Source of the DNA: Pseudomonas subflava
Lineage (GTDB): Bacteria > Pseudomonadota > Gammaproteobacteria > Pseudomonadales > Pseudomonadaceae
Length of the DNA: 64,000 nt
Assembly: GCF_023823685.1 (NCBI RefSeq)
Contig: NZ_JAMXBF010000003.1
Span: 248,001 to 312,000 of the forward strand
Direction: 5' to 3'
Part shown: positions 1 to 64,000 of the stretch, piece after piece
How positions within the stretch are numbered: position 1 is the stretch's first letter
How the letters are laid out: each line of letters begins with the position of its first letter
Notes under the pieces: generated by a model
Seen by the model: only the letters and a program-made list of their open reading frames with translations
What the model was told of the DNA's origin: nothing
The model's database searches: none
Made by a program: the position numbers and the translations under genes

Positions 1-611
1 TGCGAGCGGATCTGGAAATCATCCAGGAGTGGATCCCGGCCGGCAGCCGCGTGCTCGACCTGGGCTGTGGCGACGGCGAACTGCTGGCCCACCTGCGCGA
101 CCACAAGCAGGTCGGCGGCTACGGCCTGGAGATCGACCCCGAGAAGATCGCCAAGTGCATCGGCCGCGGCGTCAACGTCATCGAGCAGAACCTCGACGAG
201 GGCCTGGGCAACTTCGCCGACGACAGCTTCGATGTGGTGGTGATGACCCAGTCGCTGCAGGCCCTGAAGTACCCGGACAAGGTCCTGGCGGAGATGCTGC
301 GGGTCGGCAAGACCTGCATCATCACCTTCCCCAACTTCGGCCACTGGCGCTGCCGCTGGTACCTGACCACCAAGGGCCGCATGCCGGTGTCGGACTTCCT
401 GCCCTACACCTGGTACAACACGCCGAACATCCACTTCTGCACCTTCGAGGACTTCGAGCGCCTGTGCCTGGAACAGGGCGCGAAGGTGGAGGAGCGCCTG
501 GCGGTGGACCACGAGCACCGGCACAACCTGGGCAGCCGACTCTGGCCTAACCTGTTGGGTGAGATCGGCATCTATCGCATCAGCGGGTCCGGCCTGGCCC
601 CTGCCGTCTAA
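1..611 (+). CDS. metW: MetW, methionine biosynthesis methyltransferase-like protein (first base missing)
   Basis: Small class I SAM-methyltransferase fold protein that works with MetX in homoserine acylation/methionine synthesis in Pseudomonas. The window opens at the second base of what is very probably its ATG: bases 1-2 are TG, followed in frame by codons for [20 protein letters not shown], so about 203 residues are present. The SAM-binding glycine motif [11 protein letters not shown] lies near residue 20, and [12 protein letters not shown] and [12 protein letters not shown] are typical MetW stretches. metX is expected just outside the window. Family identification is firm; the exact start is inferred from the edge. 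Confidence 0.93.
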
Positions 612-626
612 TCCCGAGGATCTCTC

Positions 627-1046
627 ATGCGCCGCATCGCATCGCTCATCTTCTGCCTGCTCTTCGCCCTGCCTGCGCTCGCCGAACGCAAGCAGACCTT
701 CGGCGAGCTGGACGTGCACTACAGCACCTTCAACTCCAGCTTCCTGCAACCGGATGTGGCCGCGGCCGCCGGCCTGACCCGCAGCAAGACCGTCGGCGTG
801 CTCAACGTCGCCGTGCTCAAGGGCGGCAAGGGCCAGCCGGCCAAGGTCGACGGCACCCTGAAGAACCTGCTCGGCCAGACCACGCCCCTGCAGTTCAGGC
901 AGGTGCTGGAGAGCGGCGCCGTGTACTACCTGGCCGAATTCCCGCTGCGCCAGCGCGAGGTGCTGACCTTCAGCATCGACGTGCAGATCGGCGACGGCGC
1001 ACCGCACACCCTCACCTTCAACCAGGAAGTGTTCCCGGACGAATGA
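627..1046 (+). CDS. DUF4426 domain-containing exported protein
   Basis: 139-residue protein with an N-terminal signal peptide ([18 protein letters not shown], cleavage after about residue 19), followed by a beta-rich domain recognised as DUF4426. It starts 15 bp after metW and its stop overlaps the rdgB start (ATGA), so it belongs to the metX-metW-rdgB-hemW transcription unit, a conserved Pseudomonas order. Likely periplasmic. No enzymatic motif is visible and the function is unknown. Confidence 0.88.
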
Positions 1047-1642
1047 CCATGCCCTTCAAAGAACTCGTACTGGCCAGCCACAACGCCGGCAAGCTCAAGG
1101 AACTCCAGGCCATGCTCGGCGAACACGTGCGCGTGCGCTCGGTGGGCGAGTTCTCCAGCATCGAGCCGGAAGAGACCGGCCTGTCCTTCGTCGAGAACGC
1201 CATCCTCAAGGCGCGCAACGCCGCCCGCGTGTCCGGCCTGCCGGCACTGGCCGACGACTCCGGCCTGGCGGTGGACTTCCTCGGCGGCGCGCCGGGCATC
1301 TACTCGGCACGCTATGCCGACGGCCAGGGGGATGCGGCCAACAACGCCAAGCTGCTCGATGCGCTGAAGGACGTGGCGGACGCCGAGCGCGGCGCCCAGT
1401 TCGTCTGCGCCCTGGCCCTGGTGCGCCACGCCGACGACCCGCTGCCGATCATCTGCGAGGGCCTGTGGCACGGCAGCATCCTGCGCGAGGCCCGTGGCGC
1501 CGAGGGCTTCGGCTACGACCCGCTGTTCTGGGTGCCGGAGCGCGACTGCTCCAGCGCCGAACTGGCCAGCGACGAGAAGAACCGCATCAGCCATCGCGCC
1601 CGCGCCATGGCCCTGCTCAAGCAGCGCCTGGGTCTGCAATGA
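1043..1642 (+). CDS. rdgB: RdgB/HAM1 family non-canonical purine NTP pyrophosphatase
   Basis: 199-residue housecleaning enzyme that hydrolyses dITP, dXTP and XTP to the monophosphates, keeping deaminated purines out of DNA. The N-terminal [12 protein letters not shown] substrate-binding motif, the [23 protein letters not shown] segment and the C-terminal SHRARAM motif are those of the family, and the length is normal. The ATG at 1043 overlaps the previous stop; a second in-frame ATG at 1049 is an alternative. Its stop overlaps the hemW start, suggesting translational coupling. Confidence 0.95.
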
Positions 1643-2799
1643 ACACCTCGCCCGGCGGTGGCTTCCAGCTGCCGCCACTCGCGCTCTACATCCACATCCC
1701 GTGGTGCGTGCGCAAATGCCCCTACTGCGACTTCAACTCCCACGCCGCCGGCCCGAGCCTGCCGGAAGAGGAGTACGTCGACGCCCTGCTCGCCGATCTC
1801 GAAGCCGATCAGGCGCACACCCACGGCCGTGAGCTGACCTCGATCTTCTTCGGCGGCGGCACGCCCAGCCTGTTCTCGGCCAAGGCCCTCGGCCGGCTGC
1901 TGGAGGGCGTGCAGCGCCGCGTGCCATTTGCCGGCGACATCGAGATCACCCTGGAGGCCAACCCCGGCACCTTCGAGCAGGCCAAGTTCCGCGACTACCG
2001 CAGCCTGGGCATCAATCGCCTGTCGATCGGCGTGCAGAGTTTCCAGGAGGCCAAACTCAAGGCGCTGGGCCGCATTCACGACGGCAACGAGGCGATCCGC
2101 GCCGCCGATATGGCGCGCGCCGCCGGCTTCGACAACTTCAACCTCGACCTGATGCACGGCCTGCCGGAGCAGAGCATCGAGGACGCCCTGTTCGACCTGC
2201 GCACCGCCATCGCCCAGGGCCCGACGCACCTGTCCTGGTACCAGCTGACCATGGAGCCGAACACGGTGTTCTGGAGCCAGCCGCCGCAGCTGCCCGAGGA
2301 TGACCTGCTGTGGGATATCCAGGAAGCCGGCCAGGCCCTGCTGGCCGCCGAGGGCTACGGGCAGTACGAGGTCTCCGCCTACGCCCAGGCCGGCAAGGCG
2401 GCGCGGCACAACCTTAATTACTGGACCTTCGGCGACTTCCTCGGCATCGGTGCCGGCGCCCACGCCAAGCTGAGCGCACCGGACGGACGGATCCTGCGCA
2501 CCTGGAAGACCCGCCTGCCCAAGGACTACCTGGATACGAGCAAGACCTTCCAGGCCGGCGAGCGTGTGCTGGATGCCGAAGAGCTGCCCTTCGAGTTCCT
2601 CATGAACGTGCTGCGCCTGACCGAGGGCGCGCCGGCCGCGCTGTTCGAGCAGCGCACCGGCCTGCCGCTGACCAGCCTGGATGCGGCGCGCCGCGAGGCC
2701 GAGGCGCGCCAGTTGCTCAAGTCCGATCCCACACGGCTGGTCGCCACGCGCGAAGGCCAGCTGTTCCTCAACGACCTGCTGCAGCACTTCCTGCCCTGA
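1639..2799 (+). CDS. hemW: HemW, radical SAM heme chaperone
   Basis: 386-residue cytoplasmic radical SAM protein, formerly annotated as an oxygen-independent coproporphyrinogen III oxidase. The CX3CX2C iron-sulfur motif (C23, C27, C30 in [11 protein letters not shown]) and the GGGTPS SAM motif are present. The CX3CX2C-F without the extra cysteine of true HemN points to the heme-transfer chaperone HemW. The ATG at 1639 overlaps the rdgB stop (ATGA); the frame is open further upstream, but that part is antisense-like shadow of rdgB. Last gene of the tight metW-rdgB-hemW run. Confidence 0.94.
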
Positions 2800-2921
2800 C
2801 CCTTGGCCGCGACGCCCTTCGCGCCATCGTCGCGGTGAAACGGAATGCCAGCCAGTCGCTCCCACAGCGGAACGGCAGACGGTAAACTCCCTGCGCCCAA
2901 CCACCACGACAAGGACACCCG

Positions 2922-3245
2922 ATGGATCTCGTACTCGACCTGATCGCCACCCTCTCGCGCTGGTGCCGCGGCAACCTGTACGACATCTCGCTGGCCATCA
3001 TGGCCACCCTCTTCGTGCTGTTCGGGCCGGGCATCAACGCCTGGGTGCAGCGCTCCATCGGCGGCCTCAACTTCGTCCTGCGCACGCTGATCTTCGTGCT
3101 GGTCTGCGCCGTCGGCTACGGCCTGGCCATCGTCTTCCTCACGCCCTGGCTGGCCAAGGGGCTGGGCTACTTCAACAACTTCACCCTGTCGCCCGTCCTG
3201 CTACTAGTCTTCTTCCTGATCGGCGTTCTGGCCGACCGCAGCTAG
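2922..3245 (+). CDS. DUF3392 family small membrane protein
   Basis: 107-residue protein with three to four hydrophobic helices (about residues 15-37, 48-75 and 85-104), matching DUF3392, a small inner-membrane family that commonly follows hemW in Pseudomonas. An AAGGA ribosome-binding site precedes the ATG by 7 bases. It is separated from hemW by 122 bp, so it probably has its own promoter. Function unknown. Confidence 0.87.
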   Translation: MDLVLDLIATLSRWCRGNLYDISLAIMATLFVLFGPGINAWVQRSIGGLNFVLRTLIFVLVCAVGYGLAIVFLTPWLAKGLGYFNNFTLSPVLLLVFFLIGVLADRS

Positions 3246-3277
3246 GGTCGCCCGCGGGGCGCCCAGGGAGGAGCCCC

Positions 3278-3532
3278 ATGAAGCCACTCAAGCATCTCTA
3301 CATATATTTCCAGGATGGCCAGCGCCTGGCGCTGCGCTTTCCCAAGCAGCTCGAAGACCCGGCTGCGGTGGCGCGCGCCCTGCGCAAGCAGCTGGAGTCG
3401 CCGTTCGTCAGCATCGAGGTGGACGGCGACCTGCTGATGATCCCGCGGGAAAGCATCAAGTATCTGCAGGTCTGCCCCATGCCCGCCGCGTTGCCGGAGC
3501 TGACCATCCAGGGCGCCGAGGTGATCGACTAG
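3278..3532 (+). CDS. conserved small hypothetical protein (84 aa)
   Basis: 84-residue soluble protein beginning MKPLKHLYIYFQDGQRL. The ATG at 3278 is preceded by GGGAGGAG, a strong ribosome-binding site, which decides this start over a longer upstream open frame. It lies 32 bp after the DUF3392 gene, so is probably co-transcribed. Composition is ordinary, with no membrane segment or metal motif. I recognise it only as a conserved Pseudomonas hypothetical; no function can be assigned. Confidence 0.75.
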   Translation: MKPLKHLYIYFQDGQRLALRFPKQLEDPAAVARALRKQLESPFVSIEVDGDLLMIPRESIKYLQVCPMPAALPELTIQGAEVID

Positions 3533-3637
3533 GCGCTGCAGCCCGACGCGCAGCGAGACGGCTATCGCCAATCAATCTAATGCCGCAGCACCGCCGGATT
3601 AGAGTGAATTCAGGCAACCGCAGGAGACCGAACCGCC

Positions 3638-4039
3638 ATGCAGATCAACGGGTACAGCGGTAATCTGCCGCTCTCCACTCAGGTCATCAACAAGTACGGC
3701 CCGGCCAATCCCGAACAGGTGAACAAAGCCGTGGACGCCGCATCCGACCGAGTCGACGAGCGCCAGCAAAGCCGCGAACTGAGCCAGGCCGGCAAACGCG
3801 ACGCCGCCGCGCAGATCTATAGCGCCAACACTCAGCAACGGCAGATCGAGACCTACCTGGCGGTGGCCAGCGAAGGCGAAGTCGACAGCCAGCCGAGCCC
3901 GTTGGAGAACGCTGCCGAGCTGAGTGAGCTGAAGACGCGTAACGACCGGGCGCAGAACATCGCCGACATTGCCAGCCGCCCCGAGCGGCCCGAGACCGAT
4001 CCGGCCAGGCCGGAGCCCTACGTCGCAACCTATGCCTGA
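3638..4039 (+). CDS. conserved hypothetical protein (133 aa)
   Basis: 133-residue hydrophilic protein, rich in Q, N, A and E and probably largely helical or disordered, starting MQINGYSGNLPLS and ending in a proline-rich tail. A CGCAGGAG ribosome-binding site precedes the ATG. It stands alone: 105 bp after the previous gene and ended by the bidirectional terminator at 4061. The N-terminus resembles those of small secreted or flagellar-associated Pseudomonas proteins, but I see no diagnostic motif and assign no function. Confidence 0.75.
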   Translation: MQINGYSGNLPLSTQVINKYGPANPEQVNKAVDAASDRVDERQQSRELSQAGKRDAAAQIYSANTQQRQIETYLAVASEGEVDSQPSPLENAAELSELKTRNDRAQNIADIASRPERPETDPARPEPYVATYA

Positions 4040-4060
4040 GCCGTCCGGCGGACAGGCATG

Positions 4061-4088
4061 AAAAAAGCCGCCCTCGGGCGGCTTTTTC
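4061..4088. terminator. bidirectional rho-independent terminator
   Basis: GCCGCC-CTCG-GGCGGC hairpin flanked by AAAAAA on the left and TTTTT on the right, so it can act for the plus-strand 133-residue gene and for minus-strand pckA, which converge here. Confidence 0.88.
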
Positions 4089-4102
4089 GTGGGCCTGGGC
4101 GC

Positions 4103-5644
4103 TTAGAGCTGCGGGCCGGCGTTGCGGATGGCGTCGGAGACGTCGAACTTCTTGAAGTTGTCGACGAACTGCTGGGCCAGGCCCTTGGCGGCTTCGTCGT
4201 AGGCGTTGCCGTCGGCCCAGGTGTTGCGCGGGTTGAGCAGGTTGGTCTCGACGCCCGGAACGGCCTTCGGCACGTCCAGGTTGATGATCGGCAGGTGCTC
4301 GGTCTCGGCGCCGACCAGAGCGCCGCTCTGGATGGCAGCGATCACGCCACGGGTGGTCGGGATGTTGAAGCGCTTGCCGACACCGTAGCCGCCGCCGGTC
4401 CAGCCGGTGTTGACCAGGTAGACCTTGGAGTTGAAGCCGCGGATACGCTTGATCAGCAGCTCGGCGTACTCACCGGCCGGACGCGGGAAGAACGGCGCGC
4501 CGAAGCAGGTGGAGAAGGTCGACTTGATGCCGCCGCCGCTGCCCATCTCGGTGGAACCGACCAGCGCGGTGTAACCGGACAGGAAGTGATAGGCAGCCTG
4601 CTCTTCGCTGAGGATCGACACGGGCGGCAGTACGCCGGTCAGGTCGCAGGTCAGGAAGATCACGGCGTTCGGCTCGCCGCCGAGGTTCTTCTCGGAGCGC
4701 TTCTCGACCAGCTCCAGCGGATAGGCCGCCCGGCTGTTCTGGGTCAGGCTGTCGTCGGCGTAGTCCGGGACGCGATTGTCGTCGAGCACCACGTTTTCCA
4801 GCACGGCGCCGAACTGGATGGCTTTCCAGATCACCGGCTCGTTCTTCTCGGACAGGTCGATGCACTTGGCGTAGCAGCCACCCTCGATGTTGAACACCAC
4901 GCCCTCGCCCCAGCCGTGCTCGTCGTCACCGATCAGGTAACGGCTCGGGTCGGCGGACAGGGTGGTCTTGCCGGTGCCGGACAGGCCGAAGAACAGGGTC
5001 ACGTCGCCCTCTTCACCGATGTTGGCGGCGCAGTGCATCGGCAGCACGTCGACTTCCGGCAGCAGGAAGTTCTGCACGGAGAACATGGCTTTCTTCATCT
5101 CGCCGGCGTAGCGCATGCCCGCCAGCAGCACCTTCTTCTGGGCGAAGTTGATGATCACGCAGCCGTCGGAGTTGGTGCCGTCGCGCTCGGGCACGCACTC
5201 GAAGTTGGCGACGTTGAGGATCTGCCACTCGGCCTTGGCGGCCGGGTTGTAGTTTTCCGGTTTGATGAACAGGCAACGGCCGAACAGGTTCTGCCAGGCG
5301 GTCTGGGTGGTCATCTTGACCGGCAGGTAGTGCTCGGCGGCGGAGCCGACGTGCACGTGGGAAACGAAATGGTCCTGGCCGGCATTGAACGCCTCGACAC
5401 GGGCCCACAGGGCATCGAACTTGTCCGCGGGGAACGGACGGTTGATGTTGCCCCAGGCGATCTTGGACTCGGTGCTCGGCTCCTGGACGATGAAGCGATC
5501 GGCCGGCGAGCGACCGGTACGGTGACCGGTGCGAACTACCAGAGAGCCGTTGGCGGCCAGTTCACCCTCGCCGCGGCGGATGGCCTCTTCGACCAGTTGG
5601 GCGGCGCTGATGTCGGTGTAAACGGCGGTGTTGGCTTGCGTCAT
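4103..5644 (-). CDS. pckA: phosphoenolpyruvate carboxykinase (ATP)
   Basis: 513-residue gluconeogenic enzyme converting oxaloacetate and ATP to phosphoenolpyruvate, CO2 and ADP in the cytoplasm. The P-loop [11 protein letters not shown] lies near residues 221-231; the metal-binding IGDDEHGW, the FSTCFGAPF substrate loop and the [10 protein letters not shown] segment are all family hallmarks. The start at 5644 follows a GGGGA ribosome-binding site; an in-frame ATG further upstream lies in the regulatory dyad and lacks a site. Single-gene unit between the dyad at 5686 and the terminator at 4061. Confidence 0.97.
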
Positions 5645-5685
5645 GTGGGTCCCCGTCGGCCGTGGCCGAGTCTTCCGAACGTTTG

Positions 5686-5711
5686 TGTAGTGAATGTAAA
5701 AATTCACTACA
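5686..5711 (-). promoter_or_regulatory. perfect 10-bp dyad upstream of pckA, candidate RccR-type operator
   Basis: Two perfect arms, TGTAGTGAAT and ATTCACTACA, separated by 6 AT-rich bases, 42 bp upstream of the pckA ATG. The outer TGTAGT...ACTACA fits my recollection of the site for RccR, the RpiR-family KDPG-responsive regulator reported to control pckA in Pseudomonas. The dyad is directly visible; the regulator is an inference. Confidence 0.65.
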
Positions 5712-5800
5712 GCGATAAAAAAGTCGCGGGAGTATGCCAGAAAAGCCAGGCCCTTGGCAGCCTCCCATCCACTATGGCTGTCAATAGAGCAGGCCTATGA

Positions 5801-6694
5801 TCAATGCCGGGTCGCGGATGGCGCCTGGCTGTCGCCGGTGGCGAACAGCTGGGCCACGTCGCTGGCATCGAAGAAATAGCGCTGGTTGCAGAACTGGCAG
5901 TCGATCTCGACCTGACCGCCACTCTCTTCAACAAGCGCCTCGGCATCAGCCTGCCCGATACTGACCAGCGCGCGCGCCGAGCGTTCGCGCGAGCAGCTGC
6001 AGCGGAACTGCAGCGGGCTCGGTTCGAACAGGCGCACCTCTTCCTGATGGTAGAGACGGTGCAGCACGGTCTGGTTGTCCAGCCCCAGCAGCTCTTCGGC
6101 GCTCAGGGTGTCGGCCAGGGTCACCAAGTGATTCCAGCTCTCCTGGCGATCTTCCGGCTCGGTCTGGTGGTGCGGCGGCAGCTGTTGCAGCAGCAGACCG
6201 CGGGCGCGTTGGCCGTCGGCACGCAGCCAGAAGCGCGTCGGCAGCTGCTCGGAAGTGGCGAAGTAGGCGGTCAGGCTGTCGGCCAGGGTCTCGCCCTCCA
6301 GCTCGACGATGCCCTGGTAGCGCTGGCCCTTGGCGGGGTCGATGGTCAGCGCCAGGACGCCATCGGGCATCAGCTCGCGCAGGCCGGCGCCGGCATCGAC
6401 CGCCTCGGCATCGTAGCGGGCAATGCCGCGCACTTCGCGCTCGCTGGAGCACTCGATCATCACCAGCGGCACCGGGCCGGAGGAGCGGATCTGCAGCACC
6501 AGCAGCCCCTCGAACTTCAGAGTACCGACCAGCAGCGCGGCGGCGGCGAGCGTCTCGCCGAGCAGCTGGGCCACCGGCTGCGGATAGGGATGCTTGGCCA
6601 GTACGTGCTGGTAGCTCTCGGCGAGGCTGACCATCTCGCCGCGGACGTCGTTGTCGTCGAAGAGAAAACGCTGGGAGTGATCGAAATCGTGCAT
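5801..6694 (-). CDS. hslO: Hsp33, redox-regulated molecular chaperone
   Basis: 297-residue cytoplasmic holdase activated by oxidation. The C-terminus carries the zinc-binding cysteines CSC ([10 protein letters not shown], about residue 231) and CQFC ([12 protein letters not shown], about residue 264), which form disulfides under oxidative stress. The N-terminal substrate-binding domain is of normal length. It lies upstream of pckA and downstream of hslR on the minus strand, a conserved Pseudomonas order; the 156-bp gap to pckA holds the pckA promoter region. Confidence 0.96.
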
Positions 6695-6836
6695 GGAGAT
6701 CGCCTGACGAAGAGGGATGACGGGCCGCCGACGCCGGGAAAAGGGCGCCGCGTTGCTGGCCGGGGGATGAGTCGAATTCTAGAGGCTGCCGCGCCCCCGG
6801 CGCAAACCACGCCCGCCGGTAGGCGACCGGCCGGCC

Positions 6837-7229
6837 TCAGTCGCCGCCGCGCAGGCCGAGCAGCTGCCGGCGCTGCTTCTTGTTCGGCCGGCCGTCGGTC
6901 TGCACGCCCAGGGCGCCGGCCTTGCGCTGCGCGGCGGCTTCCTCGCGCCGGGAGATGCTGTCGGGCGTCTCTTCATACAGCAGCTGCGCCTCCGGCGCGC
7001 CGCGGCGCACGGTAGAGAGCGCCCGCACCACCACGGTCCGTTCGTCGAAGCCCGCGCGGATCACGAATTCGTCGCCCACCTTCGGCTCCTTGCCGGGTTT
7101 GCAGCGCTCGCCGCGGCAATGCACCTTGCCGCCCTCGATGGCCTCCTTGGCCAGCGCCCGGGTCTTGTAGAAGCGCGCGGCCCATAGCCATTTGTCCAGG
7201 CGTACCTTGTCGTCGTCTTTCTCGCTCAT
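6837..7229 (-). CDS. hslR: Hsp15-like S4-domain RNA-binding protein
   Basis: 130-residue protein with an N-terminal S4 RNA-binding domain (KVRLDKWLWAARFYKTRALA at about residues 8-27) and a basic C-terminal tail (PNKKQRRQ). E. coli Hsp15 binds stalled 50S subunits carrying peptidyl-tRNA and allows their recycling. The ATG at 7229 is chosen because S4 homology begins eight residues later; the open frame continues upstream without a recognisable sequence. It precedes hslO in a heat-shock pair. Confidence 0.9.
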   Translation of the reverse strand: MSEKDDDKVRLDKWLWAARFYKTRALAKEAIEGGKVHCRGERCKPGKEPKVGDEFVIRAGFDERTVVVRALSTVRRGAPEAQLLYEETPDSISRREEAAAQRKAGALGVQTDGRPNKKQRRQLLGLRGGD

Positions 7230-7328
7230 CGCCGTTCCAGGAAGTAGGTGAATCACCCTGTGAATCTTGCCTGATGCAGTTGTCACATGGCGCATCTAGA
7301 ATGCCTCCATCGCCTGTGGAAGCCCGTA

Positions 7329-7796
7329 TTGAAGACTTTCGACCAACTCTCCGTGATCGGCCTGCGCGAATGGATCAACCTGCCGGAGCTCGGCATGATC
7401 GGCCTGCGCGCGAAGATCGACACCGGCGCCAGCACCTCGACCCTGCACGCCAGCGACATCGTCCCGTTCGAGCGCGACGGTGAACGCTGGGTGCGCTTCA
7501 CCGCCCACTTCGGCACCCTGGTGCAGCGCCGCCACCCATGCGAGGCCAAGGTGGTGACGGTGAAGACCATCAAGAGCTCCAACGGCCAGGCCCAGACCCG
7601 CTACGTGATCAGCACCCTGCTCACCCTGGGTGATCGCAGCTGGCCGGTGGACTTCACCCTGGCCTGCCGCAAGACCATGCGCTACCGCGTGCTGCTCGGC
7701 GCCCACGCCCTGGTCGACGGCCAGCTGGTGGTCAACCCGGCGCTCACCTACGTGCAAGACAAACCGCAGCTCCCCAGCCCTCTCGGTGCCCCATGA
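7329..7796 (+). CDS. rimB: RimB-like retropepsin-fold zinc/aspartic protease
   Basis: About 155 residues, member of the family annotated as ATP-dependent zinc proteases or retropepsin-like aspartic endopeptidases. The [13 protein letters not shown] segment carries the DTGA active-site motif. Overlap of its stop with the rimK start (ATGA) marks the rimB-rimK unit, which in Pseudomonas modifies ribosomal protein S6 with glutamate tails. I prefer a TTG start at 7329 because GGAAG precedes it at good spacing; an ATG at 7287 lacks a ribosome-binding site and overlaps the divergent hslR promoter region. Confidence 0.85.
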
Positions 7797-8698
7797 AGAT
7801 CGCCATCCTGTCGCGCAATCCGCGCCTGTATTCGACCCGTCGCCTGGTGGAGGCCGGCGAGCAGCGCGGCCACGAGATGGTGGTGATCGACACCCTGCGC
7901 GCCTACATGAACATCGCCAGTCACAAGCCGCAGATCCACTACCGCGGCAGGCCGCTGGAGGGCTTCGACGCGGTGATCCCGCGCATCGGCGCCTCCGTGA
8001 CCTTCTACGGCTGCGCCGTGCTGCGCCAGTTCGAAATGCAGGGCGTGGCGCCGCTCAACGAGTCGGTAGCGATCAGCCGCTCGCGGGACAAACTGCGCTC
8101 GCTGCAGCTGCTGTCGCGCAAGGGCATCGGCCTGCCGGTCACCGGCTTCGCCCACTCGCCTGACGACATCCCCGACCTGATCCGCATGGTCAACGGCGCG
8201 CCGCTGGTGATCAAGGTGCTGGAAGGCACCCAAGGCATCGGCGTGGTGCTGTGCGAAACCGAAAAGGCTGCGGAGTCGGTGATCGAGGCCTTCATGGGCC
8301 TGAAGCAGAACATCATGGTGCAGGAATACATCAAGGAGGCCGGCGGCGCCGACATCCGCTGCTTCGTGGTCGGCGACAAGGTCATCGCGGCGATGAAGCG
8401 CCAGGCCAAGCCCGGCGAGTTCCGCTCCAACCTGCACCGCGGCGGCCAGGCCAGCCTGATCAAGATCACCCCGGAAGAACGCATGACCGCCATCCGCGCG
8501 GCCAAGGTCATGGGCCTGTCGGTGGCCGGCGTCGACATCCTGCGCTCCAATCACGGCCCGCTGGTGATGGAGGTGAACTCCTCGCCCGGCCTGGAAGGCA
8601 TCGAGACCACCACCGGCAAGGACGTGGCCGGCATCATCGTGCAGTACCTGGAGAAGAACGCCATCCCCGGCCAGACCCGCACCAAGGGCAGGGGCTGA
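7793..8698 (+). CDS. rimK: RimK, ribosomal protein S6 glutamate ligase
   Basis: 301-residue ATP-grasp ligase adding glutamates to the C-terminus of ribosomal protein S6. The family start [18 protein letters not shown], the ATP-binding [15 protein letters not shown], the metal-binding [13 protein letters not shown] and the C-terminal catalytic segment are present and the length is normal. It overlaps rimB by 4 bp and is therefore translationally coupled. In Pseudomonas fluorescens the rim system links c-di-GMP signalling to proteome remodelling; that role here is inferred. Confidence 0.95.
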
Positions 8699-8710
8699 GG
8701 CGCCGCCCGC

Positions 8711-10024
8711 TCAGTTGGCGTCGCGCGGCAGCAACAGCCCCAGCGGCAGACAGATGCGCGCCTCCAGGCCGCCACCCGAGCGGTTGCGCAGCTCGACGCT
8801 GCCGCCGTGCAGCGCGGCGATGCGCTTGACGATGGCCAGGCCGAGCCCGGTGCCCTTGCCGCCACGGGCGCGATCGCCACGGATGAACGGGTTGAAGATC
8901 TCGCCCATCTCCGAGGCGGCGATGCCGGGGCCACGGTCGAGCACGCTGAGCACCACGTAGGGCGCGCTCTCGTCGCCGGCCAGATTGGTCACCACCTCCA
9001 CGCTCTGGCCACCGTAGCGCAGGGCGTTTTCCAGCAGGTTCACCAGCAGGCGCTTGATCGAGACCCGGCGCAGCGGGAAGGCTGGCAGCTGCTCCAGGTA
9101 CAGGCGCACCTGCTCGCTGTGCTGGTTGTACGGCGCGACCACCTCGCGCACCAGCTCGCCCAGGTCGCAGAGCTCCGAGCGCTCGTCGCGGCCATCGCGG
9201 ATGAAGGCGAGGAACTGGTCGAGGATGGTGTCCATGTGCTCGATGTCGCGGATCATGTCCTCGGTCATCTCGGCGTCGCCGCCGAGCATCTCCAGCGACA
9301 GGCGCAGGCGCGTCAGCGGCGTGCGCAGGTCATGGGAGACGCCGGCCAGCATCAGCTCGCGCTCGCGGGCGCCCTGCTCGATGTCCTCGGCCATCTGGTT
9401 GAAGGCGCGGTACACCTCGGTCATCTCGCTGGGCGTGTCGCTCACCGGCAGGCGCACGCTGCGCCCCTGACCGAACTGGCGGGCAGCGAACACCAGGCGC
9501 TTGAGCGGCGCGTTCAACTGGGTGACGAAGATCCACGCCGCCGCGGTGGAGAGCAGACCGATGCCGAGGAACCAGCCGAGCACGCTCCAGATCTTCTGCC
9601 CGCGCAGCGGATAGGGGTAGAGCGGCACCTTCAGCCAGTCGTCGCCCAGGCTGGGCGCGCGCACCCAGAGGGCCGGCGGGCTTTGCACCCGCACGCGCAC
9701 CTCGGTGTCCGGGCCCAGCTCGGACTGCATCTGGCGCAGGAACACCTCGGAATAGGGCCAGTGCTGCTCGGTCGCCGGCACCTGCTCGCGCGCCACCCGG
9801 GTCAGGGTCGCCGCCTCGGCGATCTGCGCGCGGTCCTCCGGGTCCGCCGCCCAGTAGGCGCGCAGGGTCAGCGCCGCGCCGTGGCTGTACTGGCGGTCGA
9901 CCAGCATGTCCTCGTTCATCATCAGGTACACCAGGGTCAGCGCCTTGGAGAACAGCACGACGACGAGCACCAGCCACAAGGTGCGGGCGAAGAAGCTTTG
10001 CGGGAACCAGCGAGGGGTTTTCAT
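8711..10024 (-). CDS. envZ: EnvZ/AmgS-type sensor histidine kinase
   Basis: 437-residue inner-membrane kinase. Order: helix 1 (about 13-33), periplasmic sensor region, helix 2 (about 155-180), HAMP, HisKA box VSHDLRTPLTRLRL with the phospho-histidine near residue 231, then an ATPase domain with N box LLVNLLENALRYGG and G boxes DRGPGIA and GKGTGLGLAIV. It pairs with the OmpR-type regulator at 10464; in P. aeruginosa the pair (AmgS/AmgR) controls envelope stress and aminoglycoside tolerance. Unusually, a small membrane-protein gene separates kinase and regulator. Confidence 0.94.
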   Translation of the reverse strand: MKTPRWFPQSFFARTLWLVLVVVLFSKALTLVYLMMNEDMLVDRQYSHGAALTLRAYWAADPEDRAQIAEAATLTRVAREQVPATEQHWPYSEVFLRQMQSELGPDTEVRVRVQSPPALWVRAPSLGDDWLKVPLYPYPLRGQKIWSVLGWFLGIGLLSTAAAWIFVTQLNAPLKRLVFAARQFGQGRSVRLPVSDTPSEMTEVYRAFNQMAEDIEQGARERELMLAGVSHDLRTPLTRLRLSLEMLGGDAEMTEDMIRDIEHMDTILDQFLAFIRDGRDERSELCDLGELVREVVAPYNQHSEQVRLYLEQLPAFPLRRVSIKRLLVNLLENALRYGGQSVEVVTNLAGDESAPYVVLSVLDRGPGIAASEMGEIFNPFIRGDRARGGKGTGLGLAIVKRIAALHGGSVELRNRSGGGLEARICLPLGLLLPRDAN

Positions 10025-10462
10025 TTATGTCGCCATGTAGCGGTCGCCGGAGCGGCGAGCGCACCAATGCGGGAGAACGGACTGACCTGCGTATGACAGC
10101 GCAATGCCCGCGGCAGCGCAGAACAGCAAATAGGCCGAACGGTAGGGGTGACTCCAATCTGCCCAAGGCGGCGCGAGCACCAGCAAGGGAAGAACGAACA
10201 GGGCCATGGCGCCGAGGGCCAATTGCAGGCGCCGCACGGGCCAGAGCAGCGCACCGGTGTTCTGCAGCAGCATCAACAGCGGGAACCAGCACAGCTGCAA
10301 CGCGCCGGCCAGCAGGCCCCAGGCCACGCCACCGCGCAGCGGGCGGCCCTGCTGTAAAGCCAGCTCGTGGCCGAACCCGTAGAGGGCCAGCAGCGCCAAA
10401 CTGCTCAGCCCCGTGAGCAGGAGCACCCACAGGCTGCGGATCAACGGCACGCGCCGGCGCAC
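10025..10462 (-). CDS. four-helix membrane protein encoded between ompR and envZ
   Basis: 145-residue unrecognised inner-membrane protein with four hydrophobic segments (about residues 7-28, 44-66, 78-97 and 107-128) and arginine-rich ends. The start is GTG at 10462, directly after the ompR stop, and its TAA abuts the envZ ATG, so all three genes are tightly packed and likely translated from one message. Codon use and GC match the neighbours, arguing for a real gene. In P. aeruginosa amgR and amgS are, as I recall, adjacent, so this is an insertion. A role in kinase signalling is a guess from position only. Confidence 0.75.
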   Translation of the reverse strand: MRRRVPLIRSLWVLLLTGLSSLALLALYGFGHELALQQGRPLRGGVAWGLLAGALQLCWFPLLMLLQNTGALLWPVRRLQLALGAMALFVLPLLVLAPPWADWSHPYRSAYLLFCAAAGIALSYAGQSVLPHWCARRSGDRYMAT

Positions 10463-10463
10463 A

Positions 10464-11183
10464 TCACTTGCTGCCGTCCGGCACGAAGACGTAACCCACG
10501 CCCCAGACGGTCTGGATATAGCGCGGCTTGGACGGGTCCGGCTCGATCAGCCGGCGCAGGCGGGAAATCTGCACGTCGATGGAGCGCTCCAGCGCGTCCC
10601 ACTCGCGGCCGCGCGCCAGGTTCATCAGCTTGTCGCGGGTCAGCGGTTCGCGGGCGTGCTGGACCAGGGCCTTGAGCACGGCGAACTCGCCAGTGGTGAG
10701 CATGTGTACCTCGTCGCCCCTCTTCAGCTCGCGGGTCGCCAGGGACAGCTCGTAGTCGCCGAAGCTGACGGTCTCGTCCGCGCTGGCCGGGGCGCCCGGC
10801 ACTACTGGCGCCTGACGGCGTAGCACGGCCTTGATCCGCGCCAGCAGCTCGCGCGGGTTGAACGGCTTGGCCAGGTAGTCGTCGGCGCCGCCCTCCAGGC
10901 CCTGGATGCGGCTGGCCTCGTCGCCCTTGGCGGTGAGCATGATGATCGGCATCTGGTTGTTCGCCTCGCGCAGGCGGCGGCAGGCGGATAGGCCGTCCTC
11001 GCCCGGCAGCATCAGGTCGAGCACCAGCAGCTGGAACAGTTCGCGGGCCAGCAGGCGGTCCATCTGCTCGACGTTCTCCACCGCGCGCACGCGATAACCC
11101 TGCTCGCTGAGGAAGCGTTCCAGCAGGCGGCGTAGGCCGGGGTCGTCGTCGACGATGAGGATCTTTTCGCCTTCGGTGCTCAT
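10464..11183 (-). CDS. ompR: OmpR/AmgR-type response regulator
   Basis: 239-residue DNA-binding response regulator. The receiver domain has the acidic pair at D12-D13, phosphoacceptor D56 ([13 protein letters not shown]), T/K switch residues (MLTAKGD, LAKPFNP); the C-terminal winged-helix domain ends with [25 protein letters not shown] split over the usual DNA-recognition region. First gene of the ompR - membrane protein - envZ unit, preceded by a 174-bp divergent region shared with tex. Confidence 0.95.
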
Positions 11184-11297
11184 GTTCTCTCCTGTGCGAG
11201 TGGCGGCGCATTATCGCCCAGCGCCGATGCGCCGCGGCTTGGCCATTGTTAGCAGATTTTTCCCTGAACGGTTCCCAAGGCTTTCCGCCTCGGTGTT

Positions 11298-11303
11298 TAT
11301 AAT
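11298..11303 (+). promoter_or_regulatory. probable -10 element of tex
   Basis: Perfect TATAAT with a TG dinucleotide just upstream, 54 bp before the tex ATG. No convincing -35 lies at 16-18 bp, so an extended -10 type promoter is possible. Confidence 0.4.
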
Positions 11304-11357
11304 GCGGCGCTTTCGCGTCGGCCAGTCGGCGTGGTTTTTCTGTCAGGTAGTGTGTTC

Positions 11358-13682
11358 ATGGATAGCATCAACAAGCGTATCGCCGCCGAGCTCGGTGTCC
11401 TCCCGCAACAGGTCGCCGCCGCCGTGGCCCTGCTCGACGAAGGCTCCACCGTGCCCTTCATCGCCCGCTACCGGAAGGAAGTCACCGGCAGCCTGGACGA
11501 CACCCAGCTGCGCCACCTGGAAGAGCGCCTGCGCTACCTGCGCGAGATGGACGAGCGCCGCGCCGCGATCCTCGCCAGCATCGAGGAACAGGGCAAGCTG
11601 ACGCCCGAACTCAAGCGCGAGATCGACGAGGCCGACACCAAGACCCGCCTCGAAGACCTCTACCTGCCGTACAAGCAGAAGCGCCGCACCAAGGGCCAGA
11701 TCGCCCTGGAAGCCGGCCTCGGCGAGCTGGCCGACGGCCTGTTCAATGATCCGAGCCTGAACCCGGAAGCCGAGGCAGCGCGCTTCGTCGATGCCGAGAA
11801 GGGCTTCGCCGATATCAAGGCCGTGCTGGAAGGCGCCAAGTACATCCTCATGGAGCGCTTCGCCGAGGACGCCAGCCTGCTCGACACGCTGCGTTCCTTC
11901 CTGAAGAACGAGGCCACCCTCAGCGCCCGCGTGGTTGCCGGCAAAGAAACCGAAGGCGCCAAGTTCAGCGACTATTTCGAGCACGACGAGGCGCTCAAGG
12001 GCGTGCCGTCGCACCGCGCATTGGCGATCTTCCGCGGCCGCAACGAGGGCATCCTCGGCGCCAGTCTCAAGGTCGGCGACGAAGCGCCCGGCACCCTGCA
12101 CCCGTGCGAACTGATGATCGCCGAGCGCTTCGGCATCGAGCAGCGCGGCCGCGCCGCCGACAAGTGGCTGGGCGAAGTGGTGCGCTGGACCTGGAAGGTC
12201 AAGCTGTATACCCATCTGGAAACCGACCTGCTCGGCGAGCTGCGCGAGAAGGCCGAAGACGAGGCGATCACCGTGTTCGCCCGCAACCTGCACGACCTGC
12301 TGCTGGCGGCCCCGGCCGGACCGCGCGCCACCCTGGCGCTGGACCCGGGCCTGCGTACCGGCTGCAAGGTGGCCGTGGTCGACGCCACCGGCAAGGTGCT
12401 GGAAACCGCCACCGTCTACCCGCACGCGCCGCGCAACGACTGGGACGGCACCCTGGCGATACTCGCCAAGCTGTGCGCCAAGCACGCGGTAGACCTGATC
12501 TCGATCGGCAACGGCACCGCCAGCCGCGAGACCGACAAGCTGGCCATCGACCTGATCAAGAAGCTGCCGGCGCTCAAGCTGACCAAGGTGATGGTCTCCG
12601 AGGCCGGCGCCTCGGTGTACTCCGCCTCCGAGCTGGCCGCCCGCGAATTCCCGGACATGGACGTGTCGCTGCGCGGCGCAGTCAGCATCGCCCGCCGCCT
12701 GCAGGACCCGCTGGCCGAGCTGGTGAAGATCGACCCGAAATCCATCGGCGTCGGCCAGTACCAGCACGACGTGTCGCAGCTGAAATTGGCGCGCTCGCTG
12801 GACGCGGTGGTCGAGGACTGCGTGAATGCCGTCGGGGTGGATGTGAACACCGCCTCCGCCGCCCTGCTGGCGCGCATCTCCGGCCTCAACAGCACCCTGG
12901 CCGGCAACATCGTGGCCTTCCGCGACGCCAACGGCGCGTTCAAGAGCCGCGCCGACCTCAAGCAGGTGCCGCGCCTGGGCGAGAAGACCTTCGAACAGGC
13001 CGCCGGCTTCTTGCGCGTGATGAACGGCGACAACCCGCTGGACGCCTCCGCAGTGCACCCGGAGACCTACCCGCTGGTGCAACGCATCGCCGCCGACACC
13101 GGCCGCGATGTGCGCTCGCTACTGGGCGACTCCAGCTTCCTGCGCAGCCTCGATCCCAAGCGCTTCACCGACGAAACCTTCGGCCTGCCGACCGTCACCG
13201 ACATTCTCAAGGAACTGGACAAGCCCGGCCGCGACCCGCGCCCGGAATTCAAGACCGCCGAGTTCCAAGAAGGCGTCGAGAGCCTCAAGGACCTGCAGCC
13301 GGGCATGATCCTCGAAGGCGTGGTGACCAACGTCACCAACTTCGGCGCCTTCGTCGATATCGGCGTACACCAGGACGGTCTGGTGCACATCAGCGCGCTG
13401 TCGGAGAAGTTCGTCAAAGCCCCCTACGAGGTCGTCAAGGCCGGCGACATCGTCAAGGTGAAAGTCATGGAAGTGGACATCCCGCGTAACCGCGTCGGCC
13501 TGACCATGCGCATGAGCGACACCCCTGGCGAGAAGGTCGATGGCCCGCGCGGCGGGCAATCCCGTGGTGGCCATCGCGGCAACCAGCCGCGCGCCGAGCG
13601 CCACTCCAGCCAGGACAAGCCGGCGCCGGCCAACGCGGCCATGGCCTCGCTGTTCGCCAACGCCAAGCAGCTGAGGAAATGA
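11358..13682 (+). CDS. tex: Tex family transcription/RNA-binding protein
   Basis: 774-residue nucleic-acid-binding protein resembling eukaryotic Spt6, involved in transcription and in P. aeruginosa structurally characterised. Order: N-terminal helical domain, YqgF-like RNase H fold ([16 protein letters not shown], about residue 329), helix-hairpin-helix motifs (about 500-560) and a C-terminal S1 domain ([19 protein letters not shown], from about 652), then a basic RGG-like tail. The ATG at 11358 begins the conserved [13 protein letters not shown]. The following thioesterase starts 3 bp after the stop. Confidence 0.95.
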
Positions 13683-13685
13683 GTC

Positions 13686-14069
13686 GTGAGTGACGCGCCC
13701 GTCGGCAAGCAAAGCAACTTCAGCCGCCTGCTCGGCATCCGCATCCTGCGTGCCGAGAACGGTGAATCCGAGCTGCGCATGGACATGCAGGAGCAGATGC
13801 TCAACCTGCACGGGCGCATGCACGGCGGCGCGCTCTACTCGCTGATCGACACCGCCCTCGGCCAGGCCAGCCACAGCCTGTTCGGCGGCGAGGCCGGCAG
13901 CATGACCCTGGAGTGCAAGGTCAACTACATCCGCGGCGTCGAGTCCGGCGAGGTGGTCTGCCACGCCCGCGTACTCAACGGTGGGCGCAAGGTGCATGTG
14001 CTGGAGGCCAAGGTGGAACAGGGCGACAAGCTGATCGCCACGGCCCAGGCCACGTTCATCTGCAAATAA
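13686..14069 (+). CDS. PaaI family hotdog thioesterase
   Basis: 127-residue hotdog-fold protein with the HGRMHGGALYSLIDTALG signature, in which HGG and the helix Asp/Glu form the thioesterase active site. Substrate unknown; the family hydrolyses acyl- or aryl-CoA. It begins with GTG 3 bp after the tex stop, so it is probably co-transcribed with tex. Normal length. Confidence 0.87.
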   Translation: MSDAPVGKQSNFSRLLGIRILRAENGESELRMDMQEQMLNLHGRMHGGALYSLIDTALGQASHSLFGGEAGSMTLECKVNYIRGVESGEVVCHARVLNGGRKVHVLEAKVEQGDKLIATAQATFICK

Positions 14070-14366
14070 GGACGCCGCCGGCCTTGGCGCCGGCGGGGCT
14101 GTAGCCGCTCTCGGCAGGCACGGCTCGCTTGCTCCCGACCTCGCTTATGCGAGAGGGCGGCAGGTTCAGGCCCTGCTCCACGCGGGCTTCCGTCACGACT
14201 GCCTCGCGGCGCAGGCAAGCCCCCGAACAGCACAGGATTGCACCGAGCCCCTCGCTCGGCGCATCCTCCCCTTCCGGCCAGGCGACAGCGTCCGTCCGCA
14301 ACCCGACTTGCAGTGTGGCGGCCCCATCCCCATATAGGGGCGACCGTCGAGTGAAGGAAAAGAATC
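14070..14366. other. 297-bp intergenic region between thioesterase and gshA
   Basis: A GC-rich stem (CCGCCGGC...GCCGGCGG, about 14073-14096) follows the thioesterase stop but has no T-run. Further on are several short inverted repeats (CTCGC-TTAT-GCGAG near 14141; GGGCTT...AAGCCC near 14182-14222) and a small CCCC-ATATA-GGGG hairpin just before gshA. The minus strand is open across most of the gap (14056-14301) but no family is recognisable. I see no clear gene. Confidence 0.5.
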
Positions 14367-15953
14367 TTGAGCGATCTCCTCAACCGCCGCCTGGCCCTGC
14401 TCGGCGATGCCGCCCACCTGTCCCTGCTCACCCAGTGCCTGCACGGCATCGAGCGCGAGACCCTGCGTGTGACGGCCGATGGCCGGCTGGCGCAGACGTC
14501 GCACCCGCAGACCCTGGGCTCGGCGCTGACTCACGAACAGATCACCACCGACTATTCCGAAGCGCTGCTGGAGTTCATCACCCCGGCCGAGCCGAACCCG
14601 GCCGACACCCTGGCCGACCTCGAACGCATTCACCGCTTCGCCGCCAGCCGCCTGGATGGCGAGTACCTGTGGAGCCCGTCGATGCCGGGCCTGCTGCCCG
14701 AGGAAGCGGACATCCCCATCGCCCGCTACGGCAGCTCCAACATCGGTCGCCTCAAGTACGTGTACCGCCAGGGCCTCGCCCTGCGCTATGGCAAGACCAT
14801 GCAGTGCATTGCCGGCATTCACTACAACTTCAGCCTGCCGGAGGCGGTCTGGCCGCTACTGCAGCGACTGGATGGCGATAGCCAGAGCGCACGCGACTAC
14901 CAGTCCGCCGCCTACATCGCACTGATCCGCAACTTCCGCCGCTACAGCTGGCTGCTGATGTACCTGTTCGGCGCCTCGCCGGCGCTGGATGCCAGCTTCC
15001 TGCGTGGCCGTCCGCACCGGCTGCAGCAGCTCGATGCGGACACTCTCTATCTGCCTCATGCCACCAGCCTGCGCATGAGCGACCTGGGCTACCAGAGCAG
15101 CGCCCAGGAAGGCCTGACGCCCTGCTACAACGACCTGGCCAGCTACACCGAGAGCCTGCGCCGCGCAGTTGCCACGCCTTATCCGGCCTATGCCGAGATC
15201 GGCACCAAGGACGCCAACGGCGAGTGGCTGCAGCTCAACACCAACGTCATCCAGATCGAAAACGAGTACTACTCGAGCATCCGTCCGAAGCGCGTCACCC
15301 GCTCCGGCGAGCGGCCGATCCAGGCGCTGATGAGCCGCGGCGTGCAGTACGTGGAAGTGCGCTGCCTGGACATCAACCCCTACCTGCCGCTGGGCATCGA
15401 CCTGAACCAGGCGCGCTTCCTCGACGCCTTCATCCTGTTCTGCGCCCTGTCCGACAGCCCGCTGCTGGGCGGCGGCGAATGTCGCGGCTGCACCGACAAT
15501 TTCCTCAAGACGGTCAAGGAGGGACGCCGTCCCGGCCTGCAGCTGCAGCGCGGCGCGGAGCAGATCGAACTGCGCGCCTGGGCCGGCGAACTGCTCGAGG
15601 CCTTCGCGCCGATCGCCGCCCTGCTCGACCGCGCCCACGGCGGCGACGCCTACCAGGCCGCGCTGGGACTGCAGCAGCGCAAGGTCGAAGATCCCAGCCT
15701 GACGCCGTCGGCGCGGGTGCTGGCCGAACTGCAGGCACGCGGCGAGCGCTTCCGCGATTTCGCCCTGCGGCAGAGCGCGGCCCACGCCGCGACCCTGCGC
15801 GAGCAACCGCTGAGCGCGGCCGAGGAGCAGACCTTCGAACGCATGGCGCGCGACTCGTTGGCGGCTCAGGCCGAGCTGGAGCGTGCAGAGAATGGCGATT
15901 TCGACGGGTTCGTCGCCGCCTACCAGGCCAGCATTCTCGGTATCGACATTTGA
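14367..15953 (+). CDS. gshA: glutamate-cysteine ligase
   Basis: 528-residue class I gamma-glutamylcysteine synthetase, the first and limiting step of glutathione synthesis. Recognisable stretches include [36 protein letters not shown] and [20 protein letters not shown] with the metal- and substrate-binding residues; length is normal for the gammaproteobacterial type. The start is TTG, supported by an AAGGA site 9 bases upstream and by homology beginning immediately. gshB is not in the window. Confidence 0.95.
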
Positions 15954-15967
15954 AATCAGGCACCTAG

Positions 15968-16002
15968 GTGACGGACTGTCGCAGACAGCGGTAGTCCGTC
16001 AC
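15968..16002. repeat. 10-bp inverted repeat downstream of gshA
   Basis: Perfect arms GTGACGGACT and AGTCCGTCAC separated by 15 bases that contain a smaller CTGTC-GCA-GACAG hairpin. It lies 14 bp after the gshA stop. No T-run follows, so it may be a transcript 3'-end stabiliser, a rho-type end or a protein site. Confidence 0.6.
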
Positions 16003-16097
16003 AAATCCGCCACCTTGACCGTTCGGTTCGGACCAGCGGTGCGCCACTGGCTCTGGCGCGGGCTAGCCTGTCGGGAAACCTTCATCGGCCAACCGCC

Positions 16098-16295
16098 ATG
16101 ACGCCCGCCGAAGACAACCACGACTGGAGCCTGGAAAGCCTGAACAAGGCCTACCAGCAAGGCTACATGGCCGGACTCACCGGCCAGCCGCAGCACGCGC
16201 AACCCTACCCCGCCGAAGTCTTGGCCGCCGCCTGGGAGGCCGGCTGGGACGACGGCAACGAGCAGTACGCCGTGCATCAGCGCCGCAGCGCCTGA
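16098..16295 (+). CDS. ribosome modulation factor / CrpP-like small protein
   Basis: 65-residue protein whose core, KAYQQGYMAGLTGQ, then PY and WEAGWDDG, matches the pattern of the Rmf/CrpP family (GYxAGxxG...PY...W..GW). RMF dimerises 70S ribosomes in stationary phase; CrpP was reported as a ciprofloxacin-modifying protein, which is disputed. The acidic N-terminus (MTPAEDNHDW) differs from the basic N-terminus of E. coli RMF, so ribosome binding is uncertain. It sits alone between gshA and argA. Confidence 0.75.
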   Translation: MTPAEDNHDWSLESLNKAYQQGYMAGLTGQPQHAQPYPAEVLAAAWEAGWDDGNEQYAVHQRRSA

Positions 16296-16313
16296 TCGCT
16301 CCGGGCCTCCGAT

Positions 16314-16713
16314 CCCCATCGACAACGCTGCCGGCCCAGGCAGAACTGCCCATCACCATCGACCTGCGACTATTGTGGCCGCTAGCGTGCGCACGGCCCC
16401 GTAGGGTGCGCCGTGCGCACCACCGAAGCCACCCGCAGAGCCCTGTCACAGGGCCTTCTCGAAGTCTTCGAATTACGCTGGTAGTTGTACAGCGACGCCC
16501 GCGCGGCGCCCTGTGCCCCCAATCGGGAATGCTGCTGGCTCAGGCCAAAATGCCCATCACTTTCACCGTACGGAAGCCGCGGCCAATCGCTGTGCGCACG
16601 CCCCCGTAGGGTGCGCTGCCCGCACCATCGGAAGCCACCTGGGAGCCCTGCTACAGCGCCTTCTCGAAGATCTTCGAGTTGCGCTGGTAGTTGTACAGCG
16701 AGGCCCGCGCCGC
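16314..16713. repeat. near-tandem duplication including the 3' end of argA
   Basis: Copy A (about 16314-16507) and copy B (about 16517-16713) are alignable along their length at an offset of about 203-206 bp. Copy B includes the functional C-terminal end of argA (minus strand, stop at 16651); copy A carries the equivalent of the last codons (AGTTGTACAACT-type stretch GTAGTTGTACAGCG is shared) but has lost one base in GAAGATCTTCGA, shifting the frame. Both copies contain the element CGTAGGGTGCGC followed by a second GCGCAC-like arm, a pattern common as a dispersed repeat in Pseudomonas. Confidence 0.85.
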
Positions 16714-17949
16714 AGGCAGGCGGTCGACGGCGCTGGGCCCGAAGCCACGCTCCTGGAACCAGTGGGCGGTGCGGGTGGTGAGCACGTAGAGGGTCTTCAG
16801 CCCCAGCGCCCTGGCCCGCTCCTCGATGCGCTCCAGCAACTCGTCACCGCGGCCGCCGTGACGGTACTCCGGGTTGACTGCCAGGCAGGCCAGTTCGCCG
16901 GCCTCGGAATCGGCGATTGGGTAGAGCGCGGCGCAGGCGATGATCAGGCCGTCGCGCTCGACGATGCTGAACTGGCCGATCTCCCGCTCCAGCACCTCGC
17001 GCGAGCGGCGCACCAGAATGCCCTGGTCCTCCAGCGGGGTGATCAGCTCGATCAGGCCGCCGACGTCCTCGATGGTCGCCTCGCGCAGCGACTCGAACTG
17101 TTCCTGGTCGACCAGGGTGCCGCCGCCGTCACGGGTGAAGAGCTCGGTGAGCAGCGAGCCGTCTTCCATGTAGCTGACGATATGGCCGCGCTTGACCCCG
17201 GCGCGGCAGGCCTGCGCGGCGGCGTCGAGCAGCTCGGCCTGGTAGCAGCTGCCGAGGCGCGCCAGGTGCGCCGGCACCTGCTGCGGGCGCAGTTCGCGCA
17301 CCAGCTTGCCGGCCTCGTCGAGCAGGCCGCGCTCGGCGCTGAACAGCAGCAGCTTGTCGGCCTGCAGGTCGATGGCGGCGCGCGTGGCGACGTCCTCGCA
17401 GGCCAGGTTGAAGATCTCCCCGGTGGGCGAATAGCCGAGCGACGAGAGCAGCACGATGCTGCGTTCGTCGAGCAGGCGGCCGATGCCCTTGCGGTCGACC
17501 CGGCGCACCTCGCCGGTGTGGTGGTAGTCGACGCCGTCGACCACGCCGATCGGCCGCGCGGTGACGAAGTTGCCGCCGGACACGCGTAGGCGCGAGCCCT
17601 GCATCGGCGAGGCGGCCATGTCCATCGACAGCCGCGCCTCGATGGCGATGCGCAGGCGCCCGACCGCATCGATCACGCAATCCAGGGTCGGGCCGTCGGT
17701 GATGCGCAGGTCGCGGTGATAGCGCGGCGCCAAACCGCGCTCGGCCAGGCGCGCCTCGATCTGCGGGCGCGAGCCGTGCACTAGCACCAGGCGCACCCCG
17801 AGGCTGTGTAGCAGCACCAGGTCGTGGACGATGTTGCCGAAATTCGGATGTTCCACACCCTCGCCGGGCAGCATGACCACGAAGGTGCAGTCCCGGTGGG
17901 CGTTGATGTAGGGCGAAGCGTGGCGGAGCCAGTTGACGTAGTCGTGCAT
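16651..17949 (-). CDS. argA: N-acetylglutamate synthase
   Basis: 432-residue enzyme making N-acetylglutamate from glutamate and acetyl-CoA, the first step of arginine synthesis. It has an N-terminal amino-acid-kinase-like domain (LVLVHGSRPQIEARL near residue 60; arginine feedback site) and a C-terminal GNAT acetyltransferase domain (NPEYRHGGRGDELLERIEE near residue 365). The ATG at 17949 begins the conserved MHDYVNWLRHASPYINAHR; the frame is open upstream only because it reads into a palindromic repeat. The 3' end is duplicated downstream. Confidence 0.95.
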   Translation of the reverse strand: MHDYVNWLRHASPYINAHRDCTFVVMLPGEGVEHPNFGNIVHDLVLLHSLGVRLVLVHGSRPQIEARLAERGLAPRYHRDLRITDGPTLDCVIDAVGRLRIAIEARLSMDMAASPMQGSRLRVSGGNFVTARPIGVVDGVDYHHTGEVRRVDRKGIGRLLDERSIVLLSSLGYSPTGEIFNLACEDVATRAAIDLQADKLLLFSAERGLLDEAGKLVRELRPQQVPAHLARLGSCYQAELLDAAAQACRAGVKRGHIVSYMEDGSLLTELFTRDGGGTLVDQEQFESLREATIEDVGGLIELITPLEDQGILVRRSREVLEREIGQFSIVERDGLIIACAALYPIADSEAGELACLAVNPEYRHGGRGDELLERIEERARALGLKTLYVLTTRTAHWFQERGFGPSAVDRLPAARASLYNYQRNSKIFEKAL

Positions 17950-17978
17950 GAGAGAGGTCGCAGTACGGGTCCATGACT

Positions 17979-18062
17979 CCCCTCTCCCGCCACGGGAGAG
18001 GGGCCGGGGGAGAGGGGCATCGCTCACCCTCTCCCCAAACCTCCCCCGCGAGCGGGAGAGGG
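17979..18062. repeat. palindromic intergenic repeat between argE and argA
   Basis: Two nested palindromes: perfect 11-bp arms CCCCTCTCCCG / CGGGAGAGGGG (17979-18003, 3-base loop) and 9-bp arms CCCTCTCCC / GGGAGAGGG (18027-18062). The CCTCTCCC...GGGAGAGG pattern is a dispersed intergenic element of many proteobacteria (REP/BIME-like). It separates argE from argA on the minus strand. Confidence 0.8.
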
Positions 18063-18116
18063 CAGTCCGTAGTTATCGTCGTAGCACGGTGAACAGGCTC
18101 CGGTCGGTCTGGCGGG

Positions 18117-19256
18117 TCATAGGCAGTAGTGCTGAATCAGCTGGCGCAGCAGCGTCACGGTCGGCTCGATGCGCGCCAGCTCGAGGTATTCACCCGGCTG
18201 GTGGGCGCAGGCGATGTCGCCCGGGCCGAGGATCAGGGTCTCGCAGCCGAGCTGCTGAAGATACGGGGCTTCGGTGCCGAATGCCACCGACTGCGCCGCA
18301 TGCCCGGTGAGACGCTCGGCGATGCGCACCAGCTCGCTGTCGGCACCCTGCTCGAAGGGCGGCACGCTGGGGAACAGCGGCCCGTAGTCGATCTGCACCC
18401 GGTGGCGCTCGGCCAGCGGCTGCAGCTTGCCGCGGATGGCCGCGCGCAGCTGCTCCGGGTCCATGCCCGGGAGCGGGCGCAGGTCGAACTCCAGCGAGCA
18501 CTGGCCGCAGATGCGGTTGGGATTGTCGCCACCGTGGATGCAGCCGAGGTTGAGGGTCGGCTGCGGTACGCCGAACTGCGGGTTGTTGAATTCGCTTTGC
18601 CACTGCGCGCGCAGCTCGCGCAGGGCACCCATGGCGTCCTGCATGGCCTCGAGCGCACTGTGGCCGAGGCTCGGATCGGAGGAGTGGCCGCTCTGCCCGA
18701 GGATGTCGATGCGCTCCATCATCACGCCCTTGTGCAGGCGCACCGGCTTGAGCCCGGTGGGTTCGCCGATCACCGCGGCGCGCCCCAGGGGCCGGCCGGC
18801 CTCGGCCAGGGTCCGCGCGCCGATCATCGAGCTTTCCTCGTCGCAGGTGGCCAGCACCAGCAAAGGCTGGCGGAACGGCCGGTCGACGAGCCCACGGACG
18901 GCCTCGATCACCAGCGGGAAGAAGCCCTTCATGTCGCACACGCCGAGCCCCACCCAGCGGTCGCCCTGCTCGCTCAGGCGCAGCGGGTCGCTCTGCCACA
19001 GGCCGGCATCGAAGGGCACGGTATCGCTGTGGCCGGCCAGCACCAGCCCGCCGGGGCCGCTGCCCAGCGTCGCCAGCATGTTGCACTTGCCCGGCAGCAC
19101 CTCCTGGATCTCGCAGGCGAAGCCGAGGTCGCCCAGCCAGCTGGCGAGCAGTTCGACGACGGCGCGGTTGGACTGATCCCAGTGCGGCTGGGTACAGCTC
19201 ACCGAAGGCGTGGCGATCAGCGTGGCGAGCTGCTCTTTGAGCGGTGGAAGCGGCAT
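18117..19256 (-). CDS. argE: acetylornithine deacetylase
   Basis: 379-residue M20-family zinc hydrolase releasing ornithine from N-acetylornithine. Metal ligands are visible in LAGHSDTVPFD (His, about residue 73), GVCDMKGF (Asp), CDEESSMIGA (Glu-Glu, about residue 139) and the C-terminal ACAHQPGEY (His). Length is normal. The ATG at 19256 starts the conserved MPLPPLKEQLATLIATPSVS. It precedes argA, separated by the palindromic repeat. Confidence 0.93.
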   Translation of the reverse strand: MPLPPLKEQLATLIATPSVSCTQPHWDQSNRAVVELLASWLGDLGFACEIQEVLPGKCNMLATLGSGPGGLVLAGHSDTVPFDAGLWQSDPLRLSEQGDRWVGLGVCDMKGFFPLVIEAVRGLVDRPFRQPLLVLATCDEESSMIGARTLAEAGRPLGRAAVIGEPTGLKPVRLHKGVMMERIDILGQSGHSSDPSLGHSALEAMQDAMGALRELRAQWQSEFNNPQFGVPQPTLNLGCIHGGDNPNRICGQCSLEFDLRPLPGMDPEQLRAAIRGKLQPLAERHRVQIDYGPLFPSVPPFEQGADSELVRIAERLTGHAAQSVAFGTEAPYLQQLGCETLILGPGDIACAHQPGEYLELARIEPTVTLLRQLIQHYCL

Positions 19257-19422
19257 GGCGGATCTCCCAGGGTCGGCCCTCATCATAGAGAGCCGAGACG
19301 CCGCTGCAAACGGCACGGCACGACACCTTTCGTCCGGGCGACACGACTGGAAACGAGCGTTTAAGCAGAAGCCGTTGTCATCTGGCATACTTCGCGCCCT
19401 TTTTCTCTGTCATGAAACCGTC

Positions 19423-20895
19423 ATGTTCGATCTATTCAGCGGGCTAGATGCCTGGGTGGCCGTCAGCCTGGTGCTGGCCCTGGCCTTCGTCCTGGCCTTC
19501 GAATTCATCAATGGATTCCACGACACCGCCAACGCGGTGGCTACGGTTATCTACACCAAGGCAATGCCGCCACACCTGGCGGTGATCGCCTCCGGCATCT
19601 TCAACTTCCTCGGCGTGCTGCTCGGCGGCGTCGGCGTGGCCTACGCCATCGTCCACCTGTTGCCGGTGGAGCTGCTGATCAACGTCAACACCTCCCACGG
19701 CCTGGTGATGGTGTTCTCCCTGCTGACCGCCGCCATCGCCTGGAACCTGGGCACCTGGTACTTCGGCATCCCGGCTTCCAGCTCGCACACGCTGATCGGC
19801 TCGATCCTCGGCGTCGGCCTGGCCAACGCCCTGCTCACCGAGATCTCCCTGGCCGACGGCGTGAACTGGCAGAAGGCGATCGACATCGGCCTCTCGCTGC
19901 TGCTCTCGCCGCTGGCCGGCTTCGCCGTCGCCGCGCTGATTCTGATCGGCCTGCGCCGCGCCTTCGCCGACTCGAAGATGCACGAGACCCCGGAGAGCCG
20001 CAAAGAGATCAAGGGCAAGAAGAAGCCGCCGTTCTGGAACCGCGTGGTGCTGATCGCCTCGGCCATGGGCGTGAGCTTCGTGCACGGCTCCAACGACGGC
20101 CAGAAGGGCATCGGCCTGATCATGCTGGTGCTGATCGGCATCGTCCCGGCCAAGTTCGTCCTGGACCTCAACAGCACCACCTACCAGATCGAGCGCACCC
20201 GCGACGCCGCCATCCACCTGCAGCAGTTCTACCAGCGCAACGACGATGCGCTGAGCGACTACCTGGCCCTGGGCCGCGCCGGCAACACCGAGCTGCCCAA
20301 GCAGTTCCGCTGCGACGCCAAGCTCACCGAGCCGACCATCGCCGCGCTGATGGAAAACCTCAACGGCGTCACCGACTACAACCAGATGAGCCAGGAGAAG
20401 CGCACCCAGGTCCGCCGCTACCTGCTGTGCCTGGACGACACCGCGAAGAAGGTCGGCAAGCTGGCGACCCTGCCGGCGCGTGAGAAGGCCGACCTGGACA
20501 AGCTGCGCAAGGACCTCACCGCCACCACCGAATACGCGCCCACCTGGGTGATCTTCGCCGTGGCCCTGGCCCTGGGCATCGGCACCATGGTCGGCTGGAA
20601 GCGCGTGGTGCTGACCGTCGGCGAGAAGATCGGCAAGCAGGGCATGACCTACGCCCAGGGCATGAGTGCGCAGATCACCGCGTCCATCGCCATCGGCCTG
20701 GCCAACGTCTACAGCCTGCCGGTGTCGACCACCCACGTGCTGTCGTCCGGCGTCGCCGGTACCATGGTCGCCAACAAGAGCGGCCTGCAATTCGGTACAG
20801 TGCGCAACATCCTGATGGCCTGGGTGCTGACCCTGCCGGCCACCATCCTGCTCTCCGCGGGTCTGTTCTGGCTGGGCGTGAAGCTGTTCGTCTGA
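19423..20895 (+). CDS. pitA: PitA-type low-affinity inorganic phosphate transporter
   Basis: 490-residue inner-membrane transporter of metal-phosphate, driven by the proton gradient. Both inverted-repeat signatures are present: GFHDTANAVATVIYT near residue 29 and SFVHGSNDGQKGIGL near residue 222, followed by a long hydrophilic cytoplasmic loop and the C-terminal helices (SLPVSTTHVLSSGVAG). Size fits E. coli PitA. Divergent from argE; terminated by the hairpin at 20913. Confidence 0.94.
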   Translation: MFDLFSGLDAWVAVSLVLALAFVLAFEFINGFHDTANAVATVIYTKAMPPHLAVIASGIFNFLGVLLGGVGVAYAIVHLLPVELLINVNTSHGLVMVFSLLTAAIAWNLGTWYFGIPASSSHTLIGSILGVGLANALLTEISLADGVNWQKAIDIGLSLLLSPLAGFAVAALILIGLRRAFADSKMHETPESRKEIKGKKKPPFWNRVVLIASAMGVSFVHGSNDGQKGIGLIMLVLIGIVPAKFVLDLNSTTYQIERTRDAAIHLQQFYQRNDDALSDYLALGRAGNTELPKQFRCDAKLTEPTIAALMENLNGVTDYNQMSQEKRTQVRRYLLCLDDTAKKVGKLATLPAREKADLDKLRKDLTATTEYAPTWVIFAVALALGIGTMVGWKRVVLTVGEKIGKQGMTYAQGMSAQITASIAIGLANVYSLPVSTTHVLSSGVAGTMVANKSGLQFGTVRNILMAWVLTLPATILLSAGLFWLGVKLFV

Positions 20896-20912
20896 ACCGC
20901 GCCCCGCATGAC

Positions 20913-20938
20913 AAGGCCGCCTACGGGCGGCCTTTTCG
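20913..20938 (+). terminator. rho-independent terminator after pitA
   Basis: AAGGCCGCC-TAC-GGGCGGCC hairpin followed by TTTT, 18 bp after the pitA stop and just before the CYTH gene start region. Confidence 0.85.
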
Positions 20939-20962
20939 TTGATGTATTACCGAGATGCTGAA

Positions 20963-22327
20963 ATGGCCAAAGAAACCGAGATCAAACTGCGCGCCAGCCG
21001 CGAAACCCTCGCCGCCCTGCGCGACCACCCGCTGCTGAAGAAGCGCAACAAGTCCGGCTGGCAGACCCACGAGCTGTTCAACCAGTACTACGACAGCGCC
21101 GAGCGCGACCTGGCCGGCGCCCGCGTCGCCCTGCGCCTGCGCCGCGACGGCGAACAGTTCATCCAGACCCTGAAGAGCCGCGGCCAGAGCGTGGCCGGGC
21201 TGTCCGAGCGCAACGAGTGGGACTGGCATCTGAAGAAGGCCAAGCTCGATCTCAAGCTGCTCGACGACAGCTGCTGGCCGGCCAGCCTGGCGGAGTTCGA
21301 CAAGGGCCGCCTGCAACCGATCTTCACCACCGACTTCGTCCGCCAGAAGGCCGAGATCGCCTGGGGCCGCGGCAAGGCCAAGACGGTGATCGAGGCGGCA
21401 CTGGACCTGGGCAAGGTGGTCGCCGGCGAGGGCGAGGAAGAAATCTGCGAGCTGGAACTGGAGCTGCGCGAAGGCGAGCCCGCCGCCCTGCTGGAGCTGG
21501 CCTGCGAGCTGGCCGCCGATCTGCCGCTGATGCCCTGCGACATCAGCAAGGCCGAGCGCGGCTACCGGCTGTTCGACGCCGGCAGCTACAGCCTGAGCCT
21601 GCCGGCCCCGGAGTTGAATGCCGAGATGACGCTGGACGACGCCTTCGCCGCGCTCGCCTGGCACCTGCTCGGCAGCAGCCAGCGCCTGGCCGAGCAGTAC
21701 CGCTGGAACGGCCACTGGAAGCTGCTGGAGCAATGGCTGCAGCAGCTGATCGACCTGCGCGCGCTGCTCGGCAGCCTCGGCCAGGCCGCGCCGCGCGCCT
21801 CCAGCCGCGAGCTGCGCGAAGGTCTCGACGCGCTGCTGGGCGACTGGCGTCCGCGTCTGGCCGCCGGCCGCGACGACGAGGCGCTGCGCCACCACGCGCC
21901 GGCCATGTTCGCCGGCGAATTGCTGGGCAACCGCTGGGGCCTGCTGTCGCTGCAACTGTCGCGCTGGCTGCTGCAGCGCGGCTGGACGGTCGGCCGCAAC
22001 CCGCGTGGCGATCGCCAGGGCGCGGCGGCGCTGGGCAACTGGCTGCCGACCCTGCTGGCCGAGGAGGCCGAGGGCCTGCGCCTGAAGCACTACCAGCAGT
22101 TCCCCGAGGCGCTGGCCGAGCAGCTGCCGCGCATCGAGCGCCTGCAGGCCTGGCTGCGCCTGGCCCGCCAGGTGCCGGAACTGCCGGAGCTGGATCGCCT
22201 GTACGGCGAGCTGGGCAAGCTGGAGGCGCTGGCCAGCCGCGACAACGACGCCGAAGTGCTGGTCGCTCGCCAGGCACAGGCCCATACTGTGGCGACGCTC
22301 AAACCCTGGAAGCTGCTGCTGAAATAA
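20963..22327 (+). CDS. CYTH domain protein, probable inorganic triphosphatase (YgiF-like)
   Basis: 454 residues. The N-terminal CYTH tunnel domain (about 1-200) starts with the ExExK signature in KETEIKL and has alternating charged strands ([22 protein letters not shown]). The C-terminal half is a helical region in the position of the CHAD domain of E. coli YgiF, but its CHAD histidines are not obvious. Probable hydrolysis of tripolyphosphate. The ATG at 20963 is preferred because the CYTH motif begins immediately. The next gene follows after 33 bp. Confidence 0.86.
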
Positions 22328-22360
22328 GCTGCTCGCCCTCGTCACAGAAAAGGGAGCTCC

Positions 22361-24145
22361 ATGTCCACCCTCGCCTCGCCCGCCCAGGATCGCTGGCTCG
22401 ACCTCAACGACATCCTCCGCGAACTGGTGGCCCAGGGCCGCGTGGCCCAGGAGCAGGCCGAGCAGTGCATGGTGCTGCGCCGCGCCTCGGCCAACGCCCA
22501 GCTGCACCCCCTGGAGTTCCTCGCTGCCCAGCAGATCGACGATCTGCAGCGGCCCGGGCGCAAGCACGATCTGGAAGGCCTCACCGTGTGGCTGGCCAAC
22601 TTCGCCGGCCAGCCGTATCTGCGCATCGACCCGTTGAAGATCGACGTGGCGGCGGTGACCCCGCTGATGTCCTATGCCTTCGCCCAGCGCCACAAGATCC
22701 TCGCCGTGGCGGCGGACAGCGAGACGGTGACCATCGCCAGCGCGCAGCCCTTCGTGCACAACTGGGAAAGCAATCTGACCCACGTGCTCAAGCGCCCGAT
22801 CAAGCGGGTGGTGGCCAACCCGGCGGACATCCAGCGCTTCACCACCGAGTTCTACCGCCTGGCCCGCTCGGTCAGCGGCGCCACCGCCCAGGACATCAAG
22901 ATCAGCGGCGTCGGCAACTTCGAGCAGTTGCTCAACCTGGGCGCCAGCGACCAGGAGCCGGACGCCAACGACGCGCACATCGTCAACATCGTCGACTGGC
23001 TGTTCCAGTACGCCTTCCAGCAGCGCGCCAGCGACATCCACATCGAGCCGCGCCGCGAGATCGGCACCGTGCGCTTCCGCATCGACGGCGTGCTGCACAA
23101 CGTCTACCAGTTCCCCGCCCAGGTCACCATGGCGGTGGTCAGCCGCCTCAAGCACCTCGGCCGGATGAACGTGGCGGAGAAGCGCAAGCCGCAGGACGGC
23201 CGGGTCAAGACCAAGACGCCGGAAGGCGGCGAGGTGGAGCTGCGCCTGTCGACCCTGCCCACCGCTTTCGGCGAGAAGATGGTGATGCGCATCTTCGACC
23301 CCGAGGTGCTGCTGAAAAGCCCGGACCAGCTCGGTTTCTCGGCCGACGACCTGCGCCGCTGGGAGAGCATGACCTGCCAGCCCAACGGCATCATCCTGGT
23401 CACTGGCCCCACCGGCTCGGGCAAGACCACCACGCTCTACACCACGCTCAAGCAGCTGGCCACCGACGAGGTGAACGTCTGCACCATCGAAGACCCGATC
23501 GAGATGATCGAGGGCGCCTTCAACCAGATGCAGGTGCAGCACAACATCGAGCTGACCTTCGCCAGCGGCGTGCGCGCGCTGATGCGCCAGGACCCGGACA
23601 TCATCATGGTCGGCGAGATCCGCGACCTGGAGACCGCCGAGATGGCCATCCAGGCGGCGCTCACCGGCCACCTGGTGCTGTCCACCCTGCACACCAACGA
23701 CGCGCCCAGCGCGATCACCCGCCTGCTCGAGCTGGGCGTCCCGCACTACCTTCTCAAGGCCACCATCCTCGGCGTCATGGCCCAGCGCCTGGTGCGCACT
23801 CTGTGCCCGCACTGCAAGGCGCCGGTGGAGATGAGCGAAGACAGCTGGCAGGACCTGACCCGACCCTGGAACGCGCCGCTGCCGACCGGTGCCCACCGCG
23901 CCGTCGGCTGTCTGGAATGCCGCGAGACCGGCTACCGCGGCCGCGCCGGGGTCTACGAGATCATGCTGCTGAACGACAGCATCAAGCCGCTGATCACCGC
24001 CGACACCGACCTCATCGCCCTGCGCCGCGCGGCGTTCAAGGACGGCATGCGCAGCCTGCGTCTGTCCGGCGCGCAGAAGGTCGCCGCCGGCCTCACCACC
24101 GTCGAGGAAGTGCTGCGGGTCACCCCGCAGAGCGAGCAAAAGTAG
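22361..24145 (+). CDS. GspE/PulE family type II/IV secretion-type ATPase (orphan)
   Basis: 594-residue hexameric secretion ATPase. It has an N-terminal GspE-N-like region, the ASDIHIEP box, Walker [11 protein letters not shown] (about 347-356), Asp box, Walker [10 protein letters not shown], the His box LSTLHTNDA, and a zinc-binding pair CPHC / CLEC (about 482 and 516). All catalytic elements look intact. No pilin, pseudopilin, GspF or secretin gene is nearby, so it is an orphan; substrate machinery unknown. Ribosome-binding site GGGAG precedes the ATG. Confidence 0.9.
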
Positions 24146-24210
24146 CGCCACCCAAGCCGAGCGGCGCATGCAATACTGCGCGCACACATGCATTAGCAGG
24201 AGGCAACAGC

Positions 24211-25134
24211 ATGGAAATCGGTGGTGTGATCTTTCTCTTCGTCGGCCTGGCGCTGGCCGTCGTATTCATGGGCTTCAAGGTGGTACCGCAGGGCTACGAG
24301 TGGACGGTCGAGCGCTTCGGCCGCTACACCAACACGCTCACCCCGGGCCTCAACATCATCGTCCCGGTGATGGACCGCATCGGCCGCAAACTCAACGTCA
24401 TGGAAAGCGTGCTGGACATCCCGCCGCAGGAAGCGATCAGCGCCGACAACGCCATCGTCACCATCGACGCGGTGTGCTTCTTCCAGGTGATCAACGCGGC
24501 CCAGGCGGCCTACGAGGTCAACGACCTGGAACACGCCATCCGCAACCTGGTGATGACCAATATCCGCACCGTGCTCGGCTCCATGGAGCTGGACGCCATG
24601 CTCAGCCAGCGCGACGCGATCAACGAGCGCCTGCTGCGTACCGTGGACGAGGCGACCGCGCCCTGGGGCATCAAGGTCACCCGCATCGAGATCAAGGACA
24701 TCAGCCCGCCCGCCGACCTGGTCGAGGCCATGGCCAGCCAGATGAAGGCCGAGCGTCTCAAGCGTGCGCAGATCCTCGAGGCCGAAGGCAAACGCCAGGC
24801 CGAGATCCTCACCGCCGAAGGCAAGAAGCAGGCGCAGATCCTCGAGGCCGAGGGCGAGCGCCAGGCCGCCTTCCTCGAGGCCGAGGCCCGCGAGCGCGCC
24901 GCCCAGGCCGAAGCCGAGGCGACCCGCATGGTGTCCGACGCCATCGCCAGCGGCAACGTGCAGGCGGTCAACTACTTCGTCGCGCAGAAGTACGTCGATG
25001 CCCTCGGCCAGCTGGCCTCCGCCAATAACAGCAAGGTGGTGCTGATGCCGCTGGAGGTCAGCCAGGTGATCGGCGCGGTCGGCGGCATCGGCGAGATCGT
25101 CCGCGCCACCTTCGGCAAGGACGGCCAGCCGTGA
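24211..25134 (+). CDS. qmcA: SPFH/band-7 (paraslipin, QmcA-like) membrane protein
   Basis: 307-residue protein with one N-terminal membrane helix (residues 4-21), an SPFH domain ([15 protein letters not shown] onward) and an alanine/glutamate-rich coiled-coil repeat (about 185-240, repeating the pattern [11 protein letters not shown]) before a hydrophobic C-terminal segment. SPFH proteins scaffold membrane microdomains and FtsH-type proteolysis. The ATG at 24211 follows AGGAGG. Its stop overlaps the NfeD gene (GTGA), the classic STOPP/NfeD pairing. Confidence 0.92.
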
Positions 25135-25577
25135 TCGCCTACCTGCAGCACCTGTCCTTCTGGGACTGGCTGGCCTTCGGCACCGTGCTGCTGATCCTCG
25201 AGGTGTTCGGCGCCGGTGGCTACCTGCTGTGGATCGGCGTGGCCGCCGCCGCGGTGGGCGTGCTCACCTACCTCTTCCCGGATCTGCCCTGGGCCTGGCA
25301 GTTCGTGGTCTTCGCCCTGCTCTCGGTGCTCACGGCGGTGTTCTGGTGGCGGCGCCAGCGCAGCGCCGCCAAGCCCTCGGACGCACCGGGGCTGAACCGC
25401 CGGGGCAGCGAACTGATCGGGCGCACCTTCGTCCTGCACGAGGCCATCGTCGGCGGACGCGGCAAGATCCGCGCCGGCGACAGCCTGTGGCTGGTCACCG
25501 GCAGCGACCTCGCGGTCGGCAGCGCGGTACGGGTGGTCGGCCAGGACGGCGTGCTGCTGCGGGTCGAAGCGGTCTGA
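25131..25577 (+). CDS. NfeD family membrane protein
   Basis: 148-residue short NfeD: three N-terminal hydrophobic segments (about 14-30, 35-52, 57-75) and a C-terminal OB-fold ([24 protein letters not shown]). It starts with GTG overlapping the SPFH gene stop. Short NfeD proteins act with SPFH partners in membrane domain organisation; that function here is inferred from the gene pair. Confidence 0.9.
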
Positions 25578-25616
25578 TCGAGGCGCCCCGCAGGAACGCG
25601 GGGCCAGGAGCCGAAC

Positions 25617-26669
25617 ATGCACGAGCGGCAGATGCGAGCGGGAAGGGAGGGCGGCCACAGCGGGCTGGAGGACAGCGACCGCCGCGCGCTGATGAGCCTG
25701 ATCTTCGCCGCCACCGGCCTGACCATCGGCGCCTTCTCGCTGCTGCAGTTCGGCTCCGGCAACATCCTGTTCGCCAGCCTCGAGGTGCTCGCCTGCCTGG
25801 TCCTGGTCGTCGCCAGCCGCGGCATTCTCCGGGCCCGGCGCCTGGACCTGTGGATCTATCTGTACCTGCTGCCGACCTTCGCCTTCATCCTCTATATCAG
25901 CCTGATGCCGCGGGCCTCGGCCGCCGCGTTCGTGTGGATCTACCTGATCCCGGTGCTCTCCTACCTGATGCTCGGCAAGCGCCGCGGCGTGCGTCTGGCA
26001 CTGCCGTTCATGTTCGCCGGGCTGCTGCTCTACTACCTAAAGAACCCGCTGCCGGGCAGTGCGCCGGAGTGGATCGACGCCGGCAACGCCATTCTCTGCG
26101 GCGCGCTGATCGTGGTCTTCGTCCATCTCTACGAGACGCGCCGCGCCGCGGTCTTCGTCGAGCTGCAACGACAGACGCAGATCGACCCGCTGACCGGCGC
26201 CGACAGCCGTCAGCACTTCCGCCAGGAGCTGCAGCGCGCGCTCAAGGAGGCCGGGCGCAGCCAGAGCCCGCTGGTGGTGGCGCTGATGGACATCGACCAC
26301 TTCAAGCAGGTCAACGACCGCCACGGCCACGAGGCCGGCGACCGCGCCCTAAGCCACGTCTGCGACCTGCTCTACCAGCGCCTGCGCGGCACCGACAACC
26401 TGGGCCGGCTCGGCGGCGAGGAGTTCGGCCTGCTGCTGCGCAGCACCGACGCCGAGGCCGCGCTGCCGCTGCTGGAGTCGCTGCGCCAGCTGATCAGCGA
26501 ACAGCCGCTGGACTACGCCGGCCAGCGCATCGAGCTGTCCGCCACCTTCGGCCTGGCCGAATGGCCGCGCGACGGGCAGACCCCCGACGAGCTCTACCGC
26601 TGCGCCGATCGCCGTCTGTACCAGGGCAAGGAGCAGGGCCGCAACCAGGTGGTGGGCGAGCCGGGCTAG
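25617..26669 (+). CDS. membrane-bound diguanylate cyclase
   Basis: 350 residues: about six hydrophobic helices (residues 27-180), then a GGDEF domain synthesising c-di-GMP from GTP. The active-site motif is GGEEF (RLGGEEFGLL), preceded at the correct 5-residue distance by RGTD, an RxxD product-inhibition site. The metal/GTP helix MDIDHFKQVND is intact. The entry motif reads DPLTGADSR instead of the usual LTGLxNR, a small deviation. Likely active with feedback inhibition. Single gene. Confidence 0.9.
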   Translation: MHERQMRAGREGGHSGLEDSDRRALMSLIFAATGLTIGAFSLLQFGSGNILFASLEVLACLVLVVASRGILRARRLDLWIYLYLLPTFAFILYISLMPRASAAAFVWIYLIPVLSYLMLGKRRGVRLALPFMFAGLLLYYLKNPLPGSAPEWIDAGNAILCGALIVVFVHLYETRRAAVFVELQRQTQIDPLTGADSRQHFRQELQRALKEAGRSQSPLVVALMDIDHFKQVNDRHGHEAGDRALSHVCDLLYQRLRGTDNLGRLGGEEFGLLLRSTDAEAALPLLESLRQLISEQPLDYAGQRIELSATFGLAEWPRDGQTPDELYRCADRRLYQGKEQGRNQVVGEPG

Positions 26670-26746
26670 GCCCCACGGCCAGCGGAACTCGCCGACCGCG
26701 CCGGCGTTCTGAACCATAGGTTCAGCCGCAAACGGAGCATCCGCCC

Positions 26747-27073
26747 ATGCGCACTCGTCAGACCGTTCTCACCCTCGCCCTGCTGTCCCTGCCGGTGGCC
26801 CCGGCCATGGCCGACGCCGATTTCTGGCGCGACGTCCTCTCCTCCGGCGCCACCACCGCCTCCACCTACATGACCTTCAAGGACGACAAGCAGGTCCTGG
26901 CCGCCCGCGACGATGCCAGCGCCTTCGTCGCCAGCGGCGGGCAAATCCGCGGCGCGCACCTGGAAGCCGCCCTGCAGCGCGTACGCAGCGAACACCCGCA
27001 GCTGCGCGCCAGTGACGAGGAGCTGGCCCAGGCACTGCTGATCCAGACCGGGCCGCAGCCGACGCGGCAGTAG
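26747..27073 (+). CDS. DUF2388 domain-containing exported protein
   Basis: 108-residue protein with a signal peptide cleaved after about residue 22 (VAPAMA) and a short domain with DVLSSGATTASTYMTFKDDK and AARDDASAFVASGG, the DUF2388 signature found mainly in Pseudomonas. Periplasmic, function unknown. Some databases call the family Holliday junction resolvasome-like, which its export makes implausible. A hydrolase gene follows after 45 bp. Confidence 0.88.
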   Translation: MRTRQTVLTLALLSLPVAPAMADADFWRDVLSSGATTASTYMTFKDDKQVLAARDDASAFVASGGQIRGAHLEAALQRVRSEHPQLRASDEELAQALLIQTGPQPTRQ

Positions 27074-27118
27074 CGCAGCGGCTAGACTCCAGCCGTCGAC
27101 CGCGGCTGGAGAACGCTC

Positions 27119-28399
27119 ATGGCGAGGCTGTTGTGGCTGGCACTGTTGGCCTCGCTGGCGGGCGGCTGCCAGCTGCTGGAACTGGACCGGCAGCTGCGCA
27201 CCGCGCAGCAGACCCGCATCCTCATTCCCGGCCGGCTGGACGCGCAGGCCCCGCGCCAGGCGCTGGTTGCTCTATTCGCCGACCAGCACCTGCAGGCCTA
27301 CCGCAGCGTGCAGCCCGGCGGGGCCTTCTACTTCAGCGTGGCCGCCGGCGACTACCAGTTGCTGGCTTTCGAGGATCGCAACGACAACCTGCGTCTCGAC
27401 CCCGACGAACCACGCCATTGGCTGCCGGCCCCCGCCAGCGTGCCCTTCGAAGTGCAGCCGACGGCCGAGCGCCGCGCGGTGCTGGGCCGGCTCAACCGCC
27501 TGGACCCCGCCTTGCCCGATGCGACGCCCCTGCCCGAACTGGACCTGAGCCTGGAGCGGCTCTATCGCGACCTGCCGAAGGCGCGGCACAACTACCTGCA
27601 GGTGGTCAGCCTCGACGACCCGCGCTTCTCTGAACGGCGCACGCAAGAGGGCGCCTGGCGGCCGCTGGATTTCCTCAGCGAGGTCGGTTATGGCCTCTAC
27701 CTACTGGAACCCTGGGACGAGGACCGCGAACCGATCTTCCTGCTGCACGGCATCAACAGCTCGCCCAGCGTGTGGCGCGAGCTGCTAGCCGCCCTCGACC
27801 GCGAGCGCTACCAGCCAGTGCTGTTCCACTACCCCAGCGGCATGCCACTGAACAACAGCGCCTACCTGCTGAGCGAGGCGATGCGCGATGTTCAGTTGCG
27901 CCTGAAGCCCGCGCGGATGCACCTATTCGCCCACAGCATGGGCGGGCTGGTGGCGCGCCGCAGCGTGCAGCTGCTCGAGCTGGGCGGCGGCAGCGATCAC
28001 CTGTGCCTGTTGCTGACCCTGGCCACGCCCTGGGGCGGCCACCCGTCCGCCGCCACCGGCGTGTCGCGGATACCGCTGGAGGTGCCGGTGTGGCGCGACA
28101 TGGCGCCTGGCAGCCCGTTCCTGCGTACGCTGTTCGCCGCGCCGCTGCCCGTGCACCTGCGGCAATGGCTGCTGGTCAGCTATGCGGGCAACAGCCGGAT
28201 GATTGCCGAGCCCAACGACGGCACCGTACCGCTGGCCAGCGAGCTGATCCCAGCGGCCCAGGACGAGGCCGAGCGCCTGTTCCTGCTGCCCGAAGATCAC
28301 ACCGGCATCATGCGCAGCCCACGCAGCCGGGTGCTCCTGCAGCGCGCACTCGCCGGCCTGCCCGAAGATGGCTGCCGCCCCGCTTCGCCGGCCATGTGA
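27119..28399 (+). CDS. alpha/beta hydrolase, probable lipoprotein
   Basis: 426 residues. The N-terminus MARLLWLALLASLAGGC resembles a lipoprotein signal with Cys17. After a linker region of about 190 residues, an alpha/beta hydrolase core begins with the oxyanion-region IFLLHGINSSPSVW (about 203) and the nucleophile elbow AHSMGG (about 264); NDGTVPL and EDHTGIM supply probable acid and histidine. Likely a lipase or esterase attached to an envelope membrane. Substrate not deducible. Confidence 0.83.
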   Translation: MARLLWLALLASLAGGCQLLELDRQLRTAQQTRILIPGRLDAQAPRQALVALFADQHLQAYRSVQPGGAFYFSVAAGDYQLLAFEDRNDNLRLDPDEPRHWLPAPASVPFEVQPTAERRAVLGRLNRLDPALPDATPLPELDLSLERLYRDLPKARHNYLQVVSLDDPRFSERRTQEGAWRPLDFLSEVGYGLYLLEPWDEDREPIFLLHGINSSPSVWRELLAALDRERYQPVLFHYPSGMPLNNSAYLLSEAMRDVQLRLKPARMHLFAHSMGGLVARRSVQLLELGGGSDHLCLLLTLATPWGGHPSAATGVSRIPLEVPVWRDMAPGSPFLRTLFAAPLPVHLRQWLLVSYAGNSRMIAEPNDGTVPLASELIPAAQDEAERLFLLPEDHTGIMRSPRSRVLLQRALAGLPEDGCRPASPAM

Positions 28400-28461
28400 T
28401 CGTACGACCTCTTCGAATCACGCCATTTCGCCTCTACGACAAAAGTCGCCATAGCGCCTGA

Positions 28462-28491
28462 TTGACAAGCCAGGCGGGGGTTGTCGATAAT
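28462..28491 (+). promoter_or_regulatory. sigma70 promoter of the OprD porin gene
   Basis: Perfect -35 TTGACA (28462-28467) and -10 GATAAT (28486-28491) with an 18-bp spacer. The predicted start lies near 28498, on the edge of the operator at 28500, and gives a leader of about 265 nt to the porin gene. The rest of the 366-bp gap (28400-28765) holds no gene I can support. Confidence 0.7.
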
Positions 28492-28499
28492 CCAGACAG

Positions 28500-28512
28500 G
28501 TTGTACGACAAC
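28500..28512 (+). promoter_or_regulatory. GntR-type operator, porin promoter
   Basis: GTTGTACGACAAC: 5-bp inverted arms around ACG, 8 bp after the -10. Same sequence family as the sites at 36651, 36882 and 43307. A half-match GTTGTCGAT overlaps the -10 region at 28480. Position at the transcription start fits repression. Confidence 0.75.
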
Positions 28513-28758
28513 ATATAACAACAAGAGCGCTTCGGCATGCTCACGACCGCCACCTTCATCGCCTATCGGCACCTGCGCCCGGCCGCCTCGCGTCAGGCCA
28601 GCCATCTATCGCCTCATCGCTCGCCTACCGGATTCGTCGACCACTAGTCGATAACCGCCGGCGCGCTGCCCTGCGCCGGTTTCCACCGTCACCGCCTCCA
28701 CATGCGCGCCGTTCGGCCTGCAGGGGGTCGGCCGTTCCGTTGAAAACCCAAGGAGCAC

Positions 28759-28766
28759 AACAACAA
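28759..28766 (+). promoter_or_regulatory. A-rich Hfq/Crc-type motif at the porin start codon
   Basis: AACAACAA running into the ATG, just after the AAGGAG ribosome-binding site. It fits AANAANAA, the catabolite-activity motif bound by Hfq with Crc in Pseudomonas. A second copy lies in the leader at 28517. Confidence 0.6.
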
Positions 28767-30007
28767 TGAAAGCTCGCTACACCCCGATCTCCGCCGCGCT
28801 GCTGGCCGCCGGCCTGTCCACCCTGCCGAACCTCTCCCAGGCCGCCGGTTTCGTCGAGGATGCCAAGGTCAACCTGAACCTGCGCAACTACTACATCAAC
28901 CGCAACTTCGTCGACGAGTCGCCGCAGAACTACGCCGAGGAATGGACACAGAACTTCATCCTCGACGCCCGCTCCGGCTACACCGAAGGCACGGTCGGCT
29001 TCGGCGTCGACGCCCTCGGCATGCTCTCGATCAAGCTCGACGGTGGCCGCGGCACCGCCGGCACCCAGCTGATTCCAGTGCACGATGACGGTCGCCCGGC
29101 CGATGACTGGGGTCGCCTGGCCGTGGCCGGCAAGGCGCGCTTCTCCAAGACCGAGCTGAAAGTCGGCGAGTGGATGCCAGTGCTGCCGATCCTCCGCGCC
29201 GACGACGGCCGCTCGCTGCCGCAGACCTTCCAGGGCGGCCAGATCACCTCCCAGGAGATCGCCGGCCTGACCCTGTACGGCGGCCAGTTCCGCCAGAACA
29301 GCCCGCGTAACGACGGCAGCCTGGAAGACATGAGCTACGGCGGCGGCACCTCCGACCGCTTCAACTTCGGCGGCGGCGAATACACCTTCAACGACAAGCG
29401 CACCCTGGTCGGCGCCTGGTACGCCGAGCTGCAGGACGTCTACCAGCAGCAGTTCTACAACCTGCAGCACAAGCAGCCGGTGGGCGACTGGACCCTGGGC
29501 GCCAACCTCGGCTACTTCATCGGCAAGGAAGAGGGCAGTGCCCTGGCCGGCGACCTGGACAACAAGACCGCGTTCGGCATGTTCTCCGCCAAGCTCGGCG
29601 GCAACACCTTCATCGTCGGCCTGCAGAAGCTCAGCGGCGACAGCGGCTGGATGCGCGTCAACGGCACCAGCGGCGGCACCCTGGCCAACGACAGCTTCAA
29701 CAACAGCTACGACAACCCCGAAGAGCGTTCCTGGCAGCTGCGCCACGACTACAACTTCGCCGCCCTCGGCCTGCCGGGCCTGACCCTGATGAACCGCTAC
29801 ATTAGCGGCGACAACATCGAGATCGCCGGCACCGACGACGGCGAAGAGTGGGGCCGCGAGTCCGAGCTGACCTACGTGGTGCAGTCCGGCCCGCTGAAGA
29901 GCCTCGGCCTGAAGTGGCGCAACTCCTCGCTGCGCAAGGACTGGGCCGGCTCGCGCAGCTTCGACGAGAACCGCGTGATCATCAACTTCCCGCTCGACAT
30001 CCTCTGA
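28766..30007 (+). CDS. OprD family outer-membrane porin
   Basis: 413-residue precursor with a signal peptide (cleavage after about residue 26, LSQA) and an 18-strand OprD-type barrel: FVEDAKVNLNLRNYYINRNF start, repeated aromatic-ended strands and the terminal phenylalanine-rich FPLDIL. OprD porins take up small carboxylates. Position at the edge of the uronate cluster and the shared operator suggest uptake of hexuronates or aldarates. Followed by a strong terminator. Confidence 0.92.
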   Translation: MKARYTPISAALLAAGLSTLPNLSQAAGFVEDAKVNLNLRNYYINRNFVDESPQNYAEEWTQNFILDARSGYTEGTVGFGVDALGMLSIKLDGGRGTAGTQLIPVHDDGRPADDWGRLAVAGKARFSKTELKVGEWMPVLPILRADDGRSLPQTFQGGQITSQEIAGLTLYGGQFRQNSPRNDGSLEDMSYGGGTSDRFNFGGGEYTFNDKRTLVGAWYAELQDVYQQQFYNLQHKQPVGDWTLGANLGYFIGKEEGSALAGDLDNKTAFGMFSAKLGGNTFIVGLQKLSGDSGWMRVNGTSGGTLANDSFNNSYDNPEERSWQLRHDYNFAALGLPGLTLMNRYISGDNIEIAGTDDGEEWGRESELTYVVQSGPLKSLGLKWRNSSLRKDWAGSRSFDENRVIINFPLDIL

Positions 30008-30035
30008 TTCCTCGGCTGCTCCTGCAGCACGCTTC

Positions 30036-30064
30036 GGCCCGTCTCTCGCGACGGGCCTTTTTTT
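30036..30064 (+). terminator. rho-independent terminator after the porin gene
   Basis: GGCCCGT-N8-ACGGGCC hairpin followed by TTTTTTT, 28 bp after the stop codon. Confidence 0.92.
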
Positions 30065-30068
30065 GCGC

Positions 30069-30097
30069 AAAAAAAACGGCGCACTTGTGGTGCGCCG
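30069..30097 (-). terminator. minus-strand rho-independent terminator of the garD operon
   Basis: Read on the minus strand: CGGCGCACC-ACAA-GTGCGCCG followed by T8. It faces the porin terminator a few bases away, insulating the convergent transcripts. A second GGCGCCACAAGCGCC hairpin lies upstream in the transcript at about 30137-30153. Confidence 0.88.
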
Positions 30098-30195
30098 CTA
30101 CTGCAATAAACCAGTACAACTAGCGTGGATGAAGCGACGGCGCTTGTGGCGCCGCCGCCTATAGGGCCCGGCTCCCGGCAGGAGCCGCGCCATAT

Positions 30196-31122
30196 TCAGG
30201 GCGGGGTGAGCACCTCGCCGTCGCGCAGGAAGGCCGCCAGGTTGTCGAGCAGCAACTGCTCCATGGCCTGGCGGGTTTCTACGGTGCCGCTGCCGACATG
30301 CGGCAGCAGGACCACGTTGGGCAGCTCGAACAGTTCCGACGGCACCTGCGGCTCGTGCTCGAACACGTCCAGGCCGGCGCCGCCGAGGCGACCCTCGCGC
30401 AGGGCGGCGACCAGCGCCGCCTCGTCGACCACGCTGCCGCGGGCGATGTTGATCAGCACACCCTGCGGACCCAGGGCGTCCAGCACCGCGGCGTCGATAA
30501 GGTGGTGCGTAGCGGCGCCGCCCGGGCAGGCCAGCACCAGGAAGTCCGCCCAGCGGGCCAGCGCCAGCAGGTCGGGCTCGTGGCTGTCGCCGTGCTGCGG
30601 GTGCGGCCGGCGGCTGTGGTAGCGCATCGGCATGGCGAAGCCGGTGGCGCGCAGGGCGATCTGCTCGCCGATGCGCCCCAGCCCGACGATGCCCAGGCGC
30701 TTGCCGCTGACCCGCCGTGTCAGCGGATAGGCGCCTGCGGCCCAGCGCCCCTCGCGGACGAAACGGTCGCTGGCCGGCAGTTGCCGCGCCGTGGCCAGGA
30801 TCAGGCCCAGGGCCAGGTCGGCGACACAGTCGTTGAGCACGTCCGGGGTGACGCTGACGCGGATGCCGCGGGCCTGGGCGGCGGCCACGCAGATCGCATC
30901 GCTGCCGACGCCGAAGCTGCAGATCGCGCGTACCCGGGGCAGCTGCGCCAGCTGCGCCTCGCTCAGACCGTGGCGCGCCGAGGTGACGACCACGTCGTAG
31001 TCGCCGCCATAGCGGCTCAGGTGGTCGGCCGGCTCGCGCCACAGCGAGGTCACCGGCCACTGCGCCAGCCGGGCCTGCAGGCCCTCGCTCAGCGGGCCTA
31101 TTTGCAACAGTCGTGGGTTCAT
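30196..31122 (-). CDS. D-2-hydroxyacid dehydrogenase, NADP-type hydroxypyruvate/glyoxylate reductase-like
   Basis: 308-residue Rossmann-fold reductase. Dinucleotide motif GIVGLGRIGEQI (about 148-159) followed by YHSRRPHP, whose arginine pair suggests NADPH preference. Catalytic residues are seen in NIARGSVVDE (Arg), GLDVFEHEP (Glu) and LLPHVGSGT (His). It starts one base after the garD stop, so it is the last gene of the kdgD-to-garD operon. No step of the known oxidative uronate pathway needs it; the substrate is open. Confidence 0.88.
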   Translation of the reverse strand: MNPRLLQIGPLSEGLQARLAQWPVTSLWREPADHLSRYGGDYDVVVTSARHGLSEAQLAQLPRVRAICSFGVGSDAICVAAAQARGIRVSVTPDVLNDCVADLALGLILATARQLPASDRFVREGRWAAGAYPLTRRVSGKRLGIVGLGRIGEQIALRATGFAMPMRYHSRRPHPQHGDSHEPDLLALARWADFLVLACPGGAATHHLIDAAVLDALGPQGVLINIARGSVVDEAALVAALREGRLGGAGLDVFEHEPQVPSELFELPNVVLLPHVGSGTVETRQAMEQLLLDNLAAFLRDGEVLTPP

Positions 31123-31123
31123 T

Positions 31124-32680
31124 TCAGGTCACCGGTGCCGGGTTGAACAGGGTCAGGTCATTGTGCAGGCGCAGGCGCTCGGCACAGGTCTCGCTGCGCC
31201 CGCTGGCTACGTCCAGGTACAGCCGGAAGATGTGCCAGCCCATCTCCTCGAGGCTCATGCGCCCGGAGGTGATCTGCCCGGCGTCGACGTCGATCAGGTC
31301 CGGCCAGCGCTCGGCCAGCTGGCTGCGCGTGGCCACCTTGATCACCGGCACCATGGCCAGGCCGTAAGGCGTGCCGCGGCCGGTGGTGAAGATATGCAGG
31401 TTCATGCCGGCGGCGATCTGCAGGGTGCCGCAGATGAAATCGCTGGCCGGCGTGGCGCAGAACCACAGGCCCTTGCCGCGGATGCGCTCGCCCGGCGAGA
31501 CCACCCCGGCGATGGCGCTGGAGCCGGACTTGGCGATCGAGCCCATGGCCTTCTCGACGATGTTGTTCAGCCCGCCCTTCTTGTTGCCCGGCGTGGTGTT
31601 GGCGCTGCGATCGGCCATACCGCGCTGCAGGTAGCGGTCGTACCAGTCCATCTCGCGGATCAGCGCATCGGCCACTTCCACCGAGGCGGCACGCGGGGTG
31701 AGCAGGTGGATGCCGTCGCGCACCTCGGTGTTCTCCGAGAACATCACCGTGGCGCCGGCGCGCACCAGCAGGTCGGCGGCCACGCCGAGGGCCGGGTTGG
31801 CGGTGATGCCGGAGAAGGCATCGCTGCCGCCGCACTGCATGCCGACCACCAGCTCGGCGGCCGGCACCGTCTCGCGACGACGCTCGTTCAATACCTGCAG
31901 GCGCGCCTCGATCATGCCCATGATCTGCTCGACCATGCCGGTGAAGCCGGTGCCGGAATCCTGCAGGCGGAACAGCCACTCCTCCTCGTCCTGGCCCTGG
32001 GTGAGGATGTCGCCATCCATCAGCTGGCTGGCCTGCAGCTTCTCGCAGCCCAGGCCGATGACCAGCGCCTGGCCGCCCAGGTTGGGGTTGCGGCTGATGT
32101 TGTACAGGGTGCGGATCGGCACCACCGCGTCCGGCGCGTTGATCGCCACGCCGCAACCGTAGCTGTGCGACAGGGCGACCACGTCGTCCACATGCGGGTA
32201 CTTCGGCAGGAGCTCCTTGCGCACGCGCTCGACCACGTGATCGAGCACGCCGACCACGCACTGCACGGTGGTGGTCACGCCGAGGATATTGCGCGTGCCG
32301 ACGGTGCCGTCCGGATTGCGGAAGCCCTCGAAGGTGAAGCCCTCCAGCGGCTCGGCCACGGGCGCCGACAGGGTCGCCTTGGGCAGGTTGTCCAGCGCCG
32401 GCGGCTCGGGCATGCGCAGGTGCGCCTCGGTGACCCAGCTGCCGGCCGGGATCGGCCGCAGCGCGTAGCCGATCACCTCGCCGTAGCGCACCACCTCGGC
32501 GCCCTCGGCGAGGTCGAGCAGCGCCACCTTGTGGCTCTGCGGGATGCCCTCGACGGCGACCAGGCCATCGTCGAAGCGTCCGCCCGCGGCGACGCCCTGG
32601 GCGTTGACCACCACGCCGACGTTGTCGGCCGGGTGCAGGCGGATGTAGCGCGGCGAGTCCTGATGGGGGATCAATTGCAT
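31124..32680 (-). CDS. garD: galactarate dehydratase (UxaA/GarD family)
   Basis: 518-residue iron-dependent dehydratase of the UxaA/altronase family. An N-terminal SAF-type domain ([26 protein letters not shown]) is followed by the catalytic region with [14 protein letters not shown], the GLGCEKLQ cysteine and [13 protein letters not shown]. The neighbouring kdgD and uronate dehydrogenase indicate meso-galactarate rather than altronate as substrate, giving 5-dehydro-4-deoxyglucarate. Altronate dehydratase is the alternative within the family. Confidence 0.88.
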
Positions 32681-32692
32681 GGCAGGTACTCC

Positions 32693-34063
32693 TCAGGCCG
32701 AAGCCAGCTTCTGTCCCGGCGCCGTCTCGCCGTGCGGGCGCGGATCATCGTCCAGCTCCACGCGCTGGATCTTGCCGACGATCACCAGGTAGCTGAACAC
32801 CGCCACCAGGGCGTTGGCGCCTACATATACCAAGGCCCACTTGAACGAGCCGGTTGCGGCGATGATGTAGCCGATGACGATCGGCGTGGTGATCGAGGCG
32901 ACGTTGCCGAAGGTGTTGAACAGGCCACCGGAAAGACCCGCGATCTGCTTCGGCGAAGTGTCCGCCACCACCGCCCAGCCCAGCGCACCGATGCCCTTGC
33001 CGAAGAAGGCCAGGCTCATGAAACCGATGACCATCCATTCGGCCGACACGTAGTTGCAGAACACCATGCTGGTCGACATCAGCAGGCCGACCACGATCGG
33101 CAGCTTGCGGGCGAAGGTCAGCGAGTGGCCGCGGCGCAGCAGCCAGTCGGAGATGATCCCGCCGAGCACGCCGCCGACGAAGCCGCAGATGGCCGGCAGG
33201 GAGGCGACGAAGCCGGCCTTGAGGATGGTCATGCCGCGCTCCTGCACCAGGTAAACCGGGAACCAGGTGAGGAAGAAGTAGGTGATACCGTTGATGCAGT
33301 ACTGGCCCAGGTACACGCCGAGCAGCATGCGGTTGGTCAGCAGTTGCTTGATGTAGCTCCACTTGGGACCGCCGCCGGCCTTCTTCTGGTCCATGTCGAC
33401 CAGGCCGCCGTTGCTCTCGATGTGCGCCAGTTCGGCAGCGTTGATCCGAGGATGGTCCTTGGGGTTGTAGATGGTCTTCATCCAGACCATGGAGAAGACG
33501 ATGCCTAACGCGCCCATCACCACGAACACGTGTTCCCAGCCAAAGGCGTGGACGATCCAGCCCATCAGCGGGGCGAACAGCGCGGTGGCGAAGTACTGCG
33601 CGGAGTTGAAGATGGCCGACGCGGTGCCGCGCTCGGCGGTGGGAAACCAGGCCGCGACGATGCGTGCGTTACCGGGGAAGGACGGCGCCTCGGCGAAGCC
33701 GACCAAAAAACGCATGACGAACAGGGTGACCACCGCCCAGGCCATCGGCATCACGCCGACAAAGCCCTGCAGCAGGGTGAACAGCGACCAGATGAAGATG
33801 CCCGCCGCATACACGCGCTTGGAGCCGAAACGGTCGAGCAGCCAGCCTCCCGGAATTTGCCCGATCACATAGGCCCAGCCGAAGGCGGAGAAGATGTAGC
33901 CAAGGGTCACGGCGTCGAAGCCGAGGTCCTTCTGCATGGCGGAGCCGGCGATGGAGATGGTCGCGCGGTCGGCGTAGTTGATCGTGGTCACCAGAAACAG
34001 CATGAGCAGGATCAGGTAACGCACGCGGGTCTGCTTGAGTTCTTGCACGGATAACGCCCCCAT
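32693..34063 (-). CDS. MFS aldarate/sugar-acid transporter (GudP-like)
   Basis: 456-residue 12-helix proton symporter of the anion:cation symporter family. The start motif MLFLVTTINYADRATISIAGSAMQ and the loop DRFGSKRVY are typical of glucarate/galactarate/galactonate carriers. The ATG at 34063 directly follows an AAGAACAA motif; codons further upstream have no homology. It lies between garD and the semialdehyde dehydrogenase in the same operon, supporting an aldarate substrate. Confidence 0.88.
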   Translation of the reverse strand: MGALSVQELKQTRVRYLILLMLFLVTTINYADRATISIAGSAMQKDLGFDAVTLGYIFSAFGWAYVIGQIPGGWLLDRFGSKRVYAAGIFIWSLFTLLQGFVGVMPMAWAVVTLFVMRFLVGFAEAPSFPGNARIVAAWFPTAERGTASAIFNSAQYFATALFAPLMGWIVHAFGWEHVFVVMGALGIVFSMVWMKTIYNPKDHPRINAAELAHIESNGGLVDMDQKKAGGGPKWSYIKQLLTNRMLLGVYLGQYCINGITYFFLTWFPVYLVQERGMTILKAGFVASLPAICGFVGGVLGGIISDWLLRRGHSLTFARKLPIVVGLLMSTSMVFCNYVSAEWMVIGFMSLAFFGKGIGALGWAVVADTSPKQIAGLSGGLFNTFGNVASITTPIVIGYIIAATGSFKWALVYVGANALVAVFSYLVIVGKIQRVELDDDPRPHGETAPGQKLASA

Positions 34064-34071
34064 TTGTTCTT
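34064..34071 (-). promoter_or_regulatory. A-rich Hfq/Crc-type motif at the MFS start codon
   Basis: On the minus strand AAGAACAA abuts the ATG, an exact AANAANAA match. Confidence 0.5.
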
Positions 34072-34220
34072 GTCGGGGTTTGCATTGGGCGGCCCGTAGG
34101 GGCGCCTGCGGTGGAGGACTCGGCACCGAGCGTGGCATGCGCCGCTCGCGGTTTCGGGTCGTCCCCAGTGGTATTGCAGTGGTCGAGCGGGTGGAGGCGG
34201 GCCCGCGGGCCCGCTCCGGT

Positions 34221-35651
34221 TCAGCCGATGTAGGTGGTCTTCACCGTGGTGTAGAACTCGGCGGCGTAGCGGCCCTGTTCGCGCGGGCCGTAGGACGAGC
34301 CTTTGCGACCGCCGAACGGCACGTGGTAATCCACCCCGGCAGTGGGCAGATTGACCATGACCATGCCGGCCTGGGCGTGACGCTTGAAGTGGTTGGCGTA
34401 CTTCAACGAGGTGGTGGCGATGCCCGCGGACAGGCCGAACTCGGTGTCGTTGGCCATGGCCAGCGCCGCCTCGTAATCGGCCACGCGAACCACGTTGGCC
34501 ACCGGGCCGAAGATTTCTTCACGGCTGATGCGCATGTCGGCCGAGCTGTCGGCGAACAGGGTCGGCGCCAGGAAGTAGCCTTCGGTCTCGCAGCGCACGC
34601 GCTCGCCACCGGTGATCAGACGCGCACCTTCGTCGCGGCCGATGTCGATGTAGCGCAGGTCCTGCTCGAGCTGGGCCTGGGACACCACCGGGCCGACGTC
34701 GACGCCGCTGTGCAGGGCATGACCGACGCGGATCGACTTCATGCGCTCGGCCATGGCGGCGACGAACTGGTCGTGGATGCCCGAGGTGACGATCAGGCGG
34801 CTGGAAGCGGTGCACCGCTGGCCGGTGGAGTAGAAGGCGCTCTGCACGGCCAGCTCGACGGCCACCTTGAGGTCGGCGTCGTCGAGGATGATCTGCGGGT
34901 TCTTGCCGCCCATCTCCAGCTGCACCTTGGCGCCGCGTGCCACGCACTTGGCGGCGATGGCGCGGCCGACACCGACCGAGCCGGTGAAGCTGATGCCGTC
35001 GACTTCGCGGTTGTCGACCATGGCCTCACCGACCACGCGGCCGGCGCCCATCACCAGGTTGAACACGCCGGCCGGGAAACCGGCGCGGGAGATGATCTCG
35101 GCGATGGCCCAGGCGCAGCCCGGTACCAGATCGGCGGGTTTGAACACCACGCAGTTGCCATAGGCCAGGGCCGGGGCGATCTTCCACGCCGGGATGGCGA
35201 TGGGGAAGTTCCACGGGGTAATCAGGCCGATCACGCCGAGCGGCTCGCGGGTCACTTCCACCGATACGCCCGGACGCACCGACGGCACGATCTCGCCGGC
35301 CAGGCGCAGGCATTCGCCGGCGAAGAACTTGAAGATGTTGCCGGCGCGGGTCACCTCGCCGATGGCCTCGGGCAGGGTCTTGCCCTCCTCCCGGGCCAGC
35401 AGGGTGCCGAGCTCTTCGCGGCGGGCGAGGATCTCGCTGCCGACCTTGTCCAGCGCATCGCTGCGCGCCTGGATGCCGGAGGTGGACCAGGCCGGGAAGG
35501 CGGCGCGCGCCGCCGCCACCGCCTGGCCGACCTGAGCGGCGTCGGCCTGGGCGTATTCGCCGACCACGTCGTTCAGGTCAGAGGGATTGACGTTGTCCGC
35601 GTAGGCGGCGCCGGCGACCCATTCGCCACCGATGTAGTTGTCGTAACGCAC
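34221..35651 (-). CDS. 2,5-dioxovalerate (alpha-ketoglutarate semialdehyde) dehydrogenase
   Basis: 476-residue aldehyde dehydrogenase. Motifs: TPWNFPIAIP (catalytic Asn), LEMGGKNP (general-base Glu, about 249), STGQRCTASS (nucleophile Cys, about 283) and the ISREEIFGPV NAD site. It starts with GTG behind AGGAG. Position directly after kdgD, whose product is alpha-ketoglutarate semialdehyde, identifies the likely substrate; the product, alpha-ketoglutarate, enters the TCA cycle. Confidence 0.9.
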   Translation of the reverse strand: MRYDNYIGGEWVAGAAYADNVNPSDLNDVVGEYAQADAAQVGQAVAAARAAFPAWSTSGIQARSDALDKVGSEILARREELGTLLAREEGKTLPEAIGEVTRAGNIFKFFAGECLRLAGEIVPSVRPGVSVEVTREPLGVIGLITPWNFPIAIPAWKIAPALAYGNCVVFKPADLVPGCAWAIAEIISRAGFPAGVFNLVMGAGRVVGEAMVDNREVDGISFTGSVGVGRAIAAKCVARGAKVQLEMGGKNPQIILDDADLKVAVELAVQSAFYSTGQRCTASSRLIVTSGIHDQFVAAMAERMKSIRVGHALHSGVDVGPVVSQAQLEQDLRYIDIGRDEGARLITGGERVRCETEGYFLAPTLFADSSADMRISREEIFGPVANVVRVADYEAALAMANDTEFGLSAGIATTSLKYANHFKRHAQAGMVMVNLPTAGVDYHVPFGGRKGSSYGPREQGRYAAEFYTTVKTTYIG

Positions 35652-35676
35652 GGGAATTCTCCTGTCGTCGAGGGCC

Positions 35677-36588
35677 TTATTGCGGGCCGAGTTTGTCCAT
35701 CAGCGCGGCCAGCTTCTCGACCTCTTCGGGCAGCAGGTCGGTCAGCGGCGCACGCACCGGACCGGCGTCGTAGCCGGCCAGCTTGGCGCCGGCCTTGACG
35801 ATGCTCACGGCGTAGCCGGCCTTGCGGTTGCGGATGTCCAGGTAGGGCAGGAAGAAATCGTCGATCAGCTTGCCGACGGTTTCGTGATCGTCGGCGGCGA
35901 TGGCGCGGTAGAAGTCCATGGCGGTCTTCGGCACGAAGTTGAACACGGCAGAGGAGTACACCGGCACGCCCAGGGCCTTGTAGGCGGCGGCGTAGACCTC
36001 GGCGGTCGGCAGGCCGCCGAGGTAGCTGAAGCGGTCGCCGAGGCGGCGGCGGATGGAAACCATCAGCTCGATGTCGCCCAGGCCGTCCTTGTAGCCGATC
36101 AGGTTCGGGCAGCGCTCGGCCAGTTGCTCGAGCAGGGTGGCATTGAGGCGGCAGACATTGCGGTTGTACACCACCACGCCGATCTTCACCGACTTGCAGA
36201 CTTGCTCGACGTGAGCGGCAACACCGTCCTGGGACGCTTCGGTCAGGTAGTGCGGCAGCAGCAGCAGGCCCTTGGCGCCCAGGCGCTCGGCCTCCTGGGC
36301 CATCTGGATGGCGACGCGGGTCGGGCCGCCGACGCCGGCGAGGATCGGCACGCTCTTCTCGCAGGTGTCCACGGCGGTCTTGATGATCTCGCTGTATTCA
36401 CGGCTGTCGAGGGAGAAGAACTCGCCGGTACCGCCGGCGGCGAACAGCGCGGAAGCGCCGTAGGGTGCCAGCCACTCCAGACGGCGCACATAGCCATCCT
36501 TGTTGAAGTTGCCGACCTCATCGAAATCGGTGACCGGGAAAGACAGCAGGCCGTGAGAAAGGATGGACTTTAGTTCTTGTGGATTCAT
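35677..36588 (-). CDS. kdgD: 5-dehydro-4-deoxyglucarate dehydratase
   Basis: 303-residue DapA-superfamily (beta/alpha)8 lyase that dehydrates and decarboxylates 5-dehydro-4-deoxy-D-glucarate to alpha-ketoglutarate semialdehyde. The Schiff-base lysine is in [10 protein letters not shown] (about residue 164), the catalytic tyrosine in VVYNRNVCR, and [12 protein letters not shown] is the family GTGE-type motif. The ATG at 36588 starts [21 protein letters not shown] as in homologues. First gene of the minus-strand operon kdgD - dehydrogenase - MFS - garD - hydroxyacid dehydrogenase. Confidence 0.95.
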
Positions 36589-36650
36589 TGTTCGGACACC
36601 CTGTGCATCGTTAGGAGGCGGTCGCCTCGGTGGCAACCTTCGAGAGATAC

Positions 36651-36663
36651 GTTATCGTACAAC
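36651..36663 (-). promoter_or_regulatory. GntR-type operator, kdgD operon
   Basis: Minus strand GTTGTACGATAAC, one base different from the porin site, 62 bp before the kdgD ATG in the 334-bp divergent region (36589-36922), which contains no gene. The kdgD -10/-35 are not clear to me. Confidence 0.72.
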
Positions 36664-36843
36664 TATCAAGATTGCCAACACCCGAATTTCCCATCCCTTG
36701 GTATAGCGTTCGGCTGTTCCAGTCACCTTCGCGCTCGGTTATCCTGCGTGAAAGCGGCGGTTTAGATAGGCTGCCAAGCTCATGCTAGGCAGGTTCAGAT
36801 GGTAACCGCCGGTACCGATTTGCCCCGTTCGACTTTAGTCACG

Positions 36844-36872
36844 TTGACAAGACGAACATCGCCTGCTCAAAT
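36844..36872 (+). promoter_or_regulatory. probable sigma70 promoter of the udh operon
   Basis: Perfect -35 TTGACA (36844-36849), 17-bp spacer, weak -10 TCAAAT (36867-36872). The operator at 36882 follows by 9 bp, the same geometry as at the porin promoter, which supports the assignment. Confidence 0.6.
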
Positions 36873-36881
36873 CGCAATCAA

Positions 36882-36894
36882 GTCATACGACAAC
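36882..36894 (+). promoter_or_regulatory. GntR-type operator, udh operon
   Basis: GTCATACGACAAC, differing from the porin site at two positions of the left arm, located at the predicted transcription start. Confidence 0.7.
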
Positions 36895-36895
36895 T

Positions 36896-36906
36896 AACAA
36901 CAACAA
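36896..36906 (+). promoter_or_regulatory. A-rich Hfq/Crc-type motif upstream of udh
   Basis: AACAACAACAA lies 16 bp before the ATG, immediately upstream of the CAGGAC ribosome-binding region; two overlapping AANAANAA matches. Confidence 0.55.
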
Positions 36907-36922
36907 TTTCAGGACACTGCCC

Positions 36923-37732
36923 ATGAGCAATCACCCCGTCCTCCCCCGCCTGCTGCTCACCGGCGCCGCCGGCGGCCTCGGCAAGGTGCTGCGCCAGCGC
37001 CTGCGCCCCTACGCCGAAGTACTGCGTCTCTCCGACATCGCGCCGATGGAGCCCGCCGCCGGTCCCCATGAAGAAGTGATTCCCTGCGACCTCGCCGACA
37101 AGGCCGCGGTGCATGCCCTGGTCGAAGGCGTCGACGCCATCCTGCATTTCGGCGGCGTCTCGGTCGAGCGGCCGTTCGAGGAGATCCTCGGCGCCAACAT
37201 CGCCGGCACCTTCCACATCTATGAAGCCGCCCGCAAGCACGGGGTGAAGCGCGTGGTGTTCGCCAGCTCCAACCACGTGATCGGCTTCTATTCGCAGAAC
37301 GAGCGCATCGACGCCGCCGCGGCGCGCCGCCCGGACGGCTACTACGGCCTGTCCAAGTCCTACGGCGAAGACATGGCCAGCTTCTACTTCGACCGCTACG
37401 GCATCGAGACCGTCAGCATCCGCATCGGCTCCTCGTTCCCCGAGCCGGCCAACCGCCGCATGATGCACACCTGGCTGAGCTACGACGACCTCACCCAGCT
37501 GATCGAGCGCTGCCTGTTCACCCCGAACGTCGGCCACACCGTGGTCTACGGCGCCTCTGCCAACCGCGAGGTGTGGTGGGACAACCACCTGGCCGCGCAC
37601 CTGGGCTTCTCCCCCAAGGACAGCTCCGAAGTGTTCCGCGACAAGGTCGAGGCGCAGCCGCCGGTGGCAGCCGACGACCCCGCGGCGCTCTACCAGGGCG
37701 GCGCGTTCTGCGCCCAGGGGCCGTTCGACTGA
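36923..37732 (+). CDS. udh: uronate dehydrogenase
   Basis: 269-residue NAD-dependent SDR oxidising D-galacturonate or D-glucuronate to the aldarolactone. The Rossmann motif TGAAGGLGKVL is at residues 13-23, FASSNHVIGFY and the catalytic YYGLSKSYGED (YxxxK) follow, and IRIGSSFPEP and WWDNHLAAHLG match characterised Pseudomonas Udh closely. First gene of the plus-strand catabolic/TRAP operon. Confidence 0.95.
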   Translation: MSNHPVLPRLLLTGAAGGLGKVLRQRLRPYAEVLRLSDIAPMEPAAGPHEEVIPCDLADKAAVHALVEGVDAILHFGGVSVERPFEEILGANIAGTFHIYEAARKHGVKRVVFASSNHVIGFYSQNERIDAAAARRPDGYYGLSKSYGEDMASFYFDRYGIETVSIRIGSSFPEPANRRMMHTWLSYDDLTQLIERCLFTPNVGHTVVYGASANREVWWDNHLAAHLGFSPKDSSEVFRDKVEAQPPVAADDPAALYQGGAFCAQGPFD

Positions 37733-37755
37733 CCAGCCCCTCTTGCAGCCACGCG

Positions 37756-37770
37756 AACAACAACAAGAGA
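37756..37770 (+). promoter_or_regulatory. A-rich Hfq/Crc-type motif at the lactonase ribosome-binding site
   Basis: AACAACAACAAGAGA ends 7 bp before the ATG and occupies the place of the Shine-Dalgarno sequence; no better ribosome-binding site is visible. Confidence 0.6.
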
Positions 37771-37777
37771 CATCGCC

Positions 37778-38659
37778 ATGCAAGCAGAACTGATTTTCGA
37801 CGCCCGTAACGGCGTTGGCGAAAGCCCGGTGTGGAGTGCCCGCGAACAGGCGCTGTACTGGGTCGATATCCCGGCCGGGCGCCTGCATCGCTGGAGCGCT
37901 GCCGACGAGCAGGTGAGCAGCTGGCAGAGCGACGAGATGATCGGCTGCGTCGCCCGCAGCGCCGACGGCCAGGGCTGGATCGCCGGTCAGGAGAGTGGCG
38001 TGTTCCAGCTGCAGCCGCAGGCCGACGGCCGCCTAGCCGGCACCCGCGTGGCTACGGTCGAGCACCGCGCCGAGGGCATGCGCTTCAACGATGGCCGTTG
38101 CGACCGTCAGGGTCGCCTGTGGCTGGGCAGCATGCTCATGGACATGGCGGCCGGGGCGGCGCTTGGGCGTCTATATCGCTTCAGCGACGGCCGCCTTGAG
38201 GCCCAACTCGGTGGGCTGATCGTGCCCAACGGGCTGGCCTTCAGCCCGGACGGGCGCATCATGTACCTGTCCGACTCGCATCCCGACGTGCAGGCCATCT
38301 GGGCCTTCGATTACGACATCGACACGGGCACGCCACACAATCGCCGGTTGTTCGTCGACATGCGCCAGCATCTCGGCCGGCCGGACGGTGCCGCCGTCGA
38401 CGCCGATGGCTGCTACTGGATCTGCGGCAACGACGCCGGCCTGATCCACCGCTTCACCCCCGACGGCCGCCTCGACCGCTCCCTCGCCGTACCGGTGAAG
38501 AAGCCGGCCATGTGCGCCTTCGGTGGGCGCGACCTTGACACCCTGTTCGTCACCTCCATTCGCCCGGGCGGCGACCTCGCCGACCAGCCCCTGGCCGGTG
38601 GCGTGTTCGCCCTGAGGCCTGGCGTGAAGGGACTCGAAGAACCCCCGTTCGCCGTCTGA
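37778..38659 (+). CDS. SMP-30/gluconolactonase family aldarolactonase
   Basis: 293-residue six-bladed propeller lactonase. Metal ligands are visible in GVGESPVW (Glu), RFNDGRCDRQGRLWLGSM (Asn, Asp), IVPNGLAFSPD (Asn) and GRPDGAAVDADGCYW (Asp). It follows udh and probably opens the galactaro- or glucaro-lactone formed by Udh, as described for UxuL-type enzymes of Pseudomonas. Gluconolactonase is the generic alternative. Confidence 0.9.
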   Translation: MQAELIFDARNGVGESPVWSAREQALYWVDIPAGRLHRWSAADEQVSSWQSDEMIGCVARSADGQGWIAGQESGVFQLQPQADGRLAGTRVATVEHRAEGMRFNDGRCDRQGRLWLGSMLMDMAAGAALGRLYRFSDGRLEAQLGGLIVPNGLAFSPDGRIMYLSDSHPDVQAIWAFDYDIDTGTPHNRRLFVDMRQHLGRPDGAAVDADGCYWICGNDAGLIHRFTPDGRLDRSLAVPVKKPAMCAFGGRDLDTLFVTSIRPGGDLADQPLAGGVFALRPGVKGLEEPPFAV

Positions 38660-38681
38660 ACGGCCATCCAAAACGCGTTCC

Positions 38682-38696
38682 AACAAAAACAACAAG
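38682..38696 (+). promoter_or_regulatory. A-rich Hfq/Crc-type motif upstream of the TRAP binding protein
   Basis: AACAAAAACAACAAG directly precedes the GGGAGAG ribosome-binding site, 10 bp before the ATG. Confidence 0.55.
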
Positions 38697-38706
38697 GGAG
38701 AGACCC

Positions 38707-39675
38707 ATGAACTTCAAACGCAAACTGCTCCTGGCCACACTGCCGCTGGCCTTCAGCATGACCGCCCACGCCGACATCGTGCTGAAGGCCTCCGACGTGC
38801 ACCCCGCCGGCTACCCGACCGTGGTCGCGGTGGAAAGCATGGGCAAGAAGCTGGAGGCCGCCAGCAACGGCGAAATCCGCGTGCAGATGTTCTCCGGCGG
38901 CGTGCTCGGCTCTGAAAAGGAAGTGGTCGAGCAGACCCAGCTCGGCGCCATCCAGCTGGCGCGCATCACCCTCGGCGTGGTTGGCCCGGTGGTGCCGGAC
39001 GTCAATGTGTTCAACATGCCGTTCGTGTTCCGCGACCACGACCACATGCGCAAGGTGATCGACGGTGACGTCGGCCAGGAAATCCTGGACAAGATCACCA
39101 ACTCCGAATTCGGCCTGGTCGGCCTGGCCTGGATGGACGGCGGCACCCGCAACCTCTACACCAAGGAGCCGGTGCGCAAGATCGAAGACCTCAAGGGCAT
39201 GAAGATCCGTGTGATCGGCAACCCGCTGTTCATCGACACCCTCAACGCCATGGGCGGCAACGGTATCGCCATGGACACCGGCGAGATCTTCACCGCGCTG
39301 CAGACCGGCGTGATCGACGGCGCTGAGAACAACCCGCCGACCCTGCTCGAGCACAACCACTACAAGTACGCCAAGTATTTCACCCAGACCGGCCACCTGA
39401 TCCTGCCGGAGCCGCTGGTGATGTCCAAGGCCACCTGGGAAGAGCTGAGCCCCGAGCAGCAGGCCCTGGTGAAGAAGCTGGCCCGCGAGGCGCAGATGGA
39501 AGAGCGCGCGCTGTGGGACGCCAAGTCCGCCGCCAGCGTTGACAAGCTCAAGGCCGAGGGCGTGGAGTTCATCGAGGTGGACAAGAAGCCGTTCTACGAC
39601 GCCACCGCCCCGGTTCGCGAGAAGTACGGTGTCCAGTACGCCGACCTGATCAAGCGCATCGAAGCGGTGCAGTAA
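38707..39675 (+). CDS. TRAP transporter substrate-binding protein (DctP family)
   Basis: 322-residue periplasmic binding protein with a signal peptide cleaved after MTAHA (about residue 22). Family signatures: FSGGVLGSEKEVVEQTQLGAIQ, the conserved substrate-carboxylate arginine region MKIRVIGNPLF, and IFTALQTGVIDGAENNPPT. With udh and the lactonase upstream, hexuronate is the likely ligand. An intercistronic hairpin at 39696 separates it from the permease genes. Confidence 0.93.
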   Translation: MNFKRKLLLATLPLAFSMTAHADIVLKASDVHPAGYPTVVAVESMGKKLEAASNGEIRVQMFSGGVLGSEKEVVEQTQLGAIQLARITLGVVGPVVPDVNVFNMPFVFRDHDHMRKVIDGDVGQEILDKITNSEFGLVGLAWMDGGTRNLYTKEPVRKIEDLKGMKIRVIGNPLFIDTLNAMGGNGIAMDTGEIFTALQTGVIDGAENNPPTLLEHNHYKYAKYFTQTGHLILPEPLVMSKATWEELSPEQQALVKKLAREAQMEERALWDAKSAASVDKLKAEGVEFIEVDKKPFYDATAPVREKYGVQYADLIKRIEAVQ

Positions 39676-39695
39676 TCCTCCCCGTCCCAAGCAGC

Positions 39696-39719
39696 GCCGC
39701 GGCGGTTCTCCGCCGCGGC
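39696..39719 (+). other. strong intercistronic hairpin between TRAP binding protein and permease genes
   Basis: Perfect 10-bp arms GCCGCGGCGG and CCGCCGCGGC around TTCT, 20 bp after the dctP stop. There is no T-run, so it more likely protects the upstream message from 3' exonucleases, raising binding protein over permease. Confidence 0.75.
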
Positions 39720-39733
39720 CGTGGTAGCGCGCC

Positions 39734-40264
39734 ATGAAAGAACGAATCCTGCGTTTCAACGACCTGATCTACATCAGCGCCATCTGGGTCTCCGGCTTGT
39801 CCGTGGCCGTGATGGCACTGATCATTCCCTGGGGCATCTTCGCCCGCTACGTACTCGGCGCCGGCTCCAGCTGGCCGGAGCCGGTGGCGATCCTGCTGAT
39901 GGTGCTGTTCACCTTTATCGGCGCCGCCGCCAGCTACCGCGCCGGCGCGCACATGGCGGTGACCATGCTCACCGACCGCCTGCCGCCGCATACGCAACGC
40001 TACATCGAGATCCTGGTGCAGCTGCTGATGGCAGCCGTGTGCCTGTTCATGACCATCTGGGGCATCAAGCTCTGCGCGACCACCTGGAACCAGACCATCG
40101 CCGCCCTGCCCTCGCTGCGGGTAGGCATCAGCTACGCGCCGATTCCGCTGGGCGGCGCCATCACCCTGATCTTCATCCTCGAACGACTGCTTTTCGGCGA
40201 CCAGAGCCACCGCCGCGCCGTCAACTACGAGCAGCACGAAGAAAGCCAAGAGGCCGTGTCGTAA
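39734..40264 (+). CDS. TRAP transporter small permease (DctQ family)
   Basis: 176-residue inner-membrane protein with four helices (about residues 18-38, 52-72, 92-118, 133-155) and WPEPVAILLMVLFTFIGAA typical of DctQ. Together with the large permease it forms the sodium-coupled TRAP translocator. Its TAA is followed without gap by the large-permease ATG. Confidence 0.92.
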   Translation: MKERILRFNDLIYISAIWVSGLSVAVMALIIPWGIFARYVLGAGSSWPEPVAILLMVLFTFIGAAASYRAGAHMAVTMLTDRLPPHTQRYIEILVQLLMAAVCLFMTIWGIKLCATTWNQTIAALPSLRVGISYAPIPLGGAITLIFILERLLFGDQSHRRAVNYEQHEESQEAVS

Positions 40265-41545
40265 ATGGATGCCTTCATTCTCCTGGGCAGCTTCCTGCTG
40301 CTCATCGTCCTGCGCATGCCGGTGGCGTACGCCCTGGGCCTGTCCGCCCTGGCCGGCGCCTGGTGGATCGACATTCCCTTCTCGGCCCTGATGATTCAGG
40401 TGGCCGCGGGGGTCAACAAATTCGCCCTGCTGGCCATTCCGTTCTTCGTGCTGGCCGGCGCGATCATGGCCGAGGGCGGCATGTCCCGCCGCCTGGTGGC
40501 CTTCGCCGGGGTGCTGGTGGGTTTCGTTCGCGGCGGCCTGTCGCTGGTGAACGTCGTGGCCTCGACCTTCTTCGGCGCCATCTCCGGCTCGGCAGTGGCG
40601 GACACCGCCTCGGTCGGCTCGGTGATGATTCCGGAAATGGTCAAGAAGGGTTATCCGCGCGACTACTGCACCGCGGTCACCGTCAGCGGCTCGGTACAGG
40701 CGCTGCTCACCCCGCCTAGCCACAACTCGGTGCTCTACTCACTGGCCGCCGGCGGCACCGTATCGATCGCCTCGCTGTTCATCGCCGGCATCGGTCCGGG
40801 CCTGCTGCTCACCGCGGTGATGATGGGTCTGTGCCTGCTGTTCGCGAAGAAGCGCAACTACCCCAAGGGTGAGGTGATTCCGCTGCGCCAGGCGCTGAAG
40901 ATCTGCGTCGAGGCACTGTGGGGCCTGGCCACCATGGGCATCATCCTCGGTGGCATTCTCTCGGGCGTGTTCACCGCCACCGAGTCGGCGGCCATCGCGG
41001 TGGTCTGGTCGTTCTTCGTGACCATGTGCATCTATCGCGACTACAAGTGGCGCGACCTGCCCAAGCTGATGCACCGCACGGTGCGCACCCTGTCGATCGT
41101 CATGGTGCTGATCGCCTTCGCCGGCGCCTTCGGCTACATCATGACGCTGATGCAGATTCCGTCGAAGATCACCACGGCCTTCCTGACCCTGTCGGACAAC
41201 CGCTACGTGATCCTGATGGCGATCAACTTCATGCTGCTGCTGCTTGGCACGCTGATGGACATGGCCCCGCTGATCCTGATCCTCACGCCGATCCTGCTGC
41301 CGGTGATCCTCAACCTGGGCATCGACCCGGTGCACTTCGGCATGATCATGCTGGTCAACCTGGGCATCGGCCTGATCACACCCCCGGTAGGTGCGGTGCT
41401 GTTCGTCGGCTCGGCGGTCGGCAAGGTCAGCATCGAGACCACGGTGAAGGCGCTGCTGCCCTTCTACGTGGCCCTGTTCATGGTGCTGATGGCCGTCACC
41501 TACATCCCCGCCATTTCCCTCTGGCTGCCGAGCGTCGTGCTCTGA
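40265..41545 (+). CDS. TRAP transporter large permease (DctM family)
   Basis: 426-residue multi-helix membrane protein (about 11-12 helices) with DctM landmarks: FALLAIPFFVLAGAIMAEGG, GAISGSAVADTASVGSVMIPEM, LLTPPSHNSVLYSLAAGG and GLITPPVGAVLFVGSAVG. It is the transport channel of the TRAP system and follows the small permease with no spacer. Confidence 0.95.
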   Translation: MDAFILLGSFLLLIVLRMPVAYALGLSALAGAWWIDIPFSALMIQVAAGVNKFALLAIPFFVLAGAIMAEGGMSRRLVAFAGVLVGFVRGGLSLVNVVASTFFGAISGSAVADTASVGSVMIPEMVKKGYPRDYCTAVTVSGSVQALLTPPSHNSVLYSLAAGGTVSIASLFIAGIGPGLLLTAVMMGLCLLFAKKRNYPKGEVIPLRQALKICVEALWGLATMGIILGGILSGVFTATESAAIAVVWSFFVTMCIYRDYKWRDLPKLMHRTVRTLSIVMVLIAFAGAFGYIMTLMQIPSKITTAFLTLSDNRYVILMAINFMLLLLGTLMDMAPLILILTPILLPVILNLGIDPVHFGMIMLVNLGIGLITPPVGAVLFVGSAVGKVSIETTVKALLPFYVALFMVLMAVTYIPAISLWLPSVVL

Positions 41546-41608
41546 CGAGGAGGGCCAGGCCGGCGCCGCCTTCGGGCGGCGTCGGCGCTTCTGCAGCGAG
41601 AAAGAGAC

Positions 41609-42505
41609 ATGTCGCAACCCTTCCCCCGCCTGCTGGCGGTGCTGATTCTGGTCTTCACCTCCAGCAGCTTCGCCGCCAACCACATCGCCGCGCGCATCGC
41701 CTTCGACCAGGGCACCGGCCTGCTGCTGGCCATCCTCTGCCGCTCCGGGCTGACCCTGCTGGTGCTGTTCGGCCTGCTGCTGATCCGCCGCGAGTCGCTG
41801 CGCCTGCCCGCCGGCACCGGCGGCTGGCAGCTGTTGCTCGGCCTGCTGATCGCCACCCAGAGCTTCTGCGTCTATTCGGCGGTGGCACGCATCCCGGTGG
41901 CCGTGGCGCTATTGGTGGTCAACCTGGCGCCGCTGTTCCTGGTGCTGCTGACCTGGGCTCTTGGCGGGCCGCGACCGACCCGGCGCACGGCGCTGCTGAT
42001 GGGCATGATCCTGGTCGGCCTGACGCTGGTGCTGGACGTACCGGCGCGGCTGGCCGGCAGCGGCGACACCGCCTGGGGCCCGGGCATCGCCTCCGGCGTG
42101 GCGGCGGCGGCGGTGTTCGCGGTGGCACTGTGGATCACCGAGCACCGGCTGTCGGCGGTGCCGGGCACGCTGCGCAGCATGATGACCATCGGTGTGGTGT
42201 TCGTCGCCGCCGCCGCGGCCGGCTTCGGCGGTGCGATGCCCGGCATGATGACGCCGCCCGCGGCCACCAGCGGCTGGCTGGCGCTGCTCTGCCTGACCCT
42301 GCTCTACGGCACGGCGTTCTCGGTGCTGTTCATCTGCATGCCGCGGCTGAACCTGGCGCGCAACGCGCCGGTGATGAACGTCGAGCCGGTGTCCAGCCTG
42401 CTGTTCGCCTGGCTGATCCTCGGTCAGGCGCTGGGCAGCCTGCAGCTGCTCGGCGGCGCCATCGTGCTCGGCGGCATCGTGCTGCTGGCGCTGCGGCGCG
42501 GCTGA
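41609..42505 (+). CDS. EamA/DMT family transporter
   Basis: 298-residue membrane protein with ten predicted helices in two EamA repeats (about 5-140 and 155-295). Proteins of this family export metabolites or import nucleotide sugars; several sit in sugar-acid clusters. It follows the TRAP genes after 63 bp containing a GC hairpin (41560-41587), so it may be partly co-expressed. Its specific role is unknown. Confidence 0.87.
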   Translation: MSQPFPRLLAVLILVFTSSSFAANHIAARIAFDQGTGLLLAILCRSGLTLLVLFGLLLIRRESLRLPAGTGGWQLLLGLLIATQSFCVYSAVARIPVAVALLVVNLAPLFLVLLTWALGGPRPTRRTALLMGMILVGLTLVLDVPARLAGSGDTAWGPGIASGVAAAAVFAVALWITEHRLSAVPGTLRSMMTIGVVFVAAAAAGFGGAMPGMMTPPAATSGWLALLCLTLLYGTAFSVLFICMPRLNLARNAPVMNVEPVSSLLFAWLILGQALGSLQLLGGAIVLGGIVLLALRRG

Positions 42506-42508
42506 AGC

Positions 42509-43255
42509 TCAGTCGTGCTGGTGCTCCGCCTCTTCGTGGGCCTGACGCAGCCGCTCGCGGCTGTTGGTCAGGTGCAGGCGCATGGCCGCACGCGCGGCTT
42601 CGGCGTCCTGGCGGGCGATGGCCTCGTAGATTTCCTCGTGCTCGCGGCTCAGGCGCGACAGGTAGTGCTTCTCGTCGTCATGGGCCAGGCGCGCCGAGTT
42701 CAACCGCGTGCGCGGAATGATGCTGGTGCCCAGGTGAGTCATGATGTCGGTGAAGTAGCGGTTGTCGGTGGCGATGGCGATCTGCAGGTGGAACTGGAAG
42801 TCCGAGGCCACCGCGTCACTGCGGTGCGCGGCGCTGAGGAAACTGTCCAGCGCCGCGCGCATCGCCGCCAGCTGCTCGGGCGTGCGGCGCGTGGCTGCCA
42901 GCCCAGCGGACTCGACCTCCAGGCTGATGCGCAGCTCGAGCAGGGCGATGACCTCACGCAGGGTGACGATGGTCGCCGGGTCGATGCGCAGGCCGCTCGG
43001 GCTGGGCATGTCCAGCACGAAGGTGCCGATGCCGTGGCGGGTTTCCACCAAGCCGGCCGCCTGCAAGCGCGAGATGGCCTCGCGCACCACGGTGCGGCTG
43101 ACGCCCTGGGCCGCCATGATCGCCGACTCGGTGGGCAGCTTCTCGCCACGCTTGAACACACCGTCGCTGATCTGCTGGGACAGCTCGCTGACCAGTTCCT
43201 GGGCCAGGCTGCGGTGCTTGCGGCGCGCGCGCGGCGCGGTGCTCGGGGTTTCCAT
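42509..43255 (-). CDS. FadR/GntR-family transcriptional regulator (hexuronate operon)
   Basis: 248 residues: N-terminal winged helix (about 14-80, with GEKLPTESAIMAAQGVSRTV and RLQAAGLVETRHGIGTFV) and a C-terminal all-helical FCD ligand domain containing the metal-site residues in DFQFHLQIAI and EHEEIYEAI. The ATG at 43255 is preferred; the frame is open upstream through the operator. It most likely binds the GTYRTACGAYRAC sites in the cluster, including one at its own promoter, and is released by a uronate or aldarate. Confidence 0.9.
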   Translation of the reverse strand: METPSTAPRARRKHRSLAQELVSELSQQISDGVFKRGEKLPTESAIMAAQGVSRTVVREAISRLQAAGLVETRHGIGTFVLDMPSPSGLRIDPATIVTLREVIALLELRISLEVESAGLAATRRTPEQLAAMRAALDSFLSAAHRSDAVASDFQFHLQIAIATDNRYFTDIMTHLGTSIIPRTRLNSARLAHDDEKHYLSRLSREHEEIYEAIARQDAEAARAAMRLHLTNSRERLRQAHEEAEHQHD

Positions 43256-43291
43256 GACGTGGGTGCGGTCTCTGCTGTCGGCAACCGCGCC

Positions 43292-43297
43292 ATCATA
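43292..43297 (-). promoter_or_regulatory. probable -10 of the regulator gene
   Basis: TATGAT on the minus strand, 37 bp before the regulator ATG; the operator at 43307 lies just upstream, between -10 and -35 positions. No good -35 is seen. Confidence 0.4.
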
Positions 43298-43306
43298 TCT
43301 CAGGCA

Positions 43307-43319
43307 GTTGTACGATGAC
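43307..43319. promoter_or_regulatory. GntR-type operator, regulator/epimerase divergent region
   Basis: GTTGTACGATGAC, matching the family of sites at 28500, 36651 and 36882. It lies between the divergent regulator and epimerase genes and could control both. Confidence 0.7.
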
Positions 43320-43332
43320 ACCCGAGGCTTCC

Positions 43333-44199
43333 ATGCCGATTCTGCAGGACGCGCTAACCCGCCTGGAACTGCGCCCGGACCTGGGCGGCGCCATCGCCAA
43401 CTGGGCACTGCGTGACGGCGGAGCGCCGCTGCTGCGCCACGCCGACGAACAGGCGCTGGCCGCGGGCACTCCGCGCCGATTGGGCTGCTTCGCCCTGGTG
43501 CCCTGGTCCAACCGCATCGCCGACGGCGGCTTCGCCAATCCTTCCGGCTGGCTGGACCTGCAGCCGCCGCCGGGCGAGGCCCTGCCGATTCACGGCAGCG
43601 CCTGGCACCAGGCCTGGACCCTGCTGGCCCATGACCCGAGTTCGGCGCTGCTGGTTCTCGACAGCGCCGAGCCCCTCCCCTACCGCGCGGAGCAGCGGCT
43701 GAGCCTGCGCGACGGCTGCCTTAGCCTGAGCCTGCAGGTGGAGCACCGCGGCGCCGAGGCGGCCTGGTACGGGCTGGGCCTGCATCCGTATTTTCCCCGC
43801 ACCGCCGCCACCCGCCTCGAGGTCGGCGCCGAGGCCGTATGGCTGTGCGGCGCCGATCGCCTGCCGAACGAGCTGGCGCCGCTGCCGCCGGCCTGGGATT
43901 TCGCCCGCGAACGCGCGCTGCCGGACAACGAGGTAGACAACGCCTTCGCCGGCTGGAACGGTCGCTGCCGCGTCGTCCAGCCGGACCTGGGCTACGTCCT
44001 GGAGTGCCAGGCCTCGCACTGCGGCCACTACATGCTGTTCTGCCCGAGCGGGCGCGACTTCTTCTGCGTCGAGCCGGTGTCGCACCCGCCCAACGCCCAC
44101 CACCTGCCGGGCCGGCCGGGGCTGCGTCTGCTCAAACCCGGCCAGCGCCTGCGGCTGGACTGGCGCATGACCTGCCGGCCGCTGACCACACGCCCATGA
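43333..44199 (+). CDS. aldose 1-epimerase family protein
   Basis: 288-residue galactose-mutarotase-fold protein. Recognisable: LVPWSNRIADGGF (substrate-binding Asn-Arg), LPIHGSAWHQAW (His), GLGLHPYFPR (catalytic His) and FFCVEPVSHPPNAHH (catalytic Glu). The ATG at 43333 is chosen because GAGG precedes it; an ATG at 43315 lies inside the operator. In this cluster it may interconvert uronate anomers for Udh, which uses a cyclic form. Confidence 0.88.
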   Translation: MPILQDALTRLELRPDLGGAIANWALRDGGAPLLRHADEQALAAGTPRRLGCFALVPWSNRIADGGFANPSGWLDLQPPPGEALPIHGSAWHQAWTLLAHDPSSALLVLDSAEPLPYRAEQRLSLRDGCLSLSLQVEHRGAEAAWYGLGLHPYFPRTAATRLEVGAEAVWLCGADRLPNELAPLPPAWDFARERALPDNEVDNAFAGWNGRCRVVQPDLGYVLECQASHCGHYMLFCPSGRDFFCVEPVSHPPNAHHLPGRPGLRLLKPGQRLRLDWRMTCRPLTTRP

Positions 44200-44226
44200 A
44201 AAAGGCCGCCCATGGGCGGCCTTTTC
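44199..44226. terminator. bidirectional rho-independent terminator
   Basis: AAAAAGGCCGCCC-AT-GGGCGGCC-TTTT, shared by the converging epimerase and gcvP genes. Confidence 0.88.
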
Positions 44227-44241
44227 GGTGACGCGGGACGC

Positions 44242-47115
<2,874 letters not shown>

Positions 47116-47132
47116 GACGGGGCTCTCGGAAA

Positions 47133-47162
47133 AAATGACAGAGCCTCGACGGATCGAGGCTC
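47133..47162 (-). terminator. terminator-like hairpin between gcvH and gcvP
   Basis: On the minus strand GAGCCTCGA-TCCG-TCGAGGCTC is followed after five bases by TTTTTT, 18 bp before the gcvP ATG. Likely an attenuator or partial terminator within the operon. Confidence 0.7.
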
Positions 47163-47269
47163 GACAGCGGAATTCGTGTTTCTCGGTGGCGGGCCGCGTG
47201 CTAGACGCGGCCACTCCTTTCAAACCGGTTTACGATCGCGCGCCAGATGCGCAGATCGCAGATCGGTTC

Positions 47270-47659
47270 TCAGGCGTCGGCCGAGCAGACGGCCTGGTAG
47301 CCGGCGGCGTCGAGCAGGCCTTCCAGCTCGGCCGGGTCGCTCGGCTGCAGCTTGAAGAACCAGGCCTCGTAGGGCTCGCCGTTGACCTGCTCGGGCGCAT
47401 CGGCCAGGGCCTCGTTGACCGCCACCACGGTGCCGCCGATCGGGGCGTAGATGTCGGAAGCGGCCTTCACCGATTCCACCACACCGGCTTCCTGGCCGTT
47501 GGCCAGCTGCTTGCCGACTTCCGGCAGTTCGACGTAGACCACGTCGCCCAGGGCTTCCTGGGCATGGTCGGTGATGCCCACGGTGACCGAACCGTCGGCC
47601 TCCAGGCGAATCCACTCGTGGCTGGCGACGTAACGCAGGTCGGCGGGGATGTTGCTCAT
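47270..47659 (-). CDS. gcvH: glycine cleavage system H protein
   Basis: 129-residue lipoyl carrier shuttling the aminomethyl group between GcvP and GcvT. The lipoylated lysine is K65 in [30 protein letters not shown] is the conserved start. Normal length. It follows gcvT by 83 bp and precedes gcvP by 154 bp. Confidence 0.97.
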
Positions 47660-47742
47660 GTCGTATTCCTCGAATCGATGGGGCGGAACGGCCGCCCGGA
47701 AAATTTAGCAGCTGGCGCGGGCTCTGCCCCGCGCCGTACGAA

Positions 47743-48825
47743 TCAGATGACGGCCTTGCCGTTGCGGACGAAGTTCGCCTGCACGACGCGCACCGGGTAC
47801 CACTTGCCGCGGATCTCCACCTCGGCGCGGTCGCCGGTGGCGGCCGGCACGCGGGCCAGGGCGATGGACTTGTTCAGGGTCGGCGAGAAGCTGCCGCTGG
47901 TGATCTCGCCCTCGCCCAGGCCTTCGACCCGCACCACCTGGTGGGCGCGCAGCACGCCGCGCTCCTCCAGCACCAGGCCGACCAGCTTGGGCTGGTCGCC
48001 GGCGGCGCGCTGGGTCTCCAGGGCGCTGCGGCCGACGAACTGGCGCTCGGCCGGCTCCCAGGCGATGGTCCAGCCCATGTTGGCGGCCAGCGGCGAGGTG
48101 TCCTCGTCCATGTCCTGGCCGTACAGGTTCATGCCGGCCTCCAGGCGCAGGGTGTCGCGGGCGCCCAGGCCGATCGGGGCGATGCCGGCGCCGACCAGTT
48201 CGTTGAGGAACGAGGCGGCCTGCTCGGCCGGCAGCATTATCTCCAGGCCGTCCTCGCCGGTGTAGCCGGTGCGGGCGATGAACCAGTCGCCTTCCGGCAG
48301 GCCCTGGAACACCTTGAGTTCATGGATCAGCGCGGCGCGGGCGTGGGACACCAGCTCGGCGGTCTTGGCCCGGGCGTTGGGGCCCTGGATGGCGAGCATG
48401 GCCAGTTCGGCGCGCTCGTTCAGGGTGACCTCGAAGCCGGCGGTCTGCGCCTGCATCCAGGCGATGTCCTTGTCGCGGGTGGCGGCGTTGACCACCATGC
48501 GGTAGCCCCAGTCGGTGAGGTAGACGATGAGATCGTCGATCACCCCGCCACGCTCGTTGAGCATGCCGCTGTAGAGGGCCTTGCCCTGGGTTTTCAGGCG
48601 TTCGACATCGTTGGCCAGCAGGTGCTGCAGCCAGGCCTTGGCCTGGGCGCCGGTGATGTCGACCACGGTCATGTGGGAAACGTCGAACACGCCGCAGTCG
48701 CGACGTACCTGGTGGTGCTCCTCGACCTGGGAACCGTAGTGCAGCGGCATGTCCCAGCCGCCGAAATCGACCATCTTGGCGCCCAGCGCCAGGTGTTGGT
48801 CGTAGAGGGGTGTACGCTGTCCCAT
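47743..48825 (-). CDS. gcvT: aminomethyltransferase (T protein)
   Basis: 360-residue THF-dependent enzyme releasing ammonia and 5,10-methylene-THF from aminomethyl-GcvH. Recognisable: [52 protein letters not shown] and [15 protein letters not shown]. The ATG at 48825 with AAGGAG upstream begins the family-typical [11 protein letters not shown]. First gene of the operon; a TACAAT -10-like box lies at 48885-48890. I see no glycine riboswitch in the 98-bp leader region. Confidence 0.95.
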
Positions 48826-48923
48826 GGATAACTCCTTATACGGACCCCGGCGGGGTTCATGGACGGCTGCGCAAGCAGGCGCGCATTGTAGCCCTGCGCA
48901 AAGAAACTGGACACTCCGTGTGG

Positions 48924-50543
48924 TCAATGCCCCGGCTGGCGCGCCGAGCGGCGGATCAGACCGATCACCGGCAGCAGCCCGACCAGCACCAGCGTCAGCG
49001 CCGGCAGGGCGGCGCGGGCCCATTCGCCCTCGCTGGTCATCTCGAAAATGCGCACTGCCAGGGTGTCCCAGCCGAAGGGGCGCATCAGCAGCGTCGCCGG
49101 CATTTCCTTGAGCACGTCGACGAACACCAGCAGCGCGGCGGACAGCGCACCGGGCAGCAGCAACGGCAGGTAGACCCGCAGGAACAATGCCGGCCCGCTA
49201 ACCCCGAGGCTGCGCGCGGCCTGCGGCAGCGACGGACGGATGCGCGCCAGGCTGTTCTCCAGCGGCCCGTAGGCCACCGCCATGAAGCGCACCAGATAGG
49301 CCAGCAGCAGGGCGAACAGGCTGCCCAGCAGCAGCGGCTTGCCGGCGCCGCCGGCCCAGGCGGAGAGCGGGATCACCAGCTCGCGGTCGAGGAAGCTGAA
49401 GGCCAGCATGATCGACACCGCCAGCACCGAACCGGGCAGCGCATAGCCGAGGTTGGCCAGGCTCACCGCGCTGCGGATCGGCCGGGTCGGCGCCTGCCGT
49501 CGAGCGAAGGCCAGCAGCAGCGCCACGGCCACGGTGATCAGCGCGGCCAGGCCGCCGAGCGACAGGGTATGCAGGATCAGGCCGGCGTAGCGCTCGTCCA
49601 GGTCGAAGCGGCCGCGCTGCCAGAACCAGGCCAGCAACTGCAGCAGCGGCACGACGAAGGCGCAGGCGAACACCAGGCCGCACCAGGCACTGGCGGCGAA
49701 GGCCTTCCAGCCCCGCAGGCGGTACAGCGCCGCGCCGCGCGGCCGCTCGCTGGCTGGGCGGCTGGCACCGCGGGCGCGGCGCTCGCCGTAGAGCACCAGC
49801 ATCACCGCCAGCAGCAGCAGGCTGGCCAGCTGGGTGGCACTGGACAGGCTGTAGAAGCCGTACCAGGTCTTGTAGATGGCGGTGGTGAAGGTGTCGAAAT
49901 TGAACACGGCCACGGCGCCGAAATCGGCCAGCGTCTCCATGATCGCCAGCGCCAGGCCGGCGCCGATGGCCGGCCGCGCCATCGGCAGGGCCACCCGCCA
50001 GAACGCCTGCCAGGGCGACTGACCGAGCACCCGCGCGGCCTCCAGCAGGCCGCGGCCTTGGGCGAGGAAGGCGCTGCGGGCAAGCAGATAGACGTAGGGA
50101 TAGAACACCAGCACCAGCACCAGAATCACGCCGCCGGTGGAGCGCACCCGGGGGAAGCGGATGCCCGTGCCGAACCATTCGCGCAGCAGGCTCTGCACCG
50201 GCCCAGCGAAATCGAACAGGCCGATGAAGACGAACGCCAGCACGTAGGCGGGGATGGCGAAGGGCAGCATCAGCGCCCAGTCCAGCCAGCGCCGCCCGGG
50301 GAATTCGCAGAGGCTGGTGAGCCAGGCCAGGCTGACGCCGAGCAGCGTCACGCCGACGCCAACCCCGAGCACCAGCATCAGCGTGTTGCCGAGCAGGCGC
50401 GGCATCTGGGTGTCCCACAGGTGGCGCCAGATCTCGCCGTCGACCTCGTGCCAGGACAGCGCCAGCACCGAGAGCGGCAACAGCACCAGGGCGGCGATGG
50501 CGAAAGCGATGGGATACCAGCGGCGCTGAACGGGATGACTCAC
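48924..50543 (-). CDS. ABC transporter permease, iron(III) type (FbpB-like)
   Basis: 539-residue fused permease with two BPD-type halves; each EAA loop is visible ([20 protein letters not shown] about residue 198, and [20 protein letters not shown] about residue 455). About 12 helices. It starts with GTG behind AGGAG. Together with the binding protein upstream it forms an iron-type importer, but no ATPase gene is in the window, so the ATPase must come from elsewhere. Confidence 0.91.
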
Positions 50544-50566
50544 GCGGACTCCTGGCTGAGAAACGA

Positions 50567-50591
50567 GACGCCCCGGACGGGCCGGGGCGTC
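50567..50591 (-). terminator. attenuator-like hairpin between binding protein and permease
   Basis: GACGCCCCGG-N5-CCGGGGCGTC; on the minus strand it is followed by TCGTTTCTC, a poor U-tract, 24 bp before the permease GTG. Probably reduces permease expression relative to the binding protein. Confidence 0.55.
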
Positions 50592-50625
50592 GAGTATAAC
50601 GATTGAGGTAGAACCGGGCTTGGCA

Positions 50626-50701
50626 GGGTGGAAACCGCGCAGCGTTTCCACCGGACGGCCGCTCTGCCGTCAGCCGGTGGATGGAAGAAGCGCCATCCAC
50701 C
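50626..50701. repeat. paired intergenic hairpins of REP-like type
   Basis: Two perfect 9-bp hairpins: GGTGGAAAC-N8-GTTTCCACC (50627-50652) and GGTGGATGG-N8-CCATCCACC (50676-50701). The GGTGGAT...ATCCACC form is a dispersed intergenic element in Pseudomonas as I recall. They lie in the binding-protein/permease gap. Confidence 0.7.
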
Positions 50702-50713
50702 CCTAGGCCGGCT

Positions 50714-51715
50714 TTAATTCCAGCCGACCCGATCCATCATCTTGATGGCCTCGGCCTGACGCTTGCCGGCGACCTCCACGGGGATGGTGTCGGCCTTGAA
50801 CTCGCCCCAAGCCGCCACTTCGGCGGACGGCTTGACCGCCGGGTTGGCCGGGAACTCCTGGTTGATCTCGGCGAACATGCCCTGCGCCTCGGGCGTGGTC
50901 ATCCACTCCACCAGCTTCTTCGCCGCCTCGGCGTGCGGCGCATGCTTGGTCACGCCGGCGCCGGACAGGTTGACGTGCACGCCGCGGTCGCCCTGGTTCG
51001 GCCAGAACAGCTTGGCACGCAGTTCCGGGTTGGCCTTGTGCAGGCGGCCGTAGTAGTAGGTGTTGACGATGCCGACATCGCACAGACCGGCATCCACGGC
51101 GAGGATCACCGCGTTGTCGTCGGCAAACACGTCGGTGGCCAGGTTCTTCACCCAGCCCTGGAGAATCTGCTCGGCCTTCTCGGCGCCATGGGTCTCGATC
51201 AGGGTGCCGGTGAGCGACTGGTTGTACACCTTCTTACCGGTGCGCAGGCACAGACGGCCTTCCCAGTCGGGGCCGGCCAGGGCCTCGTAGGTGCTCAACT
51301 CCGCGGGGTCTACCCGGTCGGTGGAGTAGACGATGGTCCGCGCGCGCAGCGACAGGCCGGTCCAGGCATGGGTACTGGAGCGATATTGCGGCGGGATGTT
51401 GGCGTCGATCACCGGCGAGGTGAAGGACTGCAGGATGCCCATCTGCTCGGCCTGCCAGAGGTTGCCGGCGTCCACCGTGATCAGGATATCGGCCACGCCG
51501 TTCTCGCCCTCGGCCTTGATGCGTTGCATCAGCGGCGCCTCCTTGTCGGTGATGAACTTGATGTCCACCCCGGTCTTGGCGGTGTAGGCGTCGAATACCG
51601 GCTTGATCAGCTCGTCGATGCGCGAGGAATAGACCACCACTTCCTCGGCAGCCGTGGCGGAACCGGCGGCGGCGCTCAGCGCCATGACGGCGAGCAGGCG
51701 TTGGGACAGGGACAT
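50714..51715 (-). CDS. ABC transporter iron(III)-type substrate-binding protein (FbpA-like)
   Basis: 333-residue periplasmic protein, signal peptide cleaved near residue 23 (SATAA). The [22 protein letters not shown] start and the tandem tyrosines in [11 protein letters not shown] (about residue 218) are those of bacterial transferrins that bind ferric iron. First gene of the two-gene transporter unit. A perfect palindrome CTCGCAGCTGCGAG lies at 51761-51774 upstream; no convincing Fur box is seen. Confidence 0.92.
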
Positions 51716-51760
51716 GGCAAAACTCTCTCGTGACTGCGAAAAGGCACTAAATGATAGTGA

Positions 51761-51774
51761 CTCGCAGCTGCGAG
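51761..51774. promoter_or_regulatory. 14-bp palindrome upstream of the iron-binding protein gene
   Basis: CTCGCAGCTGCGAG, perfect, 46 bp before the ATG. Could be an operator or a chance GC-rich palindrome. Confidence 0.35.
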
Positions 51775-51846
51775 CAGTAGCGTTTTTATGTCGCAGTGTG
51801 TCGCTGCCCCTCTAGCCGGCCCTCTGGACCGGCTCGACGGCAACTT

Positions 51847-53064
51847 TCAGACGGCCGCCAGCTCCGGCAGATCGCCGACCAGGCCGAGGGCGCGGCGGAC
51901 GAACAGGGCCTTGGCGTCCGGCAGCTCGTCGACCCAGTTGAGGCCGCTGTTGCGCAGCAGGCGGATCGGCAGCGGGTCGGCCTGGAACAGGCGCTCGAAG
52001 CCCTCCATCGCCGCCATCATCGCCAGGTTGTGCGGCATGCGCCGGCGCTCGTAGCGGCTGAGCACACGCACGTCGCCGGGTTGCTCGCCACGCTGCAGCG
52101 CGTGCAGCAGCACCTCGGCCAGCACCGCGGCGTCGAGGAAGCCGAGGTTGACGCCCTGGCCGGCCAGCGGGTGGATGCTGTGGGCGGCATCCCCGATCAG
52201 CGCCAGGCCGCTCTCCACATAGCGCTTGGCATGACGCTGGCGCAGCGGGATGCACACCCGCGGATCGGCATCAGTGATCTGCCCCAGGCGCCATTCGAAA
52301 GCCTTGCCCAACTCACCGCGGAAGGCCTCGTCGTCCAGTGCCATCAGGCGCTCGGCCTCGGCCGGCACGGTAGACCAGACGATCGAGCACCAGCGCTCGT
52401 CGCCCTGACGGCTCAGCGGCAAGAAGGCCAGCGGGCCGTCGTCGGTGAAACGCTGCCAGGCGGTGGCCTGGTGCGGGCGCTCGCAGCGCACGCTGGTGAC
52501 GATGGCATGGTGCAGGTAATCCCACTCGCGGGTGGCGCAGCCGGCCAGGCGGCGCACCGCCGAGTTGGCGCCATCGGCGGCCACCAGCAGCGGCGCGCGC
52601 AGTTCGCGGCCGTCGGCCAGGGTCAGCAGCCAGCCGTCGCCGGAGCGGCGCAGTTGCTCCAGGCGTGCGCTGCCGAGCAGGCCGATCCGGCTGTCGTGCA
52701 AGCGTTCGAGCAGGGCGTCCTGCACCACGCGGTTCTCGACGATATGGCCGAGGGTTTCGGCATGCACGCTGGCGGCGGCGAAGTGCACGCTGCCGGTGCC
52801 CGAGCCGTCCCACACGCGCATATCGCGGTAGGCCGAGGCGCGCCGGGCGACGATGCCATCCCATACGCCGAGGCGCTCGAGGATGCGCTGGCTGGCGGCG
52901 GACAGGGCGCTGACCCGAGGCTCGAAGGCGCCTTCGGCGTCGAACGGGCGGACACTGAGCGGGCCGCCATCGACGATCAGGATCTCCAGGCCGCTGTGTT
53001 CCAGCGCCAGGGCCAGGGCGCTGCCAACCATGCCGGCGCCCACGATGATCAGGTCCGCTTGCAT
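51847..53064 (-). CDS. UbiH/UbiI family FAD-dependent ubiquinone hydroxylase
   Basis: 405-residue flavoprotein monooxygenase. FAD motifs: GAGMVGSALALALEHSG (GxGxxG, residues 9-25), the DG region VAADGANSAVRRLAG (about 157) and the GDAAHSIHPLAGQGVNLGF box (about 297). It belongs to the UbiH/UbiI/UbiF group hydroxylating the ubiquinone ring; which position cannot be read from sequence. It is the last gene of the pepP-ubiH-DUF4442 run. Confidence 0.91.
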   Translation of the reverse strand: MQADLIIVGAGMVGSALALALEHSGLEILIVDGGPLSVRPFDAEGAFEPRVSALSAASQRILERLGVWDGIVARRASAYRDMRVWDGSGTGSVHFAAASVHAETLGHIVENRVVQDALLERLHDSRIGLLGSARLEQLRRSGDGWLLTLADGRELRAPLLVAADGANSAVRRLAGCATREWDYLHHAIVTSVRCERPHQATAWQRFTDDGPLAFLPLSRQGDERWCSIVWSTVPAEAERLMALDDEAFRGELGKAFEWRLGQITDADPRVCIPLRQRHAKRYVESGLALIGDAAHSIHPLAGQGVNLGFLDAAVLAEVLLHALQRGEQPGDVRVLSRYERRRMPHNLAMMAAMEGFERLFQADPLPIRLLRNSGLNWVDELPDAKALFVRRALGLVGDLPELAAV

Positions 53065-53073
53065 CTCGTTTCC

Positions 53074-53559
53074 TCAGGCTGCAGTGCGCCGCACGCGCGG
53101 CTTGAGTCGGATATACAGGGTCTTGTGCGCCGTGGCGACCAGCGTGCCTTCGCCATCGCGGATCTCCACGTGCAGCTGCGGCAGGTACTTGTCGCCGCCG
53201 GCGGTCTTGTCGCGAATCTCCGCCAGCAGGGCGTCGTCGATACGGAAGTCGGCATACACTGGGCCCTTGCCGGGGCTGACGAAGTCGATGCTGGCGGCCT
53301 TGTCCCAGACGATGTAGTCGTCGCCCAGCAGCGGCATCAGCAACAGCATGTAGAAAGGGTCGATCATGCTGTACAGCGAGCCGCCGAACTGGGTGCCGAC
53401 GAAGTTGCGGTTGTACCAGCGCAGCGCCATTTTCACCCGCGCGTGGCGGCAGTCCGGGCTGATCTGCTGCACGCGGATGCCGGCGCCGAGGTAAGGCGGA
53501 TAGAGATTCAGGCCAATGCGCAGCAGGCGGGCGCGGCGCGCCAGTTGACGGTCAGTCAC
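53074..53559 (-). CDS. DUF4442 hotdog-fold protein
   Basis: 161-residue protein with a hotdog thioesterase-like core (NFVGTQFGGSLYSMIDPFYML) belonging to DUF4442. It lacks the HGG motif of PaaI enzymes, so catalysis is uncertain. It sits between two ubiquinone hydroxylases, 9 bp from each, implying co-expression; whether it acts in quinone or fatty-acid metabolism is unknown. Confidence 0.86.
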   Translation of the reverse strand: MTDRQLARRARLLRIGLNLYPPYLGAGIRVQQISPDCRHARVKMALRWYNRNFVGTQFGGSLYSMIDPFYMLLLMPLLGDDYIVWDKAASIDFVSPGKGPVYADFRIDDALLAEIRDKTAGGDKYLPQLHVEIRDGEGTLVATAHKTLYIRLKPRVRRTAA

Positions 53560-53568
53560 GTACGTCTC

Positions 53569-54753
53569 TCACAGGGAACGGGTACCCAGGCCCATGGCCT
53601 GGCGGGCGAACCAGCGCTTGGCCGGCGGCAAGAGGTCGAGACCGAGCAGGCCGAGGGTACGGCCGGCCACCAGCAGCGACTCGCCGCGGCCGAACAGGCG
53701 GGTGACACCGTCGGAGAAGCCGACGGTCAGCGCCTGGTCCTGGCGCTGGCGCTGCAGATAGCGCTGCAGCACGGCGAAGTCGCCGGGGCCGTCGGCGCCC
53801 TCCAGCAGGCTCTCGGCCAGGGCCTGGGCGTCGCGCAGGGACAGGTTGAAGCCCTGCCCCGCCACCGGGTGCAGGCTGTGGGCGGCGTTGCCCAGTACCA
53901 CCAGGTGCGGGCGCACCTGCTCGGTGGCCTCGACCAGCGCCAGCGGATAGACATGCCGCGCGCCGACCTGGCGCAGGGCGCCGAGGCGGTAGCCGAAGGC
54001 GTCCTGCAGCTCGCTCAGGAAGGCGCGGTCGGACAGCGCCTGCAGGCGTTCGGCGTCCACCGGAGGGCGGGTCCAGACCAGCGCGCAGCGTTCGTCCGAC
54101 AGCGGCAGCAGGGCCAGCGGGCCCTGCTCGGTGAAGCGTTCGAAGGCCTGGCCGCCGTGCGGCTCGGCGGGGCTGACGTTGGCGATCAGCGCACTCTGCT
54201 CATAGGCGGTGTGGCGCACGGCGATGCCCAGTTGCTCGCGCAGGCCGGAGCGGCCGCCGTCGGCCAATATGGCCAGTTCGCAATCAAGACTGGAGTCGTC
54301 GCCGAGGTGCAGGCGGTAGCCGGCCTCTAGCGCTTCCATCCGCGTCACTTCCGCCGGGCAGCGCCACTCGACGACCTCGGGGTCCAGGGCCTTCCACAGG
54401 CAGTGGCCCATCCAGGCGTTTTCCAGCACGTAGCCGAGGGCCGGCACGCCCTCGTCGGCGGCGCTCAGGCGAGTGGCGCCGAAGCGGCCGCGGTCGGAGA
54501 CCTGGATCTGGGTGATGGCCTCGGCGCGCTCGGCGAGCAGCGGCCACAGGCCGAGGCGCTCGAAGATCTGCCGGCTGCCGTAGGACAGGGCGCTGGAACG
54601 CGCATCGTAGCTCGGCTGCCAGGCATCGCCCGGGGCGAACGGCTCGATCAGCACGATGCGCCAGCCACGCGCCCGCGCCCCGGCCTGCAGGGCCAGCGCC
54701 AGGCTGGCGCCGACGAGTCCACCGCCGACGATGGCGAGCTGCACGCGGCTCAA
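53569..54753 (-). CDS. ubiH: 2-octaprenyl-6-methoxyphenol hydroxylase
   Basis: 394-residue FAD monooxygenase of ubiquinone synthesis. GGGLVGASLALALQ (residues 10-23), ILADGGRSGLREQLG (about 159) and LGNAAHSLHPVAGQGFNLSLRD (about 284) are the FAD motifs. The start is TTG immediately after the pepP stop, supporting coupling. The conserved ubiH-pepP-ygfB order supports UbiH over its paralogue downstream. Confidence 0.92.
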   Translation of the reverse strand: MSRVQLAIVGGGLVGASLALALQAGARARGWRIVLIEPFAPGDAWQPSYDARSSALSYGSRQIFERLGLWPLLAERAEAITQIQVSDRGRFGATRLSAADEGVPALGYVLENAWMGHCLWKALDPEVVEWRCPAEVTRMEALEAGYRLHLGDDSSLDCELAILADGGRSGLREQLGIAVRHTAYEQSALIANVSPAEPHGGQAFERFTEQGPLALLPLSDERCALVWTRPPVDAERLQALSDRAFLSELQDAFGYRLGALRQVGARHVYPLALVEATEQVRPHLVVLGNAAHSLHPVAGQGFNLSLRDAQALAESLLEGADGPGDFAVLQRYLQRQRQDQALTVGFSDGVTRLFGRGESLLVAGRTLGLLGLDLLPPAKRWFARQAMGLGTRSL

Positions 54754-54754
54754 C

Positions 54755-56089
54755 TCAGGCGGCCTGCTCGCGGGCGGCGGCCATCAGCGCCTCGATCTCG
54801 GCGACCGTTTTCGGCACGCCGCCGGTGATGACTTCGCAGCCGGTCTTGGTCACCAGCACGTCATCCTCGATGCGCACGCCGATGCCGCGCCACTTCTTGG
54901 CGACCTTGTCGTTGTCCGCGGCGATGTAGATGCCCGGCTCGACGGTCATGGCCATGCCCGGCTCGAGCACGCGCCACTCGCCGCCGACCTTGTAGTCGCC
55001 GACGTCGTGCACGTCCATGCCCAGCCAGTGGCCGGCGCGGTGCATGTAGAAGGGCTTATAGGCCTCGCTGGCGATCAGCTGCTCGACGTCGCCCTCGAGC
55101 AGGCCCAGGTCGACCAGGCCGGCGGTGATGACCCGCACGGTGGCCTCGTGGGCCTCGTTCCAGTGCTTGCCGGGGGCGATGTGCTTGAACGCCTCTTCGT
55201 TTGCCTCGAGCACCAGCTCGTAGATGGCCTTCTGCTCGGGCGAGAACGTGCCGTTGACCGGGAAGGTACGGGTGATGTCGCTGGCGTAGCAGTCGATCTC
55301 GCAGCCGGCGTCGATGAGCACCAGGTCACCATCCTTCAGCGGCGCGTCGTTCTCGCGGTAATGCAGGATGCAGGCATTCCTGCCGGCGGCGACGATGCTG
55401 CCGTAGGCCGGCATCTTCGCCCCGCCCTTGCGGAATTCGTAGTCCAGCTCGGCCTCGAGGTGGTACTCGAACAGCCCGGCGCGGCTGGCCTGCATGGCGC
55501 GGATATGCGCGCGCGCGCTGATCTCGGCGGCCTCCTTCATCACCTTGGCCTCGGCCGCGCTCTTGTACAGGCGCATGTCGTGCAGCAGGTGGTCGAGGGC
55601 GACGAATTCGTTGGGCGGAATCGCCCCCTGGCGCGCCTTGGAGCGGATCACGTTGATCCACTCCATCAGCCGATGATCGAACTCCTGATGGGTGCCGATG
55701 GCGTAGTAGACACGCTCACGGCCCTCGATCAGGCCCGGCAGAATGTCGTCGATATCGCCGATGGGGAAGGCATCGTCGGCGCCGTACTGGGCGACGGCGC
55801 CGTCCTGGCCGGCGCGCAGGCCGTCCCACAACTCGCGCTCCGGATCACGCTCGCGGCAGAACAGCACGTATTCGCCGTGCTCGCGACCGGGGATCAGGGC
55901 CAGCACGGCCTCCGGCTCGGGAAAGCCGGTGAGGTACTGGAAGTCGCTGTCCTGGCGGTACACGTGCTCGACGTCGCGGTTGCGGATGTACACCGGCGCC
56001 GCGGCCAGGATGGCGATGCTGTTGGGTTCCATCTGCTCCATCAGCGCCTTGCGCCGGCGGGCGTATTCCGCTTTCGGGATGCTGACCAT
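54755..56089 (-). CDS. pepP: Xaa-Pro aminopeptidase P
   Basis: 444-residue dimanganese pita-bread peptidase removing N-terminal residues before proline. Metal ligands are visible: Asp pair in LIDAGCEIDCYASDITRTF (about 258-269), His in HRAGHWLGMDVHD (about 350), Glu in VEPGIYIA (about 383) and Glu in VRIEDDVLV (about 405). Normal length. Between ygfB and ubiH, as in many gammaproteobacteria. Confidence 0.95.
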   Translation of the reverse strand: MVSIPKAEYARRRKALMEQMEPNSIAILAAAPVYIRNRDVEHVYRQDSDFQYLTGFPEPEAVLALIPGREHGEYVLFCRERDPERELWDGLRAGQDGAVAQYGADDAFPIGDIDDILPGLIEGRERVYYAIGTHQEFDHRLMEWINVIRSKARQGAIPPNEFVALDHLLHDMRLYKSAAEAKVMKEAAEISARAHIRAMQASRAGLFEYHLEAELDYEFRKGGAKMPAYGSIVAAGRNACILHYRENDAPLKDGDLVLIDAGCEIDCYASDITRTFPVNGTFSPEQKAIYELVLEANEEAFKHIAPGKHWNEAHEATVRVITAGLVDLGLLEGDVEQLIASEAYKPFYMHRAGHWLGMDVHDVGDYKVGGEWRVLEPGMAMTVEPGIYIAADNDKVAKKWRGIGVRIEDDVLVTKTGCEVITGGVPKTVAEIEALMAAAREQAA

Positions 56090-56098
56090 GACTCGACC

Positions 56099-56653
56099 TT
56101 AGTGCAGGGAGGGTTTGGGCGCGGGAGCGGCGGCCTTGCCGCATTCGGCGAACAGCAGCAGCGGCGCCACGCGCAGGTATTCCATCACTTCCATATAGTC
56201 GCTCTCGCCGTCCTCGGATTCCTCCAGCGCGCTCTGCACCTGGGCGATGGCGGAAAGATCCTGCAGCACTTCCATGGCCTCGGCGCTCAGCGCGGCGTTG
56301 CCGAGGACCATGCCGAAGCCGTCGAGGAAGCCCTGGCACCACTGCCCCAGCGCCTTGGCCCGCTCGGCCAGCGGCGCGTCGTCGCCGGGCAGCAGCAGGA
56401 CCAGGGTGACGTCGCTGCCGGAGAGTTCGCCCTTGACCATCTCCTGCAGGCCGACCAGCGCCTGGCGCACGTTGTCGGCCGGCTCGCCGCCGAGCAATTC
56501 GCTGGCGTCCGCGACCCAGGACTCGGCCTCGAAGCCAGCCCCGGCGCAGCTGCGGCCGACCAGCAGGCCGTGCAGCTCGGCGGGTGAAACGGGTTTGCCG
56601 GTGCTCGCCAGGAGGGCGGCGAAGGCGGTGTAGGGAGAGTTCGAAATGGACAT
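56099..56653 (-). CDS. UPF0149 (YgfB/YecA) family protein
   Basis: 184-residue helical acidic protein of the YgfB family. In P. aeruginosa YgfB (PA5225 region) was shown to affect beta-lactam resistance through the AlpA/AmpDh3 pathway; here the role is inferred from family and position. Motifs: [25 protein letters not shown]. It starts the minus-strand ygfB-pepP-ubiH unit, divergent from the zapA unit. Confidence 0.91.
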
Positions 56654-56798
56654 GGCAACTAGGCGCTGAACCGCGCTATCTCTAGAATGGAGGCCCCGTA
56701 TCCTAGCACCGGCGGACGCGGCCAAGCCATCGAAGCCGCCGTCGCCGCCACGCCCCGCATCCTTTATAGTGCAGCCACTCATAGCCTTGGTGGAGCCC

Positions 56799-57008
56799 AT
56801 GGAAGACGCCGAACTGCAAGCCCTGTCGCGCAAGCTGGAACAGCTGATCCAGCGCGTCGAGCAGCTGAAGTCGCAGAACCGTGCCCTGCTGGCCAGTGAG
56901 CAGGCCTGGCGCGAGGAACGCGCCCATCTGATCGAAAAGAACGAAATGGCCCGGCATAAGGTCGAAGCGATGATTTCGCGCCTGAAAGCCCTGGAGCAGG
57001 ACTCATGA
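56799..57008 (+). CDS. TIGR02449 family coiled-coil protein
   Basis: 69-residue heptad-repeat coiled coil ([18 protein letters not shown], then LEKN-type helices), similar in look to ZapB/SlyX. Its TGA overlaps the zapA ATG. GGTGGAG precedes the ATG at 56799. A cell-division link is suggested by the coupling to zapA only. Confidence 0.86.
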
Positions 57009-57319
57009 CCCAGTCGAACACCGTAACCGTGCACATCCTCGACAAGGACTACTGCATCGCCTGCCCCGCAGACGAGCGCGCCAACCTGGAGAGCGCCGCA
57101 CGCTACCTCGACGGCAAGATGCGCGAAATCCGCTCCGGCGGCAAAGTCATCGGCGCCGACCGCATCGCCGTGATGGCCGCGCTGAATATCACCCACGACC
57201 TGCTGCACAAGCAGCAGCGCCTGGACGAGGAAGCGAGCTCCACCCGCGAGCGCGTGCGCGACCTGCTGGACCGCGTCGACAACGCACTCGCCGCCGATCA
57301 GGACGGCCAGTTACTCTGA
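57005..57319 (+). CDS. zapA: ZapA, cell division protein
   Basis: 104-residue FtsZ-ring stabiliser. [23 protein letters not shown] is the ZapA N-terminal domain; the C-terminal half is a coiled coil ([21 protein letters not shown]). It overlaps the coiled-coil gene by 4 bp and precedes 6S RNA, the widespread zapA-ssrS-fthC arrangement. Confidence 0.93.
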
Positions 57320-57340
57320 TCCCAGAGCGGTTCGATGGGG

Positions 57341-57346
57341 TATACT
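57341..57346 (+). promoter_or_regulatory. -10 element of 6S RNA
   Basis: TATACT, placed 6 bp before the predicted 6S 5' end. Confidence 0.65.
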
Positions 57347-57351
57347 GCGGC

Positions 57352-57531
57352 CAGCTCCCTGGTGTGTTGGCCAGTCGGTGATGTCCCTGAGCCGATACGC
57401 ACAACCACGGGGGTTGCCAGTGGGGCCGGTGTGCATGTCCGCCTGACGGAAAGCCTTAACGCCCTCTGCAACCTCCACCTTGAACTTTCGGGTTCAAGGG
57501 CTAACCCGACAGCGGCATGACCGGGGAGTCT
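57352..57531 (+). ncRNA. ssrS: 6S RNA
   Basis: About 180-nt RNA that mimics an open promoter and sequesters sigma70 RNA polymerase in stationary phase. It lies between zapA and fthC, as in other proteobacteria. The closing helix is visible: CTCCCTGGT (57355-57363) pairs fully, with one G-U pair, with ACCGGGGAG (57520-57528). The internal TTGAACTTTCGGGTTCAAGGG hairpin region near 57480 and the large central bulge fit the family. Ends are approximate. Confidence 0.85.
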
Positions 57532-57539
57532 TGAATTCC

Positions 57540-58139
57540 ATGATCCTGGCTGGTGATCTCTCCCGCGCAGCCCTGCGCCGCCAGCTCCGCCAGGCTCGCC
57601 GCACGCTCTCTCCCCAGCAACAGAAGCGCGCCGCCCGGGACCTGTACCGGCAGCTGGCGCAGCATCCGCTGTTTCGCCGCGCACGCCACATCGCCCTGTA
57701 TCTGCCGAACGACGGCGAGATCGACCCGCGCCCGCTGCTGCGCGAGGCCCAGTGTCGCGGCAAGGCCACCTACCTGCCGGTGCTCAGCGCCTGGCCGCGC
57801 AACCGAATGAGGTTCCAGCGCGTGCGCATGCACGAAGCGATGGTACGCAACCGCTTTCGCATCGAGGAACCGCTGACCAATCCGAAGCGCCAGCGCAAGG
57901 TCTGGACGTTGGATCTGGTGTTACTGCCGCTGGTGGGCTTCGACGCCCACGGCGGACGCCTGGGCATGGGCGGGGGGTTTTACGACCGCAGTCTGGCCTA
58001 TCGGCATTTGCGCAAAAATTGGCACAAACCGACGCTACTCGGTGTGGCTCACGACTGTCAGCGGGTAGATCGACTTGCGCTGGCAAGCTGGGACGTGCGG
58101 CTCGGCGCGGTAGTGACCGATCGACATTGGTACGACTGA
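57540..58139 (+). CDS. fthC: 5-formyltetrahydrofolate cyclo-ligase
   Basis: 199-residue enzyme (YgfA family) converting 5-formyl-THF to 5,10-methenyl-THF with ATP. Motifs: LRRQLRQARRTLSPQQ, the LYLPNDGEIDPRP nucleotide region and the LPLVGFDAHGGRLGMGGGFYDR signature (about 135-157). The ATG at 57540 starts 9 bp beyond the 6S RNA 3' end; its GGAG site lies inside the 6S closing helix. Co-transcription with 6S RNA is typical. Confidence 0.94.
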   Translation: MILAGDLSRAALRRQLRQARRTLSPQQQKRAARDLYRQLAQHPLFRRARHIALYLPNDGEIDPRPLLREAQCRGKATYLPVLSAWPRNRMRFQRVRMHEAMVRNRFRIEEPLTNPKRQRKVWTLDLVLLPLVGFDAHGGRLGMGGGFYDRSLAYRHLRKNWHKPTLLGVAHDCQRVDRLALASWDVRLGAVVTDRHWYD

Positions 58140-58173
58140 AGCCGCCGCGCTCCCTGCGGCGACATCGTCGCGA

Positions 58174-58305
58174 TCATTGCTGGCTCTGGATAGACACCGA
58201 AGCGTCATCCTGACGATCCCAGAGACCCTGGGTGTAACCTGTGGTAACCATCCCCAGGCTGAACAGAATGACCAGCACCCACAACAGATCTGGTTTGCGT
58301 TTCAT
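58174..58305 (-). CDS. 43-residue single-pass membrane protein
   Basis: Small gene on the minus strand: MKRKPDLLWVLVILFSLGMV start, basic N-terminus, one membrane helix (about residues 7-22), then a polar tail rich in Q and D. The ribosome-binding site GGGGGAGG precedes the ATG at ideal spacing, and the positive-inside topology is good, which argues for a real protein. It converges on fthC. Function unknown; I believe similar short proteins occur next to fthC in other Pseudomonas. The remaining 58306-58505 shows no gene. Confidence 0.7.
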   Translation of the reverse strand: MKRKPDLLWVLVILFSLGMVTTGYTQGLWDRQDDASVSIQSQQ

Positions 58306-58505
58306 CGTATTGCCTCCCCCTTTCGGCATACTGCTCGTCGTTACCGGCGGCGGTGTTTTTATTGGCCGTTACCGCGGCGCCTAGCCCGAGCCCTCGGCCG
58401 CCGGGAAGGCGGAAGAACTCGCGGACTGGATTGGTCGCCAACCGGCGGTCCGTGGCGGGACATTCTTCGGACCCGCGCAAGGACCGGCAAACAGGAGCAA
58501 AGTTC

Positions 58506-58955
58506 ATGCCTCATTGGCTGATGAAATCAGAACCCGACGAACTGTCCATCCATCACTTGCAGCAGCTCGGCACGGCGCGCTGGGATGGGGTGCGCAACTA
58601 CCAGGCACGCAACTTCATGCGCAGCATGCAACCGGGCGACCTGTTCTTCTTCTACCACTCCAGCTGTCCCGAGCCGGGCATCGCCGGTATCGCCCGAATC
58701 GCCGGTACGGTCTACCCGGACCCCACCGCCCTGGACCCGCAGAGCCATTACTTCGATGCCAAGGCCAGCGCCGAGAAGAATCCCTGGAGCGCGCTGGATG
58801 TCGAGTTCGTCGAGGCCTTCCCTATCGTCCTGCCGCTGGCAAGCCTGCGCGCCGAGCCGGCCCTGGCGGAGCTGGCACTGGTGCAGCGCGGCAGCCGCCT
58901 GTCGGTGATGCCGGTGAGCAACGCCCAATGGGCCGCCGTTCTCGCACTGCGTTGA
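58506..58955 (+). CDS. EVE domain-containing protein
   Basis: 149-residue PUA-like EVE fold (YTH relative) thought to bind modified bases in nucleic acid. Motifs: MPHWLMKSEPDELSIHHL, WDGVRNYQARNFMR, GDLFFFYHSSCPEPGIAG; the aromatic cage residues appear intact. It follows the small membrane-protein region and precedes a diguanylate cyclase by 47 bp. Biological role in Pseudomonas unknown. Confidence 0.92.
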   Translation: MPHWLMKSEPDELSIHHLQQLGTARWDGVRNYQARNFMRSMQPGDLFFFYHSSCPEPGIAGIARIAGTVYPDPTALDPQSHYFDAKASAEKNPWSALDVEFVEAFPIVLPLASLRAEPALAELALVQRGSRLSVMPVSNAQWAAVLALR

Positions 58956-59002
58956 GTCGCGGCAGGCGCTGTGCTATGACCAGCACATAGCCTGCGGAGC
59001 CG

Positions 59003-60859
59003 ATGATGCGCGCACGATCCGTCTGGCCGGCGCGCCTGGCGCTGGTCGTCCTTTTCCTGATGATGTGCCTGGCCAGCCTGGCGCTCTGGCAGCAGCTGGA
59101 GGACGATCAGCGCGAACGCATCGGCGAGCGCGTCGACTACCAGGCCCAGGCCCTGGCACGCCAGCTGGAAAATACCCTGCAGGCCGAGGTGGAAAGCCTG
59201 GAGCGCATCGCCCGCCTGTGGCGCCACCTCGGCCGTCTCGACCGCAAGGACTGGGAACAGGAGGCGCAGCTGGCGCTGGACGAATTTCCCGCCTACCAAT
59301 CCATACAATGGCTCGGCCCTGACCTGTACATGCGCTGGCTGGTGCCGCTGCAGGGCAACGAGGCGGCCACCCGCTTTCACCTCGCTCCAGACCACCCCAA
59401 TTACCCGGTGGCGATACAGGCTAGACAGACCGGCCAGCAACGCTTCTCCAACAGTTTCCAGCTGGTCCAGGGCGGGCGCGGCTTCGTCCTCTATACGCCG
59501 CTATACCTGGACGGCGCTGAAGGGCAGTTGGAGTTCGACGGTTTCCTGCAAGGCGTATTCCGGGTCGATCCTCTGATGGACCGCCTGCTCGACCAACTCG
59601 GCGACGACGGCTTCAGCGTGCGCCTGCTGGAGAACAGCCAGGTCCTCTATCGCCTCGAACGCTCCGAGACGGTAGGCGGCATGACTCGCGACGTGCCGCT
59701 GCAGCTCCTCAACAATGGCGCCTTCAAGCTCCAGCTGAGTCCTACCACTCGCCTGGTGCAGGGTCTGTCCACACCACTACCGCAGGTAGTGCTGGGCGCC
59801 AGCCTGGCCATCAGCCTGCTGCTGGTCGCGGCGCTGGCCCTGGCTCTGGAAAACGCCCGACGCACCGGTGCCACTCAGCAGGCCAACCGGCGCCTACGGG
59901 TCGAGGCGGAGCGCCGCGAGGAAATCGAACGCCACCTGCGTGACAGCCGTGAACGCCTGCAACTGGTGCTCGACCTCACCGACTCGAGCCACGACGGACT
60001 GTTCATCTTCGATACCCGCAGCCGCGAGCTGCTGCACATGAACCAGGCTACCTATGCGGGCCTTGGCTACCGCGCCGAACAGTTCGCCGAGCTGCTGCGC
60101 GACCATCCGGACCAGTTGCTGCCGGGTTTCGACGAATGGCTGGAGCAGGTCCGCGAGGCTCAGCGAGACAATCAGTCGCGCATCTTCCAGCGCGAGCTGT
60201 GCCGCCGCGACGGCAGTCGTCGACCGGCCGAGATCAACACCCAGCTGGTACGTCTGGGCGAGCGTGAATACCTGATCGCCGTGTCCCGCGACAACAGCGA
60301 ACGCCTGGAACTGGAGGCGCGCCTGCAGCGCCTGTCGCAACAGGATGGCCTGACCGGCCTGTACAACCGGCGCTTCTTCGACCAGCAGCTGCACAGCGAG
60401 TGGCGCCGCCTGCGCCGGGTGGGCGCGCCGCTGGCGCTGCTGATGCTGGATATCGATCATTTCAAGGCGTTCAACGACACCCTCGGCCACCTGGCCGGCG
60501 ATGACGCCCTGCGTCAGGTCGGCAAGGCGCTACAGGACAGCCTGCAGCGCGAGGGTGACGTGGCCTGCCGCTACGGCGGCGAGGAATTCGCCATCATCCT
60601 GGCCAACACGGGTCTGGAGGGCGGCGAGCATGTGGCGGCGCGGGTGCATGACCTGGTCGCCGAGCTCGCCATCGCTCACCCCGGCAGCCCACAGAAACGC
60701 CTGACCCTGAGCATCGGCCTGGCCATCGCCGAGCCGGTCAGCGAGGAGCAGCCGGGCAGCCTGATTGCACATTGCGACCAGGCCCTGTACCGGGCCAAGC
60801 ACGAGGGCCGCGACCGCACCTGCGTGTGGAGCGAGGCAACGGACGGCGAGGCGCGCTAG
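59003..60859 (+). CDS. CHASE-PAS-GGDEF diguanylate cyclase
   Basis: 618 residues: helix 1 (about 12-30), a periplasmic CHASE sensor (about 45-245), helix 2 (about 258-282), a short coiled coil, a PAS domain (about 315-435) and a GGDEF domain (about 440-605). Active site GGEEF (CRYGGEEFAII) is intact, with LTGLYNRRFF, MLDIDHFKAFND and an RxxD inhibition site (REGD) 5 residues before GGEEF. Expected to make c-di-GMP in response to an external small molecule. No EAL domain. Confidence 0.92.
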   Translation: MMRARSVWPARLALVVLFLMMCLASLALWQQLEDDQRERIGERVDYQAQALARQLENTLQAEVESLERIARLWRHLGRLDRKDWEQEAQLALDEFPAYQSIQWLGPDLYMRWLVPLQGNEAATRFHLAPDHPNYPVAIQARQTGQQRFSNSFQLVQGGRGFVLYTPLYLDGAEGQLEFDGFLQGVFRVDPLMDRLLDQLGDDGFSVRLLENSQVLYRLERSETVGGMTRDVPLQLLNNGAFKLQLSPTTRLVQGLSTPLPQVVLGASLAISLLLVAALALALENARRTGATQQANRRLRVEAERREEIERHLRDSRERLQLVLDLTDSSHDGLFIFDTRSRELLHMNQATYAGLGYRAEQFAELLRDHPDQLLPGFDEWLEQVREAQRDNQSRIFQRELCRRDGSRRPAEINTQLVRLGEREYLIAVSRDNSERLELEARLQRLSQQDGLTGLYNRRFFDQQLHSEWRRLRRVGAPLALLMLDIDHFKAFNDTLGHLAGDDALRQVGKALQDSLQREGDVACRYGGEEFAIILANTGLEGGEHVAARVHDLVAELAIAHPGSPQKRLTLSIGLAIAEPVSEEQPGSLIAHCDQALYRAKHEGRDRTCVWSEATDGEAR

Positions 60860-60872
60860 GCGCCGGCGCGAA

Positions 60873-61283
60873 TCACTGGATGATCAGGTTGTTGAACAGC
60901 AGGTCCTCGACGATCGGTATGCCCTCTTCCTGGGTCAGCACATCCTGCACCTGCTTCAGCGCGTCCTGGCGCAGCTTCTCCTTGGCGGCCTCGTCGGCCA
61001 TGCTGGCGTCGGTCTGCTGGGAGAACAGCATCACCAGCTGGTTGCGGATCAGCGGCTCGTGGTGCTCGACCTTTTCCTCCGCCTCGGTGCCGGTCACGCG
61101 CAGGGCGATGTCGGCCTTGAAGAACTTCAGCTTCGGCCCGGCGCCGAAGTTGCCCACCAGCGCCGGCACCAGGCTGACATAGGCGACCTTGGGTGCGGCG
61201 TTCTCTTCCTCCTCGCCGCCACCGCTGGCCAGGGCGGCGCACGGCAGGATCAGGGCGAGCAGCAGGGCGATGGACTTCTTCAC
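60873..61283 (-). CDS. FliL-like flagellar basal-body-associated protein (orphan)
   Basis: 136 residues with a signal/anchor (residues 4-20, then an SGGGEEEEN linker) and a FliL domain (VSLVPALVGNFGAGPKLKFFKADIALRV ... VEHHEPLIRNQLVMLFSQQT). FliL supports the flagellar stator; this copy lies away from any flagellar cluster and may be an extra paralogue acting on a stator or another proton-driven system. Convergent with the cyclase gene, 13 bp apart. Confidence 0.86.
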   Translation of the reverse strand: MKKSIALLLALILPCAALASGGGEEEENAAPKVAYVSLVPALVGNFGAGPKLKFFKADIALRVTGTEAEEKVEHHEPLIRNQLVMLFSQQTDASMADEAAKEKLRQDALKQVQDVLTQEEGIPIVEDLLFNNLIIQ

Positions 61284-61440
61284 GGGCGACTCCTCGAAAG
61301 CGAATGCCGCCTAGCATAGCCATAGCGGCCCGCGCGCCCAAGCCCGACGCTTATGACAGGCCATCAGATGCGGCCATGCTCGTTGACCCCGCAGGCTCGC
61401 CACCTACACTGCCGGACAGTCACGAACCCGAGGAAAGTCC

Positions 61441-62421
61441 ATGAAAGCCCTGCTCTGCAAAGCCTTCGGCCCGGCCTCCAGCCTGGTCCTGGAAGACCTG
61501 CCCAGCCCCGAACCGAAGAAGAACGAGGTGCTGATCGAGGTGCATGCCGCCGGGGTGAATTTCCCTGACACGCTGATCATCGAAGGCAAGTACCAGTTCA
61601 AGCCACCCTTCCCCTTCGCCCCGGGTGGCGAGGCGGCCGGCGTGGTCAAGGCGGTCGGCGAGAAGATCAGCCACCTGCGCGCCGGCGACCGGGTCATGGC
61701 CCTCACCGGCTGGGGCGGTTTCGCCGAGGAAGTAGCGGTGCCCGGCTACAACGTGCTGCCGGTGCCGAAGAGCATGGAGCTGACCACCGCGGCGGCCTTC
61801 GGCATGACCTACGGCACTTCAATGCACGCCCTGAAGCAGCGCGCCAACCTGCAGCCGGGCGAGACCCTGCTGGTGCTCGGCGCCTCCGGTGGCGTCGGCC
61901 TGGCGGCGGTGGAGATCGGCAAGGCCATGGGCGCCAAAGTGATCGCCGCGGCGAGCACCGCCGAGAAGCTGGAAGTGGCGCGCAACGCGGGCGCCGACCA
62001 CCTGATCAACTACAGCGAGCAGAGCCTGAAGGACGAGGTGAAGAAGCTCACCGGCGGCCAGGGCGTGGACGTGATCTACGACCCGGTGGGTGGCGAGCTG
62101 TTCGAGGAGGCCTTCCGCTCCATCGCCTGGAACGGTCGCTTCCTGGTGGTGGGCTTCGCCGCCGGCGGCGGCATCCCGGCCCTGCCGGCCAACCTGCCGC
62201 TGCTCAAGGGCGCGGCGCTGGTCGGGGTGTTCTGGGGCTCGTTCGCCCAGCGCCAGCCGCAGGACAATGCCGCCAACTTCCAGCAGCTGTTCGCCTGGCA
62301 TGCCGAGGGCAAGCTCAAGCCGCTGGTGTCGCAGACCTTCCCGCTGGCCCGCGGCGGCGAGGCCATTGACGCGCTGGGCCAGCGCAAGGCGGTTGGCAAG
62401 GTGGTGGTGCAGGTCAGGTAA
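61441..62421 (+). CDS. NADPH:quinone oxidoreductase family protein (MDR superfamily)
   Basis: 326-residue zinc-free medium-chain reductase. An N-terminal GroES-like domain (EVLIEVHAAGVNFPDTLIIEG) is followed by a Rossmann motif VLGASGGVGLAAVEIGKAMG (about 142-161), the NADPH-binding AAASTAEKLEVA, and DVIYDPVGGELFEEAF. Reduces quinones or enals; exact substrate open. Single gene ending in the terminator at 62438. Confidence 0.9.
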   Translation: MKALLCKAFGPASSLVLEDLPSPEPKKNEVLIEVHAAGVNFPDTLIIEGKYQFKPPFPFAPGGEAAGVVKAVGEKISHLRAGDRVMALTGWGGFAEEVAVPGYNVLPVPKSMELTTAAAFGMTYGTSMHALKQRANLQPGETLLVLGASGGVGLAAVEIGKAMGAKVIAAASTAEKLEVARNAGADHLINYSEQSLKDEVKKLTGGQGVDVIYDPVGGELFEEAFRSIAWNGRFLVVGFAAGGGIPALPANLPLLKGAALVGVFWGSFAQRQPQDNAANFQQLFAWHAEGKLKPLVSQTFPLARGGEAIDALGQRKAVGKVVVQVR

Positions 62422-62437
62422 GACCGCGCACCAGAAG

Positions 62438-62462
62438 AAGCCGCCTACGGGCGGCTTTTTCG
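62438..62462. terminator. bidirectional rho-independent terminator
   Basis: AAGCCGCC-TAC-GGGCGGCTT with TTTTT to the right and AAGAAG to the left; ends the quinone reductase gene and faces the reductase gene converging from the right. Confidence 0.85.
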
Positions 62463-62473
62463 TTTCCGGACGG

Positions 62474-63442
62474 TCACTCGCGAGGGGCGTAGGCGAACAC
62501 GTCGGCGCGCATCTGGTGGGCGTCCATACCGGCCTCCACCAGTGCGTCGAGGGTGCCGTAGACCATGGCCGGCGAGCCGCTGGCGTAGACGTGCAGGGCC
62601 GCCAGATCGGCGAAGTCCTCGCACACCGCCTCGTGCAGCATGCCGCAGCGCCCGGGCCAGCCGCAGGTCTCGCTGACCACCTGGTGCAGGTGCAGGCCGG
62701 GTTGCCCCTGCCAGTCGCGCCAGTGGTCCAGATGGTAGAAGTCGTCGGGGTGGCGCACGCCCCAGTACAGGTGCAGCGGGTGGTCGAAGCCGGTGGCGCG
62801 GCAGTGTTCGATCAGGCTGTGCATCTGCGCCATGCCGGTACCGGCGGCGATCAGCACCAGCGGCCCGTCGGGCAACTCGGCCAGGTGGGTATCGCCGAAG
62901 GGCATCTGCACCCGCGCCAGGCGGGTGCGTCGCAACTGGGCCATCAGCTGGCGCGTGCTGTCCTCGCGGACCAGCACGTGCAGCTCCAGGTCGCGCCCCT
63001 GATGCGGCGCCGAGGCCAGGGAGAAGGCCGACCATTCGCCGTCGTCGCGCTGCAGCAGCAGGTACTGTCCGGCGTGGTAGCGCGGCGCCTTACCGGCCGG
63101 GGCGCGCAGGCGCACGCGGCAGACATCGCCGCCGAGGTCGGTGAGCTCGAGCACCTGGCAACCGAAGGTGCGCACCGGCAGCTCGCCTGGGGCGAGCACG
63201 CCGTCCCAATGCAGCACGCAGTCTTCCAGCGGCTCGGCCAGGCAGGTGAACAGCTCGCCGTGGTCAAGCTCGGCGCCGGCCTGGCGCACCCGCCCCTCCA
63301 CCAGCAGCGCCGCGCAGATGTGGCAGTTGCCGTTGCGGCAGCTTTGCGGGCAGTCGTAGCCCAGGCGCCGCGCGGCATCGAGGATGCGCTCGCCGTCCTG
63401 TACGTTGAGCACCGCGCCCGAGGGTTGCAGGGTGACCTTCAT
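62474..63442 (-). CDS. 2Fe-2S ferredoxin-NAD(P)H reductase (CDP-6-deoxy-delta-3,4-glucoseen reductase-like)
   Basis: About 323 residues. An N-terminal plant-type ferredoxin domain with cysteines in CPQSCRNGNCHICAALL (CX4CX2C, about 31-39) and a fourth cysteine in LFTCLAEP, an FAD domain (RYHAGQYLLLQRDDG) and an NAD domain (VLIAAGTGMAQMHSLIEH). In Pseudomonas this gene sits by ubiD. An ATG at 63469 overlapping the ubiD stop is an equally possible start by coupling; I prefer 63442 by homology of MKVTLQPSG. Confidence 0.9.
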   Translation of the reverse strand: MKVTLQPSGAVLNVQDGERILDAARRLGYDCPQSCRNGNCHICAALLVEGRVRQAGAELDHGELFTCLAEPLEDCVLHWDGVLAPGELPVRTFGCQVLELTDLGGDVCRVRLRAPAGKAPRYHAGQYLLLQRDDGEWSAFSLASAPHQGRDLELHVLVREDSTRQLMAQLRRTRLARVQMPFGDTHLAELPDGPLVLIAAGTGMAQMHSLIEHCRATGFDHPLHLYWGVRHPDDFYHLDHWRDWQGQPGLHLHQVVSETCGWPGRCGMLHEAVCEDFADLAALHVYASGSPAMVYGTLDALVEAGMDAHQMRADVFAYAPRE

Positions 63443-63468
63443 GAAGCCGTCGGCAGATGACCCGCTCA

Positions 63469-64000
63469 TCAATCGATGCCCAACTCGTTCCAGATCTCGT
63501 CGATACGTGAGACCACGGCAGGGTCCTTCTCGATCACCCGACCCCACTCGCGGCTGGTTTCGCCCGGCCACTTGTGGGTGGCGTCGAGGCCCATCTTCGA
63601 GCCGAGGCCGGAGACCGGCGAGGCAAAGTCGAGATAGTCGATCGGCGTATTGTCGATCATCACCGTGTCGCGCTTGGGGTCCATGCGCGTGGTGATGGCC
63701 CAGATCACGTCGTTCCAGTCGCGCGCGTTGACATCGTCGTCGGTGACGATGACGAACTTGGTGTACATGAACTGGCGCAGGAAGGACCAGACGCCGAGCA
63801 TCACGCGCTTGGCGTGGCCGGGGTACTGCTTCTTCATGGTCACCACCGCCATGCGGTAGGAGCAGCCTTCCGGCGGCAGGTAGAAGTCGGTGATCTCCGG
63901 GAACTGCTTCTGCAGGATCGGCACGAACACCTCGTTCAGCGCCACGCCGAGGATCGCCGGCTCATCCGGCGGGCGGCCGGTGTAGGTGCTGTGGTAGATC
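63469..64000 (-). CDS. ubiD: UbiD, 4-hydroxy-3-polyprenylbenzoate decarboxylase (5' part missing)
   Basis: C-terminal 177 residues of the prFMN-dependent decarboxylase of ubiquinone synthesis, cut by the window end. The frame is open to base 64000 with [35 protein letters not shown] and the [20 protein letters not shown] stretch, all UbiD landmarks. Stop overlaps the possible upstream start of the reductase gene. Confidence 0.94.

Follow-up and report, generated by a model that had tools for sequence, protein, structure and literature searches.

An optional gene for a predicted four-helix membrane protein between ompR and envZ in Pseudomonas

The ompR-envZ (amgR-amgS) locus of Pseudomonas subflava raises the question of what a third open reading frame is doing between the regulator and kinase genes. 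We analyzed it in a window of 64,000 nucleotides (contig NZ_JAMXBF010000003.1, positions 248,001 to 312,000), to which all coordinates refer (Table 1). An earlier note, made from the letters of the DNA, had described an uncharacterised four-helix protein wedged between ompR and envZ with almost no spacer, and both its coordinates and the packing proved exact: the ompR stop TGA (10466-10464) is followed by a single base (10463) and then by the GTG of the frame (10462-10460), and the stop TAA of the frame (10027-10025) abuts the ATG of envZ (10024-10022) with a spacer of 0 nt. The flanking genes were found to be an OmpR-type regulator gene followed by an EnvZ-type kinase gene, the kinase scoring 338 bits with the EnvZ model NF007004, below the equivalog cut-off of 415. 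Upstream of ompR and downstream of envZ, both on the opposite strand, are what we take to be a tex-like gene and a RimK-like gene, respectively. Elsewhere in the window, a full-length 6S RNA was identified at 57353-57531 (+) (Rfam RF00013, 122.8 bits).

Table 1 Features of the ompR-envZ locus in the window
Feature	Position	Strand	Remarks
ORF, 145-aa four-helix membrane protein (predicted)	10025..10462	-	start GTG 10462; alternative GTG 10450
Shorter reading, 141 aa	10028..10450	-	GTG start common to closest homologue L052
ompR/amgR response regulator gene, directly upstream of ORF	10464..11183	-	NCBIfam NF007005, 437.6 bits, cut-off 331
envZ/amgS histidine kinase gene, directly downstream of ORF	8711..10024	-	NF007004 (EnvZ) best NCBIfam match, 338 bits; Pfam HAMP, HisKA, HATPase_c
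Predicted helix 1	10352..10453	-	residues 4-37, AlphaFold2
Predicted helix 2	10244..10327	-	residues 46-73, AlphaFold2
Predicted helix 3	10175..10240	-	residues 75-96, AlphaFold2
Predicted helix 4	10031..10147	-	residues 106-144, AlphaFold2
Conserved motif GRxxRGGxxWG, predicted first periplasmic loop	10316..10348	-	residues 39-49; alignment, topology
Conserved motif W-[AS]-H-P-Y-R, predicted second periplasmic loop	10139..10156	-	residues 103-108; alignment, topology

Because the GC content of this region is about 68% and the region is full of spurious open reading frames, the length of the frame alone is not evidence of a gene, and the many spurious frames in the vicinity are what speaks for the frame being open by chance in such GC-rich DNA. 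But the frame was kept in 10 homologous loci (the window and nine others in Pseudomonas), a strong synonymous bias was seen, with dN/dS of 0.16 between the window and L052, 0.23 between L019 and L041 and 0.19 between L019 and L042, and the competing frames were mostly interrupted in the relatives, and together these results show that the frame is a gene. Judged from these alignments, it is under purifying selection in close pairs (dN/dS about 0.16-0.23), and the chance-frame explanation, already refuted by the ten loci with a kept frame and low dN/dS, retains practically no probability.

The frame encodes a product of 145 residues (VRRRVPLIRSLWVLLL...GDRYMAT) if translation begins at the GTG at 10462, as the earlier note had proposed. 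The true start may instead be an in-frame GTG at 10450: L052 (P. alcaligenes NBRC 14159; 79% identity), the nearest homologue, lacks a start codon where the window has the 10462 GTG and retains just the one that corresponds to 10450. The translation start is thus uncertain and may be either of the two.

The AlphaFold2 model, built from an 11-sequence alignment, had four helices (mean pLDDT 85.7, pTM 0.78), and the conserved residues of the family were concentrated in the two motifs listed in Table 1. Positive charge was found in the N-terminus, the middle loop and the C-terminus, a pattern that fits an inner-membrane protein whose two ends are cytoplasmic and whose two motifs face the periplasm. 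No Pfam, NCBIfam, PHROG or PADLOC family matched the protein, the sole Pfam match being to an unrelated family at E 0.25, and a PDB sequence search gave nothing usable. The fold comparison suggested in the earlier note gave no Foldseek match either (best E 2.1 in the PDB and 0.4 in BFVD). The phage, plasmid and viral collections contained no homologue, and profile searches across the order and the class turned up no sure homologue beyond Pseudomonadaceae, to which the family seems to be confined. With ten loci, low dN/dS, four predicted helices and no family match, the description as an uncharacterised four-helix membrane protein was borne out.

Strong matches were rare: three of 300 Pseudomonas genomes in the protein search, four of 400 in the profile search and, within the genus, six genomes in a profile search of 299 Pseudomonadaceae genomes, the window's own genome being included each time. 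Homologues were located at the same site in nine other Pseudomonas loci, with P. alcaligenes NBRC 14159, P. alcaligenes MB-090714, P. mangrovi TC11 and P. peli DSM 17833 as the named carriers; the MB-090714 copy is protein-identical to that of G483 and was counted only once. The earlier note had suggested a synteny survey and held that homologues lying mainly away from ompR/envZ would speak against its reading. In the survey, all 10 strong matches in the genus lay between ompR and envZ, so the close homologues are found at this site, and the protein and profile searches gave no strong-scoring copy elsewhere in the genus. In all 10 carriers the distance from the ompR stop to the start of the frame was -4 to +13 nt, and that from its end to the envZ ATG was -4 to +3 nt; the junctions took different forms (GTGA and ATGA overlaps, TAAATG abutment, short spacers) and were tight throughout.

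As the earlier note had supposed, such a third component is not part of the standard system, the gene being absent from all 87 non-carrier Pseudomonas loci examined. The 27 non-carriers nearest by EnvZ had ompR-envZ gaps of 12-279 bp and 60 further ones had gaps of 13-127 bp, all with no gene inside. The nearest relative by kinase, G013 (EnvZ 95% identity), is without the gene and has a gap of 12 bp, and in one sister pair, which has 8 residue differences in OmpR and EnvZ together, G451 carries the gene and G118 does not. Comparison of these loci indicates that the ompR-envZ (amgR-amgS) operon can carry this gene as an optional third member. REP-type palindromes were also seen in the gap in many of the 27 nearest non-carriers, with kinds differing by species (L010-L038), for example GTAGGAGCCAGCTTGCTGGCGATC...GCCAGCAAGCTGGCTCCTAC, or GTAGGGTGGATGACGC...GCGATCCACCCTAC.

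The presence of the gene is scattered among species: on the OmpR+EnvZ tree, 8 changes were needed to account for the carriers, and at least 4 of them were forced by well-supported branches. Patchy presence with many absences, together with the truncated copy of a distant homologue in a related genus (G453), could be taken to mean that the gene is a relic of a Pseudomonas ancestor, weakly constrained, repeatedly lost and of little present function. But close pairs are under purifying selection, the tight junctions have been kept in differing forms, and no broken copy or remnant was recognised when decayed copies were sought in the non-carrier gaps examined, so we consider a relic very improbable.

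The divergence of the gene also did not match that of its flanks. Between the window and L060, pS was 0.70 in the gene and 0.35 in the flanks, whereas between L019 and L041 synonymous divergence was lower in the gene than in the flanks (0.22 vs 0.42, p=4e-5), and in the same pair the first 80 codons of envZ gave a pS of 0.20 and the remainder of that gene one of 0.53. Because of this mismatch, the alleles have probably been swapped between species by recombination via the flanks, a claim that is well supported but short of proven, since a topology (AU) test of such exchange, run on this short protein, was not significant (p=0.08). Other constraints in conserved genes can lower synonymous divergence, but they cannot account for the pair whose gene is younger than its flanks.

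Outside the genus, the clearest distant relative was L045 (genome G397, another Pseudomonadaceae genus), a small four-helix protein with both motifs of the family and about 29-35% identity (E down to 6e-10 against family members). It is not near ompR/envZ, which are adjacent in that genus. A gene for a small secreted cysteine-containing protein lies 3 bases downstream of L045 (1507-1917), and the relative of L045 in G453 (L048/L133) is a truncated copy with the first 49 residues and then TAG. Weakly similar proteins were seen in two further settings. In two genomes a small membrane protein is encoded just after the mrpG-type last gene of an Na+/H+ antiporter operon, and a third genome has it nearby (L062, L050, L051; enlarged L066, L068, L067), with an internal TAG in one copy, and a four-helix protein is encoded near a CxxxDLKSFVQAF-type secreted protein gene in two Pseudomonas genomes (L063, L061; enlarged L064, L065). 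Homology to the family is likely for the secreted-protein-linked group (hhalign 86%) and unsure for the antiporter-linked group (hhalign 47%), and both groups were left out of the argument on the gene.

What the protein does can be approached from its place in the operon. The reading we favour, though we give it somewhat less than an even chance, is that the protein is a membrane partner of the EnvZ/AmgS kinase, optional and exchanged horizontally, which tunes the activity of that kinase; presumed co-expression is what ties the two together. The protein would be made from the same message as the regulator and kinase by coupled re-initiation, would contact the membrane or periplasmic part of EnvZ/AmgS in the inner membrane that the two share, and would thereby shift the balance of kinase and phosphatase activity, so that species with different alleles, or none, might set their envelope-stress response differently. 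Spread between species would proceed by homologous recombination through the conserved flanks, which would keep the gene at the same place. The tight placement of all 10 strong homologues in the genus between ompR and envZ agrees with such a modulator, and so do the low dN/dS (0.16-0.23), the good four-helix model with a charge pattern that places both ends in the cytoplasm, and the gene divergence that is lower (L019-L041) or much higher (window-L060) than that of the flanks; a precedent exists in MzrA, an EnvZ-binding inner-membrane protein (PMC2727453). The further-reaching form, in which this new family, seen to date in Pseudomonadaceae alone, is an exchangeable third subunit of EnvZ/AmgS whose alleles recombine between species via the ompR/envZ flanks and retune this core envelope-stress sensor while the kinase is unchanged, we place on the unlikely side.

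However, several results do not favour a modulator. No EnvZ or OmpR residue convincingly tracked the presence of the gene, the only associations being weak and uncorrected for shared descent or multiple testing. Most Pseudomonas do without the gene and their kinase works without it, the sure homologue from outside the genus (L045) lies away from a regulator-kinase operon of this type, and recombination through the flanks predicts a shared location even without a functional link. A missing EnvZ signature together with an optional, exchanged gene fits a modulator whose target is the conserved membrane portion of the kinase; it fits an effector or a cargo gene equally well.

As an effector, the protein would belong to the same stress response but have no contact with EnvZ, and would protect or remodel the inner membrane whenever the regulator and kinase are made. 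The packing suggests the co-expression that this requires, the conserved motifs are predicted on the periplasmic face, and the distant relatives are near unrelated genes. Regulator-kinase operons are usually expressed at a low level, which makes this one ill suited to encode a structural membrane protein, and the slot between regulator and kinase, rather than after both, favours an amount matched to the kinase. AmgRS of P. aeruginosa answers and protects against cytoplasmic-membrane damage (PMC6173428), which would suit an effector and is compatible with a modulator as well. In sum, we hold an effector to be unlikely, though it deserves real weight.

The scattered presence and divergent alleles also resemble those of immunity, exclusion or defence genes, and small four-helix proteins include the immunity proteins of pore-forming bacteriocins, so the gene could instead be cargo, a fast-evolving membrane protein of such a type for which the ompR-envZ junction is only a safe transcribed home. 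But no PADLOC, Pfam, NCBIfam or PHROG family and no entry of the phage, plasmid or viral collections matched it, no strong-scoring copy occurs elsewhere in the genus, and its neighbours in all carriers are ompR and envZ with no adjacent toxin gene, which makes cargo quite unlikely. Membership among the bacteriocin immunity proteins was considered separately and rejected, as neither an adjacent toxin gene nor an immunity family match was found.

Textbooks present EnvZ/OmpR as a system of two genes; AmgRS, the form it takes in Pseudomonas, controls how the cell responds to membrane damage of the aminoglycoside type. Operons of the ompR-envZ type are already known, as is the notion of a third component in the membrane; neither the protein family nor its patchy occurrence within ompR-envZ, with swapped alleles, appears to have been described in the libraries and papers that were searched. 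Sister species whose kinases are almost identical but of which one has the gene and the other does not, such as G451 and G118, are ready-made pairs in which to measure the effect of an added membrane partner on the same kinase.

Among known third components, VraT of the Gram-positive VraSR system is a membrane protein encoded with its kinase and regulator, and it modulates the kinase. LiaF of the LiaSR system is encoded and acts likewise (PMC3543457). The window protein resembles both in its operon position alone, whereas the phylum and the kinase family are different, and the window protein scores below the cut-off of every Pfam and NCBIfam family, so it was not assigned to the LiaF/VraT families. 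MzrA of E. coli is small, like the window protein, and lies in the inner membrane, as the window protein is predicted to; MzrA binds EnvZ and raises OmpR~P, and it has one membrane helix with a periplasmic C-terminus (PMC2727453). But MzrA is encoded elsewhere (yqjA-mzrA), whereas the window protein is encoded between ompR and envZ and has four predicted helices in place of the single one, so it is not a member of the MzrA family and the analogy is confined to how the two might work. The closest comparison is OmpR-EnvZ itself (AmgR-AmgS in P. aeruginosa), to which the genes flanking the frame belong: in the standard operon regulator and kinase are adjacent, whereas in the window, and likewise at nine other loci, a gene, of 145 codons in the window, lies between them.

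Follow-up and report, generated by a model that had tools for sequence, protein, structure and literature searches.

Predicted GguR operators in a hexuronate gene island of Pseudomonas subflava and a polar third half-site at structural-gene promoters

On the sequence evidence, the 13-mer that recurs in a hexuronate gene island of Pseudomonas subflava can almost certainly be assigned as binding site to GguR, the published regulator of galacturonate and glucuronate breakdown genes, and the window that we analyzed (64,000 nts; GCF_023823685.1, NZ_JAMXBF010000003.1, 248,001-312,000 of the forward strand) is a new genome's copy of the known GguR regulon. Tying the 13-mer to a named regulator makes targets predictable in well over a hundred genomes. 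Bouvier and colleagues reportedly showed binding in vitro and described this regulon in the families Burkholderiaceae, Comamonadaceae, Halomonadaceae and Pseudomonadaceae.

The gene set of the island is that of the oxidative hexuronate/aldarate pathway:

27119-28399: hydrolase gene, upstream of the porin
28766..30007, plus strand: OprD-family porin (Pfam PF03573)
30196..31122, minus strand: D-isomer-specific 2-hydroxyacid dehydrogenase of the kdgD operon (Pfam PF02826, PF00389)
31124..32680, minus strand: garD, galactarate dehydratase (TIGR03248 above cut-off)
32693..34138, minus strand: MFS sugar-acid transporter (from the translation; a neighbour of kdgD and garD that is conserved in relatives)
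34221..35651, minus strand: aldehyde dehydrogenase, probably alpha-ketoglutaric semialdehyde dehydrogenase (Pfam PF00171; best NCBIfam model GucD, below cut-off)
35677..36588, minus strand: kdgD, 5-dehydro-4-deoxyglucarate dehydratase (TIGR03249 above cut-off)
36923..37732, plus strand: putative udh, uronate dehydrogenase of the NAD-dependent epimerase/dehydratase family (Pfam PF01370; function assigned from conserved context)
37778..38659, plus strand: SMP-30-family lactonase, probably UxuL (Pfam PF08450)
38707..41545, plus strand: TRAP transporter, three genes at 38707-39675, 39734-40264 and 40265-41545 (from the translations; conserved with udh and uxuL)
41609..42505, plus strand: EamA-family transporter (Pfam PF00892)
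42509..43255, minus strand: gguR, GntR/FCD regulator (Pfam PF00392 and PF07729 above cut-off; orthologs and conserved context)
43333..44199, plus strand: aldose 1-epimerase-like gene, divergent from gguR (Pfam PF01263; alternative start 43315)

GguR has an FCD domain. Among the genes of the island we saw no second regulator, in agreement with the single regulator claimed by the first-pass annotation. The operators and promoters were as follows, the promoter elements being probable readings of the letters:

28396..28408, minus strand: probable auxiliary operator GTCGTACGATCAC (GTGATCGTACGAC on the plus strand), overlapping the hydrolase gene upstream at its stop codon
28462..28491, plus strand: probable porin promoter, TTGACA at 28462-28467, 18-bp spacer, GATAAT at 28486-28491
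28500..28519, plus strand: porin operator with three half-sites, GTTGTACGACAACATATAAC, the third being ATAAC (exact; similar before orthologous porins)
36644..36663, minus strand: kdgD operator GTTGTACGATAAC, then a degenerate third box gtATCTC (also in L062, L063, L064 and L175)
36844..36872, plus strand: probable udh promoter, TTGACA at 36844-36849, 17-bp spacer, TCAAAT at 36867-36872
36882..36901, plus strand: udh operator with three half-sites, GTCATACGACAACTAACAAC, the third being ACAAC (exact)
43292..43297, minus strand: probable gguR -10, TATGAT, which follows the operator by 9 bp (conserved in orthologs)
43307..43319, minus strand: gguR/epimerase operator, a plain palindrome, GTCATCGTACAAC on the minus and GTTGTACGATGAC on the plus strand (conserved before gguR in relatives)

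The four 13-mers that the first-pass annotation had located before the uronate genes were all exact at their positions and strands. Against 0.00 matches in 100 dinucleotide shuffles, these four occurred in the 64-kb window, and they were the only exact copies in the whole 4.44-Mb genome, all within a 15-kb island. The family takes the form of a FadR-type palindrome, GTYRT-N3-AYRAC. A fifth site had been missed: GTCGTACGATCAC on the minus strand (28396-28408), with one mismatch to the consensus. Its GTGAT half-site variant is common in relatives, since among 80 orthologous gguR promoters 29 carried the strict form, 38 more this variant, and several of the remaining 13 close variants; the strict site was absent from a few orthologous loci, e.g. 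L149 and L152. Asymmetry had been noted at the centre of the motif; the ACG found here is real, but the centre varies between species (ACG or CGT in 109 of 140 sites, the rest ATG, CAG and others).

This GTCGTACGATCAC site lies 104 bp before the porin operator, and relatives often have a pair of operators, separated by 58-209 bp, around the porin or MFS promoter. Looping between paired operators was considered and is not supported, as the spacings, 104 and 231 bp in the island and roughly 58-280 bp in relatives, displayed no common helical phase on inspection.

The annotation did not know the motif as a described one. This did not hold, because a published GguR probe containing GTCATCAGACAAC and the FadR-subfamily consensus both match the sites. 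FadR-subfamily operators carry TKGT and ACMA boxes in which 3 nt separate GT from AC (Suvorova et al. 2015, PMC4494728): GTTGTACGACAAC was an exact fit to this pattern and the other three sites departed from it by G-to-A/C-to-T changes in one arm. The probe is the GguR control probe of Polaromonas sp. JS666 in a 2021 paper citing Bouvier et al. 2019 (PMC8376909). GTCATCAGACAAC differs from the udh operator of the window, GTCATACGACAAC, in the centre only (CAG vs ACG) and fits GTYRT-N3-AYRAC; CAG centres were found in L068 too. The exact 17-mer of the Polaromonas probe had no match in 401 related genomes. We infer that the regulator of the window is orthologous to the assayed Polaromonas GguR. 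The GguR regulon for hexuronate and aldarate use (Bouvier et al. 2019) is known here through PMC8376909, PMC5507952 and PMC6353982, and work of 2017 on Halomonas describes GguR regulons with udh and UxuPQM.

We observed that the palindrome is real but does not make up the full operator at every promoter, as the first-pass annotation had supposed. Structural-gene operators carry a third half-site, and the operator is therefore not only a 13-mer. The complete 20-bp element reads GTYRT-N3-AYRAC-N2-AYRAC, the third box following the palindrome on its gene side after a gap of exactly 2 bp. Counted over non-redundant promoters (flanks <70% identical), AYRAC at the 2-bp gap was found in 18 of 20 udh, 17 of 28 kdgD and all 5 MFS promoters, versus 2 of 33 gguR promoters. 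At other gaps it was near zero, except for gap 5 (6/20 udh, 2/5 MFS), where AAC repeats follow. Against a 1/256 background the binomial p for structural genes was 1e-12 to 1e-41, values that are descriptive only, since the loci used for the count were those in which the offset had been spotted by eye. In this window, the third half-site is perfect at porin and udh, degenerate at kdgD and lacking at gguR; genome-wide, the exact 20-bp element occurred at the porin and udh operators only. The third half-site was also present before orthologous porins in L166, L167, L178 and L180. The kdgD operator represents a sub-class, in which the third box (36644-36650, minus strand, and the four loci listed above) is altered yet conserved, with gtATCTC for AYRAC.

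A second GguR dimer probably loads at the third half-site, which would tighten repression of porin and udh, with the degenerate box at kdgD. We propose, tentatively, that GguR uses two operator types, the 13-bp palindrome for its own gene and the polar 20-bp three-half-site element loading a second dimer on its targets, such that gguR and the targets would respond at different inducer levels. It is fairly unlikely that the third half-site is instead conserved as part of the early transcript or initial transcribed region and not as a GguR contact: it does lie just past the expected transcription start, and several udh leaders have more AAC repeats after it, but its variation stays within the AYRAC letters seen in the arms of the palindrome, its 2-bp gap is fixed across several unrelated promoters, and it is nearly absent at the gguR promoter. 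The polar third half-site is the addition of this analysis, the published GguR site being known here from the probe in the citing paper.

Concerning mechanism, the sites are very likely operators of GguR (42509-43255, minus strand), which would act as a metabolite-released repressor of the four promoters, with a second dimer at the third half-sites. These promoters, all most likely repressed by GguR, are those of porin, kdgD-garD, udh-uxuL-TRAP and gguR/epimerase. At two of these the annotation had measured 8-9 bp from the -10 to the site, and we obtained 8 bp for porin and 9 bp for udh; both operators would begin about at the transcription start. The kdgD operator would overlap the probable -10 region and that of gguR would lie just upstream of its own -10 (9 bp before the conserved TATGAT). 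A dimer bound at any of these operators is expected to hinder RNA polymerase. The regulator's own operator would remain a simple palindrome and the third half-site of porin and udh would probably take the second dimer. The releasing ligand would be a metabolite of the uronate or aldarate pathway, probably bound at a conserved three-histidine metal site. D153, H157, H207 and H229 were invariant in 15/15 aligned regulator orthologs, and the His spacing (50/22) resembles that of the metal sites of LldR (48/22) and TM0439 (40/22), which makes a metal-bound carboxylate ligand plausible.

That GguR binds these sites and activates some or all of the promoters appears improbable. Certain FCD regulators, e.g. 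CitO, are activators, and the additional upstream sites, namely 28396 and the intergenic pair between udh and kdgD, might have such a role, but the main sites occupy repressor positions, about +1 at porin and udh and at or beside the -10 at kdgD and gguR.

When related genomes were scanned, the 13-mer followed the regulator: the exact sequence was present in 120 of 121 Pseudomonadaceae genomes that have the regulator, at a mean of 4.1 copies, and in 24 of the 127 that lack it, at a mean of 0.20, the 248 genomes compared being related, such that the co-occurrence p-value overstates their independence. In the genus of the window, among the genomes listed, the nine without a regulator match had 0 or 1 copies. 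Named orthologs came from Pseudomonas, Azotobacter, Stutzerimonas, Burkholderia, Herbaspirillum, Collimonas, Variovorax (62-64% identity), Achromobacter and Bordetella. The palindrome precedes gguR, kdgD or udh in the majority of these orthologous loci, with examples ranging from Pseudomonas to Variovorax, Achromobacter and Collimonas, and the regulator is linked to udh, kdgD, garD/gud, uxuL and TRAP genes both in the window and in relatives in Pseudomonadaceae and Burkholderiales. Some other FadR-type regulator encoded elsewhere, with the local protein using a different site, is very improbable: similar palindromes do occur in the subfamily and each genome has many GntR proteins (G000 has a second regulator match), but the 13-mer tracks the 42509 regulator over the 248 genomes and the palindrome sits in that regulator's own conserved promoter, staying with it across families. 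As predicted by the annotation, a single operator family and regulon with the FadR-type GntR protein as likely binder, and its autoregulation, are thus strongly supported by comparative genomics.

Some Pseudomonas genomes (G204, G233, G243, G015, G124, G215) contain a second GguR-like regulator, 67-70% identical; in G124 (L081) this second regulator lies next to udh and is accompanied by operators of its own.

We also examined sites outside the island. The genome holds 11 other relaxed palindromes, none with the exact 20-bp form and most apparently in coding DNA, and an extension of the regulon beyond the island was rejected. Among relaxed palindromes, GTTATGTTATAAC lies upstream of a CobW-type GTPase gene (L058:2004-2016, G000:C21:663703, and L189); it resembles a Zur box and is presumably a false positive in regulon scans. 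GTTGTCAGACAAC (L060:2019-2031, G000:C29:274018), located between chemoreceptor-like and PuuD-like genes, has no third half-site and may be either an additional target or a chance match. In relatives, chemoreceptor genes were likewise rejected as targets: among four sites near MCP genes none was a clear three-half-site operator before the MCP gene, and that of L173 is intragenic.

Compared with known systems, the island shares with the GguR regulon the GntR-family regulator, udh, galactarate/glucarate genes, a TRAP transporter and the site form GTYRT-N3-AYRAC, and differs from the Polaromonas probe in the centre (ACG here, CAG there). The E. coli NanR operator, (GGTATA)3, is a three-repeat operator that recruits three dimers (PMC8012715). 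NanR is likewise a FadR-subfamily repressor of sugar-acid catabolism with three half-sites, and the NanR model was the top NCBIfam match of our regulator, far below cut-off. However, the NanR operator consists of direct repeats of a 6-bp unit, and three such repeats are not found here, where a palindrome (one half-site inverted) precedes a single repeat at a 7-bp period. Also, NanR cooperativity needs a 32-residue N-terminal extension (PMC8012715), whereas the N-terminal tail here is about 15 residues. With FadR-subfamily operators in general, the sites share the palindrome with TKGT/ACMA boxes and the extra half-sites nearby; weaker additional half-sites near GntR palindromes were reported with function unknown (PMC4494728). 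In contrast to these, the extra half-site described here is one-sided (towards the gene), lies at a fixed gap and belongs to structural-gene but not regulator promoters. Since extra half-sites are known in the GntR family and three dimers load on the NanR repeats, the third half-site is a fresh case of a known phenomenon. This polar element is a concrete and cheaply testable instance of the extra GntR half-sites to which the 2015 study assigned no function (PMC4494728).
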